Shown here: positions 1-40,503 of the stretch, piece after piece
How the letters are laid out: every line of letters starts with the position of its first letter
Numbering within the stretch: position 1 is the first letter of the stretch
NCBI RefSeq assembly: GCF_004684205.1
Contig: NZ_SRIO01000017.1
Location: forward strand, 1 to 40,503
DNA: 40,503 nt
Source: Candidatus Macondimonas diazotrophica
Lineage (GTDB): Bacteria > Pseudomonadota > Gammaproteobacteria > UBA5335
Direction of reading: 5' to 3'
The notes under the pieces: model-generated
What the model was told of the DNA's origin: nothing
Database searches by the model: none
Seen by the model: only the letters and a program-made list of their open reading frames with translations
Program-made: the position numbers and the translations under genes

Positions 1-1
1 T

Positions 2-862
2 ATAACCGACGTTGGCTTAGAGCAGATGACTGTTACAGGCTGGAAATCCTATTGCCACGTTGGAACTGGAACTACAACTCCATCAGAAACAGACTCTGCT
101 TTAGCTTCTCCTGTTATGAGCACTAACGCAAGAAGCAATGGTAGTGATAGTAATGCTGGGGCTCCTTCTTATTATTCCCAAGTTTCTGTAGATTATACAT
201 TTCCAGTGCAAGCGGGGACTTGGACAGAAGTAGGCGTATCAAATAAAGCCCATACAGACGGTACCCAAGTATTGTATAGCAGGGCACTTATTGTAGATGG
301 TGCAGGTAACCCCACATCTATTACTACTTTGGCAGATGAGTATCTAGTAGTTACATATAGATTGCGTTTGTATCCTCCTTTAGCAGATGTGAATGGGGAA
401 GTTTCTATTCTAGCGGATACATATAATTACACTTTAAGGGCTGCAAGTGTTAGCAGCTCTTTTAATTGGGCTGAAGCCCTGCAGGACAATGGGAAATCCG
501 TATTATTTAATGGCCAAAGCGGCCAGTATTTAAAAGCTTATTTTTATGCAGGCGATATCAGGACCATAACAGATGGTGCCCCCTATTCGCCTGAAGTATA
601 TGATAGCTCCAATTCTGATTTTACTGCCCACTCTTATGTAGGAGGCTCGTTAAGGACTACAGGAGCCGTCAGACTCCCTTACGGTTCTGGCAATAGCTCT
701 GGGTATATTAGAAGTATTATGTGGCGCCAAATGAGAAATTCTGGAGGTGCTTGGAGCTTTCAAAGATACCAATGCCAATTTTTTCCTGATATTCCAAAAG
801 ACAACACCTATCAGTATACATTCAGTTTGGGTGTAGGCTGGGGCAGATATGTCGCTTCCTAA
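2..862 (+). CDS. tail-associated structural protein, 5' truncated by the window edge
   Basis: The reading frame is open from base 2 with no stop, so the first visible ATG at base 26 is probably internal and the true start lies outside the window. The visible N-terminal part reads ITDVGLEQMTVTGW followed by CHVGTGTTTPSETD, a pattern I associate with the head of phage tail or fiber-type proteins. The middle contains SRALIVDGAGNP and LADEYLVVTYRLRLYPP, also typical of virion tail proteins. No enzymatic motif is visible. It overlaps the next gene by 14 bases and opens the visible part of a plus-strand virion operon ending at 12086. Family recognition is from memory of similar proteins. The exact place in the tail (fiber, baseplate or nozzle tip) is inferred only. 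Confidence 0.75.
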   Translation: MTDVGLEQMTVTGWKSYCHVGTGTTTPSETDSALASPVMSTNARSNGSDSNAGAPSYYSQVSVDYTFPVQAGTWTEVGVSNKAHTDGTQVLYSRALIVDGAGNPTSITTLADEYLVVTYRLRLYPPLADVNGEVSILADTYNYTLRAASVSSSFNWAEALQDNGKSVLFNGQSGQYLKAYFYAGDIRTITDGAPYSPEVYDSSNSDFTAHSYVGGSLRTTGAVRLPYGSGNSSGYIRSIMWRQMRNSGGAWSFQRYQCQFFPDIPKDNTYQYTFSLGVGWGRYVAS

Positions 863-1553
863 CTCTAAAATCCCATCTAATCCTACGGTGGCTTCTAGCT
901 TTGAAGTCCCGATAGAGTCCAAGTTGGATGAAGATTACGAATATGGGGGTGTAGCTATTCAAGATCCTTCACAAGGATATAATGTAAAAATATGGACAGC
1001 TAGAATATCACAAGGTGGAAAGTACATACTAATTGGGGCTCCTGGAGTAGCTGAAACCGTTTGGTACACTTCAGAGTATGGGTACCTTACAGAGGTTTCA
1101 TTAGCTTTCGACCAAAATATGCGCCCTGTAATAGCCTTTGTAGAATTAAACCAATGCAAATTCCAGTGGTATGACACCTCCATAGAGCAGCAAGTTGTTA
1201 CCACCTTGGTAGCGGGGACTGCTAACCCAAGAGCTTCTATGGATGAAAAGCGCCCGTATTTTGGAACCACTAATGATGTAATTTTGTCTTACTTAAGAGA
1301 CAGAAATTTGTATGTTAGAGTTGGGCGAGACAGATATGAAGTGGAGTATTTAATACAAGAGGATATTCCAGAAGGTTATTATTTACACAAAACTGGAAGA
1401 AATACAGGACTCCGGTTTCAATGGGAATTTAGGAAACCTTGGGACTCTGGTACGGCTTTGGACTACTATCTTGCCAATGCAGCTGACCCAGGTACGGATG
1501 TAACGCCACCAGAGCAAGACCCTTCAATTGAGATTCCAGGGTTGGATAGCTAA
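849..1553 (+). CDS. conserved phage tail structural protein
   Basis: This 234-residue protein starts at an ATG inside the end of the previous gene, preceded by a purine-rich GGGGC stretch. Its central part has LAFDQNMRPVIAFVE, then PRASMDEKRPY, a conserved-looking ILSYLRDRNLYVRVGRDRYEVE, and a C-terminal LRFQWEFRKPW. This string of short motifs recurs in virion proteins of short-tailed phages and some siphophages. There are no membrane segments, signal peptide or catalytic motif. It sits between the left-edge tail protein and the nozzle-like protein, which suggests a tail component. The specific role is unknown. Confidence 0.75.
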   Translation: MSLPNSKIPSNPTVASSFEVPIESKLDEDYEYGGVAIQDPSQGYNVKIWTARISQGGKYILIGAPGVAETVWYTSEYGYLTEVSLAFDQNMRPVIAFVELNQCKFQWYDTSIEQQVVTTLVAGTANPRASMDEKRPYFGTTNDVILSYLRDRNLYVRVGRDRYEVEYLIQEDIPEGYYLHKTGRNTGLRFQWEFRKPWDSGTALDYYLANAADPGTDVTPPEQDPSIEIPGLDS

Positions 1554-1554
1554 T

Positions 1555-3165
1555 ATGGCACAAATACCTGTAAGACTTACAACTAGAGAAATGTATTTTC
1601 CTTTGCTTAGCAACCAGCAAGGGCCGACAGTTATTGATGGCAGAGGAGATTTGACATTTATTAAAGGAGCTTCATCAGAAGCTAGAGATTCCCCCTCTGC
1701 TTTAGGTTATCCTGGTGTCTATTATGCCCACAATGTACTACCTTCTACTTATGGGTGGCAATCTGTAGGCTACACGGATCAATGGGAGGCTTCAGCTACA
1801 ACTGGTTTTTACGATATAGAAGTTTGTCAGGGGGCTACTTTACAGGATAACTATCCCAGCAGTACAACTAGGCGTACCTATATTGCGGCTGTTTACGACA
1901 GTGGGTTAGGAACAACTAGTTTGTATTATAGAACAGAGCTAGGTGCCTGGGATACCCCTCTAATTGATGGACTTGGCACTCCACTTACAGTAGGAGGAAA
2001 GCCCCAACTAACTACTGCAAACTTAAATGGTGTAACTTATATTTATTTTCAAGGTGCCCCTGGAGCTTATGTATTAGATACTACCCTTGGGACTCTTTAC
2101 TTGCGCACTTTGGCAGGTTTAAGTATTGGAAATATACGGGGCATATTCTCATCCAGCGGCTACATGCTAGCTTGGTCTAATAGTGGAGTATCTTGGTCCA
2201 GTGTAATTGATGTTGAAGATTTTGTACCTTCAGATGTTACAGATGCTGGGGGCGGAGCTATCCAAGAAATCAGGGGGGAAATTATATACTGTAGACCCTG
2301 CGATCTCGGTTTTATAGTTTTCTCTGATATTAATGCAGTTATAGCTCTGTATACAGCTAACTCTAAGTTCCCTTTTGAGTTTAGAGAGTTGTCCTCTTCT
2401 GGTGGGGTAGCTTCCCAAGTACAAGTATCCAGGGAAGATGTAGAAGGTAAAACTTATGCATACACAACCTCTGGAATTCAAGCTATTAATCAAATTAGTG
2501 TAGATAATGTACTGACGCAAGTAGCAGATTTTGTATCTAATAAAATTTTTGAGGATTTTGACGAAGCTACTTTAACCTTTACAGCGCAGACTCTAGAACA
2601 AGACATGGGGCGCGCAGTGGAAGTTATAGCTAACAGGTATGTAATAATTTCTTATTCCTCTGGCAGCTTAACTAATTTCACCCATGCCATTGTTATAGAT
2701 AGTAAGTATCAGCGCATGGGTAAACTTAAGTGCCCTCATGTGTCTGCATTTCCTTATAAAGAGATTCAAGGTGGAGTACTGCAAGATTCAAAATCTAAAA
2801 TAGCGTTTCTGCAAACAGACGGTACAGTAAAAGTTTTAGATTTTAATATAGAAACAACTAACAATTCCGGTGTTATTTTATTCGGGAAATTCCAGTACGC
2901 CAGAACCCGCTGGTTACAAATGCAACAAGTAGAAATGGAGAATGGCAGCAGGTTTGGGTCTTTAGACGCCATGCTTTACACTAGTTATACAGGCGAAGAT
3001 TTGCTTGGGCCTATAAGTGGCTACCCAGAATCCCCGGATATTACTACAGCTAGAAGAAAATCTTGGTATTTTACTTCTGCTGGTAAAAACCTATCGCTTC
3101 TTTTTATTGGCGGTTTCGATATTATATCCCTTGTTATACATTTTAATTTGCACGGTAAATATTAA
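1555..3165 (+). CDS. tail nozzle / tubular protein B-like structural protein
   Basis: About 536 residues. A TTG at 1528 is in frame, but the ATG at 1555 lies just after the stop of the previous gene and gives a natural N-terminus (MAQIPVRLTTREMYFPL), so I chose it. The sequence is rich in short beta-strand-like segments and repeated Gly/Tyr motifs, for example IQEIRGEIIYCRP, GFIVFSDINAVIALY, YAYTTSGIQAI and RYVIISYSSG. These resemble the beta-propeller nozzle proteins of podoviruses (functional counterparts of T7 gp12). It would form the distal tail tube through which DNA leaves. The assignment rests on motif style and operon position, not on a database match. Confidence 0.65.
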   Translation: MAQIPVRLTTREMYFPLLSNQQGPTVIDGRGDLTFIKGASSEARDSPSALGYPGVYYAHNVLPSTYGWQSVGYTDQWEASATTGFYDIEVCQGATLQDNYPSSTTRRTYIAAVYDSGLGTTSLYYRTELGAWDTPLIDGLGTPLTVGGKPQLTTANLNGVTYIYFQGAPGAYVLDTTLGTLYLRTLAGLSIGNIRGIFSSSGYMLAWSNSGVSWSSVIDVEDFVPSDVTDAGGGAIQEIRGEIIYCRPCDLGFIVFSDINAVIALYTANSKFPFEFRELSSSGGVASQVQVSREDVEGKTYAYTTSGIQAINQISVDNVLTQVADFVSNKIFEDFDEATLTFTAQTLEQDMGRAVEVIANRYVIISYSSGSLTNFTHAIVIDSKYQRMGKLKCPHVSAFPYKEIQGGVLQDSKSKIAFLQTDGTVKVLDFNIETTNNSGVILFGKFQYARTRWLQMQQVEMENGSRFGSLDAMLYTSYTGEDLLGPISGYPESPDITTARRKSWYFTSAGKNLSLLFIGGFDIISLVIHFNLHGKY

Positions 3166-3166
3166 A

Positions 3167-3775
3167 ATGTCTAATTACGAATCTAGAATTAACATTGGAT
3201 TGCCTGTCAGGGCTCCCGTATCAGATCCCCAAGTATTTCCAGCTGTTCAAAATCTGCATAATGCTGTGCATACTTTAAATGCAGCTTTTGATCAAGTAGT
3301 GGATCTTATAACGCCCCCTAAAGATGCCAGCTTCAACAACTTAAGTTTCTCTTTTAGAATGTCATCTTTTTGGGGTACCATTGCCCCAGGACAGGAGCTG
3401 GAAGTTAATAAGCCTGCAACACTTAAAGGGGATGGTTTCCATAAAGGAGCTTATGCTTTTTTGCTTAGTCCCCATGATGGCAGACCTATGACAGTTGCCT
3501 ATGGTTGGGTGCTAGAAATTGATGAAGAAAATTCACAGGCTCTTATGGGCTGGCCTCCTGCTATAGTAGAAGTTACAGGGGTGTCTGTAGGCGACGTATT
3601 ATATGCTAAAGAAAAATCAGGGCAGTTCTTTCTAAAGAATATGGCAGATGGTTTGCCGGGAAGCTCCGATGGAATTAATGGTTATAAGTTCCACCCCATA
3701 GGCCATGCAGTTGGAACAGACCAATTGTTACTAGCTCAAAATTTGGTCAAACATAAACTCTTTAATGAGAATTGA
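3167..3775 (+). CDS. virion-associated protein of unknown function
   Basis: I place the start at the ATG two bases after the previous stop, giving 202 residues beginning MSNYESRINIGLPVRAP. The longer frame upstream is an out-of-frame shadow of the nozzle gene. The N-terminal 50 residues look helical (FPAVQNLHNAVHTLNAAFDQ). The remainder is mixed strand with many Gly and Pro. No known domain is recognised. The position between the nozzle-like gene and the ejection proteins suggests a small tail knob or plug component, which is inference. Confidence 0.65.
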   Translation: MSNYESRINIGLPVRAPVSDPQVFPAVQNLHNAVHTLNAAFDQVVDLITPPKDASFNNLSFSFRMSSFWGTIAPGQELEVNKPATLKGDGFHKGAYAFLLSPHDGRPMTVAYGWVLEIDEENSQALMGWPPAIVEVTGVSVGDVLYAKEKSGQFFLKNMADGLPGSSDGINGYKFHPIGHAVGTDQLLLAQNLVKHKLFNEN

Positions 3776-3778
3776 ATT

Positions 3779-4546
3779 ATGGCAGGTATCAACGATATTA
3801 CTAATTTGGCGGCAGCTATCCAAGCTGTTACGGGGTCAGAAACGGAACAGACTCAGCAAACTAAGATAACCCCAGAAGGTGTTACTCGACTTGTAAATGA
3901 TATTCTTTCTGGAGAAAGTGGGCTAGGACGTATTGGATCTTCAACACGAAGGTCCGGCCTGTACAACTCTACTACACAAGAACTTCTTGTAAATGACCTG
4001 CTTTCAAGAGCAGCTACCAGAGCACAACTTGCCGGAGCTCCTACCACAACTACAACGGATGTTAAAGGTGCAGGTTTGATGCCGCTTGTTAGCACAATTG
4101 GCGGATCTATGTTACTTAACAGCGTGCTTAAAAATGGAGTCTCTAATACTTTGGGGCCGCTTTTAGGCAAAGGAGCTGGCAAAGGAGCAGCGGCAACTTC
4201 TGCTGTAACTACTGGAACTGTGCCCCCTGTAGCAAATTTAACTACTGGAGGGGCTGCCGGAGCTTCAGGTGCCGCTGGGTCTATTCAATCTTTCTTAGGC
4301 GGAAATGCTGCCCAACTTGGAGGTGGCTTGCTTTCAGGTATTTTGCAAGGTGAAGATGCTTTAGAGCCTGAAAACTTGCTGCTTACTAGCGCACTTGGGT
4401 TTCTTACTGGAGGCTTTCCTGGCCTTGGTTCTGCTCTGCTTGGTACAGGCATTGGGTCTTTTGGCGAAGATGTCTTTGGCAAAATTGGCGACATCGGCAA
4501 AGACATTATAGATAGCATTGGAGACTTCTTTGGAGACCTATTCTAA
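3779..4546 (+). CDS. Gly/Ala-rich putative ejection protein (small)
   Basis: 255 residues. Residues 1-90 are polar with a conserved-looking YNSTTQELLVNDLLSRAA, a pattern I know from DNA-transfer proteins of short-tailed phages. From about residue 100 the protein is very rich in Gly, Ala and Leu, with weakly hydrophobic stretches (LMPLVSTIGGSMLL, GGGLLSGILQG, LTSALGFLTGGFPGLGSALL), and it ends in an acidic amphipathic helix. Such composition suits a protein that enters or crosses a host membrane during DNA ejection. It is followed by two long ejection-type genes, and its stop overlaps the next ATG by one base. The role is inferred from composition and context. Confidence 0.65.
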   Translation: MAGINDITNLAAAIQAVTGSETEQTQQTKITPEGVTRLVNDILSGESGLGRIGSSTRRSGLYNSTTQELLVNDLLSRAATRAQLAGAPTTTTTDVKGAGLMPLVSTIGGSMLLNSVLKNGVSNTLGPLLGKGAGKGAAATSAVTTGTVPPVANLTTGGAAGASGAAGSIQSFLGGNAAQLGGGLLSGILQGEDALEPENLLLTSALGFLTGGFPGLGSALLGTGIGSFGEDVFGKIGDIGKDIIDSIGDFFGDLF

Positions 4547-6318
4547 TGGCTACTGTAACTTTGTCAGAGATCATTGAAACTGCAAATAAATTAAGCCAAA
4601 ATAGCCGCGGTTTGGCAGAACAGGCAGCAGCGGCAACCCAAGAGCGGTCATCTGCTGCTAGGCAGGTAGCAGACAACACAAGAGAAGCGGGCAAGATTGT
4701 AAATGATCTAGAACAGAAAAGGTCTCTAGCCCAGTTGGAAGCTAAGAAGCTGGCTAAGAATAATGCCGCTGCTATGGGTTTAGATGCTACAGCTTCCAAT
4801 GAAATTATCACACAAGTTGGCTCCCAGATGCGGGAAGATATGCTTAAGTATATTTCAGCATCTAAGCAGTTGGAGCAAATTGACGCTAATGATAATCTAC
4901 TCAGCAACCCACTTGGGTGGTTTAATTCATTAATGAATCGCCAAGAAGTTGAAGCAGTTGCTGAGCAATCATTAGCTCGTATGAATAATGCATCTACAAT
5001 GATGTCTCGTTTGTATGCACTTAGCGATTCTGACTTTAAAACCCAATTGGCTCTAGCAGAAACGGCGGATGCTAATGACATAGCGTTGGGGGCAAAAGCA
5101 GCAGCACTTAATGCAGAGTCCAACGCTCTGAAAGCTGAAATAGATGCTGCTGGATATGATATTGAAGGCTATAGAATACTTACCCAACTAGGCACTGATG
5201 AATTTAATCGCAGGGTTGGTATATATAATATGTTGCAAGACCAGCAACGCCATTCTGAGTCAATGCGTATGCAAGGAATGCAGCTAGATATTATGCGCAG
5301 AAATTTTGCTAGGGCTGAAGCACAGGATAAAGCAGGAGACTATTTGGCTGCAACTGCTAATGTAGGAGCTAGGATTCTTGGGTTTGGCGAACTTCCTAAA
5401 GAATTAATTCTGGATAATTATGGTAAAGCCACCCCAATTGGACAGCGACTTGCTTTGCTTGAGTTGGTGGGTACTAAATCTATGTTGAGCAATTCTGCCA
5501 CTATTGGCGAATCTCCTATGATTACCAGAGAAATTATTCAATCAACAGGAGGCAACTTTCCTCAATCCATGGACCCTGCTATTGTTGATACTTTTGCAGA
5601 AGCTGACGAAGAGCTTAATAGGGTTATTAGTCAAGCTTCTGCTATTTCGGGACTTGCTGGTGTAACTGCTACAGCAAATACTTATGGGCTTAACGCGGAT
5701 ACAATTGATAACCCAGAGCTGGTAGCGGAGGCATACAATAAGATATTCAATGAGCGGCTTGAGAAAAAGTACAAAGGAATTCCCCATAAATCTTTGACTT
5801 TTTCTGAGCTAGAGAAATTACCAGATTTTAGAAGTATTGCCACTTCTCCTACATATCAAAAAGTAATTGCACCTCTTGCAGCTTCTGCTGATACCCCAAT
5901 TACTATTCCAAGACTGGCTCCAATTGTAGCAGAGGCAGTTGCTTCCGGAGAAGTTTCTAGTGAGCAAGCTTCTAGTGACATGGCTAAGTTGAGTAAGATT
6001 GCTTACGCTAACTACGCTTCTGCTTCTGGGGCTCGTATGATTGGAGCCAAGTTACCAGCGGGGGATTTTAGCAAAATAGTAATTGAGACTGGAGAGACTT
6101 TTAGTATCTGGAAAGCTCTTACTGCTCCTGTAGGCTCATTTGGTGTGTACAACCCAACTAAAGAAGCTGCTACTTTCCATCAGCGGGGGCGAGTAAAAGA
6201 TACAATTAACCTTGATACAACAAGTCCCTCAGATTGGAGCACTTATTTCCAGATACTTAAAGCCACAAAAAATAAAAAAGAAGTGGCAGAAAAGCTGAGT
6301 GAGGAACTCAACAAATGA
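4546..6318 (+). CDS. coiled-coil internal virion / ejection protein
   Basis: 590 residues. Residues 1-75 are strongly helical and Ala/Gln/Glu-rich with heptad-like spacing (AEQAAAATQERSSAARQVAD, then LEQKRSLAQLEAKKLAK). Further helical blocks follow to about residue 260. A GGAG sequence lies about a dozen bases before the ATG, and the gene is translationally coupled at both ends: one base with the upstream stop and an ATGA overlap with the giant gene downstream. The small Gly/Ala-rich, medium coiled-coil and giant gene order parallels the three ejection proteins of T7 (gp14, gp15, gp16) and P22. No lytic transglycosylase motif was recognised. Function is by context. Confidence 0.7.
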   Translation: MATVTLSEIIETANKLSQNSRGLAEQAAAATQERSSAARQVADNTREAGKIVNDLEQKRSLAQLEAKKLAKNNAAAMGLDATASNEIITQVGSQMREDMLKYISASKQLEQIDANDNLLSNPLGWFNSLMNRQEVEAVAEQSLARMNNASTMMSRLYALSDSDFKTQLALAETADANDIALGAKAAALNAESNALKAEIDAAGYDIEGYRILTQLGTDEFNRRVGIYNMLQDQQRHSESMRMQGMQLDIMRRNFARAEAQDKAGDYLAATANVGARILGFGELPKELILDNYGKATPIGQRLALLELVGTKSMLSNSATIGESPMITREIIQSTGGNFPQSMDPAIVDTFAEADEELNRVISQASAISGLAGVTATANTYGLNADTIDNPELVAEAYNKIFNERLEKKYKGIPHKSLTFSELEKLPDFRSIATSPTYQKVIAPLAASADTPITIPRLAPIVAEAVASGEVSSEQASSDMAKLSKIAYANYASASGARMIGAKLPAGDFSKIVIETGETFSIWKALTAPVGSFGVYNPTKEAATFHQRGRVKDTINLDTTSPSDWSTYFQILKATKNKKEVAEKLSEELNK

Positions 6319-9300
6319 AATTTGAAAGCGCGCCAGATTTTGTAAAATCAGCTGATGCCCATAACATAGCAGCGTCAGGTACTAGCGTATTCGACTTTTC
6401 TACCTCCACACCTTATGATGATTCTTCCACCGCAGAATTTATACAAGAGTCTGGGGAAGATAAATTTGGTCCTGATATTTTATACGAACCTGCCAAAGGC
6501 ATTCCGGCAGCTGTAATATCTGGCGGGGTTGGGATAGCAAATAGTATCACTGGCTTGCTAAATCTGACGCTGCCTGCTGATAAAGAATTCCAGCCTATTG
6601 ATACAATGGAGGTGATGGCTAGTCTAGACTCCAATCTGGCTGATTATTACGCACAACATAAAACAAGTGTTGACTTCTGGGGCTTTGCAGCTGGGGCAAT
6701 TGTGCCTTCTACCCTAGCAATTAAAGGCTTGCGTGCGGGTCAAATGGCAATGAGAGGGGCTGCTTCTGGAGAAATTGGGACCAATACCTCTTTAGCCACC
6801 CGGCTGCTAGTACCAAACACAGAATTACAAGTAAAAATACATGGGGCACAATTGGCTTCTAGAAATGCCACATGGAAGTTGCTCAATGGCAACACACTTA
6901 AAACAGTAGCTTCCGGGGCACACCAAGGAGCATTGGAAGCGGCTGTTGCTGAAGCTGCTATACTAGCCACAAGTTTTAAATCTCCTATATTTGACAATTG
7001 GGATCTTGGGGATTTTGCAATTAACTACGCAGTTGGCGTAGGTCTTGGCATTCCTTTTGGGGCTGTAGGCGGGCTTGGAGCCAGTTACTTTGGCACCAAA
7101 AATTTGATGCGTAATGCTCAAGCGCGTGAATGGAGTATGGCTACTAAAGCTACTACACTGCTTAGCAGTATGGAGGATTTGAAATCTGGCAGAAAACTTG
7201 GAGACATCTTAGATGACAATGATGGATTCTTGCCTACAGATTTAGCTGATGACATTCTGCGAGCAAGTGATGATATTACTCAAGTAGCTAAGCCAGTTAC
7301 CTATGATGATGTGCTTACAGCTAAAAAAGCTCAAGGTGAATCAGGTTACAGTATTTCCCCAGATGCTGTTAATGAGGAGGTGATTTTTCTTAATAGGCAG
7401 CGGGATTTAAATATTGAAAAACTTAAAAATGAAATGCGCACAAACATTAGAGCGTTGGAAAATTCGCCTAATGCTAAGAAAGATTTAGAATTTGGCAACT
7501 TGGTAGCTGATCTGTATATACATGCTCCACAAGAATCTGTAGCTTCTGCATTTACACGAATGCGCGAATTCATGCGTTTAGGGGAAAGCAGCTCCTATGA
7601 AAGAATGGTTAAAAAAGCCATGCGCACTATGCGGCTTTCCAAAGAAGAAACAGAATTGTACCTTGGCAGTGACCCCACTAGATATATAAAACTGCACTCT
7701 GGGCTCATCGGAGAAACTCTGACAGATGCCCCAAGAAACTTGCGCCTCGCTGACACTCTAAATAAAAAAGATGTAACTAAAATTATAGCTAAAGAACTAA
7801 CAAAGTTTAAAGGTTCCATAGAGAATTTTGCAGAAACAGGTAAAAACATTACAGGAGCTGCATTAAAGCGCATGGAAGCTAGGTGGGCAGCTTCTAAGCA
7901 TATCACTGCCGCTAAACTAGAGAAATTTGGCACAGCAGAAATGCCTGTGTATGCTACAGATTTACCTCTTATGCGAGCGTTGTTGCAGTCGGATGTGCAA
8001 GACCGGAGCTTTGTAGTATACAAAGAAATTAACGGTGTCTGGGAACCTCACATTGTAGCAAACAAAGCGGATTTAAAGCAGCTGTATAATAACACGCAGT
8101 TGGAGCTAGCATATAAACTAGGGAGAGCTGGGCACGCTTCAGATGTAATTGAGCATATTACAGATTTACGCGCAGACGTTTTAAGTGGAGCAGCTAGAGT
8201 TCCAGATAATGTGGAGACTTTCTATTCCGCACAAGATTACCATGCTGCAACATTGTCCGATAAACTCGGCAAGGAAATTACACCTGCTGATTTGTATACA
8301 CTGCCAAAATATGCTAAGGTTACTTATGCTGAAGATGTAATTGAAGAAGAGTCTGGGAATATTCTGCGGGGTATGCAGGGAATCCAATATAGGCAGAAAG
8401 TATATGCAGAGGCAACAGAAAGGGCAGCTGCTAAATATTTAAAAGAGTGGAATGCTAGGTTTGTACCTATCACTGATAGCTTACTTGCTAAAGCTTGGAG
8501 AGGTGGTGTAGGTCAAGGCTTTGTTAGAAATGCAGGGGGCAGCTTTGGTTCTTTAGAAGCTGCTATTTCCCAAAATGCTAATATTGTAGCTAATGCAGAA
8601 AAAGAAATCCTAGCTAACCTGAAGCAAAGCTTAGAAAACGAAGTGCAATCACTACTGCGTAATCGAGAAGTAGCAGTAAAATTTTCTGGCTTAAATGAAA
8701 TGCTTGCAGGCATGACGGAAAGGTTTACCTTGTCATCTGACGAAGTTGGCCTCATCCCAGTTAAATTGGCCAAGTGGGAAGATGAGGTGCAGCAGTCTGG
8801 TAACTACGGACCAAAGCCAGCTCTAGCTAAAGGCACCCCAGAATTTATTGAAATTGACAGCCCAGAATTGCTTGCTGTTGTTAAGAAACACATGCAACTA
8901 GATTTCATTCGGAATGGGCACAAAAGAAACATAAACTCTGTTTTCGGTCCTGGCAATAATACAGACTATGCTTTTTATCCTGTACGTCAAGACCCTAGGG
9001 ATTATAAGCATGTTGCTTTTGTTGTTGATACCAGCATGGCAGGAGTAGGACATAAAAGAATGCTGCTTGCCAGAAATGCTGCTGAACTCCAAGAGCAGAT
9101 TAGACTAGTACCAAAGGAGCCTAGCATTAAAATTGTTACTGACCCCCAGTCCCAGGAGTTTCATAAAGCAGTAGGGGATTGGATGTACGATGCTACACTT
9201 CATGACAACTATTTGGATGCAGAACTAACTTCCAAAGGGGTACGTAGCAACTTTTTTCCTATGACAGATCCGCAGCTAATTGCTGATACCTTTTTGCAGC

Positions 9301-12086
9301 ATCATATTAGGAAAGAAACTGCTCTATTCCGAGAGGTGCTAAAAGTTAAATTTGCTAAGCCTATTGAAGTACTAGAGCGCAGAGGTCGGCTGTATGCCAA
9401 CATTGCAGAATCTAGTACTGATCATGTATCCAAGTTGCAAGAATCTTCAAGAAACAACCCATATATGGCAATGGTTAAATCTTTGCTAAATATTACACGT
9501 CTTGAAGATATTCCAGGATTTTGGCTTAGTGCTCAACGGGCTTTAGATGAGAACATAAGCAAAGCATGGAATGCTGGAGTAAATGCAGTATGGAGAAATA
9601 GAAAGCTTACAGAGTCTAAAGTAATTGAAGCCACAAGAAATGCGCTTGGACAGCTGCCTGTATTTCATAAAGAGTTTTCCGCCTTTACTAATATGGGGCA
9701 AGCTTTGAGCTTTATTGCTACTAAATCTGGCAATAAGTTTGAGCGGGTGCTAGCTACTAAAATGCAAGAGACTCTTAAAGATGTGCCTTTCCATGTAGCA
9801 GAATCAGGCGTTAGTATTCCAGGTGGATTTGATCCTGAGTCTGCAAGGTCTTTTGGAACTTGGTTTCCTGAAGGGGGAATTCATGGAAGGGTAGTTGTAA
9901 AAGGCGCTTCCTTTGGATCTAAGACAGCTGGGATTACCAACAGAACGGTGCTGCATGAAGCTTTGCACGCGTTTCTTGAAGCTAAACGTTTTGTTGGGGA
10001 AAGCCGACTAGCTAGTGATCCAGCAGCTATCTCATTTAGCACCCGCTGGGAAGAGCTTAGAGCTAGATTCCTAGCAGCTACAGAGGACTACGCACACCTT
10101 GTCCCTGCTGAATGGGGACCAAGATACCTTATAAAGGAAAAATCAGCAGAGCTTCTTACTTATGGCTTAACCAATCCCAGACTGAGAAAAGCTTTAGAAC
10201 AGATGCCTGGAACTACTAAAGGAAGCACTTTAGGTTCTGAATTTGTAGAGCTAGCTACAGAAGCTCTCGGCCTCAAGAAATCTGATAGTAACATGTTAAT
10301 TGATCTGCTAAACACAACAGAGATAGGAAGCAACGTAAGACTTACGGATAAAGCAGCGGATTGGTACAATTCATTAGAGTCAAACTATACATTAGTTGAC
10401 AACATCATTGCTGAGAGTGATGCAGCTTTTGGGAGCATAGGGTTTCGTTCCGCTTATTGGGGGGCAGCAGAGCAAATTTTTGCTAACACTCGTATAGATA
10501 GGGGAGTGCTATCTACTTTTATTAGAACAGCTAACACTTTCTTAACCAATACAGTGCTGCGTTGGGATCCTATCAATACTGCAATTAATAAGATAAGCCT
10601 CCCGGTTATAATGATGCCAGAGATTAAATCACTTATCAATGCAATTAAAAGCGGAAATGAGCAAGCTGCTGGAGAGCTATCTCGTTTAGCAGAGGTTGTA
10701 GTACCTGGGTCGGATGGAGCTAGAATACTTTCCCCGTATAAATTAATTGCGAATGCCTATAAAATTCTGCACTCAGATCAAGCTGGGCCTATATTGCAGG
10801 AGTTTAAAAAGCGGGGTATTGTAGTAGATACACTAGACCAGCATTATAAAGGCATGGATGCTTTAACACTCACTGGGCATGAAACTGCTAAAGATTTGCA
10901 AAAGAAAACAATTCAGCTAAGGCAGCTTCTTAAAGACTGGGGAAACATAGCCGCAGTAGCTACCGGCAACGAGTGGGCCGAAAGAACTAACAGGGCTGTG
11001 GCTGCTTTGGTAATGAAACAGCTAACAGACCTAGGCGTTAAGTATGGGAAACTTAGCGAAAAAGAATCTTGGGCCTACATTAATTTGTTCACTAACAGGG
11101 TGAATGGAGTTATCAGGGCAGCTGAGCGCCCCCTTATGTTCCAAGGCCCAATTGGACAAGCCATGGGACTATTTCAATCTTACCAGTTTAACTTAATGCA
11201 GCAAGCTTTTAGGCATATTGGCGAAGGGAATTTAAAGTACGCGGCTATGATGGCAGGATTACAAGGCAGTATTTTTGGTGCATCGTCCTTGCCTGGATTT
11301 GATTTAATCAATGACAGTCTCGTGGGTAATGCTGCGGGGAATAAGAACCACACAGATGCATATATGGTAGCGTCTGATTGGGTTCTATACGGTATGCCAA
11401 GTTACTTTACTAGTACAGCTTTATTTACTCGCGGGGATGTTAACCCTAGAACTTGGACAGTTGTTCCCAATCCTACCAATCCTACAGAGCTGCCTATTTT
11501 TTCCTCTATAGCGAAGGCTGTTAGTTCTGTCAAAACAGCTTTTGGTTCTTGGACAGAAGGAGCTCCAGCTTGGGATTCTTTCTTATTAGGACTTGAGCAC
11601 CTTGGACTATCAAGGCCTCTTTCTGGTTTAGCTGTGTCTTTGCGTGGATTAACTAATGATGAATTGCGCGCTCATTCTACACAAAAGAATGCGCAGTTTC
11701 TATATGCAAACGATTTGATGTCAATAACAACCCTAACTAGAATTGCAGGTGCGAAACCTTTAGATGAAGCTAAGATGTTAAATAACTTTTATCGCATAAA
11801 TGCCTATGCCAGTGAAGATAGAAGGCGACGCATGGATTTAGGAATTGCCATGAAGGTATCACTAGGTTCAGGTAATGTTCCAGATGCGGAAACCCTGGGG
11901 GATTTTGCTGCGGAATATGTGGCGAGAGGGGGGAGTCCAAAAAGATATAATTCTTATTTTATGGATCAATACAAGAATGCTAATGTATCACAAGCTAAAC
12001 AACTTTCCGAACGCTTGAACTCTCCTTATGCTAGGAATATGCAATTTCTGCTTGGCGGTACAGAAGGTCTTACATATTTAGAATGA
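6315..12086 (+). CDS. giant internal virion protein with zincin-like HEALH motif
   Basis: 1923 residues, the largest gene, starting within an ATGA overlap. The N-terminal part has hydrophobic stretches (FWGFAAGAIVPSTLAIKG near residue 120 and a Gly-rich one near 240). Residues 1214-1218 read HEALH in the context TVLHEALHAFLEAKR, matching the HExxH zinc-binding helix of metallopeptidases. About 60 residues on, KEKSAELLTYGLTNP supplies a candidate third ligand at Glu1279, a spacing and context like those in large polyvalent phage proteins. The C-terminal third carries AERPLMFQGPIGQAMGLFQ and YQFNLMQQAFRHIGEGN, which I recognise from large virion proteins of podoviruses. It is probably packaged in the capsid and ejected with the DNA. 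Peptidase activity is inferred and untested; a terminator follows directly. Confidence 0.8.
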   Translation: MKFESAPDFVKSADAHNIAASGTSVFDFSTSTPYDDSSTAEFIQESGEDKFGPDILYEPAKGIPAAVISGGVGIANSITGLLNLTLPADKEFQPIDTMEVMASLDSNLADYYAQHKTSVDFWGFAAGAIVPSTLAIKGLRAGQMAMRGAASGEIGTNTSLATRLLVPNTELQVKIHGAQLASRNATWKLLNGNTLKTVASGAHQGALEAAVAEAAILATSFKSPIFDNWDLGDFAINYAVGVGLGIPFGAVGGLGASYFGTKNLMRNAQAREWSMATKATTLLSSMEDLKSGRKLGDILDDNDGFLPTDLADDILRASDDITQVAKPVTYDDVLTAKKAQGESGYSISPDAVNEEVIFLNRQRDLNIEKLKNEMRTNIRALENSPNAKKDLEFGNLVADLYIHAPQESVASAFTRMREFMRLGESSSYERMVKKAMRTMRLSKEETELYLGSDPTRYIKLHSGLIGETLTDAPRNLRLADTLNKKDVTKIIAKELTKFKGSIENFAETGKNITGAALKRMEARWAASKHITAAKLEKFGTAEMPVYATDLPLMRALLQSDVQDRSFVVYKEINGVWEPHIVANKADLKQLYNNTQLELAYKLGRAGHASDVIEHITDLRADVLSGAARVPDNVETFYSAQDYHAATLSDKLGKEITPADLYTLPKYAKVTYAEDVIEEESGNILRGMQGIQYRQKVYAEATERAAAKYLKEWNARFVPITDSLLAKAWRGGVGQGFVRNAGGSFGSLEAAISQNANIVANAEKEILANLKQSLENEVQSLLRNREVAVKFSGLNEMLAGMTERFTLSSDEVGLIPVKLAKWEDEVQQSGNYGPKPALAKGTPEFIEIDSPELLAVVKKHMQLDFIRNGHKRNINSVFGPGNNTDYAFYPVRQDPRDYKHVAFVVDTSMAGVGHKRMLLARNAAELQEQIRLVPKEPSIKIVTDPQSQEFHKAVGDWMYDATLHDNYLDAELTSKGVRSNFFPMTDPQLIADTFLQHHIRKETALFREVLKVKFAKPIEVLERRGRLYANIAESSTDHVSKLQESSRNNPYMAMVKSLLNITRLEDIPGFWLSAQRALDENISKAWNAGVNAVWRNRKLTESKVIEATRNALGQLPVFHKEFSAFTNMGQALSFIATKSGNKFERVLATKMQETLKDVPFHVAESGVSIPGGFDPESARSFGTWFPEGGIHGRVVVKGASFGSKTAGITNRTVLHEALHAFLEAKRFVGESRLASDPAAISFSTRWEELRARFLAATEDYAHLVPAEWGPRYLIKEKSAELLTYGLTNPRLRKALEQMPGTTKGSTLGSEFVELATEALGLKKSDSNMLIDLLNTTEIGSNVRLTDKAADWYNSLESNYTLVDNIIAESDAAFGSIGFRSAYWGAAEQIFANTRIDRGVLSTFIRTANTFLTNTVLRWDPINTAINKISLPVIMMPEIKSLINAIKSGNEQAAGELSRLAEVVVPGSDGARILSPYKLIANAYKILHSDQAGPILQEFKKRGIVVDTLDQHYKGMDALTLTGHETAKDLQKKTIQLRQLLKDWGNIAAVATGNEWAERTNRAVAALVMKQLTDLGVKYGKLSEKESWAYINLFTNRVNGVIRAAERPLMFQGPIGQAMGLFQSYQFNLMQQAFRHIGEGNLKYAAMMAGLQGSIFGASSLPGFDLINDSLVGNAAGNKNHTDAYMVASDWVLYGMPSYFTSTALFTRGDVNPRTWTVVPNPTNPTELPIFSSIAKAVSSVKTAFGSWTEGAPAWDSFLLGLEHLGLSRPLSGLAVSLRGLTNDELRAHSTQKNAQFLYANDLMSITTLTRIAGAKPLDEAKMLNNFYRINAYASEDRRRRMDLGIAMKVSLGSGNVPDAETLGDFAAEYVARGGSPKRYNSYFMDQYKNANVSQAKQLSERLNSPYARNMQFLLGGTEGLTYLE

Positions 12087-12113
12087 AGCGCGTTGTCTCC
12101 GGTGATTGGAGAT

Positions 12114-12137
12114 GCCCCCTTCCTTGGGGGCTTTTTT
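12114..12137 (+). terminator. rho-independent terminator of the late operon
   Basis: A perfect 6-base stem GCCCCC/GGGGGC with loop TTCCTT is followed by six T. It lies 28 bases after the stop of the giant virion gene. A second small inverted repeat, TCTCC/GGAGA at 12096-12112, lies just upstream. There is no T-run on the other side, so it acts on plus-strand transcripts only, although minus-strand transcription converges here. Confidence 0.9.
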
Positions 12138-12145
12138 ATTTCTGA

Positions 12146-12322
12146 TTAACTAGAAAGATCGCTATCGCAGAAAGGGCACCTGCTGGTGTAACATACTAAA
12201 GGCTGAGGTGCGGCAGAGCAGCTGGGCTGATAAAAGTTTTCGGCTTCATAATAACTAAAATAATAATTTGATTTATATGCTATGGAAAGATTCTCAAGCC
12301 GCATACAACAATATAATTTCAT
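12146..12322 (-). CDS. small cysteine-rich protein, possible zinc ribbon
   Basis: 58 codons from an ATG whose upstream sequence is AAAGAGAAACAGAGT, a weak Shine-Dalgarno. Cysteines are at 5, 6, 35, 44, 49 and 52; the end reads VCYTSRCPFCDSDLSS, where CPFC looks like a zinc knuckle. It would be the last gene of the early operon. It is in the same frame as the preceding DUF3310-like gene, separated by one TAA and 11 sense codons, so stop readthrough or an ancestral fusion is possible. Without homologues the gene call is tentative; function is unknown. Confidence 0.45.
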   Translation of the reverse strand: MKLYCCMRLENLSIAYKSNYYFSYYEAENFYQPSCSAAPQPLVCYTSRCPFCDSDLSS

Positions 12323-12355
12323 ACTCTGTTTCTCTTTGTCTAATACAAATGTAGC

Positions 12356-12805
12356 TTACTTCCTTAGCCAAGCTTCTGCCTCTTCTTTAAGTTTGCATAT
12401 AGACTTGCAAGATATGCCCTGGTAATCGGCTATATACCTAAAAGCAGCCTCCTCCCCTTGGCTATAAAAAATTTGATATGCCGCATCTAGTAAACTATTG
12501 CAGAAAGTACAGCCAATTACTGAGTTTTCTTTTTCAATTATAGCAAGAAACCCAAGAGGTTTCGGGGAGGTAACCTGACTTTCCAACCGGGCTACTTCTG
12601 CTTTAGCATAAAATAGAATCTTTTTAGCATCCCGCAATTCATCACTATGAGAAGAGCTGCCATACCTGTAACAAGATCTGAAAATTTCTCCGATCTGCGC
12701 ATTCATATTTCTGTGAGAAATCAGATCCTGGAGCTCTACTGCTCCGGCGGGTAATTTATAATAAGAAGCGGTTGAACCGTCGCTTTTTTCCTTGCCAGTT
12801 GGCAT
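12356..12805 (-). CDS. DUF3310-like protein with a cysteine-containing C-terminal extension
   Basis: 149 residues behind a strong GGAGGAA Shine-Dalgarno spaced seven bases from the ATG. Residues 11-75 (ASYYKLPAGAVELQDLISHR, IGEIFRSCYRYG, ELRDAKKILFYAKAEVARLE) follow the pattern of DUF3310: a HYK-like start, an acidic helix, a KYxxR-like helix, then a DLxKAxxYL helix. DUF3310 proteins are common in phages and are often annotated as nucleotide kinase-like; their biochemistry is unsettled. Residues 90-149 add a second part with CTFC and SCKSIC that I do not recognise and that may bind metal. It lies between the DHH phosphoesterase and the small cysteine-rich gene. Confidence 0.65.
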   Translation of the reverse strand: MPTGKEKSDGSTASYYKLPAGAVELQDLISHRNMNAQIGEIFRSCYRYGSSSHSDELRDAKKILFYAKAEVARLESQVTSPKPLGFLAIIEKENSVIGCTFCNSLLDAAYQIFYSQGEEAAFRYIADYQGISCKSICKLKEEAEAWLRK

Positions 12806-12807
12806 CT

Positions 12808-13689
12808 TTAAATTCCTCCATTTTTACTTGGGAATACTTCTGTTACATCTTGGAAGTAATCTGCGTAAACTCTCTGGACTCTAAATCCAGCTGCGTGCTT
12901 ATGTCCACCCCCTCCGAACTTAGCTGCAATTTCTGCAACATTTAAACCCTCTGAATCTGACCTAAGACTAAACACTCTACCTTCTGGAGTGTCCCAATAA
13001 CAAGCCGCAAATGGATGGCCTTTTGCCATAATATGCCCAGCATCACTGGCCAAAGTATAAGGCAAATTAGCTGCAGGAACTACATAGTTATCTATTACAA
13101 ATTTACGTTGAGTTACTTTTAGAAGCTCTTCAATGTCTTTGTTTTTCTTTCTTAAGAGTGCGGTTCCTTCTACTTTTAAATTGTAAATAAGATCATCATT
13201 GTGCATATACAGATCCCAGACATTAAAATTATAGGGGTATGAAAATATCGCTTCATTTACTTCTTTAGAATCCGGTAATTGAAACCGCCACAAATCTCTA
13301 TCTTCAATGTATTCTAGCAACTTAGGAACAGGTTCATCCGGGAGTAAAGTTTTCCAAGTAAGTACAGCTCCAGAATGTGCCATATCAAATACGCAGTCAA
13401 AAGTAGATCCGCTTGGAGGAGAGAAATTCTTAAATTCATTTACAGCAGATTCATGATGATCTATAATTAAAATCTCTTTGGCTTTGCACAGCATCTCCGA
13501 AATTACATCTTTTTTATAACTGAAATCTACAAGTATAACATCTCTATCAGTTACATCAGGAGGAGGATTCTGATATACTCCAGGGTAGAAATCTACATTG
13601 CTTTCTCCATAAGCCTCTCTAACTGCCATAGCTGCACCAAAGCCATCTGCGCAATTGGCATGATATATACAAAGAAGTTTGTTACTCAT
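12808..13689 (-). CDS. DHH-family phosphoesterase (oligonucleotide/RecJ-like)
   Basis: 293 residues. Motif I is CIYHANCADGFGAA (Asp15), motif II ILVDFSY (Asp55) and motif III LIIDHHE (Asp77-His78-His79); SGAVLTW at 106-112 and EDRDLW near 130 follow, and a DHHA1-type GGGGHKHAAGF is at 259-269. All expected metal-binding residues appear present. Members of this family hydrolyse short oligonucleotides, cyclic dinucleotides or single-stranded DNA. The length and lack of a RecJ OB domain favour an NrnA-like oligonucleotidase rather than full RecJ. A possible role is recycling host nucleotides or degrading a cyclic-nucleotide signal. The start overlaps the upstream ATPase gene by eight bases and has GAGG before it. 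Confidence 0.85.
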   Translation of the reverse strand: MSNKLLCIYHANCADGFGAAMAVREAYGESNVDFYPGVYQNPPPDVTDRDVILVDFSYKKDVISEMLCKAKEILIIDHHESAVNEFKNFSPPSGSTFDCVFDMAHSGAVLTWKTLLPDEPVPKLLEYIEDRDLWRFQLPDSKEVNEAIFSYPYNFNVWDLYMHNDDLIYNLKVEGTALLRKKNKDIEELLKVTQRKFVIDNYVVPAANLPYTLASDAGHIMAKGHPFAACYWDTPEGRVFSLRSDSEGLNVAEIAAKFGGGGHKHAAGFRVQRVYADYFQDVTEVFPSKNGGI

Positions 13690-14890
13690 GTCCTAATTCC
13701 TCAGCTGTGAGATATTTAGAATCAACCGTTCCATCATTTTTAAATTTCAGTTTTCTTCTACTTGCTGTAAAGCCTTCAGCGGAATATTTTATTTTACCTG
13801 CTGTAACTAGATTGCGGGTAACTCTTGCCAGCTCATCTAAATCTGATAGATCATGGTGAACCAGTTCCCATATTGCAGCAAAATCCAAAGGACGCTCAGC
13901 TGCTTCAAGTATTTCTACCACCTTATGAGCGACCCCAGCATTTTTACCTCTGCCAAACTCACCAAAAGCTTTTGGCATATAATGCTCTGCATAAGAGAGT
14001 ACAGTATTAGCATATACAACATCCTCTGGTTCTATAATATTAGAGCATCTAGCTGCTGCATGAATAGTTATTAGTTTCAATAGGTGTATGAGTCTACGAC
14101 TGCTATAATGGGCAAAACGTTCATCTTCTACAGGACTCCAAGTTTTGTAAATTTTATCCACTAAAGCTACAGCTTCTTCAGTTATATCTAATGCACCATT
14201 GCAGTTCAGTTTAATTGCTTTTAGTTTTGTTATAAAATCTTCCAACTGTTCTTCACTTGGGGCGGCAGGAAATGTTATACGCTTTTTAGTAGGCTCAGAA
14301 AATACAGCTATTATTCGGCTGAAAAACCCCTGGCCCAAAGCCTCTGGTGGAAAGGTATTAGCAAGAGTTGTTTGGGTGTTCCCTGCCAGCAACGATATTA
14401 CAGGATCACGTATTTCAACTTGTGCTCCATTTTTAATCCTACTCTTATACACTCCAGAATAATCCCAAAGAACTCCAAGTGTAGCAAGAAAATCAAATAT
14501 GTTGTTGCCAAAGAAATCATTGAATTCATCTGCGGTAATAAAAGACTCTGCCATATCATTATCAAAAGGGGAATCCAATAAGTCAGCTTCTTCCATACCA
14601 GCTAAGTCCATAAGAAATTTCTCTTTTGTTGTTTTCTCAGCTGCAAATGCATCATAGCCTGCTCGCATCAAAACTTTCTTTGCTCGTTTTATTGCACTAG
14701 ACTTTTTTACTCCAGATGCTCCCATTAGCAGCACATACAAATTTGGGTACAGTTCCATTCCACTAAATTTAAAATAAGCATCTCGTCCAATCCAGGCTCC
14801 CATTGCAGTTATTATTGCCCATCTTCTATATATTGCAGGTACTTCAGTGCCTTCAGTCATGTGTATGTAATCTTTAAATATGTCATACAT
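13682..14890 (-). CDS. DUF3987-like replication ATPase / helicase
   Basis: About 402 residues. Two ATGs stand in tandem; the second leaves workable spacing from GGGGAGGGG, and the first is three bases upstream. Residues 58-66 (GASGVKKSS) form a Walker A variant in which the usual GK is KK, as in DUF3987-type proteins. FITADEF at 118-124 fits a Walker B region, LLAGNTQ near 168-174 fits sensor 1, and GFFSRIIAVF at 189-198 supplies an arginine-finger-like Arg. Such proteins in phages sit beside primases and polymerases and probably act as replicative helicases or loaders. It lies directly downstream of the polymerase gene with an overlap. No primase domain is visible in it. Confidence 0.7.
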   Translation of the reverse strand: MYDIFKDYIHMTEGTEVPAIYRRWAIITAMGAWIGRDAYFKFSGMELYPNLYVLLMGASGVKKSSAIKRAKKVLMRAGYDAFAAEKTTKEKFLMDLAGMEEADLLDSPFDNDMAESFITADEFNDFFGNNIFDFLATLGVLWDYSGVYKSRIKNGAQVEIRDPVISLLAGNTQTTLANTFPPEALGQGFFSRIIAVFSEPTKKRITFPAAPSEEQLEDFITKLKAIKLNCNGALDITEEAVALVDKIYKTWSPVEDERFAHYSSRRLIHLLKLITIHAAARCSNIIEPEDVVYANTVLSYAEHYMPKAFGEFGRGKNAGVAHKVVEILEAAERPLDFAAIWELVHHDLSDLDELARVTRNLVTAGKIKYSAEGFTASRRKLKFKNDGTVDSKYLTAEELGHE

Positions 14891-17066
14891 CATCCCCTCC
14901 CCAGCTATTACCCAACTTTTTTAAGTCCACTGGGATGGTCATATTTCGTAAAGTGCCAAAGCAGTCTCTAACTGGAATTGTATTTGTCATAAGCTCTTTT
15001 ACTCTGTGCGCTAAATGATCGTGCCCCTTTCGTACTTGGAAAAAAATAGAATCATGAATCTGTGCCAGCAACTTAAAATCAGGATTATTGCCCAGCTCTT
15101 TAAATGCAGCCAGAAATGCTCTGTCTAGCAACATGGCAATCAGAGACTGCGTAACATGGGCTATATACATATTTAATGCACGCTTACTTTTGTAAGGATC
15201 TGAAAAGCAGTACCGAACCCAGCCAGTATCGCCAACAAGTTTTTTGGATACTCTTACCTCTTTCTTAATTGAATTATAATAATCAGTTTTTACCACTCTG
15301 AATTTCAGTTCATACAGATTAAGTAGATACGCAGCCACATCTAACACTGACATCCTTGCGGGTAAATTCAATAACTTCTTTGCTTCCAGTAGAGCAACAG
15401 TGCCCATTGTTTGTGCCAGAACAGCTGCCCCCATATTATAATTAGCCCCGTGGTTAATGCGCTTGCCAAGCTTTCTTACTGGGGCATTAACTTCTTCTAC
15501 TGGCATACCAAAAAACATGGAAGCTTTAACTGTATGGCTATCCTGGCCGGATTCAAATATGCGGAGTAATTCTGGATCGCCTGATTTGTAAGCTACTCCT
15601 CTATCTTCAGCTTGTGAGTAATCAGCTTCCCATAGCTCAAAGCCGGGATCTGCAACTAAGGTACTTTTAACAGGTCCGGCTGCAGGGATATTTTGAATTT
15701 GCAAGCCGCACCAGAAATGATGAGCTGCGCTGCTATTTCTTCCAGTATCTGTGCCGTGGGGATTTATACTGTATAGTATCCTGCCCTTATACTCTGAAGC
15801 CTCTGACCCAGTTTTTAAATAAGTGCTGCTGAGTTTTCTTCTGCCCCTGTATTCTAATATAGCTTCAGCAAAATAGGCAGTAAGAGGGTGCTTAAGCATA
15901 GCCTCTTTGAGATCAGCTTCTGCACTACTTTTCAACCCTTTGTGCCCCAGTATATGAAGTAATGCAAGCACTTGTTTAGGGGAGCTGGGGTTAAATTTAG
16001 GGGTTCCTGCGGCTCTTTGTAACTTAGCTAAAATTGCGTCTTGTTCTTCTTGTTCTATCTGAGCAACTTCTCTGAGCTTAGCTTCGTCCCTAGCTATACC
16101 CCGCATCTCGCACATATGGGAAGGGAAGTTCATGGGGAATTTATGTAAGTAATTTTGCACTGCCCAATCAGGAGCTTCTTGTAACCAAGCAACTGCGCTA
16201 TCTACTGTTGCCCAGGTATCTAGTGCATTGTATTTATATTGATCTTCTTTATTCCCGCTTGCTAAATCTTTCCAGTACATGCTGTTGCGGACAAAAAAAG
16301 CAGATACACTTCCCAAGTCTTTAGGCAATTCAGAATACCAAGCATGTAGCATATTAGCAGTATCAAAGTACCATCCATGCAGCGGCGCTCCGTATTTAAA
16401 AAACCAAGCAGCATCATACTTACCATTCTGCATTACCTTTGGGGGATCTAGCGTATTTAATCTACGCATTTTATATACAGCTTCCATACTATCAATTGGC
16501 AGTACAAAAGCTTTAGATGTGTTTGAAGCTAGATCAATGCCACAATATCCTACCATAGTCATAGCTAATTTGGGCTTTGAAACTGTTTCAATATCTACCC
16601 CTATAAGATCGCTATGGCGCAGCCAAGAAAGAGCTTCTTCATAATCTGCTTCAGTTTTTATGGTTTGCCAAATCAGCTTAGAGCTAGAAGGCCAAGTGGC
16701 AGGAGCAACAAATTTACTAATATACCTGCTGGCTAGGAATTCCCCATAAGGCACAGTTACCAGTTGCTTAAGAGGATGAATAAATAAAAATTCTATGCCC
16801 TCATGTTCAATGATACTGCCAGCATAGTTGTCTATTTTAGCTACCCTGCGCACCCCCGCAGGTACAAGTTTCATAAGCAAATCTGGGCGGGTACTAATTA
16901 CATGTTTAATGCCAGCTTTCTGTAGGGGTAATATCAACTCGGATAACGTTGTAATGGGCTTCTTAAGAACTCTTACAGCTACACCTTGTAAGGCTGGAAA
17001 TAATCTACTCACATAAGGAGTGTCATCCTCCGTAATAACTATTACTATTCCCTCTGGTCTATTCAT
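14883..17066 (-). CDS. family A DNA polymerase with 3'-5' exonuclease domain
   Basis: 727 residues from the ATG with GGGAG seven bases upstream; longer in-frame starts lack such a site. Exonuclease motifs are D158-x-E160 (GVDIETV), N214GKYD218 and Y279-x3-D283. Polymerase motif A is D482YSQAE487, motif B spans R531 to Y543 (KRINHGANYN), and motif C is H671DS673, where Ser replaces the usual Glu of HDE. The first 150 residues form an extension without recognised motifs (includes KHVISTRPDLLMKL). It is the replicative polymerase, acting with the neighbouring SSB-like protein, DUF3987 ATPase and RecD-like helicase. A terminator sits between it and the upstream SSB-like gene, so its expression may be lower than that of the SSB. 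Confidence 0.95.
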   Translation of the reverse strand: MNRPEGIVIVITEDDTPYVSRLFPALQGVAVRVLKKPITTLSELILPLQKAGIKHVISTRPDLLMKLVPAGVRRVAKIDNYAGSIIEHEGIEFLFIHPLKQLVTVPYGEFLASRYISKFVAPATWPSSSKLIWQTIKTEADYEEALSWLRHSDLIGVDIETVSKPKLAMTMVGYCGIDLASNTSKAFVLPIDSMEAVYKMRRLNTLDPPKVMQNGKYDAAWFFKYGAPLHGWYFDTANMLHAWYSELPKDLGSVSAFFVRNSMYWKDLASGNKEDQYKYNALDTWATVDSAVAWLQEAPDWAVQNYLHKFPMNFPSHMCEMRGIARDEAKLREVAQIEQEEQDAILAKLQRAAGTPKFNPSSPKQVLALLHILGHKGLKSSAEADLKEAMLKHPLTAYFAEAILEYRGRRKLSSTYLKTGSEASEYKGRILYSINPHGTDTGRNSSAAHHFWCGLQIQNIPAAGPVKSTLVADPGFELWEADYSQAEDRGVAYKSGDPELLRIFESGQDSHTVKASMFFGMPVEEVNAPVRKLGKRINHGANYNMGAAVLAQTMGTVALLEAKKLLNLPARMSVLDVAAYLLNLYELKFRVVKTDYYNSIKKEVRVSKKLVGDTGWVRYCFSDPYKSKRALNMYIAHVTQSLIAMLLDRAFLAAFKELGNNPDFKLLAQIHDSIFFQVRKGHDHLAHRVKELMTNTIPVRDCFGTLRNMTIPVDLKKLGNSWGGDDV

Positions 17067-17146
17067 TTGCAAACTCCCGTACCAGAAATTTGTACAATGG
17101 CGCTGTTTCTGCTGTAGCAATAACTGGCGGTAGCACCGAGTTTCCG

Positions 17147-17174
17147 AAAAAAAGAGAGGGCCATATAGACCCTC
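17147..17174 (-). terminator. rho-independent terminator inside the early operon
   Basis: Read on the minus strand, stem GAGGGTC/GGCCCTC (seven pairs, one T-G) with loop TATAT is followed by TC and seven T. It lies just after the SSB-like gene and before the polymerase gene. It would reduce transcription into the polymerase and downstream genes. Confidence 0.85.
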
Positions 17175-17185
17175 CCCAAGTGCTA

Positions 17186-17632
17186 TTATTCTACTACAAT
17201 AGCGGCAAGCGTGTTGTAAGCTCGGTCTTTGTCTTTTCTGTCTTTCCGAACTTTAAGGGTGCAAATTGCTTCTGCTCCTTTAGCTGCTCGCATAACATCT
17301 CGGGAGCTGTCACCGCCAAAAGATTCCCTAAGAACCCCAAGCAACTCTCGCAGTTGTCCTTGTCCTACTTCGTTGGGTTCTCCGTCACTTTTGTACAACA
17401 TGTAAAGAATGCTTCCTGTCTTTCCAGGCTCAGGAGCAGTATCACTGAGATTTGCCAGCTCGATTGTCTCCCGATTTACAAAGGAGAATTCCACAGCAGG
17501 CTTACCATTGACTTCCTTCTCTGCAAAATCAATAGAGAGTCGATAAGTACCTGGAGGAAAAGGCTCAAAACCTTCAAGTTCTACCAAATCTTCTACTGAT
17601 TGGTCAAGCAGATCAAAGTTTACATTGCTCAT
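17186..17632 (-). CDS. putative single-stranded DNA-binding protein
   Basis: 148 residues, GAAGG before the ATG. The N-terminus is acidic (LLDQSVEDLVELEGFEPFP), followed by PPGTYRLSIDF and a beta-rich core (AVEFSFVNRETIEL), a glycine-containing helix region (GQGQLRELLGVLRESFGG) and a charged segment (KVRKDRKDKDRAYN). This arrangement recurs in phage proteins annotated as SSB-like or OB-fold proteins and placed beside the polymerase. A private terminator directly downstream fits the high stoichiometric expression an SSB needs. The OB fold is inferred from the pattern, not demonstrated. Confidence 0.5.
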   Translation of the reverse strand: MSNVNFDLLDQSVEDLVELEGFEPFPPGTYRLSIDFAEKEVNGKPAVEFSFVNRETIELANLSDTAPEPGKTGSILYMLYKSDGEPNEVGQGQLRELLGVLRESFGGDSSRDVMRAAKGAEAICTLKVRKDRKDKDRAYNTLAAIVVE

Positions 17633-17743
17633 TTTAAGTTACCTTCAGTTTAGAAAACAAAAATAAAAGTTGGATTTCACAATTAACATTAAGTATCAGG
17701 TCATACTTCATCTCCTTCTTTTTCAGCGGCAGGGATTTTATAC

Positions 17744-18004
17744 TTAATCGTGTCCATGCGCTAGTTTCCGCAAGCCATCTTTTGCAACTGCTCTGGCTTG
17801 GTACTCATCATATTTAATGTAGCGTCCATTGACTTTAACATAGCAGTCATCTGCAAATACCCACATTACTTGGTGCCCAGACATCTTGCCAAAAGAGTTA
17901 CACTTGTATCTACCGCTACTATAGAATGCAAAAAGTATTAAGCTAGTTATTGAGCACGTTACTATGAGTAAGATAAGCAGAACCTGCATTAATTCTTTAA
18001 TCAT
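17744..18004 (-). CDS. small single-pass membrane protein
   Basis: 86 residues. Residues 7-30 are strongly hydrophobic (VLLILLIVTCSITSLILFAF), a clear transmembrane helix or uncleaved signal anchor. A soluble tail with Cys35 and Cys54 and several basic residues follows. AGGGG abuts the first ATG, and an ATG five codons later is an alternative start. It lies between the MazG-like gene and the SSB-like gene. Function unknown; it is in the early block, so a lysis role such as holin is not favoured. Confidence 0.6.
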   Translation of the reverse strand: MIKELMQVLLILLIVTCSITSLILFAFYSSGRYKCNSFGKMSGHQVMWVFADDCYVKVNGRYIKYDEYQARAVAKDGLRKLAHGHD

Positions 18005-18014
18005 CCCCTGGTTC

Positions 18015-18395
18015 CTATTCTAACTCTTTCACAAACTTACCATTAACCATTGTACCTTTCCTATCTTTGATCTGATTCCAGGCATGAGCTAGACATTCCT
18101 GCATACTTACACCAGAAAGTCTCATTGCTTGTATAAGACAGACTAATATATCTCCAAATGCATCTATCCCTTCGCTGTGAGCTTCATATTCAAAACTTTC
18201 ATAACATTCATGTTGCAGTTCGCCTCTGTGATTGATAAGAAATTCTAATGTATGCTCAGCTTGAAACCACTCAATTACTTCTTCCATGCATTTATACATT
18301 TGGGATTCAGGGGTAGCCCCACCTAGGGTGGTGATGTTTCGTTGGACTCCCCAGTTATTAATCTTCTTTACCAGCGTTTCCAAAGAATCACTCAT
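18015..18395 (-). CDS. MazG-like nucleotide pyrophosphohydrolase
   Basis: 126 residues starting MSDSLETL, chosen because AGGAG is nine bases upstream; earlier in-frame ATGs are too close to that site. Metal-binding residues match the all-alpha NTP pyrophosphatase pattern: E38-E39-x2-E42 in the first helix, and E75-x2-D78 with D82 in GIDAFGDILVCL. The tail DRKGTMVNGKFVKE is typical of phage MazG-like proteins. The enzyme would hydrolyse (d)NTPs or alarmones, altering nucleotide pools during infection. The start overlaps the upstream gene by eight bases. Confidence 0.85.
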   Translation of the reverse strand: MSDSLETLVKKINNWGVQRNITTLGGATPESQMYKCMEEVIEWFQAEHTLEFLINHRGELQHECYESFEYEAHSEGIDAFGDILVCLIQAMRLSGVSMQECLAHAWNQIKDRKGTMVNGKFVKELE

Positions 18396-18579
18396 GCACA
18401 TTTTCTCCTGCGTCATTGCCTTTGATGAGTTTCTCTATCATAAGAGCGTTCTTTAATACTTCGAAAGCAGCCGCTTTTTTAATCCCTTTTGGATCATTGT
18501 CTCTGTAGGCTGGAGGGTACTTATCAATGTACCATTGCTCCCGCTCTTCCCAAGTATAATAGTCGGGTTCAGAAGTCAT
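18388..18579 (-). CDS. small hypothetical protein
   Basis: 63 residues, rich in Tyr, Trp and charge at the N-terminus (PDYYTWEEREQWYIDKYPP) and helical afterwards (KKAAAFEVLKNALMIEKLIK). It overlaps both neighbours by a few bases (ATGA with the Sak4-like gene upstream), which supports translation within the operon. No family recognised. Confidence 0.6.
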   Translation of the reverse strand: MTSEPDYYTWEEREQWYIDKYPPAYRDNDPKGIKKAAAFEVLKNALMIEKLIKGNDAGENVHE

Positions 18580-19373
18580 TGAAATATCTCCAGTAGGTTT
18601 GGAATATCTTTGGTTTCCAGCTGCACTCCAGCCCTACTACCTGTGATAATGTTTGATTTGTAAGTGGTGCTACTTCCCATTTTATGCTTTTTATTTACCA
18701 CTTCGCAATATACTACTTCCCCAAAATACTTTGCTGCATTCCTAGAAAAGTTCCTTGTGCCAGCTACCGGTACCAATTTCTCAGATTTATCCGGCATATC
18801 TACTGCAACTTCATGGGATATGCAAACAATATTTCTTTCCCAATTTTGTACATGGGATAGAAATATATCAAATAACTTGCCAAGATGCCCCCAATCGTCC
18901 CAGTCTAGTTTGTAATCATCTGGCCTATTTCTGGTCATGTTGGAAATCAGGCTGTTTGTAAACTGGGTCAGGGAATCAAATACTATAATATCATTTGGCC
19001 CCATGTCCTGCATACAAACTTCAGTTATTAGTGCCCCTGCTTTGGGCTCTTTTGTTTTTATGTCCATGCAATGGGGGCAACTTATTTTACCGTGCTCCCA
19101 GCAGATCAAGCATTTATGGCCCCTGATTATTTTTAGCAGAGTTTCTGCTGCAATTGGATAGTCTCGGGTGTCTGGGATTCGTACAATATCAATATTGGCT
19201 TTCATCTCCGGGGGTAATTTGAATATGGTATCCCTGCCATTTTCTATATCAACATAAATGAGATTGTATTTTTCAGCTAGTTTTGCTGCTGCCTCAGTTT
19301 TACCTGATTTCGGTGGTCCATATAGCAGCACTTTTTTTGCCGCACTTTGCTCAACTTCTGTTGCTCTTACCAT
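18576..19373 (-). CDS. Sak4-like / AAA_24 ATPase with a four-cysteine insert
   Basis: 265 residues. Walker A is GPPKSGKT at 19-26 and Walker B IIVFDSL with Asp133. The RecA-like core also has VCISHEV after the middle, and a C-terminal beta region (SNIITGSRAGVQ). These features match phage AAA_24/Sak4-type ATPases, which anneal or exchange single strands with SSB during recombination-dependent replication. Between residues 86 and 102 is an insert with Cys88, Cys91, Cys99 and Cys102 (CLIC and CPHC), a probable zinc ribbon. Neighbours are the Cas4-like nuclease and two small genes, with overlapping ends throughout. An alternative is a general RecA-fold ATPase. Confidence 0.75.
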   Translation of the reverse strand: MVRATEVEQSAAKKVLLYGPPKSGKTEAAAKLAEKYNLIYVDIENGRDTIFKLPPEMKANIDIVRIPDTRDYPIAAETLLKIIRGHKCLICWEHGKISCPHCMDIKTKEPKAGALITEVCMQDMGPNDIIVFDSLTQFTNSLISNMTRNRPDDYKLDWDDWGHLGKLFDIFLSHVQNWERNIVCISHEVAVDMPDKSEKLVPVAGTRNFSRNAAKYFGEVVYCEVVNKKHKMGSSTTYKSNIITGSRAGVQLETKDIPNLLEIFQ

Positions 19374-19588
19374 GATTCAGGTCTCCCAGTTGCTTTTTCA
19401 GTTCGTCTGCCTTGCAGAAATTTGTGCTCAACGGCACGCAAATCTTCTTTAAATTTGGCTAAGAGTTTCTCTACTTCTTGGTTATGCTCTGTAGAGCCAA
19501 GCGGGTTGCTTATAGTGCAGTAGGCTACTGTAGCTTCCAGCAGAAGCTTCTGTATAGAATGCAATGCTTGTATTGTTGCATCTTTCAT
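19367..19588 (-). CDS. small helical hypothetical protein
   Basis: 73 residues from MKDATIQALHS. The ATG shares one base with the upstream stop (TAATG), and the purine-rich GGAAGTGAG lies about nine bases before it; the longer frame upstream is unlikely. The protein looks wholly alpha-helical (IQKLLLEATVAYC, VEKLLAKFKEDLRAVEHKFL) and ends in basic residues. It overlaps the Sak4-like gene by seven bases, which suggests coupled translation and possibly a partner role. No family recognised. Confidence 0.55.
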   Translation of the reverse strand: MKDATIQALHSIQKLLLEATVAYCTISNPLGSTEHNQEVEKLLAKFKEDLRAVEHKFLQGRRTEKATGRPESW

Positions 19589-19818
19589 TAGACGTATCTC
19601 ACTTCCTTTGCTATAGCTGCTGCTATACAAGCGGAACAAATATCTACATCGAATACATTCGGCTTTTCTACATTTGTATCTGACTGTTTACTTATAGTTA
19701 TATGCCTGCACACTACTTTCCACGGACCCACAGAAAACCTTATATTCGGATTTCCTTCTTTTATGTACACAGTCTCTGGCATTTCTCTTTTGCAAATATC
19801 ACAATAGTATCTTTTCAC
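19588..19818 (-). CDS. small zinc-ribbon-like protein
   Basis: 76 residues, starting at GTG in a GTGA overlap with the Cas4-like gene. Two CxxC pairs are visible, YYCDICKRE at 5-13 and DICSACIAA near 59-67, a spacing that fits a small zinc ribbon. Between them is a beta-like segment (IRFSVGPWKVVCRHITIS). It may help a neighbouring nuclease or ATPase bind nucleic acid, but there is no direct evidence. Confidence 0.6.
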   Translation of the reverse strand: MKRYYCDICKREMPETVYIKEGNPNIRFSVGPWKVVCRHITISKQSDTNVEKPNVFDVDICSACIAAAIAKEVRYV

Positions 19819-20816
19819 TTCAGTATGTCCTCTACATTGAACTCAAACTGAGCTTCTACTGGATCCTCCAAATCAGCTTCTGTAGGAGCTGTAATTAGAT
19901 TAGCTGTTTCTAGGTGACAAATATCCATGAATTCACAAACACGACCAAAAGCTGTACAGGATTCCCCTCGCATAGGCCAATGCCCATAGTTTCCCACTGT
20001 CTGTACAAAGTATTCTATCTGTGCTATGTCATGAAAGATGCTTTCAATCCAGCGGGCTTTTTGTACTTTATTTTTAACAAAAGGAAAGGTTTCCCAGCGT
20101 TTTAATTTTGTCATATAGATATTGTAAAGCACTTCATACGCACTATCTTCGGGCTCTAGCACGTCTAGGATAACAGAGTATCCAAGAGCTTGGGCGGAGT
20201 TTTTGTATGAAAAATGATTTACCCAATTACCCGAAGATGTTTTATTCTCGATAACAACCACCCGTCCGGTTTCTTCATCTCGCATTACTAGGTCCATGAA
20301 CCCCCGGAAAGAATAGATCCCAAGAGTCCCAGGAATCCTTATTTTAAAACCCAATTCAATTGCCGGCTTATCATGCCAGTGCATTACCTGCAAATTTTTC
20401 AGCTCTGTATTTTCTTGCATAGCAGTCTCAAAAATCTCCAGAGCTAGTATTACATGAGGTAAAGATTTTTGCTGTTTCTCATTGCAATCTTCAAAGCCTA
20501 CATCCCAAGATTGAACAGCTTTCCAAATTGCTGCATCTAAATCTTTGGTTAGAAGTAATTCAGCTACGCCATCCCCCACTGCATGACCAAAAGCAAAAGT
20601 CACATTTGTAGAGCGATCTTCTTTTTGCTGGGCTCTAAGGCGGTGTAGTTGATACTTTCTTGGACAAGCGTGTAACAGTTGGAGAGAAGAATAGGATTGA
20701 AACAAAAGGCGGGGATCTAATTGTGTGCCATCATCTACAATTTCTATTACAGGAATTTTATTTTCCTGCTCTGTAGGTGATCCATCAAGTAAATCGTCAA
20801 GAATTGAGAAGTCCAT
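19815..20816 (-). CDS. Cas4-like PD-(D/E)XK nuclease with predicted iron-sulfur cluster
   Basis: 333 residues, AGGAAA before the ATG. After SYSSLQLLHACPRKYQLHRL (Cys51) come His78 (FGHAVGDGV), Asp175 in FRGFMDLVM, Glu190-x-Lys192 in VVVIENKTSSG and Gln209 in AQALGY: the full PD-(D/E)XK set seen in Cas4 and AddB. Cys287, Cys294 and Cys300 in CTAFGRVCEFMDIC, together with Cys51, make the four ligands expected for a 4Fe-4S cluster. Phage relatives are exonucleases that generate single strands for annealing by recombinases such as Sak4. No CRISPR array or Cas1 is present here, so a recombination role is likelier than spacer acquisition. Confidence 0.85.
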   Translation of the reverse strand: MDFSILDDLLDGSPTEQENKIPVIEIVDDGTQLDPRLLFQSYSSLQLLHACPRKYQLHRLRAQQKEDRSTNVTFAFGHAVGDGVAELLLTKDLDAAIWKAVQSWDVGFEDCNEKQQKSLPHVILALEIFETAMQENTELKNLQVMHWHDKPAIELGFKIRIPGTLGIYSFRGFMDLVMRDEETGRVVVIENKTSSGNWVNHFSYKNSAQALGYSVILDVLEPEDSAYEVLYNIYMTKLKRWETFPFVKNKVQKARWIESIFHDIAQIEYFVQTVGNYGHWPMRGESCTAFGRVCEFMDICHLETANLITAPTEADLEDPVEAQFEFNVEDILK

Positions 20817-20818
20817 AG

Positions 20819-21265
20819 CTATTTCCTGTTAAGTAGTCTCAGAGCAGAAGCAAAACCCATTTCAAGCCATGAATAATGCACATTAAATTTCAGAGATAAC
20901 TGTTGAATTTCATACTGCAAAGATTGTGCCATTACTGATCCTTTACATCTATAGCAGTGAGAGCGCAGACATCGACCAGTAGAGTTAAAATAGTTTGTAC
21001 ATATGCATATGTCAGGCCAATCTGTCCCGGTAAGGTACTCAGTGTATGCGGGGTTATTGGCATCCACACAGACAGAAAACAGTTTTATTCCAGTCTCCAT
21101 GTAATTAATATAGCAAAGTTTTCGACATTTTAGATACAAGCAACAAAACAGGAATATATCATCTTCGGGAGAATCAGAATAAAATTTACAAGTCTGCTGC
21201 GGTAACCGGCTGTCTTTTAGCTTTTGCAGAAGATTGTTTAGATACTGGGATTTCGAGATTGGCAT
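20819..21265 (-). CDS. cysteine-rich hypothetical protein
   Basis: 148 residues with 11 Cys between residues 26 and 107, including FCC at 40-42, CRKLC at 47-51, CIC at 87-89 and CLRSHCYRC at 99-107; this suggests metal binding. From its ATG the gene would overlap the preceding gene by 80 bases in another reading frame, longer than any other overlap in the early operon, so the true start may be internal. No good alternative ATG precedes the cysteines. The stop lies two bases before the Cas4-like gene. No family recognised. Confidence 0.55.
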   Translation of the reverse strand: MPISKSQYLNNLLQKLKDSRLPQQTCKFYSDSPEDDIFLFCCLYLKCRKLCYINYMETGIKLFSVCVDANNPAYTEYLTGTDWPDICICTNYFNSTGRCLRSHCYRCKGSVMAQSLQYEIQQLSLKFNVHYSWLEMGFASALRLLNRK

Positions 21266-21443
21266 GACGTTTCAGGCCCTCAACAACAAGAGCAATTTCA
21301 GAATCTTCTAAAATGGTAACAACTTCGGGATCTTTTTTCATGTGATCATATATATCTTTTAGCACAGTTTGCATGCCCGGCAATCTATTCTCCAGGGCTT
21401 GTTGCAGGCTCAAAATTTTATCTTTAATTTGTTCAACGCTCAT
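21186..21443 (-). CDS. small helical conserved phage protein
   Basis: 85 residues behind AGGAG, ATGA-coupled to the upstream gene. The body is helical (LSLQQALENRLPGMQTVLKD, DPEVVTILEDSEIALVVEGL), a pattern I have seen in small uncharacterised phage proteins. The basic C-terminal tail (SKQSSAKAKRQPVTAADL) is encoded by DNA that also encodes the start of the cysteine-rich gene in another frame. Function unknown. Confidence 0.6.
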   Translation of the reverse strand: MSVEQIKDKILSLQQALENRLPGMQTVLKDIYDHMKKDPEVVTILEDSEIALVVEGLKRHANLEIPVSKQSSAKAKRQPVTAADL

Positions 21444-21706
21444 AGTTTACTCCTGTAGGATTCCAGGAATTTTTTTGGCATTGTATCATTGCGGGAAAAC
21501 TGCAATTGTATTGTAAGGGTGTCTCGCAAAGATACAGACATAAATCTATAAGACTTCTTAAGTTCAGCACAAGCTAACCTGAAACCTCGGTCTTTATGAG
21601 ATTCGTATCTGAATCTTCTCATGATACGGCGGTGTTGAGATTTGTCTATTTGTATCTCAATCTGTTTTCCGGTTTTCAATACTTCCCAGAGAGACTCAAA
21701 GTTCAT
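21440..21706 (-). CDS. small basic hypothetical protein
   Basis: 88 residues from the ATG (MNFESLWEVLKTGK); a TTG five codons upstream is a weaker start. The sequence is basic (IDKSQHRRIMRRFRYESHKD) with a helix-strand pattern that could bind nucleic acid. It lies just downstream of a strong terminator, so its transcription depends on readthrough. No family recognised. Confidence 0.55.
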   Translation of the reverse strand: MNFESLWEVLKTGKQIEIQIDKSQHRRIMRRFRYESHKDRGFRLACAELKKSYRFMSVSLRDTLTIQLQFSRNDTMPKKFLESYRSKL

Positions 21707-21724
21707 CAGGAATCTACCCAAGCT

Positions 21725-21766
21725 AAAAACACAGAATCCCCCAACTGGTTAGGCTGAGGGATTCTG
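21725..21766 (-). terminator. strong rho-independent terminator after the 199-residue early protein
   Basis: On the minus strand the arms CAGAATCCCTCA and TTGGGGGATTCTG pair over about 12 positions (one T-G), with a loop of about ten bases, followed by TGTTTTT. It closes a one-gene unit whose promoter is at 22434-22462 and separates it from the rest of the early operon. Confidence 0.9.
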
Positions 21767-21777
21767 CACACTGGATT

Positions 21778-22377
21778 TTAAAGCGCGTCGGCTGATACTT
21801 GTACTTGCATCAAGCTTTCTACTTTATTGAGTGCCCAAGTAAGAGCTTTTTCATTTCGAGTCACTACATCATCAGGCGCATTTTCAGCAAAGGTAACCAA
21901 CTGATCTTGCAGAATTGCCAAAACAGACTCATCCCCAGCAGCACGTTTGAAACGCTCTACAATAAGCTGAGCTGCTGCTTTGACCCTGGCTACGTCTTTG
22001 CCAGTGATTCCCGGCATGGTTTCAATGTAGTCAGAAGCAAAGGCTTCCAGCTCCTCTTTAGACATGGTATTGCGATCAGCTTTCGGAATGTTCGCAATGT
22101 GTTTCAGAGAGAGTTTGCCTTCTTCTGCCAGAGCATCACAAGTTTCTTGCGTGAAGTCCAGATCATTATCAACAAAGGAGCGCAGATGAGAAGTTACTAC
22201 GCCATGAACTGCGTCTAGCACCAAATCTCGCACATTCGGGTCATCCCCATTTAGTGCAGCAATGATGCCATCTTTTGAAGGTGCAGGTACGTCCAGTTGT
22301 ACATTAGGGCGCTTCCAATTACTGTCCTTATTTTTACGGAAGCCAAAGTTGACTGAAATTACGGTAGTGTCTGACAT
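21778..22377 (-). CDS. probably abundant early protein, paralogue of the 28889-29494 gene
   Basis: 199 residues with AAAGGAAA before the ATG. A beta-like N-terminus (TTVISVNFGFRK) is followed by a long helical body. Residues in KAAAQLIVERFKRAAGDESV, and the ending near FAENAP with the final VSADAL, resemble TAGSRIIREKCKAAAGNPAV, LAEHAP and VDAAAL in the protein at 28889-29494, so the two look like distant paralogues. The gene has its own sigma70-like promoter, a hairpin in its leader (22409-22426, CTGCC/GGCAG) and its own terminator, which points to high expression. No family or function recognised; a DNA-binding or host-takeover role is possible. Confidence 0.75.
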   Translation of the reverse strand: MSDTTVISVNFGFRKNKDSNWKRPNVQLDVPAPSKDGIIAALNGDDPNVRDLVLDAVHGVVTSHLRSFVDNDLDFTQETCDALAEEGKLSLKHIANIPKADRNTMSKEELEAFASDYIETMPGITGKDVARVKAAAQLIVERFKRAAGDESVLAILQDQLVTFAENAPDDVVTRNEKALTWALNKVESLMQVQVSADAL

Positions 22378-22433
22378 ATCTATTTCCTTTCGTTGGTTGG
22401 GTTTATATCTGCCCTATGGGCGGCAGCGAGGAC

Positions 22434-22462
22434 ATGATCGCACGGGGCGGGCAGCATGTCAA
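22434..22462 (-). promoter_or_regulatory. sigma70-like promoter for the 199-residue early gene
   Basis: On the minus strand a perfect -35 TTGACA (22457-22462), a 17-base GC-rich spacer and a -10 GATCAT (four of six to TATAAT) precede the gene by about 55 bases. The leader contains a short GC-rich hairpin that could stabilise the mRNA. Confidence 0.65.
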
Positions 22463-22473
22463 GTGGCCGGGTG

Positions 22474-22716
22474 CTATAGTTTATTCAAGTCTGAAATAAA
22501 TTTATTTAATGCATCTAGCGCAGCTAATTTAACTTTCTGTTTTAACTCTGCCAAATCTTCTTTTTTTAGCTCTTGACTTTGCATAGCCTCTGTTCTCCAT
22601 TTGTATAAAGTAGCTTTAGAGATGTTAAATCTCTCTGACACCTTTTGTACACTTGCTCCATCTTCTAAAAGTTCTGCCAAAGCAGCTTCTTTTGTTTTTG
22701 ATTTAATTGCATTCAT
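22474..22716 (-). CDS. small helix-turn-helix DNA-binding protein
   Basis: 80 residues, AAGGAG seven bases before the ATG. Residues 10-44 (AALAELLEDGASVQKVSERF then NISKATLYKWRTEA) form a clear homeodomain-like helix-turn-helix of the transposase or terminase-small-subunit type. A lysine-rich helix follows (LAELKQKVKLAALDALNKFI) and may dimerise. It sits immediately upstream of the promoter of the 199-residue gene, so it may regulate early transcription. Too small to be a transposase. Confidence 0.7.
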   Translation of the reverse strand: MNAIKSKTKEAALAELLEDGASVQKVSERFNISKATLYKWRTEAMQSQELKKEDLAELKQKVKLAALDALNKFISDLNKL

Positions 22717-22949
22717 TGCAAGGCTCCTTTTTCAGGGGGAACGACAACGTTTCCGGTCACTGGATGAATACCAAGCACCAGCTGAGCTGTTTCTATGTCC
22801 CAGATATTATAAATTTCGGGGGGAAACAGATTTGCTCTGTAATCTATGGCCTCTTTGAGAGTTTTAACCTCATATGAAACATCCGGTACCTCTAATAAGT
22901 CTTTAAAGTCTATGTATTTAGGAAGTATAATGTAGCATCTGGCTGTCAT
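22713..22949 (-). CDS. small hypothetical protein
   Basis: 78 residues, ATGA-coupled at both ends with the HTH gene and the 39-residue membrane peptide gene. A strand-rich start (CYIILPKYIDFKDLLEVP) is followed by a helix and a short beta segment (DIETAQLVLGIHPVTGNVVV). No family recognised; it is supported as a gene by the tight overlaps and the GGGGGC before its ATG. Confidence 0.6.
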   Translation of the reverse strand: MTARCYIILPKYIDFKDLLEVPDVSYEVKTLKEAIDYRANLFPPEIYNIWDIETAQLVLGIHPVTGNVVVPPEKGALQ

Positions 22950-23065
22950 TTAATTGCCCCCGATAATAAAATGATTGCAAATAGAAGCCAAGCTAAAGCA
23001 AAACCTGTTACAATATTTAGCAACTTATTCAGCTTTTCCAGATTCTTTTCCGCTTTAGTTTTCAT
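22946..23065 (-). CDS. 39-residue membrane peptide
   Basis: A short gene with AGAGG eight bases before the ATG. It overlaps the end of the helicase gene by 11 bases and couples to the next gene through ATGA. The first 16 residues are a charged helix (MKTKAEKNLEKLNKLL); residues 17-36 are a hydrophobic segment (IVTGFALAWLLFAIILLSGA) long enough to cross a membrane. The ribosome-binding site and both overlaps argue that it is translated. Function unknown. Confidence 0.65.
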   Translation of the reverse strand: MKTKAEKNLEKLNKLLNIVTGFALAWLLFAIILLSGAIK

Positions 23066-24743
23066 TGATATTACCTCTTAGAAGGAATTCAGTGCCAAGA
23101 ACATCAGTTTGTGGGTTGCTCACATTTTGGGCTTTCTCCATATTAGCTAGTTTATTGAAGGCTTCTATTTTATCTTGTAGCGTGTCTCCTGGGATTCGTT
23201 GAGAGTTGATACCTTTTACAAAAGTGCTAGGCTCACAAATTATATGCAGCTCTTTTGCAGCTCTGGTAACTGCTGTATATAGGAGCTCTCTGTACCACAT
23301 ATTGCTTTGGGTGTGGTGGGTCACAAACAGAACCCGGTCCCACTCACTGCCAATACTTTTATGTACTGTAATTGCATAACCTAAGTCCAAAACATTTATA
23401 TCCCCACTGCTGGACAAGGTTTGGTGAATATCTAAGGTAGCATTGTATATTTCTATGGTGTGGGATGCCTCTCTTGATATTTTTTCTGCTCCTTCTGTAT
23501 GGGAAGCTAGGTGCTCTAGCATTCTATCTATATCTTCCTCCCCTTCCATGCCAGCATAAGCTGCTTTTTCACTGCAAGGCACCCTATCTAGGCCATTGTA
23601 ATCTAAAGTTGCTGATGGTCGTCTTGGTAACTTGCCGTAATAGTTGCCGTTTCTTGATATTTTTGTAATCTGGCCTTCCATGCCTCTGTATATTATTTTA
23701 TCTCCTTCTCTGAAGTATTTCTTTTGAATCCCTGAGAAAACTTCAGTTACAGGAGCTTCTGCTTTCTTTGCAAGATATGTAGCTATCTCAGCATTTATTG
23801 CCAAGGTGCCAAAACTTTTGTTAAAAGGAGTAAGTATGATGTCATTAAATGGATCATGCTCTCCTGCTTCTATCTTTTTTATTATAAAATCACACACTGT
23901 AATTACAGCTACTCGCTCATCTAGCTGCTTTTTCCATGGAGTTATTTTTACTGCTCCTTGTTCAGAAGTTACAGCAAAATCAGGTAAGTCCTTCGCTGCT
24001 AATTGTTTTCCATCTTTTATTCTGTGGGCTAAGTTGATTATGGGGGAATTTTTAGCTTGTCTATATATGTGAGTTAGTTCTACAGTGGCAATGCCAAGTT
24101 GTAGGGCTGCTACAAATATGGATTTGCCGAATACTGGGGGGAGCTGGTGAATGTCACCTACTATGATTATTTGTGGTATGTAGGCAATAGCTTCTACTAG
24201 CTGGTTCCAAAGGTCCACCTGTACGGTAGTGCCTTCATCTATTAGGATGATTGCTAGTTTTGGAAGCGGCTTGTATTGGTTGCGGGAAGGTACAAATTTC
24301 ATAGATTTTTTAATATCACCTGAATTCGGATCTATTGTTTCGTAAAAGTCAGGTATAAATTCTAGGAGCTTGTGAATTGTCATACAGTTTTCAGCAAGGT
24401 CTGCTGGTAGCATTCTTTTTATATTTTGGATTGCTTTGTTAGTGAAGCTGATACAGGCAATATTAGGGCTCCCACTCTGTAGGGTTTTGTGTCCATCAGC
24501 TTTTAGAGGTTCCAACTTATTAGCCTTTATCACTTCGTTTACAGCTAATTTAACAAGGGTAGTTTTGCCGCTACCTGCTGGCCCCATAATTAAAACAGAT
24601 TCACCATTGACTATTTTTTGTATTCCTAATTGCTGCTGTGGGTTGTATTCATACCCGTCCTGTTCGCTTCTATTTGTTTGTGCCTGTACTTGGCCTTGAG
24701 TTTTTACACGATTTAATAAAGCTTGCAATTTGGCATTTTCCAC
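23055..24743 (-). CDS. RecD/Dda-like superfamily 1 DNA helicase
   Basis: 562 residues, starting at GTG with AGGAT upstream. Walker A is GPAGSGKTT at 54-62, motif II IILIDEGTT (Asp169-Glu170, with Gly-Thr where Ala-Ser/His is usual), motif III IIVGDIHQLPP at 194-203, and motifs V and VI are AITVHKSIGSEWDRV and RELLYTAVTRAAKELHI. The order matches SF1B 5'-3' helicases such as RecD2 and T4 Dda. In phages these act in origin melting, fork progression or recombination. It stands with the polymerase, Sak4-like and Cas4-like genes in the same operon. Confidence 0.9.
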   Translation of the reverse strand: MENAKLQALLNRVKTQGQVQAQTNRSEQDGYEYNPQQQLGIQKIVNGESVLIMGPAGSGKTTLVKLAVNEVIKANKLEPLKADGHKTLQSGSPNIACISFTNKAIQNIKRMLPADLAENCMTIHKLLEFIPDFYETIDPNSGDIKKSMKFVPSRNQYKPLPKLAIILIDEGTTVQVDLWNQLVEAIAYIPQIIIVGDIHQLPPVFGKSIFVAALQLGIATVELTHIYRQAKNSPIINLAHRIKDGKQLAAKDLPDFAVTSEQGAVKITPWKKQLDERVAVITVCDFIIKKIEAGEHDPFNDIILTPFNKSFGTLAINAEIATYLAKKAEAPVTEVFSGIQKKYFREGDKIIYRGMEGQITKISRNGNYYGKLPRRPSATLDYNGLDRVPCSEKAAYAGMEGEEDIDRMLEHLASHTEGAEKISREASHTIEIYNATLDIHQTLSSSGDINVLDLGYAITVHKSIGSEWDRVLFVTHHTQSNMWYRELLYTAVTRAAKELHIICEPSTFVKGINSQRIPGDTLQDKIEAFNKLANMEKAQNVSNPQTDVLGTEFLLRGNINEN

Positions 24744-24755
24744 GGGGAGTATCCT

Positions 24756-25097
24756 TTACTGTTTTACTATGAAGTCAATTGTTGGCCACTTACGCCGTAT
24801 TACTGCAAGTTTCAGTTCCTTGTAATGAAGCAAACGAACTTTAAATAATACATCATTATATGGATTTTTATACATTGAAAAATGTTCAGGGTTTTTAAAA
24901 GTTGGCCAAGCTTCATGCATCCATATTGCATCATACTTAAATTGCCCATGTGCAATGTGTGCATAATTTGCTGTTGTTATGTTTGCAAGGTGGCGAAAAT
25001 CGAATAAGACATCTTCGCAATGGGTAATGTGGCGAGTATGCTGGTTAGGTATATTTGGAAGAATCAATTCCCGAAGTAATTCTAAATCACAAATCAT
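24756..25097 (-). CDS. histidine-rich hypothetical protein
   Basis: 113 residues with GGAGAG eight bases before the ATG and an 11-base overlap with the upstream gene. It contains many His (NQHTRHITHCED, AHIAHG) and aromatic residues (AIWMHEAWPTF), and a basic end. This might suggest metal binding, but no known motif fits. Function unknown. Confidence 0.6.
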   Translation of the reverse strand: MICDLELLRELILPNIPNQHTRHITHCEDVLFDFRHLANITTANYAHIAHGQFKYDAIWMHEAWPTFKNPEHFSMYKNPYNDVLFKVRLLHYKELKLAVIRRKWPTIDFIVKQ

Positions 25098-26049
25098 TTG
25101 AAGCTCTCCAGACTTTTTTAGCTGCTAGGAATTCCGCAATGTTTTTATACTGGGAAAGTTGAGGTTCCCCTTCTTTGTATTCTTTTATTTGGGTATTACC
25201 TAACAGGGCAGCAATGGTATCCCCAGAAGCTACAAGTATTTTGCCCGGTCTAAATTCTTCCAATACGCTTATAGCATCTCTTAGTTTTTTAAGCAGCAAT
25301 AAAGAATGCAAGGTACCAACTTCAATAGTTTGTTCACAGTGTTCTAGCAATTCAGCAATATCCTCCTGCTGTACCGTGTCACTTAGCAAGGCTACAGGAG
25401 AATCACTACTGAACAATTTTACAATGATACTTTTCCAATATTCATGCAGTGGCATTTGTGTTCCATCAGCATCAATGGGCACAGAAGTTTTTGGGAATTT
25501 TCCTACTGAAGCTGCCCAAGCTGCCATTAATTCAGGTAATTTATTTTTATCCCTGGTGCTGGCTACTTTATTTAAAGTGTTTCTTACAATTCGCAATATG
25601 GCTTCTTCTGCTCTGTCTTTTATTACTGAGGTTTCTATGAATGCGGATTCTCGCAAATCTGTTATTGCAGAATTTAAGGCTCGCATGTAGCCTTTTATTG
25701 CAGCAGGATCATTTGTGGCTTTTGTTATTCTGAATTTTGGGAGGTCTGCAACTCTGCGGTCATCATAGCGCAAAGCTACAACTGAGAGATTTTCTACTAA
25801 AGCTCCCCAATCCTCCTGCCACAATTCTAGCGGTAAATAGGTTTCCCACATTACAGGCAATTTATTGATTAGGGCGCAACCAAATAGGTGAGATTCTTCA
25901 AGGGTAAGTCTACCTGCCATGAATGGCTCTAGCTGACCTTTTATCAGGGATTTTACAGGTAAATTAAATATTGGATGCGGCACTCTGCCATGACCATAGC
26001 CTATGTTGCAGGTGTAGGATATGCCACTTTTAGGACAGTGTAATTTCAC
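25087..26049 (-). CDS. conserved phage protein of unknown function
   Basis: 320 residues, starting at GTG with GGGAG nine bases upstream. The N-terminus reads MKLHCPKSGISYTCNIGYGH then PHPIFNLPVKSLI and LTLEESHLFGCALIN; I believe related N-termini occur in other phage early regions, but I cannot name a family. Cys5, Cys14 and nearby His could bind metal. The remainder is mostly helical without catalytic motifs. It is placed just upstream in transcription from the helicase block, which suggests a replication-related role (inference). Confidence 0.65.
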   Translation of the reverse strand: MKLHCPKSGISYTCNIGYGHGRVPHPIFNLPVKSLIKGQLEPFMAGRLTLEESHLFGCALINKLPVMWETYLPLELWQEDWGALVENLSVVALRYDDRRVADLPKFRITKATNDPAAIKGYMRALNSAITDLRESAFIETSVIKDRAEEAILRIVRNTLNKVASTRDKNKLPELMAAWAASVGKFPKTSVPIDADGTQMPLHEYWKSIIVKLFSSDSPVALLSDTVQQEDIAELLEHCEQTIEVGTLHSLLLLKKLRDAISVLEEFRPGKILVASGDTIAALLGNTQIKEYKEGEPQLSQYKNIAEFLAAKKVWRASNDL

Positions 26050-26064
26050 GTTTTATTACTCCCT

Positions 26065-26454
26065 TTATTTTACATATCTGTTTAAAATTTTCTCAGCGGT
26101 TTTCCAGCCTTCTGGCTCATTATATATTAGATAGCTAGAGAGTATTTCTGTAGCTAGAGATATATAGTTTTTGCCTAAAGCAATTTGTATTGCCCAGAAG
26201 GTGAGAGACTTTTTCTGATATTCTGGACTTGCCATATTTGTCCCCAAATATAGGAAATTAGAAGCTATAAAGTGACCATATAATGTTGTCTTTGGGTGCA
26301 GCAATTTTTCTATCTTAGTAATTGATCTTTTTTTCTCCCATTCTGAGCAATTACTGCGATCTATAGCATGACACATATATGGTGCGCCTTTATGCCATGA
26401 AGCGTAATATGGCATTGCTTTAATCAGGACATTTGCAAACTGAGCTTGATTCAT
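26065..26454 (-). CDS. tandem paralogue 3 of a small phage family
   Basis: 129 residues. It shares with the next two genes an N-terminal FANVLIKAMPYY, a Cys in YMCHAID, a helix ending in LLHPKTTLYGHFI, a YQKKSLTFWAIQIAL block and a C-terminal leucine-rich helix ending NRYVK. The three genes lie head to tail with 16-19 bases between them. The copies have diverged considerably, so the duplication is old. No known family recognised; the His/Cys content hints at metal or ligand binding but is not proof. Confidence 0.7.
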   Translation of the reverse strand: MNQAQFANVLIKAMPYYASWHKGAPYMCHAIDRSNCSEWEKKRSITKIEKLLHPKTTLYGHFIASNFLYLGTNMASPEYQKKSLTFWAIQIALGKNYISLATEILSSYLIYNEPEGWKTAEKILNRYVK

Positions 26455-26470
26455 TTTTCAGCTACCCTTT

Positions 26471-26896
26471 CTACTTTACATAGTGGTTTAAAAGTTTTTT
26501 AGTGAGTTCCCAACCTTCAATGTCATCGTGTCTTATATAACTCCAAAGAAGTTTTTGCATGTCTAAATTAGGATTTTTACCTTCAAGTATTAGATCGGTC
26601 CAAAATGCGAGAGCTTTTCTTTGATATTCGGTTTCACGTATTTCAACATCGTAACGGATATAACCTTTTTCTATAAAATTGTCATATAAATAGGCGCAAG
26701 GGTGAAGTATATCTGCTATTTTATTTTTTGCTCTTTCGCCTTTTTTAGACCAAAAGTAGCGTCCATAATATTTATTTATTGCAAAACACATGCAATTTCT
26801 GGTTTTTGGGTGATCCTTATTTTTAATTCCAATTGCATAGCTTCTGTAGTATGGCATTGATTTAATTAACACATCAGCAAATTCTGCATTATCCAT
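26471..26896 (-). CDS. tandem paralogue 2 of a small phage family
   Basis: 141 residues with AGGAG eight bases before the ATG. Shared family blocks are FADVLIKSMPYY, NCMCFAINKYYG, ILHPCAYLYDNFIEKG, YQRKALAFWTDLIL and LLNHYVK. It is closest to the 26065-26454 copy, sharing ADVLIK-type starts and H/RYVK ends. The middle is basic (SKKGERAKNKIADI). Function unknown. Confidence 0.7.
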   Translation of the reverse strand: MDNAEFADVLIKSMPYYRSYAIGIKNKDHPKTRNCMCFAINKYYGRYFWSKKGERAKNKIADILHPCAYLYDNFIEKGYIRYDVEIRETEYQRKALAFWTDLILEGKNPNLDMQKLLWSYIRHDDIEGWELTKKLLNHYVK

Positions 26897-26914
26897 TTTA
26901 AACTCTCCTGCGTC

Positions 26915-27340
26915 TCAGATTTCAAGAACCAATAAAATATCTTCTGCATTCCAGAGATTTAAATTTTGGTTATGCAAAGCAAGTAGCAATCTCTGTATAA
27001 TAGAAAATGGCGCTTCAGTGATGCTAGCAATATAATATGCCCAAAATTGCAGGGCCTTTTTATCATAGTTGGTGCTAGCAAATTCAATGTCTTTGCGCAG
27101 TTTGCCAGTTTCTGTTAGGTATTCTAACAAACTTGAATAGGGCCAGAGGCGTTTGTTAATTTCAAGTTTAGCCTCTTTTGCTTTTTCTTCCTCCAATAAG
27201 CCATCTTTTGCCATATATGCCAAAGTATCACACATTCTGTAAGAGTATATATTAACGCCTTTATTTGGAAACTCAAAATGGAAAGGAGCATAATATGGCA
27301 TTGCCTGTCTCAATATTTCCGCCATTGTTTCTGGGTTCAT
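26915..27340 (-). CDS. tandem paralogue 1 of a small phage family
   Basis: 141 residues from MNPETMAEIL, chosen because it starts right after the upstream stop with GGGGGA seven bases before; a longer in-frame start overlaps that gene. Family blocks are AEILRQAMPYYAPF, YRMCDTLAYMA, RLWPYSSLLEYLTETGKL and YDKKALQFWAYYIAS. It is the most divergent of the three. Function unknown. Confidence 0.7.
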   Translation of the reverse strand: MNPETMAEILRQAMPYYAPFHFEFPNKGVNIYSYRMCDTLAYMAKDGLLEEEKAKEAKLEINKRLWPYSSLLEYLTETGKLRKDIEFASTNYDKKALQFWAYYIASITEAPFSIIQRLLLALHNQNLNLWNAEDILLVLEI

Positions 27341-27341
27341 A

Positions 27342-27689
27342 CTACTGTCCCCCAATGATATATTTTCCAATGAAATTGATTTCCTCTTTGCTAAGCTCTG
27401 CTGGTTGTTTTGATTGCAGTGCTATTGCAATATCTGCTGCTTCCATTTCCTGCCTAGCTTCTTGGAAGGAATTAAAACTTGCATACTTTTCTGCTAGCAT
27501 CGCAGCAAGTGCAGATTTTTTTGGCTCCGCTTTCTTGTTTTTGCTGTTGCTGCCAACTTGGGCCCGGTATAGTAGCAAATCCAGCTTTCTTATCAATGCC
27601 ACCACAACTTCTGTATCTTCTGAATACTGTTGCAGAGCTTTCATAATTAGCTGTACTTCATCTTCTGTGAGTACAGGTCTGTATTTCAT
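27342..27689 (-). CDS. small helical hypothetical protein
   Basis: 115 residues starting MKYRPVLTEDEVQLIM, with GGGAG eight bases upstream and an ATGA overlap with the previous gene; the frame extends further upstream but lacks such a signal. Helical N-terminus (LIMKALQQYS, EVVVALIRKLDLLLYRA), then a basic linker (SNSKNKKAEPKKSA) and another helical part. No family recognised. Confidence 0.6.
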   Translation of the reverse strand: MKYRPVLTEDEVQLIMKALQQYSEDTEVVVALIRKLDLLLYRAQVGSNSKNKKAEPKKSALAAMLAEKYASFNSFQEARQEMEAADIAIALQSKQPAELSKEEINFIGKYIIGGQ

Positions 27690-27937
27690 ATTCCGTACTC
27701 CCTTAATTCTGCGGCTACAATTTGCAACTCTTGCGCCCAAGTTTTTGTCATTTCCGCAAATGCATTTGCACCTACTTTTTGGTTAATCGCACTCAGTTGC
27801 ATAGCTACAAAGCCGGAAATGCCAGAATAGAAAGCACTTTTCAATGCCATTTTGCTAGCTTCTGAGCAATCTTCTGCAATCATAATGCTGCTGAAATGTT
27901 CCCATAATTCCTGAATTGTGTTTGCTTGCATTGTCAT
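27686..27937 (-). CDS. small early protein, possible paralogue of the 28130-28351 gene
   Basis: 83 residues, GGGAG nine bases before the ATG. TIQELWEHFSSIM, DCSEASKMALKSAFYSGISG and the following hydrophobic helix resemble IIEALWKDFSES, NCTPQERTAHKETFYNAILS in the 28130-28351 product: a LWxxF start, one Cys, then K-x3-FYxxI. Small phage proteins with this shape are common; their function is unknown. Confidence 0.6.
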   Translation of the reverse strand: MTMQANTIQELWEHFSSIMIAEDCSEASKMALKSAFYSGISGFVAMQLSAINQKVGANAFAEMTKTWAQELQIVAAELREYGI

Positions 27938-27939
27938 GT

Positions 27940-28137
27940 TTAAATCTCCCGAAATTTATTGATTCGTGTATTTTGCGCCATATAACGCTGCCACTGGTTC
28001 ACTTCATTATAGAAAATATCTGGCAATTCCTTATTTGTTTTCAGCACCAGCTGAATTCTATGATGCATTTCAATTTCACTGACGCCAGATTCTATGGCGT
28101 ACTTAACTGCCGCTACCACTGAAGTAGTTTTAAACAT
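27940..28137 (-). CDS. small hypothetical protein
   Basis: 65 residues with AGGAG six bases before the ATG and an eight-base overlap with the upstream gene. Helical N-terminus (SVVAAVKYAIESGVSEIEMH) and a basic end. The stop and the next ATG are separated by two bases. No family recognised. Confidence 0.6.
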   Translation of the reverse strand: MFKTTSVVAAVKYAIESGVSEIEMHHRIQLVLKTNKELPDIFYNEVNQWQRYMAQNTRINKFREI

Positions 28138-28351
28138 TGGTTTCTCCTCTGGAAGCTTCTACCGGACAGCCTGAAATTGCAGTTTCAGACTCCTTTGGAG
28201 CCATCTTTACTTCCACACGTGCTAGATTAATAAAGCTCAGTATTGCATTGTAAAATGTTTCTTTGTGTGCAGTTCTTTCCTGGGGCGTACAATTTGCTAG
28301 GTAATTATTGGATTCTGAAAAATCCTTCCATAGTGCTTCTATTATGTTCAT
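28130..28351 (-). CDS. first gene of the long early operon, small protein
   Basis: 73 residues with AAGGA nine bases before the ATG. It is the promoter-proximal gene of the minus-strand block and follows the 540-base regulatory region. MNIIEALWKDFSESNNYLA and ETFYNAILSFINLARVEV relate it to the 27686-27937 gene. No known function; being first in an early operon fits a host-interaction role, but this is only inference. Confidence 0.6.
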   Translation of the reverse strand: MNIIEALWKDFSESNNYLANCTPQERTAHKETFYNAILSFINLARVEVKMAPKESETAISGCPVEASRGETNV

Positions 28352-28394
28352 GTGTTAGTTTCCTTGTTTTGAGTTGCTTGTGGCGGATGCGCCC

Positions 28395-28430
28395 TGACTG
28401 ACTGCCTGACGGACGGACGGACCGCATGAC
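28395..28430 (+). repeat. tetranucleotide tract (T/G)GAC
   Basis: Nine 4-base units in strict register: TGAC at 28395, 28399, 28407 and 28427, GGAC at 28411, 28415 and 28419, with two variant units (TGCC at 28403, CGCA at 28423). It lies in the leader of the early operon, downstream of the candidate promoter at 28432-28460, so it would be transcribed. Confidence 0.75.
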
Positions 28431-28431
28431 T

Positions 28432-28460
28432 AGGGTACCATGCCCGCCGGCCACCGTCCA
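28432..28460 (-). promoter_or_regulatory. candidate early-operon promoter with GGGCATGGTACCCT element
   Basis: Minus-strand TGGACG (28455-28460) and TACCCT (28432-28437) are 17 bases apart and lie about 80 bases before the first early gene. Matches to sigma70 consensus are only 4/6 and 3/6. The 14-base GGGCATGGTACCCT recurs with one mismatch at 29978-29991, where a TTG-type -35 is again 17 bases from TACCCT. Shared spacing makes it a plausible promoter or operator. Confidence 0.35.
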
Positions 28461-28480
28461 TGCCCCAGCCTGCTAGTATT

Positions 28481-28740
28481 GCATCTTACCTAAGTACCTA
28501 TATCCTGATTGCTACCTATACCTTGCTTACCTTATCCTATACACTTGGCGTATATTTTAGGGAGGTACTTAAAATTTAAAGAAAAAATTAGAAAATAGTT
28601 AATTAATTAAAAGAGGGTATATAAGGGAATATAAGATGGTAACATGGGTATATGATAGTAGCAGGGATGCAATGTGTGATAGGTGGGGAAGTTATGGAAG
28701 TATAGTTAATTAGTGGTGGGAGGTGCATGTGTGGGGCGGT
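28481..28740. other. candidate replication origin: skew flip, pentamer repeats and AT-rich core
   Basis: No gene is visible. On the plus strand 28441-28560 has about 39 C and 18 G, while 28561-28740 has about 58 G and only 6 C (hand counts). TACCT occurs five times at 28487, 28495, 28513, 28519 and 28528; the opposite orientation (A/G/T)GGTA occurs at 28563, 28615, 28637 and 28646 on the other side. Between them, 28569-28612 is nearly pure A/T (three G), including the palindrome TTAATTAATTAA. Repeats flanking an easily melted core and a strand-skew switch are typical of replication origins. Function is inferred. Confidence 0.45.
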
Positions 28741-28742
28741 GC

Positions 28743-28821
28743 GTCACTCGGTCAGTCTGTCAGTCCGTCAGTCACACGGGCACTGTGTCACTGTGACATT
28801 GTGACCTGCTGACCGGCTGAC
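28743..28821. repeat. eight-base-periodic tetranucleotide dyad, GTCA x4 / TGAC x4
   Basis: GTCA stands at 28743, 28751, 28759 and 28767, and its complement TGAC at 28794, 28802, 28810 and 28818, each series with an exact 8-base period. All four pairs are symmetric about 28782. The outer arms also share GCGTCA...GGTCAG. The centre contains ACAC/GTGT. It may be a protein-binding array or a large cruciform, next to the candidate origin and the terminator of the 28889 gene. Confidence 0.8.
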
Positions 28822-28831
28822 GCGCCACCAG

Positions 28832-28867
28832 AAAATAAAAAGCCCCACCAGCCGAAACTAATGGGGC
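28832..28867 (-). terminator. rho-independent terminator of the 28889-29494 gene
   Basis: On the minus strand a ten-pair stem (GCCCCATTAG with CTGGTGGGGC, two T-G pairs) with loop TTTCGG is followed by TTTTTATTTT. It begins about 20 bases after the stop codon and isolates this gene from the origin-like region. Confidence 0.9.
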
Positions 28868-28888
28868 ATGGATAACTAATTGAATGTA

Positions 28889-29494
28889 TCAGAGTGCAGC
28901 GGCATCCACTGTTACATTGCGACATTCCGCCAACAATTCCAACAACTTCTCAAACACTGGCGCATGTTCTGCCAATTGTTCCATTTCCTCCGAATCTTCG
29001 CTATCTGCAACAGCAGCAACTAGTGCTTCAATGTTGTTCATCATGGCATCCGCTACTGCCGGATTACCCGCTGCCGCTTTGCATTTCTCGCGGATAATGC
29101 GGCTTCCAGCAGTAGCGGCAGCTTGGTCTTTTCCGAGTAAGCGGATTGAGGCAGAGAAGTAATAGCTTCCGGCAGCATCCAAAGTTACTTTAGTAAGTAC
29201 TCTAGACCAGCCGCCCCGCTCAGCATCAAGACTCTGTACCAATGCTTCCAGATTGCAGTTTTCTGGCGTAGGCTGGAAGTCCCAGTTGTCGCCATTTTCT
29301 AGCAACAACTTTCTTCCGAACGCCTCAATAGCAGCATTGATCGCCTTTGCTTCCGGGCAGCTTGGTTCAAATCCAGCATACTGCCATTCTAGATTCTCCC
29401 GCTTTTGCCCGTAGCGAGGAGAGTTTTTGGCACTGACTTTATGAAAGTAGCTGCTAGCTTTCTGCACTTGCGGAATCAGATTGACGTTGCTCAT
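28889..29494 (-). CDS. probably abundant early protein, paralogue of the 21778-22377 gene
   Basis: 201 residues from the ATG with AAGG eight bases before it; a GTG three codons upstream is less well placed. The N-terminal half is polar with many aromatics (RENLEWQYAGFEPSCPEAK), then a beta-like part (WSRVLTKVTLDAAGSYYFSA), and a helical C-terminus that resembles that of the 199-residue protein (RIIREKCKAAAGNPAV; AEHAP; final VDAAAL). It has its own strong terminator and a structured leader, again pointing to high, separate expression. Base composition looks more GC-rich than the neighbouring early genes. Function unknown. Confidence 0.75.
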   Translation of the reverse strand: MSNVNLIPQVQKASSYFHKVSAKNSPRYGQKRENLEWQYAGFEPSCPEAKAINAAIEAFGRKLLLENGDNWDFQPTPENCNLEALVQSLDAERGGWSRVLTKVTLDAAGSYYFSASIRLLGKDQAAATAGSRIIREKCKAAAGNPAVADAMMNNIEALVAAVADSEDSEEMEQLAEHAPVFEKLLELLAECRNVTVDAAAL

Positions 29495-29527
29495 GTCATG
29501 CACCTTCTAATCAGTTACGTTGTCCTA

Positions 29528-29583
29528 CTGGCACCATGCCAGCAAGCACTTGCAGCCTAACATACACTGCGCTAAGCTGCAAG
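29528..29583 (-). promoter_or_regulatory. structured leader with overlapping hairpins
   Basis: Upstream of the 28889-29494 gene lie CTGGCA/TGCCAG (29528-29542, 3-base loop), GCAAG/CTTGC around 29543-29554, and an 8-base inverted repeat CTTGCAGC/GCTGCAAG (29549-29556 with 29576-29583). The second and third share bases and cannot form together, so the leader could switch between structures. The role is inferred. Confidence 0.45.
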
Positions 29584-29607
29584 GGTTTGCTGACTCATCG
29601 GTTCATT

Positions 29608-29817
29608 TCACACCTCGTCAAGAATACGTTCTAGGCCAATATCCAACGCTCTAAGTAAATGACTCTTATGAGGAGCCAACCTAAAAATTTCCCCACCATC
29701 CAACACGACGACCATAGCACATTTATCTTCTCCCAAATCAGTAACGTCGATTTTTACGCCCATTTCCATAGCCGTCAACAGCCGGTTAAGGAATGCATCA
29801 CGTTCTTTCGCTTTCAT
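29608..29817 (-). CDS. small early protein
   Basis: 69 residues from MKAKERDAFLNRLLTAMEMG, chosen for the GGTGAGG eight bases upstream; the frame extends further but lacks a better site. Pattern: helix, then a beta hairpin (VKIDVTDLGED, CAMVVVLDGGEIFRL), then a helix (SHLLRALDIGLERIL). It is the first gene leftward from the divergent intergenic region, so probably transcribed first in infection. No family recognised. Confidence 0.6.
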   Translation of the reverse strand: MKAKERDAFLNRLLTAMEMGVKIDVTDLGEDKCAMVVVLDGGEIFRLAPHKSHLLRALDIGLERILDEV

Positions 29818-29904
29818 ACAAGTAACCTCACCTTTCATAACATTCACCAATGGAATTCCAATAGTGCCGCAACTTACAACAGAATGCAAGCTGTTGGAAA
29901 GTAA

Positions 29905-29934
29905 ATTGTAGACTATCTTTGCTGCTGTAGTCAC
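29905..29934 (-). promoter_or_regulatory. candidate leftward early promoter
   Basis: Minus-strand GTGACT (4/6 to TTGACA) and TACAAT (5/6 to TATAAT) are separated by 18 bases, about 90 bases before the first leftward gene. It is a reasonable host sigma70 promoter by sequence alone. Confidence 0.4.
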
Positions 29935-29962
29935 AGTAAATACAAATGATAATGATATGCAA

Positions 29963-29991
29963 TTGTAAAGAAGGTAGGGGCAGGGTACCCT
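29963..29991 (+). promoter_or_regulatory. candidate rightward promoter with GGGCAGGGTACCCT element
   Basis: TTGTAA (29963-29968) is 17 bases from TACCCT (29986-29991) on the plus strand. The same GGGCAnGGTACCCT element with the same spacing appears on the minus strand at 28432-28460. The -10 match is weak. Confidence 0.3.
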
Positions 29992-30097
29992 TTTTTACTT
30001 ATTTGTGGCGGCCCTATCCTATACCACTTCAAAAATTTTTCTAAACTTTTTTACTTCCCAAGAAGTTTCAATACCCTTAAATCCTCCCCCAACATTA

Positions 30098-30103
30098 TAT
30101 AAT
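30098..30103 (+). promoter_or_regulatory. candidate -10 box of the late promoter
   Basis: A perfect TATAAT lies 30 bases before the small terminase start. No good -35 is present at 16-18 bases upstream (CTTAAA at best), which would fit a promoter that needs an activator, as expected for late genes. Confidence 0.4.
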
Positions 30104-30132
30104 TACCTCAATAGCGGCAAAGGGGCACCTTC

Positions 30133-30726
30133 ATGAATACTGAGCGAGCCATACAACTATTAGGGCAGGGGCACCAGCCTAGCGTAGTAGCAGCGGCCCT
30201 TGGTGTAACGGAATCTGCTATCTCCCAATTGCTTTCCCAAGATACTTATGCAAAAGAAGTAGCAGAAAAAAGGGCTGCCGCACTTAGCCGCTACTCAGAT
30301 TTAGACAGTAAGTGGAATAACTTAGAAGATAAGTTACTGGATAAATTAGAAAAAGTTGTTCCACTTCTGATGAAGCCTAGGGATATTTTGCATGCACTAG
30401 ATAAAGTGAATGGAGCCAAACGTCGCGGATCTTTTGCTCCACAAGAATCTCTGCCTCAAGATAGAGTTGTAATGCTTGAATTGCCCCCCAGCGTACAGTA
30501 TAATATTGTAACAAACATTAACAAGCAGGTAATAGAAATCCAAGGATCAGATGGTAAAAGTCAAAGTTTGGTGACTATTCCTACCAACCAATTGGATGGA
30601 TTAGCAAATGAAAAGCGCAAAAGAGAGGCTATTGCAAGCGGATCAGCAAAGAGCTCAGAAACTGAAAATTCAAATTCTCAAGCTCTGCTCAGCAAACCGC
30701 CAGAAAGTCTCGCGGATAGCTTGTGA
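30133..30726 (+). CDS. terS: terminase small subunit
   Basis: 197 residues, AAGGGG seven bases before the ATG. Residues 3-35 (ERAIQLLGQGHQPSVVAAAL then GVTESAISQLLS) form a helix-turn-helix for recognising packaging sites, followed by helical segments (NNLEDKLLDKLEKVVPLL) for ring assembly and a low-complexity C-terminal tail. It is the first late gene and overlaps the large terminase through GTGA. The name rests on the HTH plus position directly before the large terminase. Confidence 0.8.
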   Translation: MNTERAIQLLGQGHQPSVVAAALGVTESAISQLLSQDTYAKEVAEKRAAALSRYSDLDSKWNNLEDKLLDKLEKVVPLLMKPRDILHALDKVNGAKRRGSFAPQESLPQDRVVMLELPPSVQYNIVTNINKQVIEIQGSDGKSQSLVTIPTNQLDGLANEKRKREAIASGSAKSSETENSNSQALLSKPPESLADSL

Positions 30727-32237
30727 AAGAAGCGGTACTTAATGCCCATGAGGTAATAGAGGCAGCAAAAGAGCATTTAGATTTTCTATCTGCTCTTTCA
30801 ATGCCTACTATCCATGAGTATTCTTGGCCTCCATTATACCAAGGTATCTGGGATTGGTTCCGAAAGCTAGCAAGTGCTTCTAGGGAATCTGGTTGCTCAG
30901 TAGATGAATTATTTGAAAAAGTAGCTCTGGGGCTCCCTCGCGGGTTTGCTAAATCTACTTTTATCCGCTTGTATGTATTGTACATAATTTTATTCACTGA
31001 CCGCAAATTCATCATCATATTTTGCGCTACTGCAACTCACGCCAGAAACGCACTTTCTGATATTGCTGATATGCTAGATGAAAGCAACATTAAGAAAGTA
31101 TTTGGGGATTGGCGGGTTGGCATGGAGCAGGATACTCAAGATGTTAAGAAATTTGGGTTCCGGGGCAGAAATGTTGTATTAGCTGGTATTGGTGCTGGTG
31201 GCGCAGTCCGGGGCCTCCTTACAAAAGGCGATCGTCCTGATGTAATGATATTTGATGATGTACAAACTAAGGAAGATTCTGAATCCAAAGTAGTAAGTGA
31301 TTCTTTATATACTTGGTTGATTGGTACTGCAATGAAAGCTAAATCACCAAAAAGGTGTTTAACACTTTTCATTGCCAACATGTACCCAACTGAGAATTCA
31401 ATTCTGCGCAAACTTAAAGCTAATCCGGAATGGACCAAGTTTATTGCTGGTGGCATACTATCAGATGGCACTTCTCTCTGGGAAGATTTGCAGCCAATAG
31501 AGCAGCTTTTAGCAGAATACAGAAACGATGTTGCAGCCGGTAAGCCTGAGATATTTCATGCTGAAGTTCTAAATGATGAATTTGCTGCGGTTAACAACCT
31601 ACTGGACTTTTCATCTATTCCTGAATTTCCAGCAGCTGAGGGGGATATTCATCTAGGTAGTTATATAATCATTGACCCATCAAATGATAAGCACAACTCT
31701 GATTCGGTGGCTATTGGGTATTTTGAAGTTCATGGAAACCAAATACCTTGTTTGATGCAATTAGTGGAAGAGCGGTTGTCTCCTGGTGATACAATAAAAA
31801 AAGCTTTGCAGCTAGCCATAGATAATTCTTGCTCTCTTATAGCCATTGAATCCAATGCTTACCAATACTCCCTACTGTACTGGTTTAACCTATTCTGTCA
31901 GCAGCTGGGTCTCGTAGGAATCAATGTAGTGCCTATCTATTCGGGTTCTAGGTCAAAGAATTCTCGCATTCTGGATTTCTTTAAAGCCTATATGGCAGGG
32001 GAAATTTCTGTGCACCCCAAAGTAAAGGCTATACTAGAAGCCCAGATGAGATCCTTCAACCCAATGAAAACAGACAACATAGATAACACTCTGGATCTTA
32101 TGACATATTCCCCTAGAGTACTTACTGAGTTTGCAGATCAGCTTAAAAACTACACAGTAGTTGGAGCCCAAGAATGGCAGGAAGATTCTAATAAAGCTTC
32201 GCTATTTTCTGATGAAACAATTTGTTCTTCTTTTTGA
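30723..32237 (+). CDS. terL: terminase large subunit
   Basis: 504 residues, starting at GTG in a GTGA overlap with the small subunit. The ATPase has Walker A GLPRGFAKST at 70-79 and Walker B VMIFDD with Asp178-Asp179. The nuclease part shows YIIIDPSND with Asp318, LIAIESN with Glu376 and acidic residues in DNIDNTLDLM near 451-459. The protein pumps DNA through the portal and cuts concatemers. Length and motif order are normal for the family. Confidence 0.95.
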   Translation: MKEAVLNAHEVIEAAKEHLDFLSALSMPTIHEYSWPPLYQGIWDWFRKLASASRESGCSVDELFEKVALGLPRGFAKSTFIRLYVLYIILFTDRKFIIIFCATATHARNALSDIADMLDESNIKKVFGDWRVGMEQDTQDVKKFGFRGRNVVLAGIGAGGAVRGLLTKGDRPDVMIFDDVQTKEDSESKVVSDSLYTWLIGTAMKAKSPKRCLTLFIANMYPTENSILRKLKANPEWTKFIAGGILSDGTSLWEDLQPIEQLLAEYRNDVAAGKPEIFHAEVLNDEFAAVNNLLDFSSIPEFPAAEGDIHLGSYIIIDPSNDKHNSDSVAIGYFEVHGNQIPCLMQLVEERLSPGDTIKKALQLAIDNSCSLIAIESNAYQYSLLYWFNLFCQQLGLVGINVVPIYSGSRSKNSRILDFFKAYMAGEISVHPKVKAILEAQMRSFNPMKTDNIDNTLDLMTYSPRVLTEFADQLKNYTVVGAQEWQEDSNKASLFSDETICSSF

Positions 32238-32246
32238 GGTTACATA

Positions 32247-34352
32247 ATGCTACCTTACCTACTATCAGAAAAGTCAGCCTCAGCTGTTATAGCCTTTTAC
32301 AGGGAAGCTATTCGTCTGAGTTTTGGGCAGCAAAACTTCAGAAACAGCTTTAGAAAAACAGATATGGATTACTTGCGCACTCTGGACCTAACAGAGGAGC
32401 AGTTTAAAGCTAAGTACGCGCAAGAGTTAGGGGATCCTACTAAATTTCAGAATGTTATTCTACCTGTTGTAATGCCCCAAGTTGAAGAAGCTTTGGCATT
32501 TCAGCAAGAAGTCTTTCTTTCAGGTACTCCTATTTTTGGTGCAGTAGCTCCTCCTATCCATATGAATGCTGCATCCCAAATGGACGCTATCATATTGGAT
32601 CAACAAATTAAAGCCCGTTGGGTACCTGAACTCCTTAAAACTCTGCGCAACGGACTTAAATATAATTTTGGCCCAACTGAAATCGCAGATGTAACTCAAG
32701 TATCCTATTCTATTGAGGATGTACGTAAAGCTGGGAAACGGGCTAAAGAAGAAAATAAAGAGATCCTGTGGTTAGGAAATAAAATAAAATCTTTAGACCC
32801 TTACAATACCATATTTGACCCAAGAGTTAATCCTACAGATTTGCCTACCAGAGGTGAGTTTGCTGGGTACTCAGAATTGTATCCTAGAACAGCTTTTAAA
32901 GCTTTTGCTGCTTCCCTGCCTTTTCGTACTAGCATGCGGGAAGCTCTAGAATCAAGACCTCCAGCTCTCACTGCAAGTAATGCGGAAGAAGTAAATTCTT
33001 TCTATGTACCAGATTTAGATCCTTGCAGTTCTTACATAAATGATACAAACCCTCTGTATAATGCAGGTAGTATGAATTGGTTTAAATGGGTAGGGATCGC
33101 AGACCCAGAAAACCAGCCCCGTATTAATTACACTGACATGTATGTTGTCACTACTCTGTATGGCAGGATTCTACCTGAAGATTTTGGTATTAGGGATGTG
33201 CCTGGCATTAATACACCACAGATTTGGAAATTTATAATTGTAAATGGGTCTGTGGTGATTTATGCTGAGCGGTTAACTAACATGCATAACTTGATCCCTA
33301 TTATTATTGGTGTTCCTAAAGATGATGGGTTAGGTTATCAATCTAAATCTGTAGCACACGATGTCCAACCTTTCCAAGCGCTCACCACAGCTTTAGCTAA
33401 TAGTGTGATTGCGGCTCGTCGTAGAGCTATTAGTGATAGACTTCTTTTTGACCCCCTAAAAATTTCCCCTTCTTCTATCCGCAGTGATTCTCCAGTAGCT
33501 AGAATCCCTGTAAGATTGGGACCATTAGGTGGAACCATAAAAGACGCAGTACACCAACTGCCTTTTAATGACGCCCAATCTCAATATGCCGCGCAGAATA
33601 TAAATTTGTTTCTTGGGCTCGCTGATCAAACTACAGGACTTAACCCAGCAAGGCGGGGGCAATTTGTTAAGGGCAATAAAACTCGCTTTGAATTTGCGGA
33701 GACTATGAGCGGTTCAACTTCTAGAGACCGCACTATGGCGTTAGCATTAGAAGGTAATTTATTTCAACCTATCAAACAAATTTTGAAGGCTAACATACTG
33801 CAATTCCAAGGGGCCTCTTCTATTTTCAATTCTGAGACACAAGAAGTTGTTGAAGTTGACCCTGTGCTATTGCGCAAAGCCAACATAGAGTTTAAGCTAA
33901 GTGATGGAATGCTCCCCAGTGATAAGATGATAGACGGTGAAACTCTAACAGCAGCCTTTCAAGTTCTCTCTCAATCCCCTGAGTTGGCAAGTAATTATAA
34001 TTTGGGTCCAATGTTTTCATACTTAATGAATTCAAGAGGGGCTAAATTGCGCAATTTTGAGAAATCCCCAGAGCAAGTTGCGTATGAACAAGCTGTACAG
34101 GCTTGGCAACAGGCCGCACTAACATTAGCTCAGTCTCTTACACAAATGGAAAATCCTCCAACTCCAGAGGAGCTACAAAAATACTTGCCGCCTCAACCTA
34201 CTCCTCAAGATTTTAATTACACTCCAGGAGTTCCCACTAATGCTATTTCTCCTATAAGTTCCAGCGTAATGCAACAGTACAAAGAATCTATAGACAAAGT
34301 AAATCAGGCCAGAGCCCAGGCAGGTAATAATGCAAATGTTCAGCAACGATGA
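32247..34352 (+). CDS. portal protein
   Basis: 701 residues with GAGG seven bases before the ATG. Position between the large terminase and the scaffold-like gene, the length, and an N-terminal pattern MDYLRTLDLTEEQFKAKYAQ, VILPVVMPQVEEALAFQQEV identify a podovirus-type portal. The region around residues 370-480 (NLIPIIIGVPKDDGLGYQSK, RRAISDRLLFDP) fits the helical core and channel. The C-terminal 80 residues are Gln/Pro-rich. It forms the dodecameric ring through which DNA enters and leaves. Confidence 0.85.
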   Translation: MLPYLLSEKSASAVIAFYREAIRLSFGQQNFRNSFRKTDMDYLRTLDLTEEQFKAKYAQELGDPTKFQNVILPVVMPQVEEALAFQQEVFLSGTPIFGAVAPPIHMNAASQMDAIILDQQIKARWVPELLKTLRNGLKYNFGPTEIADVTQVSYSIEDVRKAGKRAKEENKEILWLGNKIKSLDPYNTIFDPRVNPTDLPTRGEFAGYSELYPRTAFKAFAASLPFRTSMREALESRPPALTASNAEEVNSFYVPDLDPCSSYINDTNPLYNAGSMNWFKWVGIADPENQPRINYTDMYVVTTLYGRILPEDFGIRDVPGINTPQIWKFIIVNGSVVIYAERLTNMHNLIPIIIGVPKDDGLGYQSKSVAHDVQPFQALTTALANSVIAARRRAISDRLLFDPLKISPSSIRSDSPVARIPVRLGPLGGTIKDAVHQLPFNDAQSQYAAQNINLFLGLADQTTGLNPARRGQFVKGNKTRFEFAETMSGSTSRDRTMALALEGNLFQPIKQILKANILQFQGASSIFNSETQEVVEVDPVLLRKANIEFKLSDGMLPSDKMIDGETLTAAFQVLSQSPELASNYNLGPMFSYLMNSRGAKLRNFEKSPEQVAYEQAVQAWQQAALTLAQSLTQMENPPTPEELQKYLPPQPTPQDFNYTPGVPTNAISPISSSVMQQYKESIDKVNQARAQAGNNANVQQR

Positions 34353-34590
34353 TTATAACTATTTTCAAAGAATCCCAATGACAGAGGAGGAGCAGAAGGC
34401 TGGAGCTACTTTCAACCCACTTCAAAAAGTTTTTATTCAAAATTACATATCCCAACTAGCTGGCAGTCTGTTATCTGTAGGGGCTAATTTAGAAACTCCT
34501 GCTAAGGCGGAAATAGAGCGCGGTTATTTGCGCGGTCAGATTGACGCCCTTAAATCCTTAATTGACATTGATCCCAACGAGGAAGATTAA
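34330..34590 (+). CDS. small conserved head-region protein
   Basis: 86 residues overlapping the portal end by 23 bases; an ATG two codons later is an alternative start. It ends with FIQNYISQLAGSLLSVGANL and YLRGQIDALKSLIDIDPNEE, a two-helix pattern I recognise from small genes after phage portals. Function unknown, probably virion assembly. Confidence 0.65.
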   Translation: MQMFSNDDYNYFQRIPMTEEEQKAGATFNPLQKVFIQNYISQLAGSLLSVGANLETPAKAEIERGYLRGQIDALKSLIDIDPNEED

Positions 34591-34591
34591 A

Positions 34592-35269
34592 ATGAAATTC
34601 TCCGATATTTTTCGTAGCTCTCCCGCAACCGAGCCTGTTTCTGCTCCTGCGGAATCTAATCAAGAAGAATCAACAGAACCAAAAGTTTCACCCCTGGAAG
34701 CGTTCAAAGATATATGGCAATCTGACACCACTGAAGCAGAGCAGGACGATGCTGATCTTTCCTCCCTATTCAGCATTGACCCAGAAAAAATCAATTCTAC
34801 TGTCTCCAACATTGACTTTACTAAGTCTCTCGATCCGCAAGTTTTAGAATCTATAGCAGCTGGTGGAGAAGATGCCCAGAAAGCGTTTTTAACTTCTCTT
34901 AATTCAGTAGCTCGTGATGTTTTCTCTCAGTCTATGCTTGCTAACGGAATGCTAGTCAAGCAAGCCCTCACCAAAGCCCAAGACAAGATTGATACTCGCA
35001 CTTCGCGGAGTTACAATCGTCTTAAAGCTTCAGAAGCACTTACCTCCTCAAACCCCCTTTTAAAAGATCCTGCTGTAGAGCCTATGATCTCTGCTATTCA
35101 GGAAAGGCTTCATAAGAAGTATCCTGATGCAGATAGTGAATCTATCAAACAGCAAGCTGAAGAATATCTACTTAAGTTTGCAGATGTGATTCGTGGCCCC
35201 TCAGAGCAGCGTAAACAAGAGGAGACTTCAGCTAAGGAGACGGATTTCAGTACCTTTTTAGACTTTTAA
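34592..35269 (+). CDS. scaffold-like protein
   Basis: 225 residues from MKFSDIFRSSPATEP, chosen because GAGGAAG lies about seven bases upstream. Very acidic, Ser/Thr/Glu-rich N-terminal half (ESNQEESTEPKVSPLEAF, TTEAEQDDADLSS), helical middle, and a charged C-terminus ending DFSTFLDF. This composition and position just before the capsid gene are typical of internal scaffolding proteins. No protease motif seen. Confidence 0.75.
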   Translation: MKFSDIFRSSPATEPVSAPAESNQEESTEPKVSPLEAFKDIWQSDTTEAEQDDADLSSLFSIDPEKINSTVSNIDFTKSLDPQVLESIAAGGEDAQKAFLTSLNSVARDVFSQSMLANGMLVKQALTKAQDKIDTRTSRSYNRLKASEALTSSNPLLKDPAVEPMISAIQERLHKKYPDADSESIKQQAEEYLLKFADVIRGPSEQRKQEETSAKETDFSTFLDF

Positions 35270-35285
35270 TTAATTGGAGATAGAA

Positions 35286-35498
35286 ATGGCAATTGTCAAG
35301 AAAGTACAAGTAGTAGCAGAAGATACGGTTGCAGGTGTAGTTGGCCTTCCTTCATACGCACCACTTCAAAGTGGTCTTGTGCAGGCGGATGCAATTACGG
35401 ATGCAGCAGTACCTTTTGCAGACCTTACAGCCGCGGCCACTAAAGTAAATGAAATTTTGGCTGCTTTGCGAACTGCTGGCGTAATCGCTTCAGCTTAA
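35286..35498 (+). CDS. small capsid decoration / head fiber-like protein
   Basis: 70 residues from MAIVKKVQVVAEDTV, with GGAGA six bases upstream; an upstream TTG is less likely. The C-terminal part (AAVPFADLTAAATKVNEIL then AALRTAGVIA) resembles the end of phage head fiber or decoration proteins, which share a NxLLxxLRxAGxIA pattern. It lies directly before the major capsid gene, which supports a capsid surface role. Confidence 0.6.
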   Translation: MAIVKKVQVVAEDTVAGVVGLPSYAPLQSGLVQADAITDAAVPFADLTAAATKVNEILAALRTAGVIASA

Positions 35499-35512
35499 TA
35501 GGAGTAACTTAG

Positions 35513-36748
35513 ATGCCCCCGACCACCCAAGGAATTTTTAATTCTAGCCGCTTTACCCAGGATCATGCGAAGAAGTCTTTCGCTGCTATGATTACTAGGC
35601 TTATGCCTAATGGGACAGCTCCGCTGTTTGCCCTTTCTTCTATGCTGTCCAGAAAAACGGCAGTACAAGTAGAGCACGGGTTTTTTACTAAAACTGCGGT
35701 TTTTCCTAACTTCACCCTGACCGCTAATATTAGTGCTGGTGACACTGTTTTCACTATTGCTGATACTTCTACTCTTATTCCTGGACAGCTCCACCGTTTG
35801 CAGGAATCTGGGGAAGTTGTGATTATCAATAGTGTTGACTCTGCTACCCAAATCACAGTAGGCCGTTCTGTTGGTACTGTAGCTGCTGCCGCTATTGATG
35901 TAGGCACAGATATTACTACTGCTTACCAAGTGGGTAATGCTTTTGAGGAAGCCTCAATTCGACCCAATGCTCTGTCTGTTCAAGTAGAGCGAGTTACCAA
36001 TCTTACCCATATCTTTCGAGATACTTGGGCACTTTCTGGTAGTTCTGCTGCTACTCGGGTCATTGCAGGGGATTCCCCAATTGCAGAAAATAAAGCAGAT
36101 GGTGCAGCTTTCCATGCTGGCGCAATTGAGAAAGCTTTGTTTTTCAGCCAAAAATCACAAGGTACGCGAAATGGTCAACCCTTCCGTACTATGGATGGAC
36201 TGATTAACATTGTAAGCGATCTCACTTACTACCCTGATTCTTACAGTGTGCCCAATGTGTATACTGCTGGTGCTACTACTACTTATGACCAGCTGGTTGC
36301 AATGTTGGACCCTGTATTTAATCAGGTAACTGACCCAATGGGCCCACAAGAGCGGTTGCTTTTTGTAGGCGGCGGGGCTCGGAACGTACTGCACCAAATT
36401 GGCAGGCTGTCTGGACAGTACGAAATCATGAACTCCCAAACTAACTTTGGGCTGCAATTTGATTCTTTCAAGATTCCTCGTGGATCTTTTAAAATCATTG
36501 AGCACCCGCTGTTTAATACCAACCCTTACTGGAGTAAAATGGCAGTAGCCGTTGATCCTGCGAGCTTCAGCATTGCATATCTGGAAGGCCGGGATACTCA
36601 ACACTTGGAATTTAATTCTAAGGGTGTTCCTGTTGATAATGGTATTGATGCTGTTGGTGGTACACTCACTACAGAATGTACCGTTGAAGTCCGCAACCCC
36701 CCAGCTAACGCAGTGGTTTGGAACCTTACTGCCGGCGCTGCTTCTTAA
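35513..36748 (+). CDS. major capsid protein, SU10/DUF5309-like
   Basis: 411 residues, AGGAG nine bases before the ATG. Motifs that recall DUF5309 (phage SU10 capsid family) are YQVGNAFEEASIRPNALSVQ, VERVTNLTHIFRDTWALSGS, RTMDGLINIVSD and FKIIEHPLFN. The region at residues 60-125 resembles the N-arm and E-loop with an inserted beta domain (ISAGDTVFTIADTSTL). It forms the icosahedral shell by an HK97-like fold. Family recognition is from memory. Confidence 0.9.
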   Translation: MPPTTQGIFNSSRFTQDHAKKSFAAMITRLMPNGTAPLFALSSMLSRKTAVQVEHGFFTKTAVFPNFTLTANISAGDTVFTIADTSTLIPGQLHRLQESGEVVIINSVDSATQITVGRSVGTVAAAAIDVGTDITTAYQVGNAFEEASIRPNALSVQVERVTNLTHIFRDTWALSGSSAATRVIAGDSPIAENKADGAAFHAGAIEKALFFSQKSQGTRNGQPFRTMDGLINIVSDLTYYPDSYSVPNVYTAGATTTYDQLVAMLDPVFNQVTDPMGPQERLLFVGGGARNVLHQIGRLSGQYEIMNSQTNFGLQFDSFKIPRGSFKIIEHPLFNTNPYWSKMAVAVDPASFSIAYLEGRDTQHLEFNSKGVPVDNGIDAVGGTLTTECTVEVRNPPANAVVWNLTAGAAS

Positions 36749-36756
36749 TCCCTCCC

Positions 36757-36787
36757 CCTAGCGCGCAAGGATGCGCCGCTCCCTAGG
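36757..36787 (+). promoter_or_regulatory. hairpin overlapping the next ribosome-binding site
   Basis: CCTA-GCG-CGCA pairs with TGCG-CGC-TAGG around loop AGGA, with one bulged C and a small internal loop. The 3' arm overlaps AGGAG (36785-36789), the Shine-Dalgarno of the following gene. No T-run follows, so it is not a classic terminator; it may reduce translation downstream of the capsid gene. Confidence 0.4.
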
Positions 36788-36796
36788 AGATATAAA

Positions 36797-37234
36797 ATGT
36801 ACAGACTGTTTAAAAACAAGCAGCCCCAAGTAGCGGTTATTTTGTCTGATGCTTCTCGCGTAGAGTTCCTTAATGGTATATATATTACTAACAAGGAAGC
36901 AGAAATTGCCCAACTGGAATCTATGGCAAAGACTAAAGAATGTGGTGTATATTTTGATGCAGATGATACTAAAGTAAGCGAAGAGAATTTGCAAGAGTTG
37001 CGTTCCCGATATGTACCTGTGCGCCGCAGCAAGGCAGCAAAAAATCGCATTCGCTCCCCCGGTATTGGCAGTTCTAAATCTCTTACAGGCAGTCAATTTC
37101 AGGCAGGTGTATCAAACACTGTTACAGTTCTAGGCTCACAAGAAAATAAAATTGAAGAAGCTGTAAAAGTATCAGGAGACCCAAAAAATGTTTCAGCTGC
37201 TGAAGCTCTTAAAAACCGCCTTGCCTCTAAGTAG
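36797..37234 (+). CDS. small structural / head-completion candidate
   Basis: 145 residues behind AGGAG. The N-terminus (QVAVILSDASRVEFLNGIYI, EAEIAQLESMAKTK) matches a type of small protein often found right after phage capsid genes. The C-terminal half is basic and disordered-looking (VRRSKAAKNRIRSPGIGSSK). It overlaps the inner spanin gene by 47 bases. Exact role unknown. Confidence 0.65.
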   Translation: MYRLFKNKQPQVAVILSDASRVEFLNGIYITNKEAEIAQLESMAKTKECGVYFDADDTKVSEENLQELRSRYVPVRRSKAAKNRIRSPGIGSSKSLTGSQFQAGVSNTVTVLGSQENKIEEAVKVSGDPKNVSAAEALKNRLASK

Positions 37235-37598
37235 AGGGGCTGTATACGGAGGTCTAATAGCAGCTCTTGCAGCTTGTGTTATTTATCTGCAATTTCAACT
37301 AACCAATTTATTGAAAGCTGAATTGGAGCACAGAGAGCAAGAGCTAGAAATTCAAGCAGACATGTATGAAATGAGAGTTCAGCGCCTACTTGATTTAGAC
37401 ACAAAACGCCAACAACAATTAGCTGAACTGGAGCGCAAAAAGAATAAAGTTCATGTTATAGTAAAAGAGCTAGAGGTTAATCCGGAAGCTAGGGAGTGGA
37501 AAGATGCAGCGTTACCTAGTGTTGTGGTTTCTTCTATTGATGCTATTCATTCCAGCTTGCGCAACTCCTCCAGCTCCTCCGACTCCGCTAACTTGTGA
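37188..37598 (+). CDS. Rz: inner-membrane spanin subunit (Rz-like)
   Basis: 136 residues, AGGAG nine bases before the ATG. A basic N-terminus and one hydrophobic segment (residues 17-36, GAVYGGLIAALAACVIYLQF) are followed by a periplasmic coiled coil rich in Glu, Gln and Arg (residues 40-95). The end EWKDAALPSVV recalls Rz proteins. A second, lipoprotein gene starts inside it in another frame, the classic Rz/Rz1 layout. With its partner it fuses the two host membranes in the last step of lysis. No holin was found beside it. Confidence 0.85.
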   Translation: MFQLLKLLKTALPLSRGAVYGGLIAALAACVIYLQFQLTNLLKAELEHREQELEIQADMYEMRVQRLLDLDTKRQQQLAELERKKNKVHVIVKELEVNPEAREWKDAALPSVVVSSIDAIHSSLRNSSSSSDSANL

Positions 37599-37746
37599 TA
37601 TACCAGAATCTCTTTTAATGGATTGTGTTGTGGTCTATTCCAGCATCAAAACTAATGGGGACTTACTACTAGCCTATATAGCAGCTTTAGAAGAGCTAGA
37701 AAGGTGCTCTATAGATAAAGCTCTAATTAGAGGCAGCTTACAATGA
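37504..37746 (+). CDS. Rz1: outer-membrane spanin lipoprotein (Rz1-like)
   Basis: 80 residues, starting 95 bases inside the inner spanin gene in a different frame. A signal sequence (LVLWFLLLMLF) ends in a lipobox IPAC with Cys19, followed by the proline-rich stretch ATPPAPPTPLTC typical of Rz1. After processing it would be a small lipoprotein on the outer membrane. It couples to the next gene by ATGA. Confidence 0.85.
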   Translation: MQRYLVLWFLLLMLFIPACATPPAPPTPLTCDIPESLLMDCVVVYSSIKTNGDLLLAYIAALEELERCSIDKALIRGSLQ

Positions 37747-38336
37747 ACTTCTCAGAATTAGTTGACGAAGTAAAAAGTATAACAGCTAGGCCAGATTTAC
37801 AAAGCAGCGCAGAATCCGCAGTCTCTGCTGCAACTTTAAAAGCCCACACTTCTGGGTTTTATTATAATGATTTAGTAGAGCTTGCTGTCCAATTTGATGA
37901 GCCCCGCAGAATTCAGACTTTTGATCCAGCGGATGTATCCAGTTATTATCGACGAGTTAAATACATCCGTATTTGGGAAGGTGATGCAGATGGGGAAGCT
38001 AAAGAGATTCTTGAGCCTATAACTACGGAAGTAGCTCTAGATTCTTACGGGTATCCGCGTTTGAATGTTTTTTATATGGCCGGAAAATTTCTGCAAATCC
38101 GTACATATGCGGAACTAGATAAAATATTGTTTGGGTTTTATCGCTACCCCGATATAACCTCTGAGAGTTTTAGTTCTTGGATTGCTGTTGAGTTGCCTTG
38201 GGCAATTATTTGGGAAGCCGCAAGAACTATATTTAACCGCATTGGCTATCAAGAACAAGCGTCCCAAATGCAAGCACTTGTACGCGAACAATATAGCCAA
38301 CTTGCCTTTCAAGCTGCTGACGTGGTACCAAGCTAA
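37743..38336 (+). CDS. tail adaptor protein (tubular protein A-like)
   Basis: 197 residues. MNFSELVDEVKSITARPDLQ at the start, AATLKAHTSGFYYNDLVELA, YYRRVKYIRIW and SWIAVELPWAIIWEAARTIF further on match head-to-tail adaptor proteins of T7-like and other podoviruses (gp11 counterparts) as I remember them. It would join the portal ring to the nozzle. One-base overlap with the fiber gene. Confidence 0.8.
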   Translation: MNFSELVDEVKSITARPDLQSSAESAVSAATLKAHTSGFYYNDLVELAVQFDEPRRIQTFDPADVSSYYRRVKYIRIWEGDADGEAKEILEPITTEVALDSYGYPRLNVFYMAGKFLQIRTYAELDKILFGFYRYPDITSESFSSWIAVELPWAIIWEAARTIFNRIGYQEQASQMQALVREQYSQLAFQAADVVPS

Positions 38337-40396
38337 TGGCAGATGCAACTATTTGGGATACTGGTACTGTTGGACCTCCTGGGCCCCCTGGACCTCCGGG
38401 GCCTACTGGGCCTTCTATTGAATTGCAATCTACGCCAACTTATATCCAATGGAGAGTTTCTGGAGATGTAAGTTGGCTTAATTTAGTAGCTTTGTCACTT
38501 ATTACAGGACCGCAAGGTATTCAGGGACTCCAAGGGGCTAAAGGAGACCAAGGGGTTCAAGGAATTCAAGGTATCCAAGGAGTTGCTGGGCCTCCTGGAG
38601 CTGATGGCGATTCTTCTTTTATATTCTCAGATGCGGGTGCTCCATTAGATGAAGATGGCAGCACCGGGGACTATTATATCAATCTTACTAATGGAGATTT
38701 TTACGGTCCTAAATCTGGAGGAGTTTGGGGAGCTCCTGTATCTAACATTACAGGACCCCAAGGCCCGCAAGGTATCCAAGGCCCAGCTGGTGTTAGTAAT
38801 GCCACTTGGTTTGCGGCTTCTGGAGTTCCGGCCAGCGGGTTAGGTAATGACAGTGACATGTATTTAAATACTGACAATGGAGATGTTTATCAGAAGCAAG
38901 CTGGTACTTGGGTGCTTTTGCTTAACATCACAGGTCCGCAAGGTATTCAAGGCATTCAAGGCATTCAAGGTGACCCTGGTGAAGATGGTTCAGTTTGGTA
39001 TACTGGGACAGGAGCACCAGCTTCTGGACTTGGCGTAGTTGGAGATTTCTACTTAGATTCAAGTAATGGCGATTATTATGAAAAAACTGGCGCATCTACT
39101 TGGACACTGCAAGGCAATCTAACTGGTCCACAAGGAATCCAAGGTGATCCTGGTCCGGGCATTTCTGACGGGGATAAAGGTGATATTACTGTATCCGGCA
39201 GTGGGACTGTCTGGGAAATAGATGCAGGAGTAGTTGGTCCAACTGAGCTTGCAGATACTGCTGTAACTCCAGGTTCCTATACTAATGCAGATATTACTGT
39301 AGATGCTCAAGGTAGACTTACTGCCGCTGCTAATGGCACAGGTGGAAGTGGGGCATCTAGTAGCAACGCTTATATTCTAGACAACCTCACTATTGTAGCT
39401 TCTAGGTCTGCTGGAGCAGAAACTTTTGCAGTTAAAACTGAAGCTGGTACTGACCCAAGTCCAAGTGACAAGGGAAGAATTGGGTTTCTTAATACTGCAG
39501 GGGGTTACGATATTATTGAAGTAACTTCCGCTATGAGCATAACTATACCCAGTGGGGCTTCTTTAGGTTTTATATCCAATTTAAAATGGACTGTAGGTGT
39601 AGGATTCCTAAACAATGCAGGAACTGTAGAACTTGCAGTGGTAGGTAGGCCATCTGGGCTTTCTGACAACTCTGTAGTTTCCACTTCAGTTTTAGACACT
39701 GCTTCAGACTCCCCCAGGATTATATACAGTGACGCAGCCAGGGCTAGTGTCCGGTTTAGGGTTTTTTGTTATTTAGATTATACTCTTGCTACTCCCGCCA
39801 CTTGGGATACTGCACCCAGCAGAATCTTGCTTACCAGAGCAGCGGTTACAGAAATTAGCGTAAGAGAGCTTTTATATGAAAAAACTCTTGCAGCTGATGG
39901 AGGATTTGATACAGATGAGTGGTGGCCCGGTGGCACCCTTCCAAACAATTATGATTCTTTTGAAATGGAGGCTGTTCTGCGAGGAGCTGGAGCTTCTGAC
40001 ATAAGATTAGTACACTTGTTTTTTAATGGAGACACAACAGTAGCAAATTACAAGTATGCTACTGATTACGGGGGAAACGTGTCTACTGGGGGAACAGGTG
40101 ATGGCCCCAGAGTAGGATACATACCTGCTACAACTGCTGTAGCTAATGCTTTCTCTCCTATCAGAATACAAATTCTAAATCCCAGCAACACATCTTACAT
40201 GAAGGTAGCACTTGCTGAGTCTTTTGACAGACGGGATTCATCTAATACATTTTTACGGCAGCATGGGTTTGTATGGGAGTCTGTATCAGCTATTAATCGT
40301 ATAGTACTCGGCCCCAGCACAGGCCCCTCAGACTATTATACAGCTAGCAGTTACGCAAAATTGTACGGCCTCAAAACCATGACGGTGCTTTCATGA
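38336..40396 (+). CDS. collagen-like tail fiber protein
   Basis: 686 residues. After a short start come Gly-X-Y repeats (GPPGPPGPPGPTGP), then GPQGIQGLQGAKGDQGVQG and further collagen-like runs. Between the runs, a module of about 50 residues occurs three times: a SGAPxxxxGxxGDxYLxxxNGDxYxK-type segment ending TGPQGIQG. Residues from about 330 on are Gly-X-Y-free and beta-rich, probably the receptor-binding head. Collagen-like stems form rigid trimers in phage fibers. The gene ends in ATGA overlap with the amidase. Confidence 0.85.
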   Translation: MADATIWDTGTVGPPGPPGPPGPTGPSIELQSTPTYIQWRVSGDVSWLNLVALSLITGPQGIQGLQGAKGDQGVQGIQGIQGVAGPPGADGDSSFIFSDAGAPLDEDGSTGDYYINLTNGDFYGPKSGGVWGAPVSNITGPQGPQGIQGPAGVSNATWFAASGVPASGLGNDSDMYLNTDNGDVYQKQAGTWVLLLNITGPQGIQGIQGIQGDPGEDGSVWYTGTGAPASGLGVVGDFYLDSSNGDYYEKTGASTWTLQGNLTGPQGIQGDPGPGISDGDKGDITVSGSGTVWEIDAGVVGPTELADTAVTPGSYTNADITVDAQGRLTAAANGTGGSGASSSNAYILDNLTIVASRSAGAETFAVKTEAGTDPSPSDKGRIGFLNTAGGYDIIEVTSAMSITIPSGASLGFISNLKWTVGVGFLNNAGTVELAVVGRPSGLSDNSVVSTSVLDTASDSPRIIYSDAARASVRFRVFCYLDYTLATPATWDTAPSRILLTRAAVTEISVRELLYEKTLAADGGFDTDEWWPGGTLPNNYDSFEMEAVLRGAGASDIRLVHLFFNGDTTVANYKYATDYGGNVSTGGTGDGPRVGYIPATTAVANAFSPIRIQILNPSNTSYMKVALAESFDRRDSSNTFLRQHGFVWESVSAINRIVLGPSTGPSDYYTASSYAKLYGLKTMTVLS

Positions 40397-40503
40397 GATC
40401 AATTAAAAAACTAATCGTACATTGCTCTTATACTCCGCCAAGTATGGATATTGGAGTGGAGGAAATTCGGGTTTGGCATACCCGAGATAACGGATGGTCA
40501 GAT
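40393..40503 (+). CDS. N-acetylmuramoyl-L-alanine amidase endolysin, 3' truncated
   Basis: Only the first 37 codons are inside the window: KLIVHCSYTPP, DIGVEEIRVWHTRDNGWSD. The LIVHCSxTxP start with the zinc-ligand His10, followed by IRxWHxxxNGWSD, is the signature of amidase_2 / T7 lysozyme-type enzymes, which cut the amide bond between muramic acid and L-alanine. The rest lies beyond the right edge. It begins within an ATGA overlap with the fiber gene. Confidence 0.9.
   Translation, partial: MRSIKKLIVHCSYTPPSMDIGVEEIRVWHTRDNGWSD

Follow-up and report, generated by a model that had tools for sequence, protein, structure and literature searches.

We propose, with moderate confidence, that the region at 28380-28867 of the window is the putative replication origin of a phage and is used bidirectionally. 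The window, i.e., the whole stretch of DNA analyzed (40,503 bases), is a contig of a draft genome and reads as a phage. An earlier sequence-only reading had called this place a probable replication origin, and that remains the best-supported interpretation by virtue of the conserved architecture and position of the region, even though PaP2-type and many distant relatives lack the strong flip in strand composition. The support is architectural: the place, an A/T-rich core, repeat arrays, and a two-sided strand bias would together fit a bidirectional origin (cf. Table 1). The literature searched contained no replication origin for the PaP2/PaMx41 phages or their many uncultured relatives. If true, the proposal would provide a testable origin for a whole podovirus group, cultured Pseudomonas phages included, as well as an unusually clean case of strand composition linked to origin function, and the repeat arms could be used as bait for finding the initiator.

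Table 1. Coordinates of the proposed origin and of the surrounding genes and elements in the window
Feature	Position	Strand	Description or basis
Whole feature	about 28380-28867		skewed tracts, outer inverted arms, and terminator
Gene-free interval with the feature	28352-28888		ORF lists; between the first early gene (28130-28351, minus) and the 204-aa gene (28889-29503, minus)
Left arm	28394-28430	minus	GTC units at steps of 4 or 8 nt when read on minus (GAC when read on plus)
C-rich tract (G-rich on minus) with five TACCT	28438-28560		base counts
Skew switch point, proposed dyad center	28556-28557		flip score
G-rich, almost C-free tract with GGGTATATA-type repeats	28561-28740	plus	58 G, 6 C; C-free runs of 74 and 55 nt
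A/T-rich core (putative melting region)	28569-28612		41/44 A+T
Right arm	28743-28829	plus	GTC array, then a GAC-containing half able to fold back on the array
Intrinsic terminator of the 204-aa gene	28842-28867	minus	11-pair stem, then a T-rich tail
Conserved neighbor gene, 204 aa, syntenic marker	28889-29503	minus	56 family members upstream of terminase genes, same place
Terminase-proximal noncoding element	about 29977-30060		GGGG..CCTTTTTT, TCCTA..., ATTTTNCTAAANTTTTT; also TATCCTATA, ATTTTNCTAAACTTTTT; 65 loci, e.g., L020:5075-5165
Early/replication operon	12356-28351	minus	directed away from the feature; encodes a DUF3987 ATPase (primase by annotation), PolA, Sak4-like ATPase, PD-(D/E)XK nuclease, helicase
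Late genes	small terminase-like HTH protein 30133, large terminase 30723, portal 32247, on to the right end, again 26-12086	plus	ORF lists and protein scans

The terminase matched, at 33-34% identity, those of Pseudomonas phages PaP2, 119X, and PaMx41 (Fredfastierviridae), EBPR podovirus 3, Polaromonas phage Tiera, and Aeromonas phage P5; judged from its sequence, the phage is a podovirus and a distant relative of Pseudomonas PaP2/PaMx41 (Fredfastierviridae). The gene cut by the right end of the window, which we read as amidase-like, and the lack of any detectable overlap between the window ends indicate that the phage genome is slightly incomplete. Since none of 55 related host genomes contained the terminase, the contig looks like an unintegrated phage. 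Its gene blocks point away from each other around 28.5-30.1 kb and meet again near 12.2 kb, where the cumulative skew peaks (12289), in favor of an origin here. Against it, the minimum of the cumulative skew is at 36783, away from the feature, and the skew tracks gene direction. Because nearly all genes run away from the feature, replication-driven skew is inseparable from gene-direction skew.

The composition of the region was then quantified with a flip score comparing 120 nt to the left with 180 nt to the right of each switch point. The abrupt GC-skew flip reported from the letters alone was confirmed: the score reached 76 at 28556, the strongest in the window, while the next-best flip in the 40.5 kb scored 47 and 200 dinucleotide-preserving shuffles of the window gave at most 53. 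The base counts made by hand proved exact (39 C and 18 G in 28441-28560; 58 G and 6 C in 28561-28740), and the five TACCT pentamers were found at 28487, 28495, 28513, 28519, and 28528, i.e., five in 46 nt, as compared with at most three per 60 nt in shuffles. Four GGTA motifs follow to the right of the switch, at 28564-28650. The 44-base core said to consist of A and T is not pure A/T, but it is the most A/T-rich 44-mer of the window and is unequalled there. The two longest C-free runs of the window also lie here, 74 nt at 28569 and 55 nt at 28671, the longer one exceeding the 59-nt maximum of the shuffles. No ORF of at least 60 aa is present within 28352-28888, where the longest small frame has 49 aa, in agreement with the statement that nothing coding explains the pattern; a coding explanation was therefore rejected. 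A known structured RNA was likewise discarded as an explanation, the sole match being a sub-threshold one to Spot 42 over the terminator region.

The frame originally drawn, 28441-28740, contains the flip, the core, and the tracts, but it is too narrow, as it leaves out the terminator and a pair of outer arms that had been missed. Although the TACCT and GGTA motifs named as flanking repeats are indeed present, the most notable repeats are those of the outer arms, which are built of mutually inverted GAC/GTC repeats with a period of 4 or 8 nt and lie 130-190 nt away from the switch. The left arm forms with positions 28736-28765 an inverted repeat that is 80% complementary over 30 nt, and nowhere in the window does it find a better inverted partner than the right arm. 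The pattern GTC-N5-GTC-N5-GTC is matched seven times in the window, each time within one or the other arm, against a chance expectation of 0.03-0.04.

Conservation of repeats at this place in related phages, on which the sequence-only reading had staked its claim, was largely borne out. A blastn search of phage records revealed no direct DNA relatives. Viral contigs yielded 107 relatives, and 80 of them were retained. The same architecture of flip, A/T core, and inverted arms recurs in at least ten divergent relatives, where it occupies the equivalent syntenic position, flanked by the early operon and the minus-strand marker gene. A strong flip of the same polarity was detected left of the 204-aa gene in L013, L015, L020, L022, L024, L026, L028, L045, L064, and L069 (z of 4 to 10 versus shuffles), and in four relatives (G008, 44.7 kb; G007; G020; G021) the flip at this place outranks all others on the contig. 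The strongest flip in the genome of Aeromonas phage P5 is found at the equivalent switch between divergent gene blocks. On the other side, no significant flip was present in many distant relatives or in the PaP2 group, which retains inverted arms of another sequence (TCAAGG/CCTTGA) as well as a C-to-G core, and no GTC arrays were seen in L010 and L011, the nearest by terminase, in the half of the region present on their contigs.

The spacing of arm words was counted in 39 non-redundant regions. The GTC triple at exact 8-nt spacing occurred in 11 of them and the GAC triple in 10, with GAC nearly always to the left and GTC to the right. Two regions had the GTC triple at 9-nt spacing, and at 7 or 10 nt neither GTC nor GAC was among the leading words. 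A+T-rich words recur at 8-nt spacing too, so that the claim of a specific spacing rests on the GC-containing words. The letters flanking GTC vary between phages, yet they match between the two arms of one phage, as might be expected for putative co-evolving binding sites. In L028 the arms are swapped (GTC left, GAC right); thus, the inverted relation is kept, but the absolute direction is not.

In the proposed origin, a phage initiator would bind the arms, the A/T core would melt, and forks would leave both ways. On each side, the strand reading outward 5' to 3' is G-rich, so that RNA transcribed outward would be rich in G and its template rich in C, which favors R-loops. The RNAs of such R-loops might keep the duplex from closing or serve as primers for the leading strands, and a strand nearly free of C (or of G), having little G:C self-pairing, could stay open for helicase loading. 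The GTC repeats, located on both presumptive lagging-strand templates, might speculatively act as primase sites, though this reading fails in L028 on account of its opposite GTC/GAC polarity. Autonomous replication is implied for phage Shea of the PaP2 group, which persists as an unintegrated episome (PMC13348215). A more elaborate model, which we advance tentatively and consider rather unlikely as a whole, is a two-sided origin opened by transcription, in which divergent C-free transcripts from the shared A/T core would form paired R-loops priming both leading strands, the whole being fenced by fast-evolving inverted GTC-octamer arrays that an unrecognized kind of initiator would read.

Several known origins resemble the region in part. 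Lambda ori and the plasmid RepA origins, which are of the iteron type, carry arrays of short repeats beside an A/T-rich region, as does the region described here. The same arrangement has been reported for the PLE origin (PMC7145576). Unlike in these systems, the units here are GTC repeats of 8 nt (4 nt in the window) set in two inverted arms 130-190 nt off the switch, and no Rep-like protein was recognized. The region also lies, like R-loop origins, at a switch of both strand bias and transcription. In phage T4, three active origins are located where transcription switches strand and composition shifts, and oriF and oriG prime from R-loops in an A/T-rich unwinding element (PMC3016281). The minimal T4 origins, however, are one-sided, with a middle promoter followed downstream by the unwinding element (PMC3016281), whereas here the arrangement is two-sided with inverted arms, and no promoter was recognized. 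With the T7 primary origin (phi1.1A/B plus an A/T-rich region), the shared elements are an A/T-rich start region and GTC, the core of T7 primase sites (PMC12839067); the differences are that no phage RNA polymerase was recognized here and that the T7 origin stretch gave a flip score of only 18. The T7-type primase pentamer (G/T)2GTC was met once among the 15 GTCs of the arms and was rejected. An A/T core with repeats is already known; what is unusual is that C-rich and C-free tracts form a dyad here and are accompanied by octamer arrays in inverted orientation.

The main rival to an origin is an early promoter/operator region, which would likewise be conserved here. According to this explanation, which we consider unlikely but which deserves weight, the region only controls divergent transcription: the core would fire the early operon (28351 downwards), the arms would be operators for a phage regulator, and the purine-rich tracts would be untranslated leaders. 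Because the upstream gene ends at the terminator, a promoter for the early operon has to lie somewhere between 28840 and 28352, and inverted arrays suit a regulator too. Nevertheless, transcription control leaves unexplained both the mirrored plus-strand half, which faces an antisense gene, and the retention there of C-free tracts of up to 90 nt, and no sigma-70-like promoter above chance was found in the core, with the proviso that host promoters may be of a different type. The terminator probably also insulates the feature from upstream transcription.

A genome end or packaging site (pac/cos or a terminal repeat), with concatemers cut at the dyad center, was considered since the records of PaP2, 119X, and PaMx41 (L095, L096, and L088, respectively, among the loci) start and end within the core, that of PaMx41 opening exactly at the center of CTTAT|ATAAG, and since the 45.9-kb IMG/VR contig G022 starts and ends on the two flanks of the core. 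Shea, too, was reported to have terminally redundant ends (PMC13348215). We nonetheless regard this explanation as improbable. The PaP2-type records Neko, TF17, 20Aug470, and FBPa48 continue across the core, as do most contigs, and the ends of full-length contigs are scattered over various places. Furthermore, a different, strongly conserved element, found in 65 loci, is located directly upstream of the small terminase gene, and the Tiera record is cut inside it; the passages available from the source study state that ends were set with PhageTerm and genomes rearranged accordingly, and those passages give no end type for Tiera. The T7 concatemer junction (SRR-TR-SRL) has in common with the region short regular repeats flanking a few hundred base pairs at a genome end, but in T7 the repeats of the two sides share one orientation instead of being inverted, and the T7 stretches examined show no such flip. 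The terminase-proximal element is probably the genome end or packaging site, and the replication function would lie at the skew flip. As a separate observation, stretches of up to 112 nt without G were seen in several phages, either overlapping the terminase-proximal element or following it.

That the region serves partition or copy control during an episomal phase, its arms acting like centromeres, is scarcely credible: repeat arrays are present and the episomal persistence of Shea (PMC13348215) would suit this reading, but no ParA/ParB-like gene adjoins the region among the proteins scanned (a subset of the ORFs), and partition requires neither the A/T core nor the two-sided skew.

Finally, we looked for proteins that might act at the proposed origin. 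Among the proteins scanned (a subset of the ORFs), no Rep-like initiator domain was detected, nor was one found by fold; no phage single-subunit RNA polymerase was seen among the scanned proteins or in the annotations of PaMx41, PaP2, and Tiera. The candidate initiator is the DUF3987 ATPase (13682-14893), which is annotated as a primase in relatives and for which a PaMx41 note gives similarity to an archaeal origin-recognition protein. Its C-terminus showed a weak winged-helix match, and comparison of its profile with the PDB yielded one local match, to CpcJ, and nothing naming a function. The 204-aa neighbor has a confident AlphaFold2 fold (pLDDT 91; two strands and a helix bundle), for which the PDB, Pfam, and PHROGs offered no noteworthy match. 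A conserved 320-aa early protein (25087-26049, minus strand), encoded upstream of the helicase gene, has invariant Cys, His, and Trp residues; no known domain was identified in it, and its model was poor (pLDDT 69) and had no structural match. The profiles of both proteins gave no credible match in the PDB.

Two further observations were made among the relatives. In the PolA genes of G008, G010, G011, G012, G016, and G018, the matches to family A DNA polymerase are split in two, about 70-145 nt apart (near query residues 443-633), and since the reading frame is open in most of them, an in-frame insertion is possible. Caulobacter phage Kuura (L098) has a very strong flip at 39766 and an opposite one at 43216, near the start of the terminal copy of a 606-bp repeat.
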